This document shows, in pieces, positions 1 through 64,000 of a stretch of 64,000 nt of DNA; position 1 is the first letter of the stretch, and each line of letters opens with the position of its first letter. The notes under the pieces are model-generated. The model was given only the letters and a program-made list of their open reading frames with translations. It made no database searches and was not told the origin of the DNA. Source of the DNA: Spiroplasma turonicum (GTDB lineage Bacteria; Bacillota_I; Bacilli_A; Mycoplasmatales; Mycoplasmataceae). Position numbers and translations under genes: made by a program. The stretch is taken from positions 434,001-498,000 of the forward strand of contig NZ_CP012328.1 in the NCBI RefSeq assembly GCF_001262715.1. Reading direction: 5' to 3'.

Positions 1-1
1 T

Positions 2-646
2 ATTATAATTCTTAATTTAGAAAATAAAGAACTAATAAAGTTATTTATTTTTTTTGATATATTACCATTTATTTTATTTATGATCTTCATATTTAAAAAA
101 GTAAACTATAACAAACAAAATATTTATTCTCAAGGATATAATTTTTGATACTTTAACAATAAAATATTAATAAATTATTTATTAATATTTTTTCTTGGAT
201 TATCTTCTTTTTACTTTCAAGTTTCTGGCTTAAAAAATTTTATATTATCAGATTTCATAAAATTATTTCTTTCAAATGTTAATAAAACAAATTTTTCAAT
301 AATTGATTATAAGAAATTTTTCTTTGCTTTTTTAATTATGTTAGTTGACATTATGCTTGTATTTACAACTTTTTTAATCAATTTATGAATTTTATTAAAT
401 ATTATTAATATAAGTAATGTTAAAATGTTTTTAAAACCTAAATACTTTTTTATATTTATTAAAAAACTATTTTTTTCATTTGTATTTAAATTTATTGATA
501 GTTATAACTTAATAAATAAAATAATAATTAAAACTCTTATCAAATTGATAAATTTTATTTTTATAGAAAATATATTTTATAAAATTGTTAATTTAAATAC
601 TTTTAATAAATGAAGTGTAGTTCCTTTCAAAATAAAATATAAATAA
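2..646 (+). CDS. Membrane protein, 5' end outside window
   Basis: The frame is open from the window edge to TAA at 644-646 when TGA is read as Trp, giving the last 214 residues of a protein whose start is not in the window. It is very hydrophobic, rich in Ile, Phe, Leu and Asn. At least three membrane segments are visible (about residues 12-32, 55-75 and 105-130 of the visible part), separated by short Lys/Asn-rich loops, and it ends in a basic tail. I do not recognise a family. The style resembles the ABC-type permeases elsewhere in the window, but that is only an impression. It is followed after 25 bases by the lipoprotein gene with its own ribosome binding site. Confidence 0.6.
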
Positions 647-671
647 TATTTAATGAAAGGAAACAAAAAAA

Positions 672-2963
672 ATGAAAAACTTAATAAGAATTTTGGCATC
701 AATTGCAATATTTGGTGCTTCATCATTATCAGTAATATCTTGTGAATCAAATAATAAAAAAAATATTCCTGATTTTAATGAATTAACTCAACTTCAAGAT
801 GAAATGGTGAGTGGTGCTCAATTTCTAACTAAATTAATATTGTTAAGTAGACATGAAAATCTTAACTATAACTTAAATGAAATACTATCAATATATCTTT
901 CACCAAAACCAACAATGCTAATGATGCCTTTAAAATATAGTTACAATGAAGAAAAAATAAATGCTAAAAATGATTTATCTAAATTTACAAATTTATTAGC
1001 ACCAAAGATTGAAAAAATGAATGGTAGTAATTATGCAGGTGTTTTTGCAAGTTACATAATGGGTATGTACAACGATGATTTTTATAATAATTTTATTAAC
1101 AATGATTATTTTGAAGACTCATTTAATGAAAATGGATATACTGGATTCAATAAATCATTAAATAATGAGTTAGGATTATTTGCGGGATTGAGTAAAGACT
1201 TAAAACTCTCTGAGAATGAAAACAGAAGGAACTTAGCATGAGGGATACAAGACACAGGGGCATTAACAAATTATTTATTAAATAATGGTTTTGACGGTGG
1301 TTATCCTGGTGGAACTAGTGGAATAAAAAATACATTCTCAGCAGCTTCAGACATAAATGGAGGAACAAATAGTTCTGGATACTTATTTTACAATTCAATT
1401 TTGGCAAATGGTAAGTCAAATCTCAATTCATTTGATAAATATAAGAATAAAGGTATAGAAGATAAACTTAATGAAGGTATAAACTATAAAAACAGTGATG
1501 AAAATGAATATTCTTCATCTATAAATAATAAAAAATTCAATAAAATAGGGTCAATGTTTGCTAAAACTGCAGGGAAATTAAATTTTAAAGGTTATTTAAA
1601 TAACTTTTCTGCTTTATTAGATAGTATTGATGAATCTGACTTTGGTGCAGAGGTTTTATTAAACGTTTTAGATTCAATAACGCCTATTCTTCCTACAATT
1701 GATGATAAAGTCAATCTAATTATTCAATCTGTAAGTTTTGGACTATTATATAATATTCAAAATGCAATAAATGATATTCAAAAGGATTCTACACTTTCAG
1801 AATTTTTAAGTGATAAAGGATTTGATAAAAATATATTAGAATCAAAATTAGATGAAAGAGAATTAATTGACCCAATTTCCCAATATAATAATCCCAACCC
1901 AAATTTATTAAAAGTTACAAGACTTTTTGAAAAACAAGAGAATGATAAAAACACACCAAATAAAAACTTATCAATAGTTAGTGATTTTTTAAATGAGTTA
2001 AAAAAACTTCAAATTAGATTATATGAAAAAAATGAATATAAAGATTTTGTAGAAAAATTTTATATGTCAAAAGACGCACCATTTAGAAAATCATATAATG
2101 TAATGATTGATAATGCCTTAATTGGAGGTATTGGTGAAGAAAATTACAAAGAAATAGTTAAAGAAAACGGTTCAGGTATAACAAATTTATTTAACTTGAT
2201 TTCACTAGCTTATGAAGGATTAAACAATCCTGAGTCTCAAGAAATTCTAACATCAATATCTAAAGAATATAATAATGTTGGTATAAAATCATTAACAAGA
2301 TCACAAAAATTACAAACTATTAAAAAACTGGGTTATGATTATAGTACAAAAAAATACAAAGAAAACTCAATATTTAGTGGATATATGAACTTATTAAAAA
2401 ATACTAATACAAATGGAGTCACTGAGTTGCAAGATTTCTTTGGAAGGATTGTTGAAAGTACAAGTAATGATATGAAAGAATTGCACGAAAATGCATTACA
2501 ATATATCTATGATAATAAATATTGAAATAGTACAAATGTTTATTCTTCTGCAACTGATCCATCAGAAATAGGGGGAAAAATTAAGTTTACTCTTAAATAT
2601 ACTGGTGTTGGTGATATAGATTCTAATGCATCAAGTCAATTTAATAAAATTCAAGTTCCTGAAAACTTCAATCCTTATCAAACAATTGTTGAAAACCAAA
2701 AAGAGTTTATAAATAATAAATATTTAACTGATAAAATTGATAATTCAAAAGTATCAGGAAAAGTATTGGGTAAAAGCGTCTTAGGTTATGAAGATGAAGA
2801 TTTAATAAAATATGATGGTTATGGTGAAAATTATGATAGTGTTGAACATACTTATGATATAACATGAGAAAACATTAGTAAAAATAGTGAAACACCTCAT
2901 TGAGTTATTGTTGACATAGTTTCTAAAGATAAACAAGGTAAAGAATTTTATAATATATATTAA
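672..2963 (+). CDS. Large lipoprotein, function unknown
   Basis: This gene encodes 763 residues with TGA as Trp. The start ATG follows AAAGGA at good spacing. The N-terminus is a lipoprotein signal: two early basic residues, a hydrophobic core, and the lipobox VISC with Cys at residue 24, so the mature protein should be lipid-anchored on the outer face of the membrane. The rest is hydrophilic and Asn/Lys/Ser-rich, with a Gly-rich stretch around residues 200-235. No known domain is recognised. It has the overall build of a mollicute surface lipoprotein, so adhesion or antigenic roles are possible but unsupported. A strong terminator follows directly, so the unit ends here. Confidence 0.85.
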
Positions 2964-2989
2964 AACATTGATTAATCAATGTTTTTTTT
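2964..2989 (+). terminator. Rho-independent terminator after lipoprotein
   Basis: A perfect palindrome (AACATTGATT/AATCAATGTT) starts at the stop codon and runs into eight T. It closes the lipoprotein transcription unit ahead of parE. Confidence 0.85.
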
Positions 2990-3044
2990 ACCTTACTTAG
3001 TTTTTTAATTAAAATATAAATTTTATTGTTAAAATGTAATTATA

Positions 3045-3077
3045 TTGACAAAATTTTATTTTATATTATTATATAAA
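3045..3077 (+). promoter_or_regulatory. Probable parE promoter
   Basis: A consensus -35 TTGACA lies at 3045-3050. A run of TATA-like hexamers at 3064-3077 could supply the -10; the exact hexamer is ambiguous because the region is all A and T. The parE start lies about 60 bases downstream with GGTGGGG just before it. Confidence 0.5.
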
Positions 3078-3136
3078 AGATATTTATTTCAAAAATTTGA
3101 TTTAATTTCAATTATTAAAATGATTGGTGGGGCAAT

Positions 3137-5065
3137 ATGGCAAATGAAAAAAATTTAAATTATACAGAAGACAGTATACAGGTTTTAGAAGGATTAGACG
3201 CAGTTAGAAAAAGACCAGGAATGTATATTGGTTCAACAGATGTTAGAGGATTACATCACTTAGTTTGAGAAATTGTTGATAATTCAATAGATGAATCTTT
3301 GGCAGGGGCATGTTCAGAGATTAACGTCTCTATTGAAAAAGATGGTTCTGTAACTATAAAAGACAATGGTAGAGGTGTTCCAATAGGTAATTACAAGGGT
3401 ACTAAACAATCTACTCCAGAAATAATATTTTCAGTACTTCATGCAGGTGGAAAATTTGGTGGTGATGGTTATAAAACTTCAGGTGGATTACATGGAGTTG
3501 GTTCATCAGTTGTTAACGCATTATCAAGTAAATTTAAAGTAACTATATATAGAGATAATAAAATATCAACAATAAAATTTGCAAATGGTGGTAAATTAAC
3601 ACAACCACTTAAAGAAATTGGTACTTCAAAACAAACAGGTACAATTGTTAATTTTTTACCTGATGAAACAATATTTTCAACAGTTAAGTTTTCATTTTCT
3701 ACAATATCTGAAAGATTAAAGGAAAGTGCTTTATTAAACTCTGGATTAAAAATTACATTAAAAGATAATCGAAGTGATAAGTATGTTGAATATTTATATG
3801 AAGATGGTTTGCTTGAGTTTGTAAATGAGTTAAAGGGTAGTCAAAAAGAAATTATCTCACCAATTATAATAAAAGGTAACAACTCTAATATTGATGTTGA
3901 AATAGCTATGACATACACTAATGAATTTTCTGAAACTGTTTTAGGTTTTGCAAATAATGTTAAAACAAGTGAGGGAGGTACTCACGTAATTGGTTTTAGA
4001 TCAGGTTTGGTTAAAGCTCTAAATGATTATGGTAGATCTCAGAATATTTTAAAAGAAAGAGATAAAAAACTTGATGCATCAGATGTTAAAGAAGGTTTAA
4101 TAGCAGTTGTGACTGTTAAAATTCCTGAAAATTTAATTCAATACGAGGGTCAAACTAAGGGTAAATTAGGTACTGCTGAAGCAAGAACTGTTTGTGATCA
4201 AATTACAGAAACAAGTGTTAGTTTTTGATTGCAAGAAAACAAAACATTAGCGATATCTCTTATTGAAAAAGCATTATTAGCTAGAAGAGCTAAAGAAGAA
4301 GCTAGAAAAGCACGACAAGCAGTTAGGGATCAAAAAAATAAATCTAAATCAAGAACTATGCTTGGTAAATTGACACCTGCACAAGGAAAAGACAAAGAAC
4401 AAAATGAACTTTTCTTAGTTGAAGGGGATTCAGCCGGAGGAAGTGCTAAATCTGGTAGAGATAGAAGATTTCAAGCTATTTTACCATTGAAAGGGAAAGT
4501 TATTAATGCTGAAAAAACAAAATTAATAGACCTTTTAAAAAATGAAGAAATAGTCACAATTATGAATGCAATTGGTGCAGGAGTTGGTAGTGAATTTGAT
4601 GTTAGTGATATTAATTATGGTAAAATAATAATAATGACAGACGCAGATACTGATGGAGCACACATCCAAACTTTATTATTAACATTCTTTTATAGATATA
4701 TGAAAGATTTAATCCTAAACAAAAAAGTATATATTGCATTACCACCTTTATTCAAAGTTACCAGTCCTAATAAAAAAGATTTTAAGTACCTTTGAACTGA
4801 AGATGAATTAGTGTCTCATATGAAAAATACTAAACAAAAATATGAAATACAAAGATACAAAGGTTTAGGTGAAATGAATGCAACACAATTATGAGAGACA
4901 ACTATGGACCCTTCGCAAAGAAAACTTATTCTTGTAAAAATTGATGATGGTTTAGCTGCAGAAAATTCTTTTAGAACATTAATGGGTGACAACTCAGATA
5001 AAAGAAAAGAGTGAATTGAAGAAAATGTAAAATTTACTTTAGAAGAAAATATGGACTTCTTATAA
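3137..5065 (+). CDS. parE: DNA topoisomerase IV subunit B (ParE)
   Basis: This is the ATPase subunit of topoisomerase IV, which decatenates replicated chromosomes. It encodes 642 residues with TGA as Trp, the usual length. Visible parts in order: a GHKL ATP-binding domain with VDNSIDE (about residues 46-52), DNGRGVP (76-82) and [15 protein letters not shown] (from 115); the transducer; then the TOPRIM region with [10 protein letters not shown] (from 429) and the metal-binding DADTD (D502, D504, D506). The N-terminal [11 protein letters not shown] and the partner gene's lack of a GyrA box favour ParE over GyrB. ATG follows GGTGGGG. It is co-directional with an unknown gene and parC, which encodes the partner subunit. 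Confidence 0.93.
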
Positions 5066-5097
5066 AATAAAATAAATTTAGAATTGCGGTGAGCATT

Positions 5098-6072
5098 TTG
5101 GCTGTTAAGTTTGAATACGATAAACTAATAAATGTTATATTAAAAAAAATAATTGAATATAATAAAATTAATTCTGATATAAAAAGATATAATATTTTTA
5201 ATAGTTTTAGTATTTCGTATGAAATTGAAGACACATCTCTATATTTCGAGATTCATAACACAGACGATACAGACGACATATCGCTAACTTCTTTATCTAG
5301 TGAGCAATCAATAAGGATTGATTTACAAAAATTGAATGAAGTAAATTGATTAATGAAAACAATAAACAGATTTATTGATAAATCAAAAGAATCTCTTAAT
5401 AAAGCAAGGGAACTTGCAAAACCTCATGTTGGAATTTTAATATATGATGAGTTTACTGATACTTATTATTTAAATCCTTCAAGTGGTCCCATATTATTGA
5501 GAACAAAGGAAATTGAAAAAGAAATCGCAGCAACTAGATTTGACATATTTTCTATATTTATAAACTTGCGTTCAGCTTTAGTTGGTAATGATAATTTAGC
5601 AGAAATAATTGGAGCTTCTCCAACAAAAGTTCTTGAAAGAATTAGATTATCTGTTGAATTTATTAAAAGTTGCGAGTCTAAACTATTAAAGATTGAAGGA
5701 ATACCAAGATATATAGTAAATTTTAATGAATTTAACAAAATAATAACTTATTCAACATTTGCAACAAATGATTTTGGTCCAAATATAATTACACCAAAAA
5801 GAATAAATGAAAAAGTAATAACTGCTTCAATTGACAAGTTGAGAGAACTTGATAAAGTTTATGCACAAGTAAGAAAAGATGAAGAAGTTTCTAAAATTAT
5901 GTTAGACTTAGCAAGAAGTCTAGTTTCAAAAAATAATCCAAAGTTATATTCTTTAGAGGATTCTACAAAGTTTTGAGTTTTATCAAGAGAAGGTAGAACT
6001 ACAATGAAAAATTTAAATATTATAGACTTTTTAGATAACGACATGAGTGAAATAGAATTTTACTTAAATTAG
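5098..6072 (+). CDS. Unknown protein between parE and parC
   Basis: This gene encodes 324 residues in a single frame with TGA as Trp. I place the start at TTG 5098, which has GGTGAG 4 bases upstream; a GTG at 5089 is in frame but overlaps that site and has no Shine-Dalgarno sequence of its own. The protein is soluble and mixed alpha/beta in appearance. The first 85 residues end in an acidic Asp/Thr-rich stretch. Residues 90-300 are better ordered, with a predicted helical middle. No signal peptide, membrane segment or known motif is seen. It sits 32 bases after parE and 12 bases before parC, so it is almost certainly co-transcribed with topoisomerase IV. A role in chromosome topology or segregation is only inferred from that position. 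Confidence 0.85.
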
Positions 6073-6084
6073 GAGGGGCATTTA

Positions 6085-8742
6085 ATGTCAGATAATAACA
6101 AAAATGGTATTATAAATTATTCACTTGAAGATTTAATGAGTGAAAGATTTGGTAGATATGCAAAATATATTATACAAGAAAGAGCATTACCAGATGTTAG
6201 AGATGGATTAAAGCCTGTTCAAAGACGTATATTATTTACAATGAACGAAATAAATTTGACTCATGATAAAGCATATAAAAAATCTGCTCGTATTGTTGGT
6301 GATGTAATTGGTAAATATCACCCACATGGAGATACATCAGTATATGAAGCATTAGTTAGAATGTCACAAGACTGAAAATTAAATATGCCATTGGTTGATA
6401 TGCAAGGTAATAATGGTTCAATTGACGGTGATGGTGCTGCTGCAATGCGTTATACTGAGTCAAGATTATCAAAAATTACAAGTGTACTTTTAGAAGATCT
6501 ACAAAAAAACACTGTATTATTTGCACCTAATTATGATGATTCTGAAAAAGAACCTACTGTTTTACCTGGTTACTTTCCTAATATTTTAATTAACGGGTCA
6601 ACTGGTATAGCAGCAGGTTATGCAACAAATATGCCTCCGCATAATTTAGGCGAAATAATAGATGCAACAATACATCTAGTTAAAAAACCTAAATCTACAT
6701 TTAATGAGTTATCTAAAATTGTTAAAGGACCTGATTTCCCTACAGGTGGAATTGCAATGGGTCGTGAAGGTATTGAGAGTGCATTCTTAACAGGTAAAGG
6801 AAGAGTTATTATACAGTCAAGAATAACTAGAGAAGATGACAAAATAGTTATTGATCAAATTCCTTATGAAGTTGTAAAACAAGATCTTGTTAGAAAAATT
6901 GGTGAAGTTGTAGAATTAAATCCCCAACTTGATGTAAAAGAAGTTAGAGATGAAACAGATAGGGATGGGTTGAGAATAGTTGTTGAATTAAACCCAGATG
7001 CTGATTATGAATTAATTAGAAAGTTTTTATTAAAGAACACTGCGTTGCAAGTTTCTTATAATTATAACAATGTTGTAATTGTTGACAAACAACCTAAACA
7101 ACTTGGTCTTATAGATATTATAAAAGCTTATATTAAACATTATAAAGATGTATTTTTAAAAAAGACTAAATTCGATTTAGATAAGTCAGAAAAAAGATTA
7201 GAAATAATTGAAGGTTTAGTAAAAGCTATATCAATATTAGATGAAGTAATTCAAATAATTAGAAATTCTTCAAACAGAAGTGATGCTATATTAAATTTAA
7301 TTAATAAATATCAATTTACTGAAAATCAAGCTGTTGCAATTGTTGATTTAAGATTGTATAGATTAACTTCAACTGATATTGTAAAACTTAATGAAGAAAA
7401 AGATTTATTGAACTCTTTAATATCAAAATTAAAATCAATTATTAATGATGAAGGAGTTTTAAACAACGAAATTATTTCAAAGTTAAGTGATTTTAAAAAA
7501 GAATTTAGTATACCAAGACGAACTAAAATTGTTGATGAAGTTGAAAATATAGATGTTGAGTTGAAAAAAACAATAGTGGAAAAAGATTATACAATTTGAG
7601 TTTCTCAAGATGGTTATTTAAAAGCTATCGAAGATTCACAACTTGGTAAGTTCCCAATTGCTGATTTTAAACGTAAACCAAATGATATTTGAGTTGCTCA
7701 GTTCCCAGCATCAAGTCTAGACTTTATATTATTAGTTTCAAGTGCAGGAACATACTTCTCAATTCCAGTTTATAAAATTAATCCAAGCAAATGAAAAGAA
7801 ATTGGAATGCATTTAAATGAAGTTGCAACAATAGCAGGTCATGAAAAAATATTAGCAGCATTCGTAGTTAAGAAGTTTGAAAATGCAAAACAAGAAATTT
7901 TGTTAGCTTCTAAAAAAGGTATGATTAAGCGTACACCAATTGAAGATTTAGAAACTAAAATGTTTTCTAAAGCATTTAGAATTATGAAACTTCAAGATGG
8001 AGATGAATTAGTTTCAGCATCATTAGTTACATCAAAAACTAGATTTGTTACAATGGTTACAAATAATGGTTACTCAGTAAGATATGATATTTCTGAAATT
8101 CCAAGTGCAGGTCAAAATGCAAAAGGTGTTAAGTCAACTGTTGTGAAAGATGATGATATAATTGCTGGTAAAGCTTTTGATGAAAAAGGAGATATTTTAA
8201 TTCTAACAAACAAAGGTAATGTTAAAAAAATTAAACAAGAACTAGTGCCTTTAATGAATAGACCAAAACGTGGAGTAAGATTATATCCTTGAAATAAAAA
8301 ACGAGATGAGTTTGCAACATTTTTATACAACGTTCAAGATAAAGATATTCTTAATATTTTAGATGATGAAGATAATTTAACACAATTAAATATAAAATCA
8401 TTCAAATATGCTGATTTAGAAGATGTTCCTGAAGATTTGGACATGACAAGTATTATCACCACAACTTTAGAAAAATCATTTGTAGTAAAAAATGGTGATA
8501 TTCCAATTCCACCAAAATCTAATGATGATGACTCTAACAATAACAACGACAATAACAACAACACAGGCAAAAAAAATACTGATTTAAAGGACAATAAAAA
8601 AGTAATAAAACCAAAGTCTGATAATAAAATTATTTTTAATGAAGACAAGAATAATAATGAAAACATTAAATTAAAAGATGAAAATAAAAGTGAAGATATG
8701 GTAACAGAAGAATTGAAAATTGATATTGACGACCTATTATAA
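6085..8742 (+). CDS. parC: DNA topoisomerase IV subunit A (ParC)
   Basis: This is the DNA-cleaving subunit of topoisomerase IV, 885 residues with TGA as Trp. It starts at ATG after TAGGAGGGG. The cleavage domain has [18 protein letters not shown] (about 32-49), the quinolone-region [11 protein letters not shown], and AAAMRYTE with active-site Tyr123. [11 protein letters not shown] and the absence of a GyrA box (QRRGGKG) point to ParC, not GyrA. Six-bladed C-terminal DNA-wrapping repeats follow. The last 80 or so residues are an unusual tail: a run of Asp and Asn and then Lys/Asp/Glu-rich sequence, ending IDIDDLL. The tail looks disordered and is probably not needed for catalysis. Confidence 0.94.
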
Positions 8743-8813
8743 CTTTTATTTTTTTTAATTATATTTAATAATATAATTAATTTAAATTCATTTATTATAA
8801 GAGAGAGATTAAT

Positions 8814-9707
8814 ATGATAATTCAAATAATTGGACAACCATTTTCTGGTAAAACTTCATTAGCAAAATATATTGCAAAAAAATTAGAGATTAAATATTTT
8901 AATGCAGAGAATTTATATTATAATGAGTATAGAAAAGTTTCTGATTCTTATTCTGATATAATTACCAATTGTAATGATTTTGTAGTAGATGGTTCAATTA
9001 GTTGATTTCTAAAAAGTGGTTTTTATAAAAGAGATTTACTTATATGATTAGAGTTAGATGAGTATGATAGATTTGAAAGAGCAAATAATCTAGAAATGCA
9101 AATAGATTTTTTAAAATTAACAAAACCAGAACATTATTATAAATATAATAATGAGTACTTTGACTTGTCTAGAAATGAATATGAAAGAATAAAGTTATTT
9201 AACTTGTTATACATGGAGTTTGAGATAGCTGATTCTAAAAAAATAATAATTGACAGTAGCATTTCTGTAAGAGAACAATTTAAAATTGTAATAGATCTTA
9301 TGTTAGAAAAAGATAAAAGAAATTATTTAAAAGGTAATGTAGATTTGTTTAAGGTTTATGATAATAAAATAAAAAATATTATTACAAACATTAATAAAAC
9401 TTTAAAAATAAATAAAAAACTTAATGTAAAGCATTTAAAACAGTATAGTAGACAAAGAATTAAATATGAGAAAATTATTTCAAATGACAAATATCAGGTT
9501 TATAAAATTGACTTTAAATCAAACTTTAAAAAAAATAATTTAAAAACTATAAAAGAAGGTTCTATTAATTCTAAAGTTTATAAAAAAGATTTTAAAATAA
9601 ATAAACAAGTTAGTTCATTATATAATTTCGATAAATTAATTGAAGATTCAAAATTTATTAAAAACATGATTAACATATTAAAAAAACAATCTGTAAAAAT
9701 TAAATAA
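8814..9707 (+). CDS. P-loop nucleoside-kinase-like protein
   Basis: This gene encodes 297 residues. The N-terminus has a P-loop GQPFSGKTS (residues 7-15) followed by a helix, the arrangement seen in small nucleoside/nucleotide kinases and dephospho-CoA kinase. The pattern VVDGSISWFL and LLIWLELD at about 60-85 fits the strand-rich core of such folds. After residue 170 the protein becomes strongly basic (Lys/Asn-rich), which could bind nucleic acid. I cannot name a substrate. The gene follows parC by 71 bases and precedes recD2 by 16 bases, so it probably shares a transcript with the helicase. The TGA codons at 9003 and 9042 are read as Trp. Confidence 0.75.
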
Positions 9708-9723
9708 TATATTTAGGAGTAAT

Positions 9724-11949
9724 ATGAAAAAGTTCAAAGGCAAGATATATAAATATATTTATACTACTGATTCAGGTTGAGGTGTTGTATTATTTAATCT
9801 TTTAGATAATCCAAAAAAAGTTTTAAAACTTGTTGGAAATGTATCTAATTTAAATAAAGATTATATTTATGAAATCGAAGTTGAACAATTTGAAGATAAA
9901 CTAAGAAATGAAATTAATTTTAAGTTAATAAATTTTAAAAATATAAAAGATTTTAAAGAACAAGATATTACAAGTCTAATTAAATATTTATCTTCTCCCT
10001 TGTTTCCAACAATTGGTAAAAGACTTGCAGAAAATATTGTTAAATATTTTAAGGATGATGTTTTGAACAAAATTATTAATAACAAAGAAGAATTGATGAA
10101 TATAAGTGGGATGACAATTGAAAAATCATTAATATTATATAAAAATGTATTTGAATTAAAAAATAATATACTCGACTTTTTTATTGAAAATAATTTAAGT
10201 TTAGATATTTACAATAAGTTACTAAGAAAACTTAATGGTGACACAAAATTATTTGAGAACTTTTTAAAAAGTGATTTTTATAGTTTTGCAAATAAAAATA
10301 AGATATATAATTTTGAGGAAATAGATAAAATTTCATTAGCATTTGGTGAACAAAAAAATAGTGATAGAAGAATAAGTTGAGTAGTTTATAATCTAGTTAA
10401 TAAAATTTTATTTGCAAGTAGCAACACTTATACGGACATAGACCAAATAAAAAAAGAATTATATAAGACTACTTACATTGATATTAACTATCCATTTCAA
10501 AGTATCATCAATAATTTATTATATGCAAAAGAAAATAATATTTTATATTTCAAAGATAAAAAAATATATACAAAAGAAAGTTATGAAGATGAATTGTATA
10601 TCTCTAAAAAAATGTTTGAAATTAAAAACTTAGTTCCAGAAATAAAATATAGTGATAATGAAATAACTAAAAAAATTAATCTTGTTGAATTATATTTTAG
10701 AGAAATAAAAAAAGATGATACTTTTAAGTTTAATGAAGAACAACTACATTCTTTAAAAAGTTTTGTTAATAATAATGTTTTAATAATAACTGGTGGTCCT
10801 GGAACAGGAAAAACAACTATTATTACAGCAATAATTAAGTTATATGAATTATTATATAATAAAAAAAATGATGATTATGCAATCTTAGCACCAACAGGTA
10901 GAGCTGCTTCAAGAATCAAAGAAGACTTTAGCGATCTTACAACTTCTACAATTCATAAGTTTTTAAAATATACAGGCGAAGACAATTTTGAAATTAATAT
11001 TCAAAACCAAGTTTCAAAGAGTTTATTAATAATAGATGAATCTTCTATTCTTGGAAATCATCTTTTTTCTAATTTATTGAAAGGTATTTCATGTTTAAAT
11101 AAATTAGTTTTAATTGGTGATATTAAACAACTACCTAGTGTTGATTATGGAAACTTATATGAAGACTTAATTAACTCAAAATTATTTACTACAGAGTATC
11201 TTATTACAAACAATAGACAATCAAGTGATAATGATATTCCTAAGTTAGCAAATTCATTATGAGATGGAAATGAATTAGAATTAAATGATTTAAAAAATGT
11301 TATATTTGATTACTCTGAATCTCAAAATTTACTAATAGATAAAATAAAATTTTATTATGAAAAGTTTAATACTAATAACCTAATGGAATCTATAACTAAA
11401 GTACAAATTATTTCACCAATGTATAAAGAAGAGTTTGGAATTAATAATTTAAATAACATAATACAAAATCATTTAATTAAATCAAGTAAATTTTCTCTTA
11501 AAAAAGGTAATATAAGTTTTAAACAAAATGACAAAATTATATTCACTGAAAATAATGCTAAATTATCATTGTTTAATGGTGATGTTGGAATTATAGAAAG
11601 TATTTATAAAGATAAAGAAGAGTATAAAATGCGTTTAAAGTTTTTAGATAGAGATATCATAATTGGTAAAGAAGTTTTAAAAAATATAGATTTAAGTTAT
11701 GCTTGCTCCATTCATAAAACGCAAGGTAGTGAATATGAAAATGTAATAATAATTTTAGATCAAACAAATAAATATACTAATTTTTTTGTTGATAAAAGGA
11801 TGCTTTATACAGCAATAACTCGAGCAAAGAAGAACCTAGTTATATTATCTACAAAAGAAACATTTATGAAATGTTCAAGCTTTTTAAAAGAGTCAAGAAA
11901 AACTACTCTTGTAGATAATTTATTAAATATTTTTAAAAATAAGGAATAA
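9724..11949 (+). CDS. recD2: RecD2-type DNA helicase
   Basis: This is a superfamily 1B 5'-3' DNA helicase of the RecD2 type, which works in repair or recombination without RecBC. It encodes 741 residues with TGA as Trp, starting at ATG after TTTAGGAG. The N-terminal third contains helix-hairpin-helix-like sequence (FPTIGKRLAENIV near residue 95). The motor follows: Walker A GGPGTGKTT (357-365), APTGRAASRI, Walker B LLIIDES, motif III GDIKQLPS, NNRQS, then the C-terminal SIHKTQGSEYENV and LYTAITRAKKNLVIL. All helicase motifs appear intact. RecB and RecC partners are not in the window, as expected for RecD2. Confidence 0.92.
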
Positions 11950-12022
11950 TTATTTATCATTTAAATTTATCATTAAAAAATGTAAAATAATATATATTGG
12001 TTTTGTTTTGAAAGGTATATAT

Positions 12023-13195
12023 ATGAAACAAAAAGGAATAATAACAATTTTAATAGTATTTTCAATCTTATTTATATCTACATTAATTGTAGGTTTATCA
12101 TTTAATCCATTAATTAATGTTAATCAAGAATTATTAAATTCTAATATTAATGAAAAAGCAGGTAACAATATTTCTAATTCTTTTGACTTAGCTTACTTTA
12201 TATTTGGTTACAAAGGCTTTCTTTCAATACTTAGAGAAAATTCTTTTAACTTTATTATATTTTCATTATTTTGAGTTTTTCTTCTTCCTACTTTCTTTTC
12301 ATTCTTTATACTGTTTCTTTCAGTTTATTTATTTACTGTAGTAATAAATAATATTAGAAGAGAATACAAATATAAAACTGCTAAAGCGGTTGGTAAAAAT
12401 GGAATGTATATAACTTTTTTCATTTTTATATTGTTTGTTATAATCACAATTTCCTTATTTTCTGTATTAGATTCAAGTTTTAAAAAAGTAGATAATTTAA
12501 AAAATATTTTTAATGATAGCTTCTATGACTCATTTTCAGTAATCTCACTTTTAAAAGTCTTAGCAAATTGTAAATTATTTAATATTAATAATGAAAGTGT
12601 TGGTGACTTATTGGGTCAAGATTTCAACTACTCTTTATTAACAACATCACTAGTATTTGGAGTTATTTTTTTACCATTAATCGGTATATCATTAATTATT
12701 TTTACATCAATTTGAATTGCTACTTTTGTATCAGTTAGAAACAGTAGTCACTCTAAATTTAGAATGTGATTAAGAAATATTAGAATAGATTCAAAAAGAG
12801 AGTTTTACTCTTTAATATTAAAAAATATTTGATTATGACTTGTTACATCAGCTTTTTTAATAACTATTATAATACCAGGACTAGTTCACCCTTATAAAAA
12901 TAGTTTTCAAATAACTTTAGCAATAATTTCAATATTATGTATCCCTCTAGTTTTCATACCTTTAATAATTGGTATGACTAGAATTGTTAAAATTAGAAGA
13001 TTTAATTATAACTTATTAATGTTTATTCAAATAATGGTTTTAATTATTACAGTAATAAGTTTTCAACTTACAATTTGAGTATTATTTAAAGATGAAATTC
13101 AAGTGCATTCATCTGTTTCTTCATTAATACCATTTATCACAATTTCTTTATCTATATTTGCAGAATTCGGATTTATAAAATTACAAAAAAGATAA
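12023..13195 (+). CDS. Multipass membrane protein, unknown
   Basis: This gene encodes 390 residues with TGA as Trp. I choose ATG 12023, which has GAAAGG seven bases upstream; an in-frame TTG at 12008 has no ribosome binding site. About eight membrane segments can be seen, starting at residues 7-28 and 78-105, with later ones at about 130-150, 210-235, 275-295, 305-325, 335-360 and 365-385. Short basic loops such as NIRREYKYKTAK and KFRMWLRNIRIDSKRE are probably cytoplasmic. No transporter signature is recognised. It looks like a stand-alone gene: 73 bases follow recD2, and a 450-base gene-free stretch lies after it. Confidence 0.75.
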
Positions 13196-13622
13196 TCTTT
13201 CTGATATTTAACTTTTAATTATAAATTTTTATAACTATTATTTATTTAAATAATGTATTTATTAATAATATAATCTTTTAAATTAAATTTTTAAAAATAT
13301 TAAGCAAACCTAACTATAAATTTTAAAAAACTTTATTTTTAATTTTAAAATAAAACTTTTTTTATTTTATTGATAAAATTTTATAATAAATATACATAAT
13401 TAATATATATTTTGGTTTTATATATATTAAATGTATCTAATGTAATTAGCATTTATAACTAAATTTTATAATTTATCCTTTTGTATTTTTTATAATAACT
13501 TTTTCAATTATCTAAAATTAAATTTATCTCTAACATAATATATATTTTAATAAGTTACATAACAAAGTAAAAAAATATTTTATATAAATAAAAAGTTTTT
13601 TATACTAAAAAAACTTATATGT
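13196..13622. other. Gene-free AT-rich intergenic stretch
   Basis: No open frame, RNA gene or convincing hairpin is visible here; the sequence is runs of A and T. It separates the preceding membrane protein from the ABC permease, whose promoter begins at 13623. Confidence 0.6.
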
Positions 13623-13631
13623 TGGTATAAT
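13623..13631 (+). promoter_or_regulatory. Extended -10 promoter, ABC permease
   Basis: TGGTATAAT is a consensus -10 with a TGn extension. The start codon at 13649 is only 17 bases away, so the leader must be very short. The same nonamer occurs at three other places in this window. Confidence 0.55.
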
Positions 13632-13648
13632 TTTAAAGAGGAAAAAAA

Positions 13649-15661
13649 ATGGCAAATTTAATAAAGTGTAATTTAATAATTAATATTAAAAGCAAACTGT
13701 ATTTAATTTTTCTTATATTAATAATTTTAACAAATTTAGTTTCTTATTCTTTATTATTATTTATTGGTAAAGATGAAGAAGTGAGTAGAAAAATAAATAG
13801 CTTGCAAATTACTTTTTATTTTGAACTGATTAATATAATTTTTATTACAATTTTAACGATAATAATTAACAACAAGATTTTTTATTCATCTTTAAGAAAT
13901 GGCGAGACCAACATGGAAATTATAAGTGGTTATTCCAAAAACAAGATATGATTTTCTAAGTACTTAAGTAGCAAAATTTTTATAATAGTACCAATATTGA
14001 TAGAATGAATATTAGTTAATATACTATTATCTTTTTATGATGTAGAATATCAGCCATATTTAATTTCACAAAAAGTATTTTTTTGAATATTTTTAATCTT
14101 TATAACATTTATTTTAGATTTAGTTTATCAAATAGCATTGTGTTTTATTAAACAAGAATCTTTTATAACTATTCTTGTATTTCTAACTGCATTATTATTT
14201 TGTGTATTACTTATTTTAAATCTTTTAACAAAAAAAGACGATATAAGTGGTATAGGTAAGGTAAAAATGAATACGGCCTATAGAAAAATAAATGTTGTAT
14301 TGGATAATTTTAATAATTTATCTAATAAAACTAATGTTAGTGAAACTCAAAAATCTATTTTAGACTTAAAAACAGAAATATACATAAAAAATAACTTTGG
14401 AAATTATACTAAACTAAATGCAACCGACTTTAGTGATAATTTTATTGCAGATAATGCAGATAATAACCTAATTAAACTAGTTCTCGATGACTTAGAGATT
14501 ATAAAAAATAATAAAAATGAGTTTAATATGAATTTTAATGAATTAAATAATTTAAATTGAAGAGAAGTAGTTATAAAAAATGTTAATATATTAGAAACTT
14601 TATATAAAGTTACAAACGATAATTTTTATAAATTATTATTGGATAATTATAATATTAGATTTGATTATGAAAATATAAGTAGATCAAATCAAAGTTTTAT
14701 ATACTCAATAAAAGATTATAGTTTTGATAAAGAAGTACAAAACTATAACACAATTAAAAATAATCCAGAAATTGCAATTTTAATTAATATGTACTTATGT
14801 ATATTTGAAGAATTTTATAATATAAACGATGAATTAAACTATAATGATGATATTTATGAAATTTATATTCAACAAAACGATGTAAATGAAGCATATTTTA
14901 GTGAAGCACGATTCAATTTTTTAAATCAACTATCTGTAATGTTATATGGATATAAAGATGAACGATTTGATTATGTAATTGCAAATCAATCTTTTGGACC
15001 TAAAAGTAACTTAAAATATGATAGACAAGTAAATGATATTGAAAGTTTAAAAAGATATAGAAAAAATAATTATAGTGTAGAATATAATCTTTTTACTAAT
15101 ATGAATTCAAATTATAAGATAAGGTCATCAATTTTTAATGATAAAGAATGATATAAAAAAGTTAATCTAGATGAATTGATTAAAGTTTCTAATGCAATGA
15201 TTTTAAATAAAAACCCATTAACACCATTAAATTCAAAAAAATGAGATTTATATTTTGATATAGAACCATTAAACAAAGAACCAGAAGCTTCACCACCTTC
15301 ATGATGCAAGACAGAAGTAGTAAAATCTATAAAAGATGTTTATAACAATTCTCGATACTTCGGCTGTAGTATAAAAAATGCTTATATATCAAATTATACT
15401 AGTGGAGAAAATTACCCAACTCCAAGTAGTAGTGACTTGTTATTATTTTCAAAAGATAAAAAAACAGGATTTATGGCTAATGAATCACTTATTGACAATA
15501 ATTATAATATTGATATTTTTAGTGATAATTATTTTTCACAGAATAATAAAGGTTTTATTCTGAACTACTATTCTCTAATGATTCCTTGATTATTAATATC
15601 AATTTTACTAGATGTAAATACCTTCTTTATATTTAAATACAGATTCGAACATATGTGATAG
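13649..15661 (+). CDS. ABC-type permease with large external domain
   Basis: This gene encodes 670 residues with TGA as Trp; ATG follows AAAGAGGA. The N-terminal 195 residues hold about five membrane segments (roughly 15-38, 56-76, 108-126, 138-160, 168-190). The loop NGETNMEIISGYSKNKI resembles the conserved cytoplasmic loop of ABC-2-type permeases. About 440 hydrophilic residues follow, probably extracytoplasmic, with one last membrane segment near 640-660. The gene ends 13 bases before an ABC ATPase on the same strand, so the two form a transporter, more likely export than import because no binding protein is present. The substrate is unknown. An out-of-frame shadow frame lies at 15378-15563. 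Confidence 0.75.
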
Positions 15662-15674
15662 GATAAGTGATAAT

Positions 15675-16379
15675 ATGATTAAATTGATTAACGTACAAAA
15701 AAAAGTTAAAAATAAAATAATTTTAAATAATATTAATTTAGAAGTTAATAAAAATGATATTATTGGAATCGTTGGAGAAAATGGTAGCGGTAAATCTACA
15801 TTATTAAAAACCATTTTAGGTTTAAAACAAGCAACTAAAGGTGAAATCATTTATAATGAAAAAAGTTTTAGTTATTTTCCTGATGTTAATAATATGATTA
15901 CAAGTTTGATTCCTTTAGATTTAATTAGCCATTATTGTTATATAAATAATATTAAATTTAAAGAAATAAAAAAAAGATATGATTTTTTGATCAATGAACT
16001 AAATTTAAATAGTTTAATTAAAACGAATATGAAAAATTTAAGTACGGGAGAAAAGAAAAGAATTTATATGTTAATTATATTATTAATTAAAAAAAGTACA
16101 TTTTTCTTTGATGAACCTACTGATAATTTAGATAAAGAGTATAATAAAATATTTGATTCTATACTTGAAGATTTGATATTAAAAGATAGTACAATAGTAG
16201 TTGTATCACATTCTTATGACTTTTTAGAAAAGTTTATAAATAAATTAATAGTATTGAATGAAGGAAAAATAATTTATAATGACAAGTTTAACAAAGGTGA
16301 CAATATAAAAAATATTTTACTTAACTTAAAAAATAAAAGTATAGAAGTTAATCAACAAAGCAGCTTAGTGAATTGATAA
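15675..16379 (+). CDS. ABC transporter ATP-binding protein
   Basis: This gene encodes 234 residues. It shows the standard nucleotide-binding domain: Walker A GENGSGKST (about 35-43), signature LSTGEKKRIYM (about 121-131), Walker B STFFFDEPTDNLD (from 142) and the switch His in VVVSHSYD. The penultimate codon is TGA (Trp), followed by TAA, so the true stop is at 16377-16379. It is paired with the permease immediately upstream and probably energises it. The signature LSTGEKKR and small size fit export-type or bacitracin/lantibiotic-type ATPases, but the substrate cannot be read from sequence. Confidence 0.88.
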
Positions 16380-16391
16380 AGATTATTATAT

Positions 16392-16420
16392 ATTGCATTA
16401 TAATTAATGCAATTTTTTTT
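16392..16420 (+). terminator. Terminator after ABC operon
   Basis: A nine-base stem, ATTGCATTA with TAATGCAAT, closes over a four-base loop and is followed by eight T. It ends the permease/ATPase transcript before nagA. Confidence 0.85.
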
Positions 16421-16479
16421 CTTTTTTTATTATTAATCTAGTAATTTAAATTAAAATATATTTATCGGAGGCGAATCAA

Positions 16480-17625
16480 ATGATTTTAAAAAATGCAAAA
16501 ATAGTTTTAGAAAATAATATTATTATTGGATGATTAGAAATAGAAAATAATATTATAAAATCTATAAATGAAGGAAGCACTGATTTAGATGGTATTAATT
16601 TAAATGAAAATTGAATTTTACCAGGGTTTATTGATTGTCATGTTCATGGGGGATATGGTGTTGATTTTGAAACTGGTTCATTAGAAAGTTATAAACTTTT
16701 TTCAAATAAAGTTGTTAGAGAAGGGATAACATCATATGTTCAAGGTAGTGTAACTAATTCATTAGAATCTAATTTAATGTTTATGTCAGAATTTAAAAAA
16801 TTTATGAATTTAAATTATAAAGATGGAGCAAAGTGTTTAGGAATACATTTAGAAGGGCCTTTTATTTCACCAGATAAAAAAGGTGCTCATGAGTTATCAT
16901 TACTTGAGAAACCAAATATTCAAACATTACAAAAACTTATAGAAGCATCAGGAAATAATATTAAAATTGTAACTTATGCTCCAGATCTTCAAGATGGTTC
17001 TTTCACAAAATATATGTTGGAAAATAATATTATACCAAGTGTTGGACACACTAATATAAGTTTTTCAGATTGTGAGAGAGATTATGAAATTGGTTTCAGA
17101 CATATTACTCATTTATTTAATGGAATGAGTGGAGTGTCACAATATGAGCCAGGATTAGCAATGTTTTCATTATATAAAGATGATATACTTTGTGAAGTTA
17201 TATCTGATGGGATACATATTAATCCCGATACTTTAAAATTTATTTATAAAGTTAAAGGCCCAAATTCAATTTGTATAATTACTGATGCTATGAATGCAAA
17301 AGGATTAGATGATGGAGAATATAAACTAGGTAACTTAGAAGTTATTAAAAAAGGTATGAAAGTTTCATTAAAATCAAGTGGCGTACTTGCAGGTGCTGGT
17401 GCAACATATGATCACAATGTTAGAACTTTTTATAGCGCTATTGATAATTTAAGCATGACAAACTTAATTAAAATGACTTCAATTAATATTGCTAAACAGC
17501 TTAATATATTTGATAAAACTGGAAGTATAGAAGTAAATAAAATTGCTGATTTAGTTATATTAGATCAAAACTTAAATGTCAAAAAAACAATTGTTGAAGG
17601 AAAAATATTATATGAATCAAAATAA
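16480..17625 (+). CDS. nagA: N-acetylglucosamine-6-phosphate deacetylase
   Basis: NagA removes acetate from GlcNAc-6-phosphate to give glucosamine-6-phosphate, a cytoplasmic step of amino-sugar catabolism. It encodes 381 residues, the normal length, with ATG after CGGAGGCG. Amidohydrolase features are all present: HVHGG (H54, H56), HLEGPFIS (E125 is the usual metal ligand), GHTN (H190), HLFNGM (H211) and TDAMNAKG with catalytic Asp269. The gene leads an apparent four-gene operon: the next gene starts inside its last codons. No nagB is visible in the window, so the following deamination must be encoded elsewhere. Confidence 0.95.
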
Positions 17626-18217
17626 TAAAGTTAACCCAAAAACATTTATTATAGTTAAATTTTTGTTCACAATAGGTTTCATATTAATTTATTCAACTTC
17701 ATTAGTTTTGTTATTAAAAACTATAAAAGAACAAAAATTAAGTACTGAGGTTTTTTTAACAAATAAAAACTTTTTTACTATAAATTTTTTTATTTTATTT
17801 TTATCACTAACATCATTTTTGGCATTTTATTTTATACGTTTAAATATAAAAAAGAAGTTAAATTATAAGTTTAATAATAAAGAAATTATTTATAATTGAC
17901 TTATTTTTATTTCAATTTCAATTTCAATTCTTTTAGCTTTATTTGTATCAACAAGTGTATTAATTAGTAATATAAATCATTTCATTGCATCAATTGTAAT
18001 AATGATTATTCAGATTCTCTTTGGTGTAATATGTTCTATATTAGAAGGCATAAGTAGATTAAAAGAACAACAACTTGCAAATAATAGTTGATTTGAAAAT
18101 ACTGAAGTTATTAAAAAAAACAACAAATCAGATAATGACAAAGAAAACATTAGTAAAATAAATAAAGTAAAAGATAATTTTAATCCTTTCAAGGAAGTAG
18201 ATGATAATAATGATTAG
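17612..18217 (+). CDS. Small four-helix membrane protein
   Basis: This gene encodes 201 residues. ATG 17612 lies inside the last codons of nagA in another frame, with GAAGGA upstream, suggesting translational coupling. Four membrane segments are visible: about 13-36, 53-76, 95-117 and 121-143. The C-terminal 55 residues are hydrophilic and Lys/Asn-rich and probably cytoplasmic. I do not recognise a family. It overlaps the next gene by 17 bases. Its position between nagA and an oxidoreductase suggests shared expression, not a shared reaction. Confidence 0.75.
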
Positions 18218-19175
18218 GTTTGGTACAATAGGGACATCAAAAATTGTTAATGATTTTATTGAAGCAAGTTTAAAGAGTAATCAGTTAAAAGTAACTTGTT
18301 GTTACTCAAGAGATAAAACAAAAGCAAGAAATTTAATCAATAAATTTTCTATTTATGCAGTTGCCACCGATAAGTTTGACATTTTAATTGATGAAGCAGA
18401 TGCAATTTATATTGCTTCGCCAAATGGGTTACATTATGAACAAGCTAAGTATTTTTTATCTCAGCAAAAGCATGTTTTACTTGAAAAACCTTTAACATTA
18501 GATTTTAAACAAGCTGAAGAATTATTTGAAATAGCTATAAAAAATGGTGTTGTACTAATGGAAGCTTATAAGACAATACATTTACCACAGTTTAAACATT
18601 TACTTGATTTTACAAATAGTTATCAACCATTTATGATTAATTTGAATTTAAATAAAGTTACTTCGCGTATAAAAAATCTAAAGAATAGAATAATAGATAA
18701 TATATTTGATTATGAATTGGGTAGAGGTTCAACATATGATTTATTAATCTATCCAGTAGAGCTAAGTGTTGCATTATTTGGTAAGGTAGAATCAGTAAAA
18801 GCATTTGGTCAAAAGCTAGAGAATAAAAGTGGTTTAACTGATTGTGTTATTATAAAACATCAAAGTGGTGTTATTTCTAATATTACTTGCAGTAAAGTAA
18901 CCAATGGAATAATTGAAAATGAAATATTATCTGATGGTTTGACTATGACTTTTAAAGATCTTATAAATTTAAAAAGTATAAGCATACACAAACATAACGA
19001 CCCAAATATAAATGAATTAAACTATGAAGTTTTAGAAAATAATCTTGTTTATGAAATGTTAGTATTTACTAAAATGATTGAAACAAATGATTATGCTTTA
19101 AGAGATTATTTAATGAATATCTCGTTAGAAGCATTAAAAACATTAAATATCATAGAAAAAGAGCAAAATCAATAA
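18201..19175 (+). CDS. Gfo/Idh/MocA family oxidoreductase
   Basis: This gene encodes 324 residues of an NAD(P)-dependent sugar-type oxidoreductase. The N-terminal Rossmann motif GTIGTSKI is followed by IASPNGLHYEQA and the family's EKP motif in LLEKPLT, with the catalytic Lys at about residue 96. The C-terminal half has the expected mixed-sheet domain, including GRGSTYDLLIYPVELS. I place the start at ATG 18201, five bases after AAGGA; ATG 18210 is also possible. It overlaps the upstream gene and lies 10 bases before deoC. The substrate is not known; its neighbours suggest a sugar or sugar phosphate. Confidence 0.9.
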   Translation: MIIMIRFGTIGTSKIVNDFIEASLKSNQLKVTCCYSRDKTKARNLINKFSIYAVATDKFDILIDEADAIYIASPNGLHYEQAKYFLSQQKHVLLEKPLTLDFKQAEELFEIAIKNGVVLMEAYKTIHLPQFKHLLDFTNSYQPFMINLNLNKVTSRIKNLKNRIIDNIFDYELGRGSTYDLLIYPVELSVALFGKVESVKAFGQKLENKSGLTDCVIIKHQSGVISNITCSKVTNGIIENEILSDGLTMTFKDLINLKSISIHKHNDPNINELNYEVLENNLVYEMLVFTKMIETNDYALRDYLMNISLEALKTLNIIEKEQNQ

Positions 19176-19185
19176 AGGAGAATTT

Positions 19186-19851
19186 ATGAATAAATTAAGT
19201 AGCTACATTGATCATACATTATTAAAACCAGAAGCAACTTCTGATGATATTAAAAAATTATGTAAAGAAGCAATAGATAATAATTTTGCAACAGTTTGTG
19301 TAAACCCATTTAGAGTTAAAGAAGCAAAAAAATACTTAGAAGGTTCAAATGTAGGTATTACAACAGTTGTTGGATTTCCATTAGGTGCTAATTTAACAGA
19401 GGTCAAAGTTTTAGAAACAACATTGGCAATAAATGAAGGAGCATCAGAAATTGATATGGTAGTTAATATTGGTGCCATAAAAGATAAAAACTGGGAATAT
19501 GTTTTAAACGATATGAAACAAGTTAAATTAGTATCTAAAACAAATATTGTTAAAGTTATTTTAGAAAACTGTTTGCTTGATAAAGAAGAGATTGAAAAAG
19601 TTTGTAAACTTGCTATTGAAGCAGGATTAGACTTTGTAAAAACATCAACAGGATTTTCTAAAAGTGGAGCAACTTTTGAAGATGTAAAATTTATGAAAAA
19701 AGTTGTAGGGGATAATTGTAAAGTTAAAGCCGCAGGTGGTGTTAGAACAACTTTTGACGCTTTAGAAATGATAAAAAACGGGGCAGATAGACTTGGTACT
19801 AGTGGAGGAGTTAATATTGTCAATGGTGATTTAAATAAATCTGATTATTAA
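19186..19851 (+). CDS. deoC: Deoxyribose-phosphate aldolase
   Basis: DeoC cleaves 2-deoxyribose-5-phosphate to acetaldehyde and glyceraldehyde-3-phosphate, letting deoxynucleosides feed glycolysis. It encodes 221 residues, the normal length, with ATG after AAAGGAGAA. It has SEIDMVVNIG (Asp90), the Schiff-base Lys152 in DFVKTSTGF, and Lys181 in VKAAGGVRT, so it should be active. Residue 102 or so (DKNWEY) is encoded by TGG, uncommon here. It is the last gene of the nagA operon and works with the DeoD phosphorylase and nucleoside transporter encoded a few kilobases downstream. Confidence 0.96.
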   Translation: MNKLSSYIDHTLLKPEATSDDIKKLCKEAIDNNFATVCVNPFRVKEAKKYLEGSNVGITTVVGFPLGANLTEVKVLETTLAINEGASEIDMVVNIGAIKDKNWEYVLNDMKQVKLVSKTNIVKVILENCLLDKEEIEKVCKLAIEAGLDFVKTSTGFSKSGATFEDVKFMKKVVGDNCKVKAAGGVRTTFDALEMIKNGADRLGTSGGVNIVNGDLNKSDY

Positions 19852-19886
19852 TTAAATGAAAAATTGAAATATGTTATAAATATAAA

Positions 19887-19914
19887 AATGACACTTAAAC
19901 AAGTGTCATTTTTA
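19887..19914. terminator. Bidirectional terminator, deoC and NAMPT
   Basis: A ten-base stem AATGACACTT/AAGTGTCATT with loop AAAC is followed by T on the plus strand and by an A/T run giving U on the minus strand. It sits between two convergent genes and can serve both. Confidence 0.8.
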
Positions 19915-21414
19915 TTAAAACAATCATTTTAGTAATTCTTTTTTTTCATTTGGTAATGAAGCTTTTCACTCTAAAATTGATAAGTTTTCTATTATATTGA
20001 TCTCAATATCATTTTCAATATTAGTGAACTCAAATTTAATTAATCCTTTTCTTGAGTTTTTTAAGGATTCTTTATAAGGTTGTTTTTGCATAACAACATT
20101 TTTATTTTCTATTTTACCAAAAGTTACTTTTTGAGCAATACTTAATGAATCTCTTCGTATGCTTCAAGAATAGTTATGTGAACCAATTCCAAAGTTTACA
20201 TTGCTAGATGCATAACCTAATCTGGTTAGATTATCTAATAGATCTTTTGCTTTTTTAAAACTTATGTTATCCCCAAAAATTAATCCAATTTTATCATTTA
20301 AAACTTTATATCCTTTTGAATTTATTTTATGACCAAATAAATTATCAATAAACTTTATTATTCCTATTTTTTCGCTTTCAAATTTAGAATCATCATCTTT
20401 ATTATTACCGATTATTAGTTCAATAGGATTAAGAGAATCTGGTCGAATTACCAATTTACCATTCCTTTGCAGTATTTTATCTTTTAATCTTGGTAAATAA
20501 ACTTCTAAAACATTAAATATGTTTCAAGTGTCACTAACAATTGATAATATTCCAGTAGGGTATAAATCTAATAATCTCTCATAGGTTTCAAACTCTTTAT
20601 CTTTTGAACCTGCAGACATAACTGAATGTTCGGTAGCAAAAACGCTTGTACCAATTACTTTATTTTTTTTGTTTATAAAACAATCTAAATATTTTGAAAG
20701 TTCTTTTATACTTGGTAAGTTATCACTTCCTATAAAATTCATTAAGTGACCAATCCCAGTTTTTATTGAACCATAATTTGTACATATACCTCTTTGTGAA
20801 AAGTCATGAAATTGATATGGTATATGTTCATCATTTTCACAAGTAAAAGATGAGTATTTTTTTGCAAGTTTTTTAAATTGTAAACTAACATTTCCAGAAG
20901 TTATTATTGGTCAAATTTCACTTATTAATCAAGTTTCAATAAAACCAACTAATCAATAAAATCTCGGATTTGTATTTCAAATAAATACAAGAGGAGTATT
21001 TTCAGTAACTTTTATTTTTTTATTAAATTGCTTTTCAAAGTACTCTAAAGTTATAAAGTCTATTGGTAGTTTTTTTAGATTAGTATGCATATATTCGAAA
21101 TCAGAAATCATTGAATCTGTGTATCTTATATTAGTATAATTGTTTAAATCATTAATTTCATCTAATATGTCTGTTCAATTTTTTGTAAAAAAATTTTCTT
21201 CTCATTCCTCAATTAACTTTTTGAAAGTGTAATCAATACCATAAGAATAAATATATTCAATTTTTTCATCATCAATATTAAATTCCTTTTCAAATGCTTT
21301 GAAACTTCTAGTAGTTATATTTGCAAAAAGAAACGTTGTTTTTTCTGGATATTGATCTTTATGATCTAATTTATAACTATCAGTTTTAAATAAACTTATC
21401 ATTTTATTCTCCAT
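19915..21414 (-). CDS. Nicotinamide phosphoribosyltransferase family
   Basis: The gene encodes 499 residues on the minus strand with TGA as Trp. Sequence order matches the long NAMPT-type enzymes that make NMN from nicotinamide and PRPP, not the shorter PncB type: FKTDSYKLDH near the N-terminus, YQFHDFSQRGI, MNFIGSDN, TSVFATEHSV with the phospho-accepting-type His, VIRPDSLNP, GYKVLNDKIGLIFGD and FGIGSHNYS. The length is close to the roughly 490 residues of NAMPT. Some residues differ from the animal enzyme (RPDSLNP for RPDSGDP), so specificity for nicotinamide rather than nicotinate is likely but not proven. It is a single-gene unit with a shared terminator. Confidence 0.85.
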
Positions 21415-21544
21415 TCATTTAAATATATTTTAAACTAAAAAGGTTTTATTTATATAGATAAGTAATCACTTTATTAGATAATAAAAATATGTACATTTTA
21501 TAAAGAATAACTAATTGATAAAACAAAACTATAGTTTTAGTTAA

Positions 21545-21572
21545 TTGATTATCTTTATTTAAGTTGTATAAT
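21545..21572 (+). promoter_or_regulatory. Promoter of nucleoside transport operon
   Basis: TTGATT, a 16-base spacer, and consensus TATAAT at 21567-21572 precede the lipoprotein start by 26 bases. It lies in the divergent gap after the minus-strand NAMPT gene. Confidence 0.65.
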
Positions 21573-21598
21573 AGTAAAAGAAATGAAAGAGAATAAAT

Positions 21599-23011
21599 AT
21601 GAAAAAATTAATTAGTTTTTTAATGGTTGCAACAATAATTACTCAACCAATAAGTCATATTTTATCTTGTGGCACAAACAATATGTATAGTGAAATTTGA
21701 ATGATTGCAAATGATGGTTATCATGATGATAAGTCTTTTACTGAGTATGTTTATAAAGGTGCAGATGATTTTGTAAAAAAAATTATAGGTTTGTCTGATT
21801 ATGATGCTGCATATTCTGAAATGGGTGAAATTGGTGAAGCATCATTAAAAACTGGATATGAAAATGCAGTAGCTGGTGGGGCTAAAACTCTAGTTCTTTC
21901 TGGCTATTCACATGATGTTGTTGCAAAAGGTTATTTTGAAGAAGTTATTAAAAAAGTTAATGGTTCTGCTGTAATAATTGATAATAAAACTTATAAAGAA
22001 TGAACTTCAACTGTCGGGATTCAATATCGAGCTGAAATATCTGGATTTTATGCTGGTTTATCATCAATAATATGATCAATTATAAATGGTAATTATAAAG
22101 AATTTGAAGATCATAAAGAACTTGGGTTAGCAACTTTTGGTGGTTTATTACCAGGAAATGAAAATAGTGTGATAAATTTCATGGCTGGTTTTTTAACTTC
22201 AGTTGATGTTTGAAATGAAATCCAATCAAATAAAGAATATTCTAATTTAAAAAATAACATTTTATCACTTGATCAAGATAATGCTCTTTCATCTTGATTT
22301 AGTAACAAAAGTAATTCTGTAAAAAGAACTCAAAATGATCCTAAAAGTGATAATGATTCTATTTGACAGTCAGGTTCATATACTGCTGGTAAAGGTAAGG
22401 ATTTATCAAATACGTTAATAAATAATGGAGCTAATATATTATTGCCCGTTGCTGGACCTCAAACTGAAGATGCATTATCAATTTTAAAGAATGATCCATC
22501 AAAAAAATGTAAATTAATTGGTGTTGATATTGATGTTTCAAACATTTATACTTCTTATGAAAATTTAATTTTGACTTCAGCTACAAAGGAGTTAACAGAA
22601 GGCGGAATTATAGGTATTGGTCATACTCAAGCATACAAAGATAATGCCGAATATCAAGACAAGGTTGCAAAATATGCAAATGATAAGGACTTAAATGTAT
22701 ATTTATTTGATGAAGCTACTAGAAAGTTCTCTGGTGAAAAAGTAAACTTTGATTCAGAAAAAGGTAAAAGTTGACAAGGAAAAACTGCATGGCTAAGTGG
22801 TGATGCTTCATCTGGCAATAATAATCTAATTTCAGATGATATAATGAATAAAATAAAACTTGTTTTTTCTAAAGATTTATTGTTAGGAATGTCTAATTTT
22901 TATTATGAAAATTCAATGTTTAATGTAAATAAAAAAGCTTATGAATTATTGGAACATAGTTTTACTGAAAAAATGAGTTCAAAAGTATTAGAAAGTTTAA
23001 AAAATAGTTAA
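21599..23011 (+). CDS. BMP-family nucleoside-binding lipoprotein
   Basis: This gene encodes 470 residues with TGA as Trp. It has a lipoprotein signal with lipobox HILSC (Cys24). The body matches the BMP/PnrA/Med class of purine nucleoside binding proteins: IWMIANDGYHDDKSF near the mature N-terminus, the TVGIQYRAEISGFYAGL region, GANILLPVAGPQTEDAL and GVDIDVSN. It should capture nucleosides at the cell surface and hand them to the ABC transporter encoded next. At 470 residues it is longer than the usual 350, with an inserted hydrophilic segment around 215-265. It starts the operon of lipoprotein, ATPase, two permeases and phosphorylase. Confidence 0.9.
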
Positions 23012-23030
23012 AATTTTTGAAAGGTTTGTA

Positions 23031-24563
23031 ATGAGTAAAGAATTAGCAGTTGAAATGTTAAATATTTCAATGAAATTTAATGAGAAAACTTATGCTAATA
23101 AAAATGTAAATTTCTCAGTTTTAAAAGGAGAAGTTCATGCATTAGTTGGTGAAAATGGTGCTGGAAAATCAACTTTATTGTCTGTTCTTTTTGGTATTTA
23201 TGAACCAACATTTGGAGAAATTAAAATAAATGGTATACAACAAAATATTTCAAACCCAATAGTTGCAAATAGTTTAAAAATAGGTATGGTGCATCAACAT
23301 TTTCATTTTGTTGAAATATTTAAATTATGAGAAAATATCTCACTAGGTGCTGAAATTAAAAAATTAAAACTTTTTAATAATAAAAAACAAATAATAAAAA
23401 AAATTAGCATAATAATGAAAGAAAATGACTTAACTCTAAATTTAAATAAACTAGCTAAAAACGCTTCTGTAGGAGAATTACAAAAAGCTGAAATTTTAAA
23501 ATTATTATATAGAGATTCTGAAATACTAATCTTTGATGAACCAACTGCTGTTTTAACACCATTAGAAATAGAAGGGTTTTTAAATGTTTTAAAAACTTTA
23601 AAAAATAATGGAAAAACAATTATTTTAATTTCACATAAGATGAAAGAAATTGAAAAAGTAGCGGATAGAGCGACTGTAATACGAAAAGGTGAAATAGTTG
23701 GAACTTATAATATGAATGAAGTATCTATTGATGATTTATCTGTTAAAATGGTAGGTAGAAATTTAAAAGTAATAAAAAACACTCATAACTTTAAAGGTGA
23801 AGAACAAGTATTAAAAATTAACAATATTAATGTAACTAGTATAAACAATAAAAAAATTCAAGCATTAAAAAACTTTTCTTTAGATATTAAAGCTGGTGAA
23901 ATTCTTGGAATAGCTGGTGTGGAAGGAAATGGGCAATCAGAACTAGCAAATGTAATTTCAGGTCTTCAAAAAGTTAAATCAGGAGAAATATTTATAAAAA
24001 ACATTAAAATTAATGACAAATCAATTTATTCAAGGTTTCATACTTATAAAATGTCACATATACCACTAGATAGACAAAAACATGGTTTAATTTTAGATTT
24101 TAATGTTTTAGAAAATAGTGTGCTTCAAGATATTGGAGAAAAACCATTCTCAAATAAACTTGGTATAATTAATAAATATGAAATAAAAAAACGTGGCTTA
24201 AAAATTATAAATAAATATGACGTTAGAGATTCTAATGGTGGATATGCAATTACTAGAAGTTTATCTGGTGGAAACCAGCAAAAACTTATAATAGGAAGAG
24301 AATTATCAAGAGAAAGTGACTTCATATTAATATATCAACCAACAAGAGGACTTGATGTAGGTTCAATAGAATTTATTCACTCACAAATTATTGAAGCTAA
24401 AAAGAAAAATAAAGCAATTTTATTAATAAGTTATGAACTTTCTGAAATTATAAATTTATCTGATAGGGTTATTGTTATTAATTCAGGAAATGTTGTAGGT
24501 GAATTAGTTGGTAATAAAATAAATTATGATTTAATTGGAAAAATGATGATGGGAAATAATTAG
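23031..24563 (+). CDS. Nucleoside ABC transporter, double ATPase
   Basis: This gene encodes 510 residues with two tandem nucleotide-binding domains, the layout of sugar/nucleoside importers such as the YufO type. Domain 1 has an intact Walker A GENGAGKST (about 40-48), the family's altered signature ASVGELQKAEILK, and Walker B ILIFDEPTAVLTP. Domain 2 has the expected degenerate P-loop GVEGNGQSE (Lys replaced by Gln), the good signature LSGGNQQK and FILIYQPTRGLD, where the usual catalytic Glu region is changed to QPTRGLD as in this family. GTAA-TG start after GAAAGG; 19 bases after the lipoprotein. It powers the two permeases that follow. Confidence 0.94.
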
Positions 24564-24565
24564 TT

Positions 24566-26287
24566 ATGAATGTAAAAAATAATACCTACATTTTTTTGGA
24601 GAAAATAAAAAACTTTTTTCAAGGTAATTCTATAAACTCAAAACTTAAGTGTTTAAAAACATCTTTTTTTGCAATAGTTTTTGGATTATTACTAGCTATA
24701 TTTTTTATTTTTGTTAGTGGATTTAATGGGTTTTCATTTTTAGGGGTTTCTATTTCAAAAGCTTTTAATTTTCAAAAGTTTGGAATAATGTCAAATATAG
24801 AAAAAGTTATTTTATATTTCTCTATATACTCTTTATTAGGTTTTGGACTAGCTCTTGGTTTTAAAGTTGGAATATTTAATATGGGAGGATCTGGTCAAGC
24901 ATTGTTTGGATTAATGTTTACTATATTAATAATTCAATCAATAGCTGATAAAAATGGAATAACATTTGGAGAAGTAAATAAAATTAATGTCATTTTAGTT
25001 TTTATTTGTTTTATTTTAATGGGAACAATTATTTCGGCATTATCTGGTCTTTTAAAAGTCTTTTTTAATATTCACGAAGTTGCAACTACTATTCTTTTAA
25101 ATTATGTAACTTATTTTTTATTAAAATGAGTTATTAATATAAATGGTGATCATTGAGGCAATACATCCCCAGGATTAAACTACAATTGATTATCATTATT
25201 TGGTATAGTTTGATTATTACCAGTTCTATTAGTTATATTATCAGGTACATGTATATCGCTAATTTTATACTTTACAAAGTGAGGTTTTAGATATAAGGCT
25301 GTAGGTAGTTCTCCAACTGCTTCTAAATATGCAGGTATCAATGAAAAACTTTATATTTTAATAATAACTATTGCGCAAGGAATATTAATGAGCATGGGTG
25401 GGTTTATTTATTATTTTGGAGTAGCATATAGTCAATCAATTCAAACAGACAATATACCTACATTAGGTTATGATGCTATCGCTATTGCACTTATTGCTTT
25501 TAATAATTTTCTTGGTATACCATTTGTATCATTTCTTTGAGCTATATTCCAAGTTGGATTCAAAGCTGCTCAATCAACACCACAGTTTGTTAATTTATCA
25601 AATCAAACTTCAACATTAGTATTTGGTTTGATTACTTATTCAGCAGCAATATATATAATATTCTATAAGATAGAATTTATAAGATGAATTAATGACAATA
25701 TTATTAAATATAATGATATTTATCTTAGAAAATTAATAAAAGATAAAAAAATTATCTTAAAGAATTATAAAACTAATCAAAAAGACTTATTTAAGAAAAA
25801 AAGTGATACAACTTTGCACGATTTACATTTGTTAAGTAAGAAAATTAAAACTATAAAAAGTGAAATTAGTGATTTAAAGATTAATAGTTTAAATGAATAT
25901 AAAAATAATTCAATTTTAGCAATTAAATCATTGTATAAGCAAAATAATAATAAAATTAATAATGATTTTTTTGAAAATTTATTGAAAATTAAAAATAGCT
26001 CATCTTTAAATAAAAAAGATAATAAGAAACTTTATAAAGAAACTTTGTTAAAAAATTACAACGAACTTATTAAAAACTATAAAAAAACAAAAAATAATAA
26101 TTTTAAATCATATAAAGAAGCATTAACTCAATTGAAAACTTATATTAAAACTTATCAAATAAATATTTTTAAAAAAAATATATTAAAATTAGATAAAAAA
26201 AATGATAACTACAAAAAAATGATTGAAGATGAAAAAATCAAATTTTTTGATTTGAAAAAGGAGGTATTTAATAAGTATGCTTGATAA
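24566..26287 (+). CDS. Nucleoside ABC permease 1, long C-terminal tail
   Basis: This gene encodes 573 residues with TGA as Trp. Residues 1-375 match the branched-chain/ribose-type permease fold (about nine membrane segments, GFKVGIFNMGGSGQALFG, NIHEVATTILLNYV, GYDAIAIALIAFNN). The remaining 200 residues are a hydrophilic Lys/Asn/Leu-rich tail with heptad-like spacing, probably a cytoplasmic coiled coil, which ordinary permeases of this family lack. The gene starts two bases after the ATPase. Its last codons GCT TGA TAA overlap the start of permease 2 by 11 bases, and the GGAGG for permease 2 lies inside it. Confidence 0.88.
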
Positions 26288-27191
26288 CTTTTATCTTATA
26301 GTTTCTACTTTATTAGGCTTTTTCACAATCTTTTTAATATCTTCAATATCTGGGTTGATTTCTGAAAGAGCTGGTGTGATTAATGTTGGAATTGATGGTT
26401 TTATGACTATTGGAGCATTAATTTTTTGTATAGTTGGTAAAACTATGAATAATAATTTAACACAATTTATAGCAATATTAGTGGCAATTATATGTGCTTC
26501 ATTATTTTCTTTATTACATGCATTTGCTTCAATTACATTAAAAGCAAATCAAATAATTTCAGGTACTGCAATAAATTTATTTTCACAAGGAATAGGACTT
26601 TATTTTGCATCATCAAAAAACATCTCATCTATGGGTAGAATAAATTCTGGATATACTTTAATAGGTTGAGGACAAGAAAATTTTCTTACAATTTATTTTA
26701 TATTAGCTATTATAATAACATTTGTTGTTGGAATATATTTTAGCTATACAACAGTTGGTAAAAGACATATTGCAGCTGGTGAAAATCCAAGTACTCTAGA
26801 TGTTGTTGGTATTAATGTAAATAAATATAGATATATTGCAATATTATTTTCAGGTTTACTTGCTGGTTTAGCGGGATGTTTTTTTGTAATGATTTATAAT
26901 TCTTCAAGTTTTTATGGTACTGTCAATGGGTATGGATATTTAGGTTTAACAATATTAGTAGTGGGACAATGAAGAATCAAATATATCCTATTATTTAGCT
27001 TTTTATTCTCTGTATTTTTTTCTTTATCAAATATATTGCCTTTATTGAATATAAATGATTTTTTATCTACTAATAAGTCATTATTACAGGCATTTCCATT
27101 TTTGTTATCAATAATTACAATGGTTATATTTGCAAAGAAATCTTCACCACCGATGGCTGTTGGAGTGCCATTCATTAAGACTAATAGATAA
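26277..27191 (+). CDS. Nucleoside ABC permease 2
   Basis: This gene encodes 304 residues with TGA as Trp, the usual length for the second permease of BMP-type nucleoside importers. It has about eight or nine membrane segments and family sequence: SGLISERAGVINVGIDG, ANQIISGTAINLF, AAGENPSTLDVVGINV and YGYLGLTILVVGQW. ATG 26277 sits inside the last codons of permease 1 with GGAGG upstream, so the two are translationally coupled and presumably form a heterodimeric channel. 74 bases with an A/T-rich spacer separate it from deoD. Confidence 0.92.
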
Positions 27192-27265
27192 ATAAATTTT
27201 ATACAACTATATATTAAGTTTAATTGTATTAATTATATAATCTATATAAAGGATAGGAGATATTT

Positions 27266-28000
27266 ATGCCAACACCACACAATAATGCTGAAAAAAATCA
27301 AATAGCTAAGAATGTTCTTATGCCAGGAGATCCAGAAAGATGTAAATGAATAGTAGATAATTATTTAACTAATGTAGAAAAAGTTTCTTCAGTAAGAGGA
27401 ATTGATGTATATACTGGACTTTATAAAAATAAAAAAATATCTGTAACTGCTTCTGGAATGGGAATGCCTTCGATGTTGATTTATGCATGAGAACTATTTG
27501 GATATTATAATGTAGATTCAATAATAAGAATAGGGACAGCTGGTAGTTATTTAGATAACACTAAAATAAATGATATTGTAATTTCAATGGCTGCTTCAAC
27601 AGATTCAAATATACAAACACATTTTAATATACCAGCTGATTGACACTATAGCCCAACCGCTGATTTCAAACTTTTAAATAAAGCTTTTGAGGTATCTAAA
27701 GCGTTAAGCTTAAATTTGCATATAGGACCAACAGTATGTACTGATGGACTATATACTTTAAAAAATGTAGAACCAGAATACTACAAAGAAAAAACTTGAT
27801 CTAATTTAAATATTTTATGTAGTGATATGGAAACTTACTCATTATATGCTTGTTCTAACTATTTTAAAAAAAAGGCTTTGTCTATTTTAACAGTTGTTGT
27901 TAATAAAGAAAATAGAGAAGGATTGAGTTCTAAGGATAGAGAAAATAATGTTAATACAATGGTTGAGTTAGCATTAGAAACTCTAATTGCTAATAATTAA
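27266..28000 (+). CDS. deoD: DeoD-type purine nucleoside phosphorylase
   Basis: The gene encodes 244 residues with TGA as Trp; ATG follows GGATAGGAG. DeoD cleaves purine nucleosides with phosphate to base and (deoxy)ribose-1-phosphate. The phosphate and partner-subunit residues are kept: TPHNNAE (H4 equivalent), MPGDPERCK (R24), VRGIDVYTG (R43), IIRIGTAG (R87). The catalytic loop is not: E. coli TVSDHI aligns without gaps to TVVVNK, putting Val212 at catalytic Asp204, while the Arg217 equivalent (Arg225) remains. VEMEAA is DMETYS here. So activity or base specificity may be altered. It closes the nucleoside import operon. Confidence 0.9.
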
Positions 28001-28050
28001 AATAATATTTAAGTAAATAAATAAGGCCTATTTCATTTAAGTAGTGTTTT

Positions 28051-28059
28051 TGGTATAAT
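28051..28059 (+). promoter_or_regulatory. Extended -10 promoter
   Basis: TGGTATAAT lies 34 bases before the start of the coiled-coil gene. No clear -35 is seen, which fits an extended -10 promoter. Confidence 0.5.
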
Positions 28060-28092
28060 AAATAAAATATCTATTCAAGAGGTGCCTTTTTT

Positions 28093-29469
28093 ATGAAGAT
28101 AACTAGATCAGAAATACCTACATTTAATTTACCAGCTCCGATAAGAAAAAGGATTAATGATTTGGTAAAATTAAGTATTAATCCAACTACAATTAATTTA
28201 ATAACTGCTGAATTTTCAAAAGCTAGTGATGAAACAAAAGAAAATATCGGTAGATACATAGCAAGGCTTATCGAAATACAAAATGATACATTAGAAAGTC
28301 ATTATGAAAATATTAAACGTGGTGGAGGAGTCTTAAATCTTAAACAAGAACTAAATATAACAAAAGTAAAATCCAATTTGTTAAGAATACAACAAATATT
28401 TATGAAAAAGGATCTTGAAGAAAAAAGAATAAATAACCATTTAAATAATAATATTGATTCAGAACAAACTCTTGAAAACTTAAATTTTAGAGATGCAATG
28501 ATGATAAAAAATGATCTATCAAGTGAAGAAGTTAATAAAAGAGAATTATTAAGAAAAATATCAAATCAAAAAACTAGAATTGAAAATGCAATTAGTTTAG
28601 AAAAATCTAAATTAAGAAAAGCGAAACTATTATATTTAGAAAATAAAAACTCAGATGATGTTGAAAAAATTGAAAAAATAAAAATGTACATCAAAAAAAC
28701 TATATCTAGAATCAATGAAATTATAAATGCTAGAAACACCTATACAAATATTTTAGATATTCCAGACAGTATAATAGATGGTGATGTAAATAATCAAAAT
28801 ATTAGTGATAATCAACAAAATCATAGTGGTATATTCTTACAAATAAAAGAATCTATGAAAAATACTAACACTAATACTTTGAATATTGATTTAAAAACTT
28901 TTTTTGATGTACCTAATTTTGAACAAAAAAAAAATTTAAAAACTAACAACCAAAGTTTTGACTTTTTATACTTTAATAATAAAAATGATGTTATTGAAAA
29001 TGAAAATAAAGAAGTTAATTTAGATGGTGATTTAAAAAAAATAAAAGATTTAACAATTGATAAGAATATTTACATATCTAAAAAGCATGAAGATGACAAA
29101 AAAGAAAGAATTATTAAGAAAATTAAGAAAAAGTCTAAAGCAAAAGATCGAAAACTTGAACAAATTGAAAATGATAAAAAATTAATTGAAGAAGAACTTA
29201 TTCAATTAAAAAGAAATCTTAAAGTAGATGAGTTAAGATCGATAGAAATACACAGAAAAAAATCAGTAGAGAATACAAATAAAATTTTGAAACGTGATAA
29301 ACAAAAGTATGAAACCTCGTTTATTATTTTAGAAAAAAAATGAAAAGCTTATGTTATTAATAATTTTTTATCATCAAAGCAAAAAGCTTTTGAGGTTATG
29401 ACAAACATAAAAATAAAAGCCAATTTAAAAGATAAAAAATTATTAAACAATGATGACAATAATGAATAA
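28093..29469 (+). CDS. Coiled-coil protein, unknown
   Basis: This gene encodes 458 residues. ATG follows AAGAGGTG. No signal peptide or membrane segment is seen, so it is probably cytoplasmic. Residues 1-75 form a compact helical region (SEIPTFNLPAPIRKRIND); residues 100-240 and 340-450 are long, charged, Glu/Lys-rich helices with coiled-coil character; the region between is Asn-rich. The TGA at 29341 is read as Trp. No known domain is recognised. Candidates such as a cytoskeletal or scaffold protein rest on shape only. It has its own promoter and terminator, so it is a single-gene unit. Confidence 0.75.
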
Positions 29470-29470
29470 A

Positions 29471-29497
29471 AATAATATTTTAAATATTATTTTTTTT
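29471..29497 (+). terminator. Terminator after coiled-coil gene
   Basis: AATAATATTT and AAATATTATT pair as a near-perfect ten-base stem with almost no loop, followed by a T run. All pairs are A-T, so it is weaker than the others. Confidence 0.6.
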
Positions 29498-29521
29498 ATG
29501 TAACATTATATTGTGATTAAA

Positions 29522-31072
29522 ATGAAAAATAATAAAACTAAATTAAAAAATATTTTCACATTAAATGAAAACACTAAAAAAAGGATGAAAAATTTTTTAC
29601 AAAAACTTTCTTCTTCTTTTGGTTTTGTAATTATATTAATGCCAATTTTTGGATTGTTTTATTCAATTGGTTCTTTATTTGAAAATAATTTAGCAGGTGA
29701 TCTATTTAAAAACTTTGGAAAAATATTATTTTCAAATATTGGTTTATGATTTTGCTTAGCTATTATTATTGGATTTACTTCAAATAAAGGTGCAGCTGTT
29801 TATAGTGGAATAATTGCTTATTTTGTATTTAATATTTTTATATCTGTTTTCATAATTTCTACATCAGCTAATAGATTTAATATATGATTTTGAAATAATT
29901 TAGAAGAAAAAATTTTTCTTACTAAGTTTATGTTTGGTGATATTAAAACTTTTAATACTGGAGTTGTAGGTGGAATTGCAATTGGTTCTATAATTGTAAT
30001 GGTTTACAATAAATTTAAAGATCAAAACTTAATTAAAAGCTTGTCATTTTTTGCAAAAGAAAAATTTGTAATTTTATTAACACCAATAGTTTCAATTTTA
30101 TTAGCTGCATTATTTATAATTATTTGACCAATTATAGGTTATGCTATGATGTGACTTGGAAAGGCCGTTTCAAAATCACCAATTGGGCTAGATGCATTTA
30201 TTTTTAGAACTATACAAAGAATGTTAATTCCATTTGGGACAAGTTTATTATGACAAGCACCAATGTGATATAGTTCTATTGGGGGCAATGTTTCAGACTA
30301 CGAATTACCATTATTAGCAGAATATATTTTTAGAACTAATCCTAACTTATCAGATAATACTATTGATGCAATTAAATCAAGTATTCAACAATTTACAAAT
30401 TTCAATGATTATATAGATTATTTAAAAACTAATTGAGGTTCTGAGATAAATAACCTATTTGATATAGAGAGTAATTGAAAAAATGCTTTTGATGAATTTT
30501 CAAAGATTGAAGGTGATCAATTTCTATCTTATGCTGCTTTAACTAATAATTATATTTCAATCCAAGATTGTTGAAATGTTGGGTTAAGATTTTCAAGATT
30601 TATAACTGGTGGCTTTATTAATTCAATGTTCACTTTACCAACCATTGCATTTACAATATTATTATTTGAAAAAAAAGGAGAAAGAAGAAAAGAATTAGGT
30701 GTTTATATCACAGCTTCTTTAACAGCATTTCTATTAGGTATAACTGAACCAGTTGAATACATGTTTTGTTATACAATGCCTTTATTCTTTTTTGCAATTT
30801 ATGCACCATTTAATGGGTTATTTGCAATGCTAACATCATTATTTAAGGTGAAAGTAGGTACATTATTTTCCACAGGATTATTTGACTTTACACTGAGTGG
30901 TATATTACCAACATTAAATAATCAACAAACAAATATATGAATTTTACCCATTTTAGGCATAATTGCTTCAGGTTCAATATTTTTACTTACTTATTTTTAT
31001 TTAAAGTTTTTAAAGAAGAAAAATATAAAAAACGATATTATAAATGAAGTTAATAAAACCTCCATTAAATAA
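29522..31072 (+). CDS. PTS EIIC permease, glucose/GlcNAc type
   Basis: This gene encodes 516 residues with TGA as Trp. It is a phosphotransferase-system membrane subunit of the glucose superfamily: about ten membrane segments, FGFVIILMPIFGLFYSIG at the N-terminus, ITEPVEYMFCYTMPLFF (about 415-432) as the substrate-loop signature, and LFSTGLFDF. The EIIB domain (Cys in CxTRL) is absent, although most family members carry it. A hydrophilic insertion lies at about 265-345. I use ATG 29522; GTG 29513 is possible, and neither has a strong ribosome binding site. Phosphoryl transfer would need EIIB from another gene. Its 3' end overlaps coaBC by eight bases. Confidence 0.85.
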
Positions 31073-31080
31073 TATCGTTT
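31030..31080. terminator. Shared stem-loop in overlapping gene ends
   Basis: AAACGATATTA (31030-31040) and TAATATCGTTT (31070-31080) pair over an approximately 29-base loop. A T run follows on the plus strand. It lies inside the last codons of both convergent genes, so it may terminate one or both. Confidence 0.5.
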
Positions 31081-32234
31081 ATTTTTTCTAAAATTTTTAT
31101 TACTACTTTATCTTTTTTCATTTTTTCATATTCATAAAGTTCTTCATTTTTTGTTAAAATCTTGATTTCATTATAATCTGAATTTAATGCATCAATTAAG
31201 TTAATAACAAGTAAATCTAATCTTTTTTCTTTTAGCTTAATTAGAGCTTTTTCTTTATCAAATGTATTTGCAAGTGAAAATCCAACTAGTATTTGATTAG
31301 TTTTAATTTTTGAAAGCTCCTTTAAAACATCTATGGATTCTTTTAAATTTAATTTTTCAAAATTACCATCAACTCTTTTTTCGATTTTTTTATCAACATA
31401 ATTTTCAACTTCGAAATCAGTTAAAGCTCCTGCACAAATCACTATATCAGAATTATTAAAATGCTTTTTCATTTCTTCAAGCATTTCAACATTAGTATTA
31501 ACATGAATATTAGATTCATTAATTATTGGTTTATATTCAGTATCTCCAAAAACACTTATTAAATTATTACATTTATTTTTTAATGCGTTCATCAAGTTTA
31601 AACCCATTTTACCACTACTAGCATTTGTGATATATCTAACTTTATCAATGTAACTTTTTGTTCTTCCAAAATTTATTAATATGTTTTTATTTGACAGTTT
31701 ATTAAATGTTTTAAAATAATTGTCAACAAAATCTATTACTTCTAATGGTTCGTATGCTCTTCCAATGCCATAATCTCCACTTGCAAGTTTTCCATATTTA
31801 GGTTCATATCAATATACTTTTGATAAACTTGTTAATATTTTTTTATTCTTTTCTAATATATCATTTAAATACATATTAGTATTCATGCTAGGAAAAACTA
31901 AACAATCAAAATCACATACTGCAAATAATAATGTCGCTAAATCATCACTTATACCTGAAGCAATTTTTCCAATATAATTATAAGTTGCTGGATAAATAAC
32001 ATTTAAATCACTATTAAATGCCAGTTTAATATGTTCTGCATAATGGTGATTATCATAATAAAAATCTTTATCAAAAATATCACTATATGTGTCTATATCT
32101 TTAAAATCCACAAATTTTTTAGCGTTTTTAGTTAATATTACATTTACTTTATATTTTTCTTGTAATAATTCGTATAAAATTCTAGATTTACTTGCAGCTA
32201 TACCACCAGTAATTATCAAATTAATCCTTTTCAT
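31065..32234 (-). CDS. coaBC: Phosphopantothenoylcysteine synthase/decarboxylase (CoaBC)
   Basis: This bifunctional flavoprotein of CoA synthesis joins cysteine to phosphopantothenate and then decarboxylates it. It encodes 389 residues on the minus strand with TGA as Trp; ATG follows AAAGGAG. The CoaC part has TGGIAASKS, the catalytic His68 in AEHIKL, PATYNYIGKIASGISDDL and FPSMNTNMY. In the substrate-clamp loop, LASGDYGIGR has Ser152 where E. coli Dfp has the catalytic Cys158 (LACGDxGxGR). The CoaB part has GRTKSYIDKVRYITNASSGKMG and the KIEKR lysine motif. Both halves look otherwise complete. It is convergent with the PTS gene and divergent from rpsU. Confidence 0.92.
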
Positions 32235-32328
32235 ACTAATCTCCTTTAATGATATTGCTATTTTATACCCTAATTATGTATATTTATTTATATTCGACTA
32301 ATTTTTTTATTTTTTTTACAAAAATATA

Positions 32329-32357
32329 TAGACAGATTAAAAAACATAAATTATAAT
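32329..32357 (+). promoter_or_regulatory. rpsU promoter
   Basis: TAGACA (32329-32334), a 17-base spacer and consensus TATAAT (32352-32357) precede the rpsU start by 26 bases. Confidence 0.65.
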
Positions 32358-32383
32358 CAATATGAATTGGAGTTGAATATTAA

Positions 32384-32548
32384 ATGGCAAGCATCGTTGT
32401 AAAAGAAGGGGAGCCCATAGAGAAAGCTCTTAAACGTTTCCAAAAAGTAGCTGCAGCTAATAAATCTGAAGCAAGAAGACGTGAATATCACTTAAGTAAA
32501 AAAGAGAAACGTATTTACAAACAAAATCAAAACAAAAAATATGGTTAA
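32384..32548 (+). CDS. rpsU: 30S ribosomal protein S21
   Basis: This gene encodes 54 residues: it begins MASIVVKEGEPIEKALKRF, followed by the basic helix SEARRREY and a Lys-rich end. This is the standard S21 sequence and length. S21 helps the small ribosomal subunit bind mRNA start sites. GGAG lies 11 bases before ATG. It has its own promoter and terminator. The codons use more G and C than neighbouring genes, as expected for a highly expressed ribosomal protein gene. Confidence 0.97.
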   Translation: MASIVVKEGEPIEKALKRFQKVAAANKSEARRREYHLSKKEKRIYKQNQNKKYG

Positions 32549-32562
32549 AAACCATTTTTTTT
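32541..32562 (+). terminator. rpsU terminator overlapping stop codon
   Basis: ATGGTT and AACCAT pair over a three-base loop, followed by eight T. The left arm includes the Tyr-Gly and stop codons of rpsU. Confidence 0.7.
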
Positions 32563-32666
32563 ATTTTTAAAAACATTTTTACACTATAAAAATAATTTAT
32601 TACTAATATTTATCCATTAATATTATTGTTTTATATAGTATATTATATTTAATGGAAGGTGATATA

Positions 32667-34895
32667 TTGAAAAAGTTAACTAAATTAAGTTTTTTATTAA
32701 TACTTACTATCACCATATTAGTTGTTCCTCTTTATTTTATAATTAGTCAATATAATAATAGTTTAATAAATAAGAACCCAAACCAAACACAAGAAGTTAA
32801 TGATAAAAATAATAATGGTAATCAAGGTTTCTATTCATTAGATGATCTAAAAGATGATATAGTTGAAAATCTTGGTACTATTGAATTGAATACAATCAAA
32901 AATAATGATGATATTATTGGTACTTTTATAAAACAAAAGTTTATAAAACAAAATTATAAAGTAAGTCAATTTAATGGACTGTCAAATGATGATTTTTATT
33001 TAAAATCAATAACAATTAATAAAGCTCGAATATCAATAGAAGGTTTTGTTGGTTATGTTGATGTAAAATACAGACTAAAAAATATTGAAAAATTAATTAA
33101 AGATAAAAACCTTGGACAAATATCAAAACTTGATAATAAATCTATTTTTAACAAATTTAAACTTTTAAATCCAGTATTTAATGGGCTTGATTTATCTGAA
33201 TTTTTTAGTGTAAAATACAAAAATCTAAATGAGGCAAGCTTAGTATCATCAGATTATGATCAAGATGATAAAAATTCAATTCCAAGTTTTTCACAAGACA
33301 TCACATATGAATTAGTTACTCTTGATGGATTAATATTGAATCGTTTTATTGGTAATTTAGATGTCATTAAAGATGAAGAAGTAAGAAAAGGAATTAAAGA
33401 AGCTAACTCAGGTAATGATAGTTATGTTGTTTTAGAAAGTGTTGCAGATAATTTAATAGTCAACAAAGATACTTTAGACTACAATAGTGTCAGAGTACAA
33501 TTAAGAGATGATAAAATAGCTAAAAATTACTCAGATTTAAATTATGCAATTAGTAATTTAAAAGTACTTATTCCAGAAGATAATTTAGAAGAAATAAATA
33601 AAGTTTCAGAAGAAGTGGTTATTGATACTATCATTGAAAAAAATCCTATGTTAAAAAATTACTTGAATGCAAATAAAGGTGTAAGTTTAGTTTTATCAGA
33701 AGATTTAGGTTTAACAAAAACTGAAGTCAAACTAGTAGGAACAGCACTAGACTCAACTGTTAAAATAACTTATAAATGTACTAATATACAAGGTATTATG
33801 CCTGTTCTTGATTTAGGTTCAATAACTGATTACAATAAACCAGACCCTAAATCTTTAATAATAAAACAAATTAAATCAAAAAATAAGCTTTTAAATGAAT
33901 TAAAAGATGATGACTTATTTGATATTGAAAATATAAATTATCAAAATCATTCAAAAACTGATATCTTTATTAAATCATCATTTAATTTAAAAATTAAAGA
34001 TTATGGTGGTGCTGTAAACCCAACTTTTAATGTACAAAGAGCAGATGTTAAAGATAAATTTAGTAAAACTGATATTGGTAAATTTTATTGAACTTCTAAA
34101 TCAGAAATAATGCAAAAAATCTCATCTGAAAATAATAATTTACCTTTAGACAATGATAATGTTGAATTAAAAGACATAAATTATAAATCTGTCATTGTTG
34201 AAGCAAAAGAAGAATCATTTAAATACATTAATAGCGTTAAATTCACTTTTGACACTGATTTTGATAGTGAAGGTAAAAACACAAAAATAAATAATATTTC
34301 TAATACAAAATTTGTAAGTAATCTTGAGAGTATAACTCAATCTTCAATTACTTCATCACCATTAGTAGGAACAAGAATTTATGATGATTATGATACTCTT
34401 GATGGTAAAACATTGGGACCACAAGTATTTAGTTTTGACTATTTAGTGCCAATAAACTTAGAAGAAGCTTCAAAAATAGATGAATTTGCATCAATTAAAT
34501 TAAAAGGTATTATTTCATTATCTAAATTTACTTCAACAGGAGGAAGTGGAGTTACAGGTAAATCATATAAAGGTGAAAATGGTTCATTATTTGATGTACC
34601 AATAAGAAATTTATTAGAAAATGGAAGTTATCAAAAAGAATTAGATTATAATAACCTTTTTAAAGATATGCCAATAGCTTATAGAACTCGAAGTTGAGGA
34701 TTTTGTAGTAATAAAAGCTCATTAAATGTAACTTCAACTTTTAAATTTGAAGTTACAGCAGCTAACAAAACTAACGAATGAAACCAAAAAGTCACATATA
34801 AAATTACAGTTACAAACAAAATGTCTGATTATAGTACTTGCGATGATTTCAATATTGAATATCGTTTTACAGTTCAAGGTTTTACAATAGAATAG
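32667..34895 (+). CDS. Membrane-anchored secreted protein, family A
   Basis: This gene encodes 742 residues with TGA as Trp. I place the start at TTG 32667, with AAGGTGAT just before it; ATG 32652 is in frame but has no ribosome binding site. One N-terminal hydrophobic segment (about 7-31) without a lipobox Cys acts as a signal anchor; the rest is predicted to be outside. The body contains repeated units of the form VGYVDVKYRLKNI...LGQI. The same layout occurs in the genes at 57090 and 62789. The C-terminal domain has two Cys about 45 residues apart (GFCSN, YSTCDD), as in the 57090 protein. It lies nine bases before a giant FtsX-like permease, so the two are likely co-expressed. No function is known. 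Confidence 0.85.
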
Positions 34896-34904
34896 GTGTT
34901 TTAA

Positions 34905-37900
34905 ATGGATATCAAAAATAATAACTCTAATCCTGACAAAGAAATTAAATTTTCTGCTGAAGAAAATAAATTAGCAATTGAAAGGGCAAGACAAAAAAGT
35001 AAAGAATTAAAAAAGCAATTAAAACAAAAAAATGAAAACATAAACCTTGATAATTATGATAACAAAATAGCTATTGAAAAGGCTAAATTAGAAGCTTTAA
35101 GAATTAAAGAAAATTTAAAAAAACAAAAAAAATTACAAAAACTTAAAAAAAATAATAAAAAAGTTGAAATTACAATTAATAAACCTTTGAATGTAGTACA
35201 ACCAGATTCTTATGAAGAATTAAGTGTTTATAGCAAAAAACAAAAACTAAAAGTTATAAAACCAAAAGTTAAAAAGCGTAAATTAAATGGGCTGATTATA
35301 AGATCTGGTATTAAACAAATGTCAAAAAATTACTCTTCAGTAATTTTTATCTGGATATTAGTTTTAATTGCATCAAGTTTATGTTTTATACTTTCATTAT
35401 TTTATGATAGAGTTGATAATAATTTTAATATTTTATCTAATCAATCTAATTTAAGAGATTTTGTTGTCGATATTGACCAAAACGACAGAATAACTTTTAA
35501 TGAAAAAGAATTGGTCGGAGGAGAAAAAATTCTTGATTATTCAAATAATGATTTGTATCAACAATATTTAATAAATACATTATCTCGTAAAGGTAAATAT
35601 TATGATAATGAAAGTGATGAAATCATTGGTAATAATTATTTTAATTGATCTAGAACAGAAGCTAGAATGTTTGACGGTTTAAAATTAAATGATGTAGATT
35701 TAACTACAAGAGTCATTGCTAAAACAGGAATAATTAATAATATTGATAATGAAGGTGAAGAATTAGAAGATCAATTAGAAACAAACGAAGTGGATAAGTT
35801 AGTTGTATACGAAAGTGCTAATGATAATGTTAAAAATCCATTTAGTGAAAATAAAACAGAAGCTGCCAAACAAGTAGTATTACAATATAATTTTGCAAAA
35901 AAACACAACATTAAATTAAATGAAATTGTTAGATTAAATCCTGATAAATATGGCAACCAATTAATTGTAAAAAATGATGTTAAAGATTTATCATTTGGTT
36001 ATGAAGTTAATGATATTAATAATGAAGAAACTGGTATTAATAAATCTAAATACTCAGACCAAAACTGATTTCAGGTTGTGGGTTATGGAACATCAATTGA
36101 CTTCTTTTATTCATATAAAAGTCGTGATAATCCCATACCTAACATAAATACAGAAGTCAATGCTTATGTTGCTCCAGAAGTTCTGGGATTAAATGCATCT
36201 AAAATATCAAAAACATTCTCATTGTATAGTTATGATCCCTCTAGTTCAAAATTAAATACAGTTTCTGATTCTGATAGAGAAGTATATTTTTCAGCTAAGT
36301 TCATTGATAATAATAATTATAATGAAAATCTATTAAATTCAATGAATTCTGAATATATACGATACGGTAACTTATCACAAAAAAACAAAAAATTAATTTA
36401 TTCAGTTAATGACTCAACTTATAAAAACTTTTCTCGTTTAAGTATTTATAATAATGCTTTCTTTGTAATTAAATTTGTGTCATATTTTTTCTCATTTCTA
36501 ATTGTTTTTATCACAATATTTGTAATTAGCCAATTTATAAAAAAAGAGTTAAAAGATTCTGAAAAAAAAATAGGTACATTTAAGGCTTTGGGTTGTAGTA
36601 ATTCAATGCTTTCAAATTTCTTTTGAATATTACCAACAGTAACAGTTTTATCTGCAGTATTAGTATCATATTGTCTTGTAGTTTTTACTCAAAACTATAT
36701 TCTTGACGTTTTTAAAAATTATATAAATCTTAATTTTGGAAACATGTCTGGTTTATTTTATTATGCTGCTGGTATATTACTGTGTTTTGTATTATTATTT
36801 TACTTTATTTGTAAAACATCAACAAAGTCGTTTATTAAAAGAGATGCTTCAAGTTTATTATATGGTGTTACACAAAAAAGACATTCTAAGTATATATTTG
36901 TTTATAAGTCATTTTATATATACTCAAAATTTAATGCTAAACTTCATGCAGCATTATTTGCAAGTTCATTTAAAAAAGTGATGACAACATGTTCGATTAT
37001 ATTTATTTCGACTTTGTTATTATCATTTTCTTCTATAATTCCATTTGTTATAAATAGTAATAAACAAAAAGCATTTGAAGGATTAAATTATAATAGTGTT
37101 GTTGAATATAATCAACCATTAGCAAATAACCCATATTCTTTTCTAAAAACTTATAATCCAAATAAAAATAATGATTATGACTATGATGTAAAAAATAAAG
37201 TAGTTTATGATTATAGTGAGGCTATTGACAAGAAAACTAATTTTTATACAGCATTACCAACTAAATTAAATGAGTATGGAAATATAGATTATGACTCGAA
37301 TCAAATAATTGATGATTTATTAAATAATGATATAAGCCGTAATTATTTTTCACTTAATTTACCTATTTTAGATGATGAAGGTAATTTAAATGATATTAAA
37401 CTATCAAAAGAGTTATCAAAATTAGCTTATTCAAATTATAAAAATTATTCGTTAAAATACCTTAAGATCTTAAATAAATTAAATGTTTCTAATATTAATG
37501 ATAGAACATCAACTGAATATAAAACTGTTGAAAGTATTTTAAATCAGTGAATAGACTACTATAATTTATTGAATCAAATAGACAAAAGTATTAGCTCATA
37601 CATTGGTAATGGAACTAATAAAGAATTAAGCAAATCAATTAAAAGTATTTTTAAAGAACTTCAATTATTTTATATAAAATATGATACAAATGTAAGATTG
37701 TCTAAAACTAATAATTATATAAAAGATGATTATGTTTTAGATGAAAATAAAGTTAAGAACATAAATTATAATAATTTAATATTTACCAGCGACAAAAACT
37801 ATTATGAAAATATAGAAAACACTCCTAATCCATTTTCTTACATAGTTTATAACAATAAAATGGCAAATAATGTTAGCAAATCATATGAGGGTTTTTTAAA

Positions 37901-39824
37901 CTCATATAAAAATAATAAGATTTATTATAAAGATGTTGATATAAGAAATATTGTGTTAGACAATCAATCAGATTCCGATTTAAAAATCTTAAACTCATAC
38001 TTATTGATGTGATTTTGAGTTAACTTTTCAAATCAAATTGGAGAAACAATATTTCAATCATTTTATTCTCACGAATCTGATGCTATTAAAGAAAATATAA
38101 AAAATGCGTTATTAAATGATAAAGATTATAATTTTTCATATAATTTAATTCCATTTGATTCTACATTAGAAGAAAAGGGAACTTTATTAAATGGAAGTTT
38201 TACATTAAATAATAATTTAAACAATCTTAAAATTTATGGTATTGATGAAGACACTCAATCTATTGATTTAAAAAATGATGACGGTGAAAGTATGCAACCA
38301 GACCTTTTCAGAAATGTTAATTCTAGTTTAGGGGATTATTATCCAATTATTGTAAATAATTCATTAGCTGAGAAGTTTAACCTTAGTGTTGGTAGTTATT
38401 TATATGGTATAAAAATCCAAAGTAATAAATTAGTAAGTTATGACACCTTGCCTTCTGGTAATGGCAAACAAGGTTCTCCAATTGACTTAAATAAACAAGT
38501 AAATTTTGGAATAAGTAAAAACCATAAAACAAGTGACAATCAGTTCTATACAGAATATAAAAAGAATTACTATTCTAAAGAAGAGTATAATATAGGTTGA
38601 GCTACTGAAAATAATAAAATAAAAGTTGCAAGTATTTGTACTGGTATTTCTTCATCACAGAATGCAAAAAATTGTAATGATGAAAATAAAGTTAATATTG
38701 CTGTAAATAATTTATCTGATATAAATTCCCCATCTGATATTCAAAATAAGGTGTGGAATTCAGATATAGTTTCAGAAAAAAATGATTTAGATAAAAACTT
38801 TATTGTTGTTGGTGTTCAAAAAAGTTATGGTGACCCAAAGGCATGGATTTCTAATAAAAATGCAAACAAAGTTCTTGGATATGATAATGTAAAAAAATAT
38901 TTCTTTAATAATTTCTTTATTCAAGAATGATATAAAAGAGATTATTTAACAAAGTATTATAATGAGGAAATATTTAAAGGTTTTACAAAAGAACAATGAA
39001 GTGACTTTATAACTTATTTTAACCAAATAATAACCGCTTGACTTGGTGATACACCAAAATATAATACGAGAAATGATAATCCTTATGATGATTTTACTGA
39101 GATGTTTTTAAACTTGTCAGAAAATTATGATGATGTTTATGGATATAAGAAATTTTCTTCAATTATAAACACAATATTTGAAAATGAGTACCCAATATTT
39201 AATTATAAATATAAAATAACAAGTACTGCTGACGATTCTAATTTTAGTACTTCAAAAACTCAAGAATATGGAGATTATACAACTATTGGATTATATGGTC
39301 AAAGAGTTGATGATGAACAAACTGAATCATTTATCTATAAAGATGGCTATATTAAAAATAATATATCTTCAATAGATAATATTATTAATCAAAAAGATTT
39401 TTTAAATAAGTTAACAGATATTATATATGTAGTCACAATCATGATTATAATAATAGTATTTATAATGTCATTTATTATTATATTTATTAGTTCTGTTTAC
39501 ATAATTAATGAAAACTCATCGTTTATAGCAACAATGAAAACATTAGGGTATACAAATAAATACATTATTGGTCAAATATTTATGATTTATTTGTTACCAA
39601 TTTTTATAACGGTGACTATTGGATTTACATCATGTTGATTTATTTTAAAATATTTATTTAATACTCTTTCGATTAACTCATCACTAGTAATCCCTTATTT
39701 ATTTAGTTTTTATTCACCAATAATTGTTTTTGGCATAATATTCTTTGTTTATTTATTTTCAATTTATGTTTCTTATAAACCTATAACTAAAATCAGTCCA
39801 ACTAAGGTATTGGGTGATCAATAA
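34905..39824 (+). CDS. Giant FtsX/MacB-like permease
   Basis: This gene encodes 1639 residues with TGA as Trp; ATG follows AATAGGTG. The first 130 residues are a strongly charged Lys/Glu coiled coil, presumably cytoplasmic. Membrane segments lie at about 142-165, 518-543, 568-590, 612-632, 688-712, 1505-1530, 1562-1588 and 1598-1622, with two large external domains between (about 170-510 and 715-1500). KKIGTFKALGCSNSML and ATMKTLGYTNKYI are the paired loops typical of FtsX-domain ABC permeases, and the end ISPTKVLGDQ fits the family. No ATPase is adjacent, so one must be supplied in trans or the protein works by another mechanism. It is coupled to the family A secreted protein. Confidence 0.88.
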
Positions 39825-39886
39825 AAAAATAAAAATATTTTTATACTTTATCATAATATAATTTAGTTAATTAAAGAGGGATGGTT

Positions 39887-41926
39887 ATGAAAAAAATATT
39901 AACTATATTAGGTAGTTTATTTATTGTAGTTTCACCAATTGGTGCTATTGTTAGTTGTAGTAGTTCAAATAGTAATAGCTCATTATTTGATGATTCAATA
40001 CATTCTAATAATGGAGAATATTTGCCACAAAGTGTAAATAATGTTACTGAACAATTTAATAAATTAAATAATGATAAATATTTTACAAATATAAATATAG
40101 AAGAATCTAATAGTGATTTGATAAAAAATGACATATTAAATCAAGTTGCTGATAATATAAAACTAAAATCATCAGATTTTAAAGTTACATTGGCACAAAA
40201 TAAAAACTTTTCATTACCTTTTGTTGATAATCTAAATTTAGGAGAAGAATCGATTACGTCTAAGAATTTATTACAAACTGATGGTAAAATAGACATTTCT
40301 TTATATTATTTCGATGAATTACTATCTACAATTACAGTGAAATATGCTTCATCAATTTTTGAAGCCTATAATAATGTTGTAAATATATTTAATTTTAATA
40401 GTTTAGATAACTTGGGGAAAAACAATCCTAAGCAATTAGATGTAAGTCTTTTAAGGATTGATGCACTTGGAAAAGATGTTACATTAGGAACAATTTATTC
40501 ATTGCTTCAAACCATCAGAGCAGTATCAGGTTTAGGTCCAATAAAACCATTAGTTAAGGATTTAGACAATATAGCAAAAATGGATTTAAAAAGTTTAGAA
40601 ACTTATGATAAAAATAATTATGATAATTTTCACAATGAATTTGAAAATAATTTTAGAAGTTTAATAACTCATGTATCGGATTTACTTGTCCAATTTGGTC
40701 AAAAAGATGAATTTGAAGTACCAGTTGGTGATAAATTAGTAAAAATTAAGCTTAGTGAAATATTGGATGTAAATATCTTAGAAATTCTTAATATTGATGT
40801 AAATTCTTTTAGTAATGATATGATGAGTATTGAAATTGGAGATCAGTTAGGTAAAAACAAAATTACAATATTTGATATATTAAAAAATGTAGAACCAATG
40901 ATTGTTTATTTGTTTAATATGATTTTTTCTACTAAAGAACAAACCTATTTTACAACCAGTCATAATTTACTATATAGTTTTCTTAAATTTTTAACAGCTG
41001 ATTTAGATGAAAATGAATCAATTGCTAAAATATTTTATGCAAATTTTAATAAGGAGACCGATGGTTTAAGTGTTAGAGCAGCTTCAACTAACTTAGATGT
41101 ATTTTTTTTAAATGCTTTAGTAGGGTATGATAAAAATAGAAGATACGAAAAAGGTAATTTTTATATAAAAGTAAAAGTTGTCATAAAAATAGAAGAGTTA
41201 GGGTTAGAAAGTTGAATTGCTTCAATTGTAAAGAGTATAGTAGGGAGTGATATTTTAACTGTTTTAAATAATGAATATCTTGGTAAAGTTTTAGAATCAG
41301 TTCAAATTACTCCATCAATAATCCTTCAACAAATGATAACAAATATGTATGAACATAAAGAATCTAATGGATATTTTGATTGAAAACAAGCTATAATAGG
41401 TAATCCCAATGATAACCAAATAAATTTTGTTGAAGACATTGATGCAAATAGAATAGTTAATAATATAAAAGAAATTGCAGGCAATAGTTTTGTTTCAACT
41501 ATAGCAAATTCATTGGGTGGAACTTTAAAAGATAAAGCAATACCTATGATTAATGAAAAAGTCAATGCAATAATTCCAAGTTTTACAATGGAACCAATAA
41601 TCAGTTTGTTAAAAGATGGAATAATTAAAAGTCTTGGTGTAACTGATGAATGATTAGAAAATAATGAAGTTGAAATTGTTAAAGCAAGTTATGATTTTGT
41701 TTTTAGAAAAAATAATACTATTGATAATAATAAAATTGAATGGGTTGGTAGACTTGATTCTTTAAATATTAGTCAATTAATTAATTATCAAAGTTTTAAA
41801 ATAATATTTAGAAATGTTCAATTTAAAATTACAAACAAATTAGATAAAAAACTAGTTACATTATCAAGAGATGACATTTCATTTGATATTATTTTCTCTG
41901 ATTTAGATGTTGATAAAAAATCTTAA
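39887..41926 (+). CDS. Large lipoprotein, unknown
   Basis: This gene encodes 679 residues with TGA as Trp. ATG 39887 has GAGGG six bases upstream; the in-frame ATG at 39881 lies too close to it. Lipobox GAIVSC puts the lipidated Cys at residue 24, followed by a Ser/Asn linker. The mature protein is acidic, with amphipathic helical stretches (for example about 130-230 and 330-380) and one TGG codon near residue 620. It resembles the large lipoproteins at 672 and 54772 in length and composition; the 54772 protein shares similar helical segments. No domain is recognised. It should sit on the outer membrane face. Its own terminator follows. Confidence 0.85.
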
Positions 41927-41933
41927 TTTTAAG

Positions 41934-41966
41934 ATATAGTTAATAAATAACTATATTTTTTTTTTC
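41934..41966 (+). terminator. Terminator after lipoprotein
   Basis: ATATAGTTA and TAACTATAT pair over a five-base loop, followed by ten T. Confidence 0.8.
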
Positions 41967-41971
41967 TCAAT

Positions 41972-42000
41972 TTGATAAGTATTTTATATTTTGTTATAAC
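41972..42000 (+). promoter_or_regulatory. Promoter of Ig-like repeat lipoprotein
   Basis: TTGATA, a 17-base spacer, and TATAAC (41995-42000) precede the start codon by 19 bases. Confidence 0.65.
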
Positions 42001-42019
42001 TTAATTAAGGAGATAAATT

Positions 42020-43555
42020 ATGAAAAAACTACTAGGAATATTAACAACAATGTTCTTATCAATTCAACCAATTACTTTAATAACTTCATGTGGATCAAAT
42101 GATAATTCACATGATGCAACAACTGAAAATGATAAAATCTTTCAAATTGATGATCAAAAAGTTTATGAAAATCACAAAAAAATAATAATTGTTAATATCA
42201 AAAATCCAATAAAAAATGCTGAAATAAAGGTTATAAACAGTAATTCAGAAGATAAGGTTTATGTTGACCAAAATATATTAAATGATGAAAATGAAACAGG
42301 AAAGTTTGAATTAACTATTTATGGTAAGAAAAGAAGTTTAGAAAATACTATACAAGTAAAGTATGGTGACTTACAATGTAGTTTTAAAATCAATGTTTTA
42401 GAATCTAATAGTAGTACACCTAGATTTGAAGAGAATATAAATTATCAAGTATCTTTAAATAAAGAAACACCATTGATTGTTCATTTTGCAAATCCAATTA
42501 AAAATGCAAAATACTCTTTTATTCCAGTTGACTCAAGCGTTGTGAATGTTTTAAGCGGCAATGGTATTGATTCAGACACAAAATCAAGTATTGAATTCAA
42601 GGTAAAAGGTTTAAATATTGGCAAAACAAGAATCTTATTAAATTATGAAAATGTACAATGTGTTTTAAATATAGAAGTTAAAGAAATAAGTTCTGATGAA
42701 CCATCATTTAATTTAGAAAATTTAAAAGTAACAAAAAACAAATCTTTAACTAGAGAAATAAATGTCACTAACCCAATTAAAGGAGCTAAAATTAATATAA
42801 GTAAAGATGATAATGAATCATTAATAAATTCCTTATCTACATCAAAAACAAATGATGAAGAGGGTAATGGTTCGTTTTTAATCTATGTTAAAGCAAATGA
42901 TAAAGTAGGTAATTGTGTTTTAAATATTACTTATGGAAATATTGTAAAAAAAATATCTTTAACTGTACAAGATAATCCAATAATAAAAGCAGATGAAAAT
43001 CAAGAACAATCAGTTATGGTTGGTATGCATTTAAATAACTTTAAATTAAGTGTTGAAAACCCTTACCAATTTGCTCCAATAAAAGTTGAGGTTTCAGAAC
43101 AAGATAAAAAATATGTTGATGCTTTTTCAATGCAAGATTATGATATGGAAGAAACTGGTAAAATAACTTTAGTTGTATATGGTTTAGAAATTAAAAAACA
43201 AATTCCTGTAAAAGTTTATTATGATGAATCTTTTATTGAACTAAAATTTGATATAGTTGAAAACCCTAATAAAAAACCTGAAATTTTTGGATCACCAAAA
43301 GAAATAAATGATTTAAATACAAATCAAAGCTTATCAGTAGGTGTTTATATAAATAACCCAACCTTGGAAGGCATTTTAACAACTGATTTTGAAAATAATA
43401 AGTTTATAAATATACAAATTTCAGGAAATAAAGGAGCTGGATACTACACAATATTTTTTATAACAAATAGTAATAGAAGTGATGAAATATTTAACGTTAC
43501 ATTAAATTATGAAAACGCAGAACCAGTTACCATTAAAGTTAGTTTTAAAAAATAA
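42020..43555 (+). CDS. Lipoprotein with five tandem beta repeats
   Basis: This gene encodes 511 residues. Lipobox LITSC places the lipidated Cys at 24. The mature protein is five units of about 96 residues, each marked by a strand-turn motif: NPIKNAEI (62), NPIKNAKY (158), NPIKGAKI (251), NPYQFAPI (347) and NPTLEG (446), and each ending in a strand such as LQCSFKINV or VQCVLNIEV. The pattern is typical of bacterial Ig-like beta-sandwich domains. The neighbouring gene at 44479 has two copies of the same unit (NPIKDQKL), so the family expanded here by domain duplication. It probably extends from the cell surface. Promoter at 41972. Confidence 0.88.
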   Translation: MKKLLGILTTMFLSIQPITLITSCGSNDNSHDATTENDKIFQIDDQKVYENHKKIIIVNIKNPIKNAEIKVINSNSEDKVYVDQNILNDENETGKFELTIYGKKRSLENTIQVKYGDLQCSFKINVLESNSSTPRFEENINYQVSLNKETPLIVHFANPIKNAKYSFIPVDSSVVNVLSGNGIDSDTKSSIEFKVKGLNIGKTRILLNYENVQCVLNIEVKEISSDEPSFNLENLKVTKNKSLTREINVTNPIKGAKINISKDDNESLINSLSTSKTNDEEGNGSFLIYVKANDKVGNCVLNITYGNIVKKISLTVQDNPIIKADENQEQSVMVGMHLNNFKLSVENPYQFAPIKVEVSEQDKKYVDAFSMQDYDMEETGKITLVVYGLEIKKQIPVKVYYDESFIELKFDIVENPNKKPEIFGSPKEINDLNTNQSLSVGVYINNPTLEGILTTDFENNKFINIQISGNKGAGYYTIFFITNSNRSDEIFNVTLNYENAEPVTIKVSFKK

Positions 43556-43648
43556 CTTTAAATTTTAATAACATAATTTATTTTAGATAGTTATTTCTAG
43601 TTACTTTATTATATAATTAGTTTAACATTACTTGAAAGGAACAATAAA

Positions 43649-44233
43649 ATGGGATTTGAAGATACAAATGTAGAATTTAGTGATAGCATAAATAAAAAAG
43701 GTGAAGTTAAATTAAGAGAAGTTAAAAAACCTAAAGTACTCGAAGAAAACTTTAGCAGAATTGACTCTATAAAACAAGCAAGAGTTTTATTAAGTAGTAA
43801 AAATGGTAAAGCAAACCTATCTTCTCTTCCTGATGGCATGAAAAGATCTATAGAGAGTAAAGAAAGACTTGATAAAATAATTCATAATAAAGAACATAAT
43901 TCAGCAGATGAAATTAGAAAAAGACTAAATATTGAAGGAAAACCTTTAACAAAAAAAAGAGCTGAGGAGCTTAAGGAATCAAGATTAAAATTCTTTCAAA
44001 ATAATATAGATAAAAGCAAGTCGGGACCATTAAACAAAGTTCCTGATTTAAATAAACCAGCAGCATTAAAGTCAAAAAAATCTTCTTTATCATTTAGAGA
44101 TAAAAAAATAGAAGAAATTAATAAAACTAACAACGTTATTAAAAAAGATAAAGTTTCTAAAACTGCAAAAACAAATGTTGAAAAAAAGAAAACAATAAAA
44201 AATACTTCATCATCTAAAGAAAAAAATAAATAA
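43649..44233 (+). CDS. Lysine-rich soluble protein, unknown
   Basis: This gene encodes 194 residues; ATG follows GAAAGGAA. It has no signal peptide or membrane segment. Residues 1-110 are charged and helical; the C-terminal 80 residues are Lys/Ser/Asn-rich and probably disordered (KKSSLSFRDKK, KNTSSSKEKNK). A nucleic-acid binding or scaffold role would fit the charge but nothing proves it. It has a possible TATAAT at 43612-43617 and a strong terminator after it, so it is a single-gene unit set between two lipoprotein genes. Confidence 0.75.
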   Translation: MGFEDTNVEFSDSINKKGEVKLREVKKPKVLEENFSRIDSIKQARVLLSSKNGKANLSSLPDGMKRSIESKERLDKIIHNKEHNSADEIRKRLNIEGKPLTKKRAEELKESRLKFFQNNIDKSKSGPLNKVPDLNKPAALKSKKSSLSFRDKKIEEINKTNNVIKKDKVSKTAKTNVEKKKTIKNTSSSKEKNK

Positions 44234-44245
44234 AATTAATATAAT

Positions 44246-44287
44246 AAAACTTTTAGTAAATTGAAATTTAAACTAAAAGTTTTTTTT
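44246..44287 (+). terminator. Terminator after Lys-rich gene
   Basis: A twelve-base stem, AAAACTTTTAGT with ACTAAAAGTTTT, and a T run follow the stop codon. Confidence 0.85.
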
Positions 44288-44478
44288 ACCATCAAACTAT
44301 TAGTAAAAATTTAATATTTAAAAACATGTTAAATATTATATTAATCTTATGTTAAATAAATAATATATAGTTAGAAATGTAAAATTAATTTCAAAAGTTA
44401 GAATTAATGTCTTAATGTATTTCGTTTTATAAGGTTATAATACAAATGTTGATATTATTCAACAGGAGGAAATATAAA

Positions 44479-45150
44479 ATGAAAAAACTATTAGGTATAT
44501 TAGCAGCAACTGGATTAGTTGCTACAACAGGTGCTACTGTAATATCATGTAGTGATGAAGCAAAAACTGCTTTTCCTGCAATAAAAGCACCAGATGTAAA
44601 AGTCGGGGAAACTAAAGAATTTGATGTTGAAATGAAAAATGGAGATAGCAAAACAGAATTAAAAGCTGTAGAAAAAAAAGATGAAAATTCATTAGAAGAA
44701 ATTAAAGTTACAGTAGATTCTCAAAATAAAAATAAATTTAAAGTTTCTTATAAAGGTAAAGAAAAAAACGATAAAGCTACTTTAGAATTAAGTTATGGAG
44801 ATTTAAAACAAGAAGTTACTGTTAAAGTTTTAGAAGCAGACGCTCCATCTACTGATCCAGTTCTTTCAGCAGATAAAACTGAAGTTACTATAAAAAAAGA
44901 TGAATCAGCAAATGTAAAAATTACTGTAAAAAATCCTATTAAAGATCAAAAACTTACTGTAGAAGATTCTAATAAAGAATATGTGACAACTTCAGTAACC
45001 CCTGATACTGCAGGTCAAACTGAATATACATTAAGTTTAAAAGGAATTAAAAAAACTGATAGTCAAAAAGAAGTGAAAATAAGTTATAAAGATGCAAAAG
45101 ATATAACTATTAAAGTGACAGTTACTGAAGAAGAAGTTTTAGAAATTTAA
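44479..45150 (+). CDS. Two-repeat surface lipoprotein, spiralin-like build
   Basis: This gene encodes 223 residues with lipobox TVISC (Cys24) and ATG after ACAGGAGGA. The mature protein is Lys/Glu/Thr/Val-rich, has no Trp, and is built of two beta-type repeats of about 98 residues, marked near 54 (KNGDSKTEL) and at 152 (NPIKDQKL). The repeat is the one found five times in the 42020 protein. Small size, no Trp, high Thr/Val/Lys and a strong Shine-Dalgarno sequence resemble spiralin, the abundant lipoprotein of Spiroplasma; homology to spiralin itself is not shown by any motif I can name. TATAAT lies at 44436-44441. It is likely highly expressed. Confidence 0.85.
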   Translation: MKKLLGILAATGLVATTGATVISCSDEAKTAFPAIKAPDVKVGETKEFDVEMKNGDSKTELKAVEKKDENSLEEIKVTVDSQNKNKFKVSYKGKEKNDKATLELSYGDLKQEVTVKVLEADAPSTDPVLSADKTEVTIKKDESANVKITVKNPIKDQKLTVEDSNKEYVTTSVTPDTAGQTEYTLSLKGIKKTDSQKEVKISYKDAKDITIKVTVTEEEVLEI

Positions 45151-45197
45151 TTTTAAGTTATATTATTAATAAATTAAAATAAATTAAATATTCGATT

Positions 45198-45223
45198 AAA
45201 CCTAAATTATTTTAGGTTTTTTA
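45198..45223 (+). terminator. Terminator after two-repeat lipoprotein
   Basis: AAACCTAAA and TTTAGGTTT pair over a four-base loop, followed by T. Confidence 0.85.
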
Positions 45224-45275
45224 TTTAAAGATTAAATTAATCTTTTATTTGCAAGTATAATGAAAGGAAGTCAAG

Positions 45276-45836
45276 ATGAGAAGAAAATTAATGATGTTAA
45301 ATTTATTTTGTACATCAAATTTATTTTTAACAAATATTATATCATGCAGTGTTGATAATGTTAAGGAGTTACAATATAAAGAAGGAAAAAATAATAATGA
45401 TGTTGTCAAATTATTAAACTCTAATCTTTCATATATTTCTTCAAGCAAAGAAAAGATTGAAATTGCTAATGGCAAACTTAAAAAAGATTATTTTGATACT
45501 GATTATAAATTATACTATGATGAATTTGGTAGAGAAATTATAGAAGATAAGATGGAAGGAACTTTAATTTATATAGATGGTCAATCTACTGTTCCTAACA
45601 AGTCAACATTATCAAGTTATATTTCCGACATTTTTATAGGTTTAGACACTTTAAAAAATGAGTTGATTGGTACTATTTTTGATGGAAACCTTACAACATT
45701 TTCATTAAGCATTAAAGGAAAAAAAGACAGTTCTGAATTAGAACTATTTGTTTTAAAATTAAATTATACTTTTAACTCTGAATATTCTAGTCTTAAAGGA
45801 GTTAAGATTTTACAAAAACAAATTACATTAATATAA
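45276..45836 (+). CDS. Small lipoprotein, unknown
   Basis: This gene encodes 186 residues; ATG follows GAAAGGAAG. The leader MRRKLMMLNLF ends in lipobox NIISC with Cys at 24. The mature part begins with a helical Asp/Asn-rich stretch and continues with short beta-type segments (TLIYIDGQSTVP, TFSLSIKGKKDSSELELF). No domain is recognised. It sits between the two-repeat lipoprotein and a 70-residue soluble protein on the same strand. There is no clear terminator after it, so it may be co-transcribed with the next gene. Confidence 0.8.
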   Translation: MRRKLMMLNLFCTSNLFLTNIISCSVDNVKELQYKEGKNNNDVVKLLNSNLSYISSSKEKIEIANGKLKKDYFDTDYKLYYDEFGREIIEDKMEGTLIYIDGQSTVPNKSTLSSYISDIFIGLDTLKNELIGTIFDGNLTTFSLSIKGKKDSSELELFVLKLNYTFNSEYSSLKGVKILQKQITLI

Positions 45837-45901
45837 TTATTAATTTTATTTACTTAATTAGTTTTTTTATTATAATTATTTTAAGAGAGGTTTATAAATA
45901 C

Positions 45902-46114
45902 ATGACAAAAGAAGCATTTTTAGAAAAATGAACAAATTTAAATTATGTTAAAAATGAGAAATCAATTAAGGTAATTGATAAAGAAACTGAAAAAAGTGTA
46001 ATATGGGTTATGCCTAAAAACAACAATATAGGAGTTAATACTTATTATGGTGTATCGCTCGAATTAATGGCAGACTTTGTTGAATTAATGAGAGATGAAT
46101 TAAAAGTTTGATAA
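45902..46114 (+). CDS. Small soluble protein, 70 residues
   Basis: The gene encodes 70 residues and is visible only with TGA as Trp. ATG follows AAGAGAGG. It begins MTKEAFLEKWTNLNYV and ends ELKVW before TAA. The single TGG codon (VIWVMPKN) and two TGA codons all encode Trp. The shape (helix, strands with WVMPK, Tyr/Gly turn, acidic helix) suggests a compact folded domain. I do not recognise it. It lies 65 bases after a small lipoprotein gene and has its own terminator. Confidence 0.75.
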
Positions 46115-46118
46115 AATC

Positions 46119-46147
46119 AATTCTGAATTAAATTCAGAATTTTTATT
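46119..46147 (+). terminator. Terminator after 70-residue protein gene
   Basis: ATTCTGAA and TTCAGAAT pair over a five-base A/T loop, followed by T. Confidence 0.75.
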
Positions 46148-46248
46148 TTATTATTGTTAATATATATTTCATTAATTATTTCTGTTTTTGCACTTACTAT
46201 CAATCTTTTCTTAAACATTTAAATACTTTAAATTATAAAGATTATAAA

Positions 46249-46257
46249 TGGTATAAT
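46249..46257 (+). promoter_or_regulatory. Extended -10 promoter with long leader
   Basis: TGGTATAAT lies 140 bases before the permease start at 46398. If used, the transcript has a long A/T-rich leader. Other TATAAT-like sites lie closer (for example near 46327), so the true start is uncertain. Confidence 0.4.
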
Positions 46258-46397
46258 AAAAATATAACAAAAACATTTGAATACATATCTAGCTAAATAT
46301 TATTAGTTATTTTAAAAAATTATTACTATAATATTTTGACTTAATAATTATTTATACTAATTTATTAATAAATTAAAATTAGAAATTGGGTATTTAT

Positions 46398-48173
46398 ATG
46401 AAAAACAAACAGAAAATTATTTTAAGTATTTCTTTTTTTTCTTTGTTAAAATTTAGTTTCAAACTAATAATATTTGAAAAATCCTTTATAATTTTGAATT
46501 TAGTAATAGCAATATTTTCAATAATTTTTTCCTTATCCCTTGGAATTATTAATGATGAAAAAAGTTTTGTTATTTCATACGATTATTATATTTTAATATT
46601 TATCTCAAGTTTAATGTTTATAGTAATTTTAAGAATACTTCAATTTTATTTTAATAGAAAAGTTGAAGATAAAACTATTTACATAGCAGTTTCAAGTCAG
46701 GTTTCAAAATCTAAGTATTTTATAACTCAATGATTAGTTGTAATTTTCTTTATTTTTATAAATGTTTTTATTAGTTTTATTTTCACAAATTTGTTTTATA
46801 TATTTTTTAATAACTTTTTAATTAGTGAATTAGTTTTAAGAAAAAGCTTAACTTTTTTTTGATATTCTTTTATTTCTTGTATTTTCTTAGCTAATTTTAT
46901 ATTATTTCTTTTATTATTATCAACGCCTCAAATGACAATGATATTTTCAACTCTTATATTATCTTTTTCTTTTATAGCTAATTTACCATTAAAATTTATA
47001 AAAACAAAAGAAGAAAGCTCATCTTCAATACTAACATTTAATAATAGTCAGGAAAAAACTTGAATATATACAGTTTCTGATATTTATGAAGTACTTAACC
47101 TTGAAAAACATATAAATGATGGTGAAATCAAGTATAAATATTTATCAAAAGCATTAAATGATTTTTTAATTAATAATGATATGGTTAAAGAAACATTTAG
47201 TAATAAAACTAATGTTGATATAAGAATTAATAGTTTTTGAAAATTTTATAATTTAATAAAATCAAACGATGAGTCAGTAAAAATAAGAGATACTGATTTT
47301 ATATCAACATTCTATAAACAAGATGGCACAACACCCAAAGAACTGGATTCATGAAATAATAAAAAGGTTTCTATTGAATTATGATTGAAAAATGTATTTA
47401 TTGATGAAAACTCTTTTTATAATATTTACTTAAATGAAGAAGATATTGATAAAAAAAATGTAATGGAAGACATTATCAATTTTATAAATGATATAAAAAA
47501 AACTTATATGAATTTACAAACATCATTTGTATTACTATTCGATGATTTTGTGTTTGTAGATGTAAATAAAAGTAAATTGAAACAAGTTGAAAATCCTGAA
47601 ACAAGAGTTGATTTTACAGATGAATATTTAAAAAGTGTTTATAAAAGGTTCTTCAAATATAGTAGTGGACCTGGTTCATTAATTTTATCAGATACAAAAG
47701 ATATAGAATCATTGGTAACTGAATATTTAAACTTTCCATTAATGATAGTTTCCAGAATTTTAGAAAACTATTTTATAAACTATATTACTAAATTTCATAA
47801 TATAACTAATAATTATTTAATTAAAAATGATACTTATAATGAATACAAAAGTAGAAGAAAACTCTTCAATATATTCACTTATCTAAATCCATTTTTTGAA
47901 ATGTGGAGTAATTATACTTATTATTCAGGCTTTTCAAATAATGATATTTGATTTAATCCAAATAGTGATTCAAAAATATATTTAGAAGATCAACAAAATA
48001 TTTTTTTACCTTATGTTCAATATGATTTAGAAACAAATGAAGAAAATATAATTGATCCAAAATTACAATACAAAATTATCAAACCTTTTATTTACATCTT
48101 TATTCAGTTAATAATATCAATAATGTTTTTTTATATTTCTTTTAGAAAGTTTGTTCGCAATGATTTAAAATAA
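46398..48173 (+). CDS. Orphan ABC-2-like permease
   Basis: This gene encodes 591 residues with TGA as Trp. I use ATG 46398; TTG 46386 is in frame, and neither has a strong ribosome binding site. Six membrane segments lie in the first 205 residues, with a cytoplasmic loop (KVEDKTIYIAVSSQVSKSKY) like that of ABC-2-type permeases. A 350-residue hydrophilic external domain follows, and a final membrane segment lies near 563-585. This is the same plan as the permease at 13649, but no ATPase gene is next to it. It could use an ATPase from elsewhere. The gene ends 45 bases before an IS element, which may have separated it from a former partner. Confidence 0.72.
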
Positions 48174-48218
48174 ATTATATTATTTAACTTAACTCTAATA
48201 TAATAAGCAAAAAGGAAG

Positions 48219-48230
48219 CTAAGTAGACCA
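48219..48230 (+). repeat. IS left inverted repeat
   Basis: CTAAGTAGACCA pairs exactly with the right end at 49669-49680. Looser similarity continues inward to the T run. Confidence 0.85.
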
Positions 48231-48252
48231 GTATAAAATTACTGGTTTTTTT
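48227..48252 (+). terminator. Terminator-like hairpin at IS left end
   Basis: ACCAGTA and TACTGGT pair over a six-base loop and run into seven T. It lies inside the IS, ahead of the transposase start at 48268, where it would block read-through from the host gene upstream. Confidence 0.8.
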
Positions 48253-48267
48253 GATAGAAAGGAAATA

Positions 48268-49662
48268 ATGCCAAAAATTTATGATAAGAATATAAAAACT
48301 GAAGCCGTAAAAAGGTACAAAAACGGTGAAAATATAGACAAAATAGCTAATGATTTAAATATTAAAGCAGGATCACAATTAATAAGAATCTGATATAAGT
48401 CCTCAAAATCTTGTTATTCTTATAGTATATATAAGGATTGCAAAGAGGTTAAATTGATGAGTCAAAAGTTAAAAAAAGATTTTATTTCTAAGGAACTTAA
48501 AGAAAAAAATAAAGAAAATAAATTACTTAAGGACCGAATAAAAAAATTAGAAAAAAACTTAAAGTTTGAGATAGAAGAAAAAATGTTGGCAATAGCGAGT
48601 AAAGAAATATTGGAAAAGTCCATTCCTTCTTGCACGGCAACAATATTGATGAATTTATTGAAAATGAGCAAGAAGGAAAAGATAATGATAATGGCAACAA
48701 AAGCTTATAAATATTATGCATGCTCTCAAATATATTATTTAGTTGCTAATTATGGCATGGGAACCAATAGGTTAATAAATTATTTTAAAGTTCATAAAAA
48801 TACTTATTCGAAATTCAAAATGAAATTAAAATTAGAAAACCCTATTTTGTTATACAAATACAAGCTAAAGATTCCAACTATTAATAGCTTTGAAAATGAA
48901 AGATTTGAAAATGCAGTAGACTTAGTAAAAGATTTTAAAGAAGCAAATAATGATTTACAAACAGGTTCTCTTTTAATAAGGAAATAAATTTTTGTTAATA
49001 AGAATAAAAGAGTCTCTGAAAAAATGATTAACCTAATCAAAAGAGAAAAACCTGAGGTATTTAAAAACTCATTTAGTAGGGACAATTCCAAAAAATCAAG
49101 TTATTTCAATGAATCTAAAAAACATAACTCTTATGTTAGAGATGATTTGATTGAAATGAATTACAATACTCCTAATGTAGTTGGAGTTGATGGTACTAAT
49201 CTAAAAATAGAATTAAATAATTCTTCTTATAAAACAAAATTAAATTGCATGATATCTTATGACTGGGATTTAAAAACTATTGTTGCATATAACTTTGATA
49301 AAAACGAAAATTCAAACAGCTCGTTAAAGGTTTTTAAAAGGATAAATGAGTATTCAGTAAACACTAATTCAAACAAAGTAATACAATCTGACAGAGGTTT
49401 AGCTTTCTCATGTGAAAAAATATTTGAATATGTAAATAAGAAGAATAATATAGTGCATTCTATGTCTAAAAGAGGTTTTAAACATAACGCCTCAACCGAA
49501 AGTTTAAATAGATGAGTAAAAGAAAAGTTTTTTAAAACTTATGGGTGCAAATTTAAAAATATACAAAATTTTTATGATACTTTTAGAAAATTTGTTTATA
49601 ACTTTAATAAACTACAATTTTTGAAATATAATATATTTGATCAAAAAAACCAACATTTATAA
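48268..49662 (+). pseudogene. IS3-family transposase, split by in-frame stop
   Basis: One frame, with TGA as Trp, runs from ATG 48268 (GAAAGGAA upstream) to TAA 49660-49662, broken by TAA at 48985-48987. The first part (239 residues) has an OrfA-like helix-turn-helix (KTEAVKRYKNGENIDKIAND), a Leu-rich coiled coil and the OrfB-like FKVHKNTYSKFK segment. The stop falls inside the HTH_21 region (GSLLIRK-stop-IFVNKNKRVSEKM). The second part holds the integrase core: VGVDGT, QSDRG and STESLNRW supply the D, D and E. A change of AAA to TAA would explain the break. The second part has an ATG at 49024, but no full transposase can be made. Confidence 0.8.
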
Positions 49663-49668
49663 AATAAT

Positions 49669-49680
49669 TGGTCTACTTAG
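49669..49680 (-). repeat. IS right inverted repeat
   Basis: TGGTCTACTTAG is the exact reverse complement of the left end. The adjacent inward hairpin (rev. strand ACCAA...TTGGT then T run) mirrors the left end. Confidence 0.85.
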
Positions 49681-49700
49681 GTTACACAATGCTATAGATT

Positions 49701-49746
49701 CATTTTTTAAGTAATTAATATTTCATTTTTTAAGTAATTAATATTT
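49701..49746. repeat. 23-bp perfect tandem duplication
   Basis: A 23-base unit beginning CATTTTTTAAGTAATTAATA occurs twice head to tail at 49701-49723 and 49724-49746, followed by a partial CATT. It lies 20 bases beyond the IS right end. Its purpose, if any, is unknown. Confidence 0.9.
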
Positions 49747-49768
49747 CATTCTTTGTATTAATAAACAA

Positions 49769-49803
49769 AAAAACTCCTAACAGTTATTTAAGGAGTTTTT
49801 TTT
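49769..49803. terminator. Terminator for minus-strand lipoprotein
   Basis: AAAAACTCCT and AGGAGTTTTT pair over a 12-base loop and have T runs in both directions, so the hairpin can act for the minus-strand gene ending at 49845 and for plus-strand traffic from the IS. Confidence 0.8.
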
Positions 49804-49844
49804 CTTAATTTAAGTTAATATTTCAATAAACATTTAAGTTACAA

Positions 49845-51779
49845 TTATTTTTTTTCAATAAAGGTTTTACCTTTAACAAGATCAAAGTTTTCATAAATAT
49901 CTGCATTAGTTTTAAAAGTAACGTTCATAAAATCTAATTTAAAAATTATATCTATTGACTTTTCACCCTTAGTATTGACTTTTGGTTTATTAAAAATTAA
50001 ACCATTTTCTCTTAATAAAAATTGGTAATTTAAAAATCATTGTGATTTAAAGTTCTTAAAAGTAAAATCAAAATTTTTTTGATTACCATTAAATAGTAAT
50101 GAGTTTCTTTTTATCAATTGATCAACATCAACTTTTTTTAAGTTTAATCCAATTAATGAAGTTATCCATTTATTATTAACACTCTTATCAAATAAGTCTA
50201 ATGTATCTCATAAATTTTTTTCATTATCATCAGAACTATAAGCATTTATGCCAGTAAAGCCTGTAATTGCTCTTTCATTTTCAGGATTAAATGTTCCAAA
50301 TACTTTATTGTAAGCATTTATTCCATTATTTAAGTTAAAGTATATTGATTTAAAAGTTTTTGAATTTTCAATGTTAAATGTAGTAGCCATTATTTTTTCA
50401 TTATTATCAATAGTATATGTTGAGTATATATTAAATTCAGGCAATTCAAGAGTTAATTCTGAATTAGAAGTAAATTTTAGTTCTAAACCTTTTAGTTTTA
50501 TTGTTCCAAATTTAACTGAATTATGAATATTATTTAAAGCCTCAGTGTCGTTATCATCAAAAATAATATTATCATCATCAATTTGATTAACTTTATCAAA
50601 ATTCAACTTATATGATTTTGCCCATTCATTAACATGAGTTGATAAATAATCAAAAATACTTGATTCAACCTTTATAGGAGTATTTGAACCTGATAGTTTT
50701 TGATCCTTTTCCTCACTAATCATTTTGAATACTCTATCAAAGAGTTTTTTACCATCGTTTTCTCAATTTAATTCTATTTCTGAATCAGCATAAAATGAAG
50801 TTAATCAAGTTAATTCACTATATACATCTTGTTTTTCTTTAAAGTCAATTACTGCACCTAAACTTTCTTTTAGTTTATTGAAATCTTCTTCTGAGCTTAT
50901 CATATCTATAAGTTTTTCTGATAATCCTTTGTTTTCATCTATAGAATTATTCTTATTAACATAGTTTTTGATAATGTCATCATTATTAATAAATTTATCT
51001 TCTTTATCGTTTAAGTTTAAATCATCACTTGTTATAACAGAAGCACCTTTATTCAAAGCTAATTTAGAAATATTTTTAACAAAAGAATCTCAATATGTAG
51101 TAATTGCATCATTATCAGTTAATGATATTAGCAATTTTGCATTATTTGAATTAAATGTAGTTAATTGTTTATCTTTATCTTTATAATTTATTTTAAAATT
51201 TATTGTAATATCTAATGTATAAACTGATAAAGATGAAGTTTCATCAGCTATTGAAATAGATTTTGATGTTTTTTGACTTTCTTGTTTTTTAAACTTGTAA
51301 TTTTCATTAATATTAATATCATTAAATAAATTATCAATTCCATCTACAATTGAACTATAAGATGAATTATTTGTAATAGTACTTAAATAAACTTTTAAAC
51401 CACTTGTTTGTAAAATATGTTCTTTAATATCAGCATTTAAGTTTTGTAATTGTTCTTTTGTAAATATACCATCATCGGTATTTTCCATACCTTTTAGATT
51501 TGTTTGATTTAAAAATTTATAATTTGTTGTATCTTTTACATGTTTTAATAAGTTTGATTTTATATTATTTTCTTCTAAATACGTTTTTAATTTATCATTA
51601 ACTTCATTTTGAAATTGTTTTAATAATTCTGCATATGCATCTTTATTTTCATTTCCTTCTGGGTCTTTTTCATTAGTGTCTTCTGAATTGCTCTCTGTTT
51701 TACTTCCACAAGATAAAATACTTGCAGTAGGAAATAAAGCTAATGATAATGTTCCTAAAATAGATAATAATTTTTTCAT
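49845..51779 (-). CDS. Large lipoprotein, unknown, minus strand
   Basis: This gene encodes 644 residues with TGA as Trp. ATG 51779 follows GGAG and starts MKKLLSILG; lipobox SILSC gives Cys24 and a Ser/Asn/Glu linker follows. The mature protein is acidic. Its C-terminal half contains FGTIKLKGLELKF, NLNNGINAYNKVFG and NLWDTLD, which match in order the truncated plus-strand copy at 52009-53127 (IKNLKLKGLVIKI, ANLEAGIKSFQDTFG, NLWDTYD). The two are paralogues arranged head to head. It is the only minus-strand gene between 32.3 and 64 kb. Its role is unknown; surface location is expected. Confidence 0.85.
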
Positions 51780-52008
51780 TTTTCTCCAATCTATATTTTT
51801 CTTAGAAAAATACACCTTTATTTTAATTGAATTTACTTATAAAGCAATAGATTTATTATATTGATTAATTAATTTATTTAATTTTAAAATATCAATTTTT
51901 TTTTAAGCACTTATAAATTATAATTAGCATTAAGTTGGTTTTTATATTTGAGTAATAAAGATTATTAATCAATAATTTCAATTTATTATTCTAGATATTA
52001 AATTATAA

Positions 52009-53127
52009 TTATATTTTTTAAAATTATTTAAAACTGAGATTAAAGATGTGACTGTAAAATTTGCAGATAATGAAGATAAAATTTATGAAAGTCTAGGTAA
52101 TGATATAAATAGTGCCTGAGATGTAACTTATAATGCTAACGAAAATGTTACTTACAGTTGAAAAAATGAACAAACTGATTGAAAAGATGAAAGCATAGCA
52201 CCAAATAAAGCATTATATGATTATATAATGCATAAAGATAATGGCATTCAAACGATAGTTGATGACTCTGGTGAATCTCAATCACAAGAAAATATTAAAG
52301 CTGTTGAAGAATATGTAAAATCTAATTATATTAATAAGTGATATAAAAATTACCTATCAGAAGTTGAATCATTCGACTCAAAATTAAAATCTGATACTGA
52401 ATTAAATGCTATTGTTAAAAAAACAACAAGTATTAAAAATCTTAAACTTAAAGGTTTAGTTATAAAAATTGGTGAATATGAATCAGAGTTAGATGGTTTC
52501 TCAATTGTTTTTGGATATACAACAAATAATAAAGATTTTGAGTCAAGTGAATCAGAATCAAGTAATGAAAACTATAAATCTGTTTTAGCTAATTTAGAAG
52601 CAGGTATAAAATCTTTTCAAGACACATTTGGTGTTGAAAAACCAACTTCTGACAAAAAAGCAATAGCTTATACTGGTAAAAGCAATAATGAAAGTATAAC
52701 TAAAAACCTTTGAGATACATATGATATGGCTAAAATTAGTAATAATGATAAATATGGATGAATTTATTTATGACAAAAAACTCAAATAAGTAATTTAAAT
52801 CAATATCTTTCTTTAAAAGCAGTTGATCAAGCAGAATTTAGAAATAACCTTTTAACAAAAGGAAATCAATCTGACTTCTCAATTGAAGTTAGTTACTCAC
52901 CTAAAGAACAAATTCCAGTAAGATTAGCTTTAAGTAATAATAATAATGAAGGAGATAAAACCAATGGATTTATAATAGATGGTTATTATGACAAATCACT
53001 TGTTACATCTGTAATTAGATACATGGATATAAAATTTAAATTAAACTTTATAAATATTAACTTTAGAGTTGACAGTATGTTTGTTAACCATTCAAACAGA
53101 TGAAACTCATTGATTCAAAAATTATAA
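52009..53127 (+). pseudogene. 5'-truncated lipoprotein paralogue
   Basis: With TGA as Trp, a frame of 372 codons is open from a stop at 52006 to TAA 53125-53127. No ATG with a ribosome binding site, signal peptide or lipobox is present; the first possible start in frame is a weak GTG at 52048. The protein body is well preserved: about seven Trp all encoded by TGA, and the same motif order as the C-terminal half of the minus-strand lipoprotein 230 bases away. The reading frame has no internal TAA or TAG, so truncation is recent or the fragment serves as a sequence reservoir. A terminator follows at 53187. Confidence 0.75.
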
Positions 53128-53136
53128 TGGTATAAT
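53128..53136 (+). promoter_or_regulatory. Extended -10 just after truncated gene
   Basis: TGGTATAAT begins one base after the stop codon, with a terminator hairpin 50 bases further on. No reading frame lies between, so any transcript would be a short RNA. Confidence 0.35.
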
Positions 53137-53186
53137 AAAGATTAAATTTATATTTTTAATTTCTTATAAAAGATAATAGATTTAAA

Positions 53187-53217
53187 AAATATTCCTAAAA
53201 ATTAGGAATATTTTTTT
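53187..53217 (+). terminator. Terminator after truncated lipoprotein
   Basis: AAATATTCCTA and TAGGAATATTT pair over a five-base loop, followed by seven T. Confidence 0.8.
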
Positions 53218-54715
53218 GTAGTAATAATATTTTAAAATTGATTTAAATTTAGAAATATATTAGCATTAAAAAAATATTTATGAAAAATTTATTTGTTTAA
53301 ATAATTATACATTGATTTTTTTAATAATAATTAGCAATTGAATATATATAAAAATATACATTCATTTTTGAAACAGAGTATAACATTTATTTTATAAATA
53401 GTGGATTTTTCATTTAATAAAATAAATTTTGAATAATTGTAGTTGTTAAAACTTAAAAAAAAATTAATAGCTATTATTAAATTTTTGTTCATCTTTTTTT
53501 AAAATTTTGTCATAACTTTATGTTAAAACAGTTTAGTTTTAGAAACACTTATTTTTTTATATTCATATAGTTTTTTAATTAGAAACTTAAACTATGTTAG
53601 ATTGTATCTTTTTTTAGTATTTAATGAATACAAATTTACTTTTTTATAATATTTATAGTCTATTTAATTTTCATTTTCAACAAATTCATATTTAACAATA
53701 ATTTTTAAAATCTAATTTTAAGATAACATGATATTAAATTTGTTTAAATTAGGAGTCATTTAATTTTACTTTTATATTTGTATTATTAAATCCAATTACA
53801 AAATATGTTATGGTGTTCATTCTAAATAACTCATCTTTAATATAATTGTTGTTTTTTTTATTCACTATTTTATTAGAAATTACTATTAAATTTATTAAAC
53901 GAGTTTTTAAAAAACTTAGGTTTAATCTTTTTGATTAAATAATCATTTTTAGATATTATTTCATTTTATTTTAAAAATATCTTTTTTGTAATTATTAATA
54001 TATTTTTAATAGTTAAAATAAGTTGAATGTATTTTTATAACCCTCATTTTTAAAATTAATATTTATGGTTACATTAAATTGTATGTGTTTACCCAAATCC
54101 TATTTAAAAAATTATTTTTTTTAGTATAAATCATATGTTTTGATCATCATTAAAAAGTTCATTATTTATTAATCACTATTCATTAATTAATCATAAAATA
54201 ATATATTTTCAAATAAGCATAAGTTTAAAATTTTTTATTTTGTTATTATTATCACTTTTTCTTTTTATTATTAAGATTTCATAATATTGATTATAATTAA
54301 GAATGAATTACTTATTCAAAAATTTATTAATATCTAGTACTGATTTTTTTTCTTATTTCTAGGCATCAACTTTCTTCTAATTTTTGATTCATTAATTTTA
54401 GCTCTTTACAACTCTTATATATACTATAAAATTAATAATTTTAAGTGAATTTATTTTTAACTTTAGTTTATTACAATCAAAATTTAATATTTAAATCTTA
54501 AGCACTTTTTTAGAATTTTATTTTGTATCTTTTTTAGCCTAAACTTTTATTTTTTGTTCAAAAATTTATGATATTATTTCTATTTGCAAAAATCAGTCAT
54601 TTTATATTAGTCTTATTGAAATTCTTATTGTTTTTTAAAAATATAATAAAATTATAAAAACATTTTATATTTTTAAAAAAGTTTTACTAATTCAATTATT
54701 AATTTGTATATAGGC
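53218..54715. other. Gene-free AT-rich stretch, 1.5 kb
   Basis: No reading frame longer than a few dozen codons is visible on either strand with TGA as Trp, and no G/C-rich island suggests an RNA gene. The sequence is long runs of A and T. It could be decayed coding DNA; I cannot identify any remnant with confidence. A -10 TATAAT at 54716-54721 marks the start of the next gene's promoter. Confidence 0.65.
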
Positions 54716-54771
54716 TATAATTGGAATATATTTATTTAATCTTTAAAGGATTAATAAGAGAGGAAGATTAT

Positions 54772-56916
54772 ATGAAGAAATTATTATCAATTTTAGGGGC
54801 AATTTCATTAGTTGCAACTTCAGGATCATATGCAGTTGCATGTGGAGCCAAGAATAATGCTGATTCAGAAAACGAAAATGCATCAGTAGATGATAAAGCA
54901 AGAGCAGAAATATTAACTCAATATGCAAAGGCATTATTCGTTAACCAAAATTCTCCAAAAGATTTAGGTATGAATATTGGTGATGAAAAAGAAAAATATA
55001 GTGAATATCATTATAGTCCTAGCTTATATTTTGAAGAAGCAAAAAGTACTAAAATTAAAGATTTAGCATTTGTAAATGATATAAATGCAACTTATAAAAA
55101 AGATAGTACAATAAATTTAAGTGCTGCTGTTAGCGAATACTTTGATTCAAACTTAGTATCAAATAATTTAGAAGCTAATTCTGGAATTTATAAAGGCGGA
55201 GTTATTGGTAAGGATACTGGTGAAATGGACTCTACTTTAAATATGCTTTTACAAACTGTTACTGGATTTTTAGGTGATCCAACAAAGTTTGTTGAACAGT
55301 TACCTAATCTTTATAAATTAGTCTATGGTTTTAAAGATGCTATTAAAGGATTTCTAACATCTGATTTAAAAAATCAAATTAAAGAAATTTTAAGCAATGA
55401 TGTTTTAAAAAAATTTGAAGAAGCATTTAGTCCCATAAAAGAAGGTGAAAATTATGTGTCAATTATTCAGTCTAGTGTTATTGATTTAGCAAATTCATTT
55501 AATGGATTATTAAACAAAAGTGATGTAGTGTCTGATTTTGATACAGCATCTAAGTCTATTTCTAAAAATATCAAAGCATTAATAAGCGGTCAAGCATCAT
55601 TTAGTTTTGATTTAACATCAATAAAACATTTACCAGGTATTATTAAATTTGTAACAGTATTATTAAACTACATAGATCAATATAGTTATGATGACCTAAC
55701 AAGCAAACTTATAGATAAAAATACTGTTTTAGATAATAAAACTAAAGTATTAGAAAAAGGTAATGTAAAAAACCAATTTGATATTAAAAAATGATTAAAT
55801 GTTATTGATGAAATAGTTAATGATAATCAAAAAAAAGGTTTAACTGCATTAAAAAACACTTTAGGCATTATTTTTGTAACACGTGATGATAAAGCAAAAA
55901 GTGATGACGATGAAGATGGCCTAGGTGAAGATACTCAAGAATCTTTTTTGAATGAAGAATATTCAAATAAAAATGAAATTTATGGAAAATTATTAGGTGA
56001 TATTGCGATAGAAGCATTATTTAATGGTGAAAAATCTATAACTATTGAAGAATTGGGTCAAACCTTTTATTATTCAACTTTAATTAAATCATTAATTAAT
56101 ACTTGCACAATTTATACTAATTCAGCTTTAGATGGATTGTTAAGTGCATTAATAATGGCTTATGATAATTTACCTGAACTATTAAAAAACCTTATTGACA
56201 GTGTTGGTAAAGAAAATTGAAGTGATTTTACTCAAGATATATTAGGGAACTTATATGATAATGAAATTCCAAACTTCATATCACTAAAAAAAGCATTTGG
56301 TAAACCTTTATACAAACTTCCATCACTATTAAGCTCATTATTTGGTGGTGAGTCTGATTCAAGTGAAAGTGAACCAAATAATGAAGGAAATTTTGATGAA
56401 AGTAAATCTTACTTAGGCGATTTTTTAAGTCATAAATCTATAAAAGAAATTGTTAATGATGTTAAAACAAACATTACTAATAATTATCCAACAGATAGTG
56501 AAAATCCTATAAAATTCTCAACATTATCAAGTTTTTTTAAATCATTATATACTGACAATACTTTATCTAAAGCATTAGATTCTGAGGATTTATTACAAGC
56601 TTTAGGATTAAATTCTGACGGAACTGTTAAATCTAATTCTCCTTTCTTCCACTTAGATGCATTTTTAAAAGAAAATAGTTATTTAATTTCTGGTGCTATA
56701 AAATTAATAAATAAATATACTAATGACCTTAAAAGTGAAATTGGAGATATAAAGAAAATTTTTAGTGATTTAAGAAAAGACATTACTGTAACTTATAAAA
56801 TATCATCTCCTGAAAACATTGCTTTTACTGCTTCTTATGGAACTATTAAAAATACATTTAAAATCAAATTAATTGATTCAAATGGTAAAAAAGCTATAGC
56901 TAGCATTTCATTATAA
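54772..56916 (+). CDS. Large lipoprotein, unknown
   Basis: This gene encodes 714 residues with TGA as Trp; ATG 54772 follows AGAGGAAG. MKKLLSILGAISLVATSG leads to lipobox AVAC, Cys24, and an Asn/Ser/Glu linker. The mature protein has long amphipathic helices (about 160-215 and 320-345) and repeated Leu-rich segments such as ALDGLLSALIMAYDNLPELL. Its general plan resembles the lipoprotein at 39887 (both about 700 residues with helical FLGDPTKF/LGPIKPLV-type regions), perhaps as distant paralogues. A TATAAT at 54716 supplies the promoter and a terminator follows. No function is recognised. Confidence 0.85.
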
Positions 56917-56942
56917 TAAATAAATGATTTATAGTTATTTAT

Positions 56943-56979
56943 AAACATATTCTAATTTATTAAAGAATATGTTTTTTTT
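56943..56979 (+). terminator. Terminator after lipoprotein
   Basis: AAACATATTC and GAATATGTTT pair over a 12-base loop, followed by seven or eight T. Confidence 0.8.
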
Positions 56980-57089
56980 ATCCACAAAAAGTTTTTTAAG
57001 TTAGTAAACTATTTTTATATTAACTTATTAGTATTTCTTTTCAATTAAATTAATGTATTCTATAAATAAATGAAAAGGAAAGTGGTAAT

Positions 57090-59183
57090 ATGAAAAAATT
57101 AGTTTTATTATCAAGTTTTTTATTAAGTAGCATTGCTTTCTCATCCAGCTTTTTCTTGATAAATAATGGTTCTAATTCTAGTGAAACTTCATCTAAAACT
57201 AACAACAGTACTTCAGATGATATTGATAATAATAAGTATTTAGATCAAATGAATGATATAAATAAGAATTTAGATTATATACCTTTATTAAGCCCTTCAA
57301 AGATTATAGAAGAATTCAAAAATAAAAATAAGAAGTTTGCTGATTGTGATGTAAAAGTAAAAGAATTCAGTGAAAAAACAGCAAGAATAACTGTTAAAGA
57401 CTTTATTGGATTTGTTGATATTAATTTTAAAGTAAACAGTTTATCAGGTTTATTCGATATTAAAGACATAACTCAAATACCTGACTATTCTAATGAGGGC
57501 ATCATGAGTGCAATTGAATCAAAAAATCCAAATTTAAAAACATTTAATAAATCTACATTCCAATATTCATTAAAATCAATTAATAAATTTGAAATCTATG
57601 CACCAAGTATTAATGCAACTGTTTCATTTAATATATCTCCAAAATCATTAAGTACATTAATAACTAATACAATTATTACTAGAAAAATTGATGATCCATA
57701 TAATGAAAATAAGATAATTGATGCAGTCGCAGAAGTTAATCCATTAATTAATATGGATAAATCATTAATATTAGTTGATAAGTCTTCAATAACATACAAT
57801 GGAGCTGTTATATATTCTAATAAAAGTTTTGATTCAAAAAGTAGAATTACTATAAATTATAAAGTTAATAGCATTACAAACATGATAAGCAATTTAGATC
57901 TTGGATTAGTAAATAGTTTTGAAGATAAAAACTTAATAAATGATTTTTTAAATAAAAACTCTGTATTAAAAGATTATTATTCTAGTGGTTATTTAGATAT
58001 AAAAATAAATCAAAAGAAAGCAACTAATTCATCTGTTTTAATTAAAAAAATTGGAACATCAATTAGTTCGAATATTACATTTAATTATAAGGCTTCAGAT
58101 ATTAGTTTATTAATTACAAAACCTTCTTTAAGTAATAGTATTGAAAAATATTCTAAGTTAAGCCCAAACCAACAATTAAAATCTGCTGTAATGAATGAAA
58201 ACTCTTATTTATCAGAGTTTAGTTCTTATAACTTATCTGTTTCAAATATTAAATATGATTCATACAATGTTAATGATACATATATAAATTATAGTTATAA
58301 TCTTAGTTTATCTAGTTACAATGGTAGTAAAACTATAACTGGTAAAATACATAGACCAAATATTTATTCATCATTCACAACAAGAGACTTAGGAACAGTG
58401 GATTGATCAAATGCTAATCAAGTTATAAATAAAATAAGAGATAGTAATAAAAATGTTAATTTCAATGAAATTAAACCAATTAATGTAAATTCTTACAATA
58501 AAGGGGTTGTTATTGAAGCTAAAGAGGACTCATTTATTTATTCAAATATGTTTACTATAACTATGGATAGTAAAATATATAGTGCTGACTATAACATAAA
58601 AGCTTCTGTTTCTGAAAATCCTGATTCAGAAAGAGTTAGTGGAGGAGTATATAATAATAGTTCTTTCTTGGCACTTAGATTTGCTGAAAATGAAGGTTGA
58701 ACAAATAATGGTGTTTTTAGATTTGAAACAAAAAACCCATATCCATTAGCTATAAATTCATCAACTTTTAGTAATATAAATAATAAATATTTAAAATATT
58801 CATTTGATTTTAATACTTATCGAATGAGAAATAGTGAAAAAACTGATTATGGAATGAGTGAAAGTTGGTTAAAAAACTATGATGTTATTGATCAAAATGA
58901 AATAGTACCATTAAGTAAAGTTTTAAATGGATATACTGGACAGTTTAAAAAAGTGTTTTATGGAGTTAAAGTAAAAGAGAGAGGTGGATTTTGGTCAGGA
59001 TATTGTAATTCTAGTGATTCAGGTACAAGAGATATAACTGCATATATTGATTACAAAATAACAATTGATAATAATAAAATAGTATTTAACTTTACTTCTA
59101 GTTGATACATCAGTAAAGGTGTTGAATGTTGAAACACACAAGTATACTTCAAATATTCTATTCGTTGAGTATCGATAGAATAA
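57090..59183 (+). CDS. Membrane-anchored secreted protein, family A
   Basis: This gene encodes 697 residues with TGA as Trp; ATG follows AAAAGGAAAG. The N-terminal hydrophobic segment (about 4-25) has no lipobox Cys. A Ser/Thr/Asn linker is followed by NKYLDQMNDI and repeated units of about 85-100 residues (IGFVDINFKV..., SYNFN-like strands). The first 300 residues align closely with the gene at 62789 (NKYLDQM, LLVDxxSxTYNGAVxYxNKSFD), and the general plan matches 32667. The C-terminal domain has Cys in SGYCNSS and in VECWNT, 41 apart. It is followed 39 bases on by a repeat protein gene. Function unknown; a surface role is likely. Confidence 0.85.
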
Positions 59184-59222
59184 AATAATAAATATCAAAA
59201 ATTGAAAGAAAGGATTGTTAAC

Positions 59223-62200
59223 ATGAGAAAGACTTTAATAGTTGTAGCATCATTACAATTAACAGCTGTATCAGCTACAATTGTTAGTGGTTTTATAAGC
59301 ATAGGTTCACAATCAATAAGAAATGTTGAAGATTATGTTAAAGTAAAAAACCTAGGTGACATTGATTTAAATAATTCATCATTAACACCAAATTTAGATC
59401 TTGTTTTAAGTTATGTTAATAACTTAAATGATACAAATTTTAAATCAACAGAATTCTCAATGGAAGATAAAACTGACAGTTTTCAAAATCTTGCTATGGA
59501 TGAGAAAAAGTTAACAATCTCAGCTTTAGATGGAAGTAAATATAGTGGTTCTTTTGAAGTTGATTTCACTTTATCTAATAATCGTGTAATTGATTTAGAC
59601 CAGGAAAAAGATGATATGGGTTTAATCAAAGAAGATTCAATTAATCAACCTATTAAACTTAAGCATTATGAAGATATGCCTGATTTAGTCACTATAATTT
59701 CAGAAATGAAAGCAGTTAATGAAACAAAAGTAAATGATGTAAGTTCAATAAAAAACTTATTTTATGGTAATTTAACTGGTAAAGAACAACAAGATTTTAT
59801 AAATAACAACTTTGCCTTAAAAGATAATAAAAAAAGAATGAATAGTGAAAAATTAGTATATGATGTAACATTATATGCTACAAGTAATTCAAAATACTTT
59901 AAAGGTGAAAAAGTAATTAACTATATTGCTGAATTTGAAGATAGAATTTCATTATCGCAATATAAAGCAGATTTAGGAGATATAGATTTACAAAACAAAG
60001 ATAATAGACCATCACTTGAACTTTTAGTCGAAAAAATAAATGAAAAAAATATAGATAAACCAAATTTAAAAATAGAAGATTTTAATACAGAAGATTTTAA
60101 AAATAAATTATTAACAAATGATATTATGAATGAGAATGTTAATTTAACACCTAGAGAAGGTTCAAATATTTTAAAAGATAATCAAGGTCAAACTTTTAAT
60201 TATTCATTATTAAATATTAAAAAACTAGAAATTAATGATGAAAAAGTTACTAGTAAAAGTGTAACTTATGATATTGATATGAATTATGAAGGTAGAACAC
60301 CGTCTATTGATCAAGTTATTGAATCATGGATAAAGGCTAATAAAGGCAGTTATATTATTAAAAACTTTGCTAAATTATTTAATATAAGTGAAAAAGATTA
60401 TAGTTTTATTGATAAAGTTAATTCGACAGTTGACTTAACAGAAGGTTATGGTGCAGGAAAATGAAGTGCAAAATGTAAATTAATTATTGCCAAAGGCTAT
60501 AATTATTTAGTTGAAAATTCAGAAGTGGAATTTAATTTAGTTGTTTCAAAAAGATCAAAAATTGATTTAACTGAACTATATAAACCTGAACCATTTGAAG
60601 GAAAACTTGATTTAGGTGTAATCGATTTAGAAAATAAATATGCAAAACCAAGTCAAGAGAAATTAATTGAATTATTTATTGAAAAACAACCAGAAGTATA
60701 TGAGATTTATAAAGCTGATTTTAAATTTTATTCCGGAGAATTATATACACCATCTGAATATATTGGCTATAGAGGTGCATTGTTAAAAACACAACTTGAT
60801 CCAACTCATCCAGAATGAACATCTCAAAACATAGTAGGGCAAGTAAATCTTGAATATACTTTAATAAATGCTATAAAAATTGATTTAACTGAATTAATAA
60901 AAGAAACTGATTTAGGTACATTTAAAGTTGAATATAATATGGATGTTCCAAATGATAATGATTTATTCAAAAAATTAAGTGAAAGAAATAAAGATACTAT
61001 TACAAATGGTTTTGCTGTTGGAGAAGTAGAATTTATAGAAAAAACAACTACATCTGCAATTGTAAAAGCAAAAAAAGATAGTAACTTTACAGGTCAAGTA
61101 TCTATTCAATATAAAACAACTACAAATACAACACCATTATCAACTGTTATAAAAAATGGTTCAATTGGAACAATTGATTTAAATGGTGACACTAGATTAC
61201 CAAACAAAGAACAATTATTAACTGCAATAAGAAATACTAATGAGAATGACCAATGTAAAAAGTATTTACAATTATCTGACTTTGAAATAGTAAGTCAAAA
61301 TTATCATGAAGCTAAAATTGTTGGTACTGGTAAAGTTTATACTGGAGAAGCTGATTTAAAATATGATTTAATTGGTATTAGTCTTAAATTATATGCCCCA
61401 TCAAATGATTTAGGTACAATTGATCTAGAAGGTACTAACTATTTACCAAAACTGGAAACAATTATTAAAGCAATTAATAAAACTAATAATTTAACTGGTT
61501 TAGATGAAATAGCTCTTAAAGACTTGATTATTGAAGAAGGTACTCAAACTGATTCTGGTGTATATTTAATTCCAGCAAATCAAACAAGTGATAAATTTAA
61601 AAATTCTGAGCATGTTATGTTTAAATATAAATTAACAAATTATAAAAAACGTAATATAGCAGATTATATTTCAACAAACTCAAATATTGGCGATATTGAT
61701 TTAAATTATGAATCTAAATTACCAACTAAAGAACAAATATTTAAAAATATTAATAATGTTTTAGAACTTAACTTAGTTCCTGAAGAATTTGATCTAATTA
61801 CTACACCAACATATACTACTGCTTATATTAGAGCTAATTCAAAATCACAGAAATATTATGGTGAGGCTTCAGTTGTATATAAATTAAGAAATCAAAAAAT
61901 GTATCCATATTTGAATGATCAAATTAAAAATAAAAACTTAGGTGTTATAAACTTAAATAATAAGTCTGCATACCCAACATTAGAGCAACTTGCAAATGCT
62001 ATAACTTTAAAAAACCCAGGAATTAATTTAGATGCATCAGATATTATGTTTAGTACAAAAGAAAACTCAAATAATAAATTCCAATCAATAATTGATTCAA
62101 CTGAAAAAAGATTTGAAAAGGGAGAAGTAACTTTAACATACACTGTTGTAAATCCTAAAGTTATGGAATTAAAAGATGATATTGGTAATTTAAATATTGG

Positions 62201-62642
62201 TTCAATTAATAAACCTTACAAAGAAATTACAGTTGATGATATTTACAAAAATCTAAAAATAGTAAACCCTATGACAGGTGTTGAAAAAACAGACTTTAAA
62301 ATAGATTATATTTGAGAAGATGAAGTAATAATAAGTGGTACTGGCAATTACAAAGGTAGATTAAACCTATACTTTAATTCTAAATCTACAAATACTAAGT
62401 CATTAAATGATATCATAGATCTAAATGACTCATGATTAACAAATGGTGCTTATTATACTTCAAATTTATTAAATTCTGAAAATGATATTGTAAATTACTT
62501 AAAAACTAAATATAACTTAACAAAAAACACTGATTATACAATTTCAGTTGATAAAACTTCAATTGAAGATAAATACGTATTTACAATTACTGGAATTAAT
62601 AATTACACTGGAAAAGTTATAATCACAGCTGTCAAAAAATAA
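59223..62642 (+). CDS. Secreted protein with nine GxIDL-type repeats
   Basis: This gene encodes 1139 residues with TGA as Trp. ATG 59223 has AAAGG nine bases upstream; the in-frame TTG at 59202 overlaps that site. A single N-terminal hydrophobic segment (about 5-28) has no lipobox Cys, so the protein is anchored or secreted. The body repeats a unit starting with LGDIDL-like sequence at residues 44, 251, 464, 564, 648, 730, 822, 906 and 992; the last six are spaced 82-100 residues apart. Each unit ends in a strand such as YTGEADLKYDL or YFKGEKVINYIA. Long, modular and extracellular, it resembles an adhesin or stalk. It is downstream of, and probably co-transcribed with, the 57090 gene. Confidence 0.87.
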
Positions 62643-62650
62643 TATTTTAT

Positions 62651-62676
62651 AAAACTCTATATAATAGAGTTTTTTT
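62651..62676 (+). terminator. Terminator after repeat protein
   Basis: AAAACTCTA and TAGAGTTTT pair over a five-base loop, followed by seven T. Confidence 0.85.
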
Positions 62677-62788
62677 GTTTAAAATGTTATAAAAAGATTT
62701 TTTAATATACTATTTTATTTTTAATTACTAAAAAGTTTAAGAATTAATGATTGTTATATAATACTATATTTAAAGAAGGATATTTATA

Positions 62789-64000
62789 ATGAAAAAAACA
62801 ATATTGATAACATGTGCTTTATTAAGTACTATAGGATTAAATGCAGCTTTATTTCTTAAAATTTCAAATAATAGTGTTACAACAAGCAATAACTCAAATA
62901 CAAACAATTCTAGTAATGAAGTAAATAAATATTTAGATCAAATGCCTGATATTAAAACTGATTTAGGTTCATTAAGTTCCTTAGAAAAATCCAAAATTAT
63001 AGAAACATTTAAAAGTTATAATAAAAAGTTTGCAAATGATGAAATAAGTATCAAGCAATTTGGTGAAAACTTTGCAGAGATAACTATAAAAAATTTTATA
63101 GGAAAGTTAAAGGTTACTTTTAAAATAAGTAGTTTTCAAGGTTTATTTAAAATAAGTGACCTTGGCATTATATCTGAATACACTAATGAAAGTGTAGTTT
63201 CAAAAATCGAAGAAAAAAATGAGTCATTTAAAATTTTTGATAAATCAAGCTTACAATATAGTTTTAAAGGAATTAATATCTTTGAAGTTTATTCTAAAAA
63301 TATTAACAAGTCTTATAATTTTAATATAACACCTAAAAATCTTTTTACAATTATTCCTAATTTGACTATTCAATCTAAAATAAATAATCCTTATGATAAA
63401 TCTGAAATTATTAATGCATTAGCTTCAATTAATCCAATATTAAATTTTGAAAAATCTTTGTTATTAGTTGATGAAAATTCTATGACATATAATGGTGCAG
63501 TTGTTTACACTAACAAAAGTTTTGATAATAAATCTAGACTAACAGTTAACTATCAAGTAAATCAATTTACTAATATGATTAACACAACTAACATTGGTGA
63601 GATTAATAGTTATAGAGAAGAAAACATAATAAATGATGTATTAAATAAGAATAGTATATTGAGAGATTATTATAAAAATAAATATTTAAATATTGTTATT
63701 ACAAATAAAGGGGCTTGAAAATCAAGTTTAAAAATAACTAAAGTAGGTACATCAACTAGCTCTACTATAGATTTTAGTTATAAAGCTGCTAACGTTGACA
63801 TATTGTTAGACAACAAAGCAATTTATGGCAATATTTATTGATTTAATAAAATTAAGTCTGGTGATGAACAAATTAAAGACGTTTTAATTGAAAAAAATAG
63901 TTTATTAAAAGATTTTAGTAAAAATGATTTAATAGTAAATTCTTTAAGTTATAAATCATTAGAACCAAGTTTAGAATATATTTATTATACATTTAGTTTG
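62789..64000 (+). CDS. Membrane-anchored secreted protein, family A, 3' cut
   Basis: The visible 404 residues run to the window edge in frame with TGA as Trp. ATG follows AAGAAGGA; TATAAT lies at 62757-62762. The N-terminal hydrophobic segment (about 4-24) has a Cys at residue 9, too early for a lipobox. A Ser/Asn/Thr linker leads to NKYLDQMPDI. The protein follows the 57090 protein residue by residue in many places (LLVDENSMTYNGAVVYTNKSFD), so the two are recent duplicates flanking the repeat gene. The C-terminal Cys domain is beyond the window. Confidence 0.87.

Follow-up and report, generated by a model that had tools for sequence, protein, structure and literature searches.

A conserved three-gene cassette around a giant FtsX-type permease in Spiroplasma turonicum, and a remote candidate ATPase

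Genes and proteins at the locus

The window analysed here is a stretch of 64,000 nucleotides of Spiroplasma turonicum (G000:C1:434001-498000, in a single-contig genome of 1.26 Mb). Its long genes form uninterrupted reading frames only if TGA codes for tryptophan (code 4). This, together with the closest named relatives of the ATPase described below, which belong to Spiroplasma and Mesoplasma, points to a Spiroplasma-type mollicute. The Spiroplasma lineage comprises wall-less bacteria. The locus consists of three consecutive genes, which we call A, P and B (Table 1). The original prediction described a 742-residue surface protein (A) ending nine bases before a 1639-residue permease (P), and both the coordinates and the 9-nt gap agree with our data. 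The lipoprotein gene B, which starts 56 nt after P, was missing from it.

Table 1. Features of the A-P-B locus and related genes (window positions unless a genome coordinate or locus is given)
Feature	Position	Strand	Size	Basis or remark
Gene A, surface protein	32667..34895	+	742 aa	ORF under code 4
Six tandem repeats of A	32862..34301	+	~79 aa each	profile self-comparison; AlphaFold2 model
C-terminal beta-sandwich domain of A	34302..34892	+		alignment; model
Gene P, giant Type VII ABC permease	34905..39824	+	1639 aa	PF02687 twice; TM scan; model
First external domain of P	35394..36473	+	~360 residues (~164-523)	between TM1 and TM2
FtsX domain 1 of P	36486..36809 (G000:C1:470486-470809)	+		PF02687, E 4.0e-10
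Second external domain of P	37053..39431	+	~790 residues (~717-1509)	model
FtsX domain 2 of P	39438..39800 (G000:C1:473438-473800)	+		PF02687, E 2.9e-15
Gene B, lipoprotein	39881..41926	+	681 aa	lipoprotein signal; cassette conservation
A2a, second A copy without P	57090..59183	+	697 aa	22% identity, E 1.8e-29
A2b, third A copy	62789..64000	+	693 aa when complete	leaves the window; L016:1789-3870
Candidate ATPase, LolD/MacB/YbbA-type	G000:C1:16200-17090		296 aa	top LolD-model score
Other giant permeases	207224-211045; 416059-420150; 840718-845031; 1185100-1189533			genome coordinates

Gene A starts with a TTG a few bases downstream of AAGGTGAT; an alternative ATG at 32652 would yield a product of 747 aa. 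A TM scan places a single N-terminal membrane anchor, without lipobox, at residues 8-26. Profile self-comparison locates repeat starts at residues 66, 146, 224, 304, 380 and 467, with probabilities up to 98%. In the alignment of A (13 members), two cysteines of the beta-sandwich, C680 and C725, are invariant. The AlphaFold2 model (pLDDT 82) shows alpha/beta repeats, where pLDDT is mostly >85, followed by the beta-sandwich; its pTM of 0.54 means that the overall rod shape is not fixed by the model. As modelled, A forms a rod anchored in the membrane, made up of six repeats and a beta-sandwich tip. Foldseek comparison of the model gave no match at E <= 0.001. The best VIA-align score (Z 5.3) is weak and says nothing on function; at Z ~4-5, the repeats weakly resemble Rib and S-layer-like folds and the tip weakly resembles lectin, CBM and adhesin-like folds. 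No Pfam or NCBIfam family scored above its cut-off, and searches of these collections recognised no adaptor, hydrolase, other enzyme or lipid-binding family; there was no LolA-like match either.

In P, the FtsX domain PF02687 was found twice (E 6.5e-20). Hydropathy places TM segments near residues 145, 524, 578 and 617 and again near 698, 1510, 1554 and 1606, i.e. eight segments in two groups of four, and in both groups an ectodomain follows the first segment; the ~60 residues between the halves contain no additional one. The two huge external domains announced by the original prediction are thus both present in the TM scan. P lacks a PF00005 domain, i.e. a fused ATPase. On these sequence features, P joins two 4-TM FtsX units, both bearing giant ectodomains, into a single-chain pseudo-dimer. 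The original prediction, which put a cytoplasmic coiled coil at the N-terminus, needs correcting in one point: the first ~115 residues of P are highly charged but, compared to nine relatives, the conserved part starts near residue 116. The charged N-terminus was considered as a conserved element and rejected, as it is species-specific among the sequences aligned.

Structural comparison was carried out with an AlphaFold2 model covering residues 685-1639 of P, built from 18 aligned sequences (pLDDT 78, pTM 0.74). Each of the 50 top-ranked Foldseek rows from the PDB is a Type VII ABC protein (MacB/LolCDE/FtsEX/BceAB/HrtBA/YtrEF/YbbAP), with LolE at the top (E 1.1e-4); the E-values are modest, which insertions of this size would lead one to expect. 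The best structural match by VIA-align is YbbP (Z 16.5 over 326 residues, 6.8 Å). The periplasmic domain of LolE (5udf_D) aligns at Z 11.8 over 184 of its 203 residues (rmsd 5.0), and LolC (6f49_A) and YknZ (5f9q) score Z 11.0 and 9.0 by VIA-align. Taken in isolation, the LolE and LolC periplasmic domains align over ~190 residues. From the LolE, LolC and YbbP matches, the second ectodomain of P is, at the level of the model, a MacB/LolC-type core enlarged by large, mostly helical insertions. This core makes P a Type VII ABC permease, a membership that rests on fold. At the level of sequence profiles, LolF and FtsX are matched only marginally, and NF038347, the Gram-positive FtsX equivalog, scores 16.3 bits, its cut-off being 225. 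FtsX-type permeases themselves are found in 86/89 genomes searched from the order.

For B, no Pfam or NCBIfam family scored above cut-off beyond the lipoprotein signal, and no enzyme, lipid-binding or hydrolase family was recognised. Comparison of A with B by hhalign aligned the signal peptides only. The same was true of A with a 483-aa lipoprotein encoded beside a paralogous permease, and of B with 350-aa and MOLPALP-like lipoproteins.

Lipoprotein genes are dense in the window, at 672-2963 and at 39881-56916. One of them (54721-56916) has a weak MOLPALP family score and two neighbours (42020-43555 and 44446-45150) have a repeat-like region in common. Near this cluster, ORFs with near-identical starts (MPKIYD...TEAVKRYKNGENIDKIAN) were observed at 48268-49662 of the window, at L016:4542-5084 and at L014:2413-3810. 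In L014 the ORF has 465 aa, whereas the other sites hold split or short versions; it is probably an insertion-sequence transposase.

Distribution of A, P and B among relatives

An initial pattern scan of genome contigs with P as the query left 0/92 matches confirmed, and a promoter scan was uninformative in this AT-rich DNA (112 found, 95 expected). Neighbourhoods were compared over 20-kb stretches in relatives. Full-length A is confined, among 60 family genomes searched, to 10 genomes of one genus; single A-type repeats can also be made out in further proteins throughout the order. In all 10 congeners with full-length A, P lies directly 3′ of it (broken in one, G043), and in each of the nine loci read from end to end B follows immediately 3′ of P and encodes a lipoprotein of 650-700 aa. 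Gaps across loci are 0-29 nt between A and P and 9-64 nt between P and B. The three genes occur in the same order and on the same strand in G028, G030, G031, G035, G038, G041 and G046, with two copies ~12 kb apart in G030; the stretch covered in G032 stops inside B.

Presence and absence follow the same pattern. A, P and B are jointly present or jointly absent in 20/20 congeners (10 with, 10 without), counts that are not phylogenetically independent. Here a close P is one scoring >800 bits, or the broken one of G043, other P paralogues reaching <=445 bits. Outside the 10 congeners, the 60 family genomes contain none of full-length A, close P and full-length B. The A-linked P proteins form one clade with support 100/100, and 5-6 of 6-7 splits are common to the trees of A, B and P, which disagree only where the support for a fork is weak. 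G043 preserves the gene order with broken genes: A has two stops, B one stop, and P combines a frame break and stops with an internal duplication. A 4-TM gene upstream of this decaying locus (L087, 5835-15489) is intact.

From these sequence comparisons, A-P-B is a three-gene cassette, present as a whole or not at all in a given relative, at 21-57% identity in the 10 genomes that keep it. The adjacency of A and P claimed by the original prediction is therefore conserved, and the permease was found linked to A in every genome with full-length A. A lack of conservation of the gene pair in related species, which had been named as evidence against it, is not what was observed; in the other 10 congeners, A and close P are absent together. 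The pair as a unit was incomplete, since the conserved unit is the triplet.

Two further A copies without permease had also been reported, and both are real (Table 1). Genomes with such solo copies are S. turonicum, with two extra, and G032, with one. They adjoin a gene for a large secreted protein, of 1146 aa in S. turonicum and 1124 aa in G032, the two being 43% identical. This protein itself contains an A-like stretch (hhalign 80%). The region 57090-64000 of the window and L080:13062-18653 of G032 thus show a second conserved arrangement of A without permease.

The S. turonicum genome encodes five giant FtsX permeases, P included, none with an adjacent ABC ATPase gene. One of them belongs to a second cassette of like layout (G000:C1:413849-421186; L013:7849-15186), composed of a 4-TM protein, a 483-aa lipoprotein, a 1363-aa giant FtsX permease and a 350-aa lipoprotein. 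Its relatives were observed in G041 (L089), G016 (L113), G019 (L114) and G014/G027 (L125, L126). A 4-TM protein of ~230 aa, which we call S, is often encoded upstream of giant permeases: upstream of A in L082 and L084-L088, and upstream of other giant permeases in L089-L094, L112, L113, L125 and L126. The two S groups align by profile (hhalign 94%), and no Pfam or NCBIfam family scored above cut-off for S. It is absent beside A-P-B in S. turonicum, so S may be a fourth, optional subunit.

A candidate ATPase encoded elsewhere

No ABC ATPase gene adjoins P, as claimed before; the nearest PF00005 matches in the window, at ~23.1-24.3 kb, are part of a different operon, that of an ABC importer. That region (21599-28000) looks like a BmpA-type nucleoside importer operon, with successive genes for a lipoprotein, an ABC ATPase of 510 aa, two permeases and a protein resembling purine-nucleoside phosphorylase. 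The ABC ATPases of the window (15675-16379, 23031-24563) were rejected as partners of P: they are not adjacent to it and sit in other gene groups. Elsewhere, L060 (PotA type), L063 (PstB type) and the drug-exporter-like ATPases of L013 and L071 were rejected on family scores.

The search for a matching ATPase in the rest of the genome, suggested together with the original prediction, left a single candidate by sequence (Table 1), ~452 kb from P and near the origin. Its uniqueness in S. turonicum rests on the ranking of the genome's ABC ATPases by the LolD model: the candidate comes first with ~200 bits (199.6-200.6), ahead of a PotA-type ATPase with 148 bits. Its score is below the LolD equivalog cut-off (199.6 versus 307.75 bits), and its closest solved relatives include MJ0796, MacB, BceA, YtrE, YbbA and LolD. 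The gene is present once in each of 60/60 family genomes (66-90% identity) and lies ~16-40 kb from the contig start in most of the complete ones. In S. turonicum it is flanked by an hslO-like gene on one side and dus/lysS-like genes on the other, and no permease is encoded there.

The equivalent position in G014 and G027 reads hslO, 4-TM protein (S), P, lipoprotein, ATPase, P2, dus, lysS. In S. platyhelix and S. ixodetis the ATPase is immediately preceded by an FtsX gene (20 nt away at one S. ixodetis locus), and in Mesoplasma lactucae it is immediately followed by one. In S. ixodetis, L140 and L142 carry two ATPase copies, each directly behind its own FtsX permease, the two permeases being of different length classes (1083 and 1331 aa). 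Outside the family, the ATPase is <=5 kb from an FtsX match in 32/36 scorable genomes. Inside it, the distance in the scored genomes is 128 kb or more among the FtsX matches listed, and all these distances are upper bounds among such matches; G014 and G027, where the ATPase is still adjacent to permeases, are family members outside the distance sample.

Synteny and uniqueness together lead us to propose the candidate ATPase as the one that serves P. It is probably, on sequence grounds, best read as one motor common to the five giant permeases. P could instead use another ATPase, though none of those examined looks as suitable. On the simplest reading, an ancestral permease-ATPase locus gave rise to this situation in the lineage, the permeases having multiplied and moved off with one ATPase left for all. 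As a multitask ATPase, it would then drive all five giant FtsX permeases, a step suggested by the same synteny and uniqueness.

Proposed function and comparison with known systems

In Type VII transporters, ATP binding under the membrane moves an ectodomain outside it, and dedicated partner proteins set the task and define the function (PMC12646458). We favour the reading that A, P and B form a cell-surface Type VII ABC complex, powered by the remote shared ATPase and handling a lipid or lipoprotein of the outer leaflet, and consider it moderately probable. The earlier idea of a surface machine fits the Type VII assignment; built on the pair alone, with B omitted, it was too narrow. As that prediction also proposed, P may act on, present or release A. 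In the proposed mechanism, an ATPase dimer would dock beneath both coupling regions of P. ATP binding would close the TM bundle and move the ectodomains outside the membrane (mechanotransmission), and no substrate would cross the membrane during this movement. The working part would consist of the ectodomain insertions with A and B. Most likely, a lipid or lipid-anchored protein would be pulled from the outer leaflet and handed to, or displayed on, A and/or B. Two observations go against this reading: neither A nor B could be placed in an enzyme or lipid-binding family, the fold matches of A being weak, and the solo copies in S. turonicum and G032 mean that A-like proteins exist without P.

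A closer parallel to LolCDE is rather improbable in our view. P would extract lipoprotein B, or others, for shedding or transfer, with A as acceptor or tether. The ectodomain core resembles the periplasmic domains of LolC and LolE, LolE is the top Foldseek match, every intact locus has a lipoprotein gene next after P and other lipoproteins flank the paralogous permeases. However, there is no outer membrane as sorting target and A has no LolA-like match; the ATPase falls far under the LolD equivalog cut-off, and a Type VII fold in common does not fix the cargo.

P might instead control an adhesin, in an FtsEX-like manner, its ectodomain movement extending, clustering or releasing A, whose tip would bind host or substrate. 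FtsX-type permeases can move extracellular partners instead of cargo (PMC12646458), A resembles a stalk with a tip domain, and Rib repeats, S-layer domains, adhesins and carbohydrate-binding modules are among the folds that it weakly matches. Against it, fold matches at Z ~5 or less say nothing about function, A copies occur on their own without P and the constant presence of B is left unexplained; we consider this reading unlikely. Efflux, or a host-defence resistance pump of the MacAB/YknXYZ kind with A as extracellular adaptor, appears less plausible still: the Type VII fold, the elongated, membrane-anchored form of A and the pairing of Gram-positive MacB homologues with adaptors (PMC5985334) would suit it, whereas A is modelled as alpha/beta repeats and a beta-sandwich with no adaptor family match, and P has no fused ATPase, unlike MacB. 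We would rank outer-leaflet extraction first, ATP-driven adhesin control of A second and efflux lower. It is true that gene order by itself is no proof of contact, but that A and B are unrelated passengers merely co-transcribed with P and kept by operon structure is very doubtful for a triplet that is retained in 10 genomes at such divergence and behaves as one unit: G030 has it in duplicate, 10 congeners lack all of it and in G043 all three genes have decayed.

The literature search found no work on how giant FtsX permeases function in Mollicutes. The orphan permease P now has defined candidate partners and a named candidate motor, a three-gene complex to examine. We know of no earlier case of an ATPase shared among Type VII systems, and our data suggest that S. 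turonicum is, as far as known, the first. If true, a single motor would power a modular, exchangeable set of surface machines, and loss of one ATPase gene would disable the whole set. Tentatively, and at slightly less than an even chance, giant-ectodomain permeases with their own surface-protein sets and one dispersed multitask ATPase may constitute a new Type VII class in wall-less bacteria.

The Escherichia coli Type VII ABC system YbbAP-TesA (PMC12646458) offers several points of likeness. Its permease is a single chain of two fused MacB-like halves, as in P, with an ectodomain between the first two TM helices of each half, and it has a separate ATPase of the same branch and an extracytoplasmic partner. 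It differs in that YbbP has 10 TM helices including two linker helices, where P has eight predicted and no linker. The ectodomains of P are also far larger, A and B have no esterase family, and the ATPase gene here is remote and apparently shared. LolCDE/LolDF likewise combine a LolD-like ATPase and a LolC/LolE-type ectodomain core with lipoproteins nearby. They have two chains or a homodimer in place of one fused permease, and the LolA-like match, the outer membrane and an ATPase above the LolD equivalog cut-off are missing here. MacAB-TolC and YknXYZ share the Type VII fold and an anchored extracytoplasmic partner encoded beside the permease. MacB however carries its ATPase fused to the permease N-terminus, and in our case A matches no adaptor family and an outer-membrane channel is not expected.

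FtsEX has the FtsX domain in common with P and, by analogy, may share ATP-driven control of an extracytoplasmic partner. P differs by its two FtsX units, its giant ectodomains and a score under the FtsX equivalog cut-off, and the lineage has no cell wall, nor A or B a hydrolase match. In BceAB the ectodomain is in the second half only, unlike P where both are large, and visual inspection of the translated genes on either side showed no histidine kinase. Filing the present system under LolCDE, MacAB, FtsEX, BceAB or YbbAP is not justified because at least one defining feature of each is missing. As for the motor, MsmX and MsmK are multitask ATPases of type I sugar importers (PMC7658222). The analogy would lie in an orphan ATPase that supplies several incomplete ABC systems of a cell, with Type I importers as clients there and putative Type VII permeases here. 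The superfamily itself is known; what is new is the dispersed, apparently shared motor, the giant ectodomains and the A and B partners.
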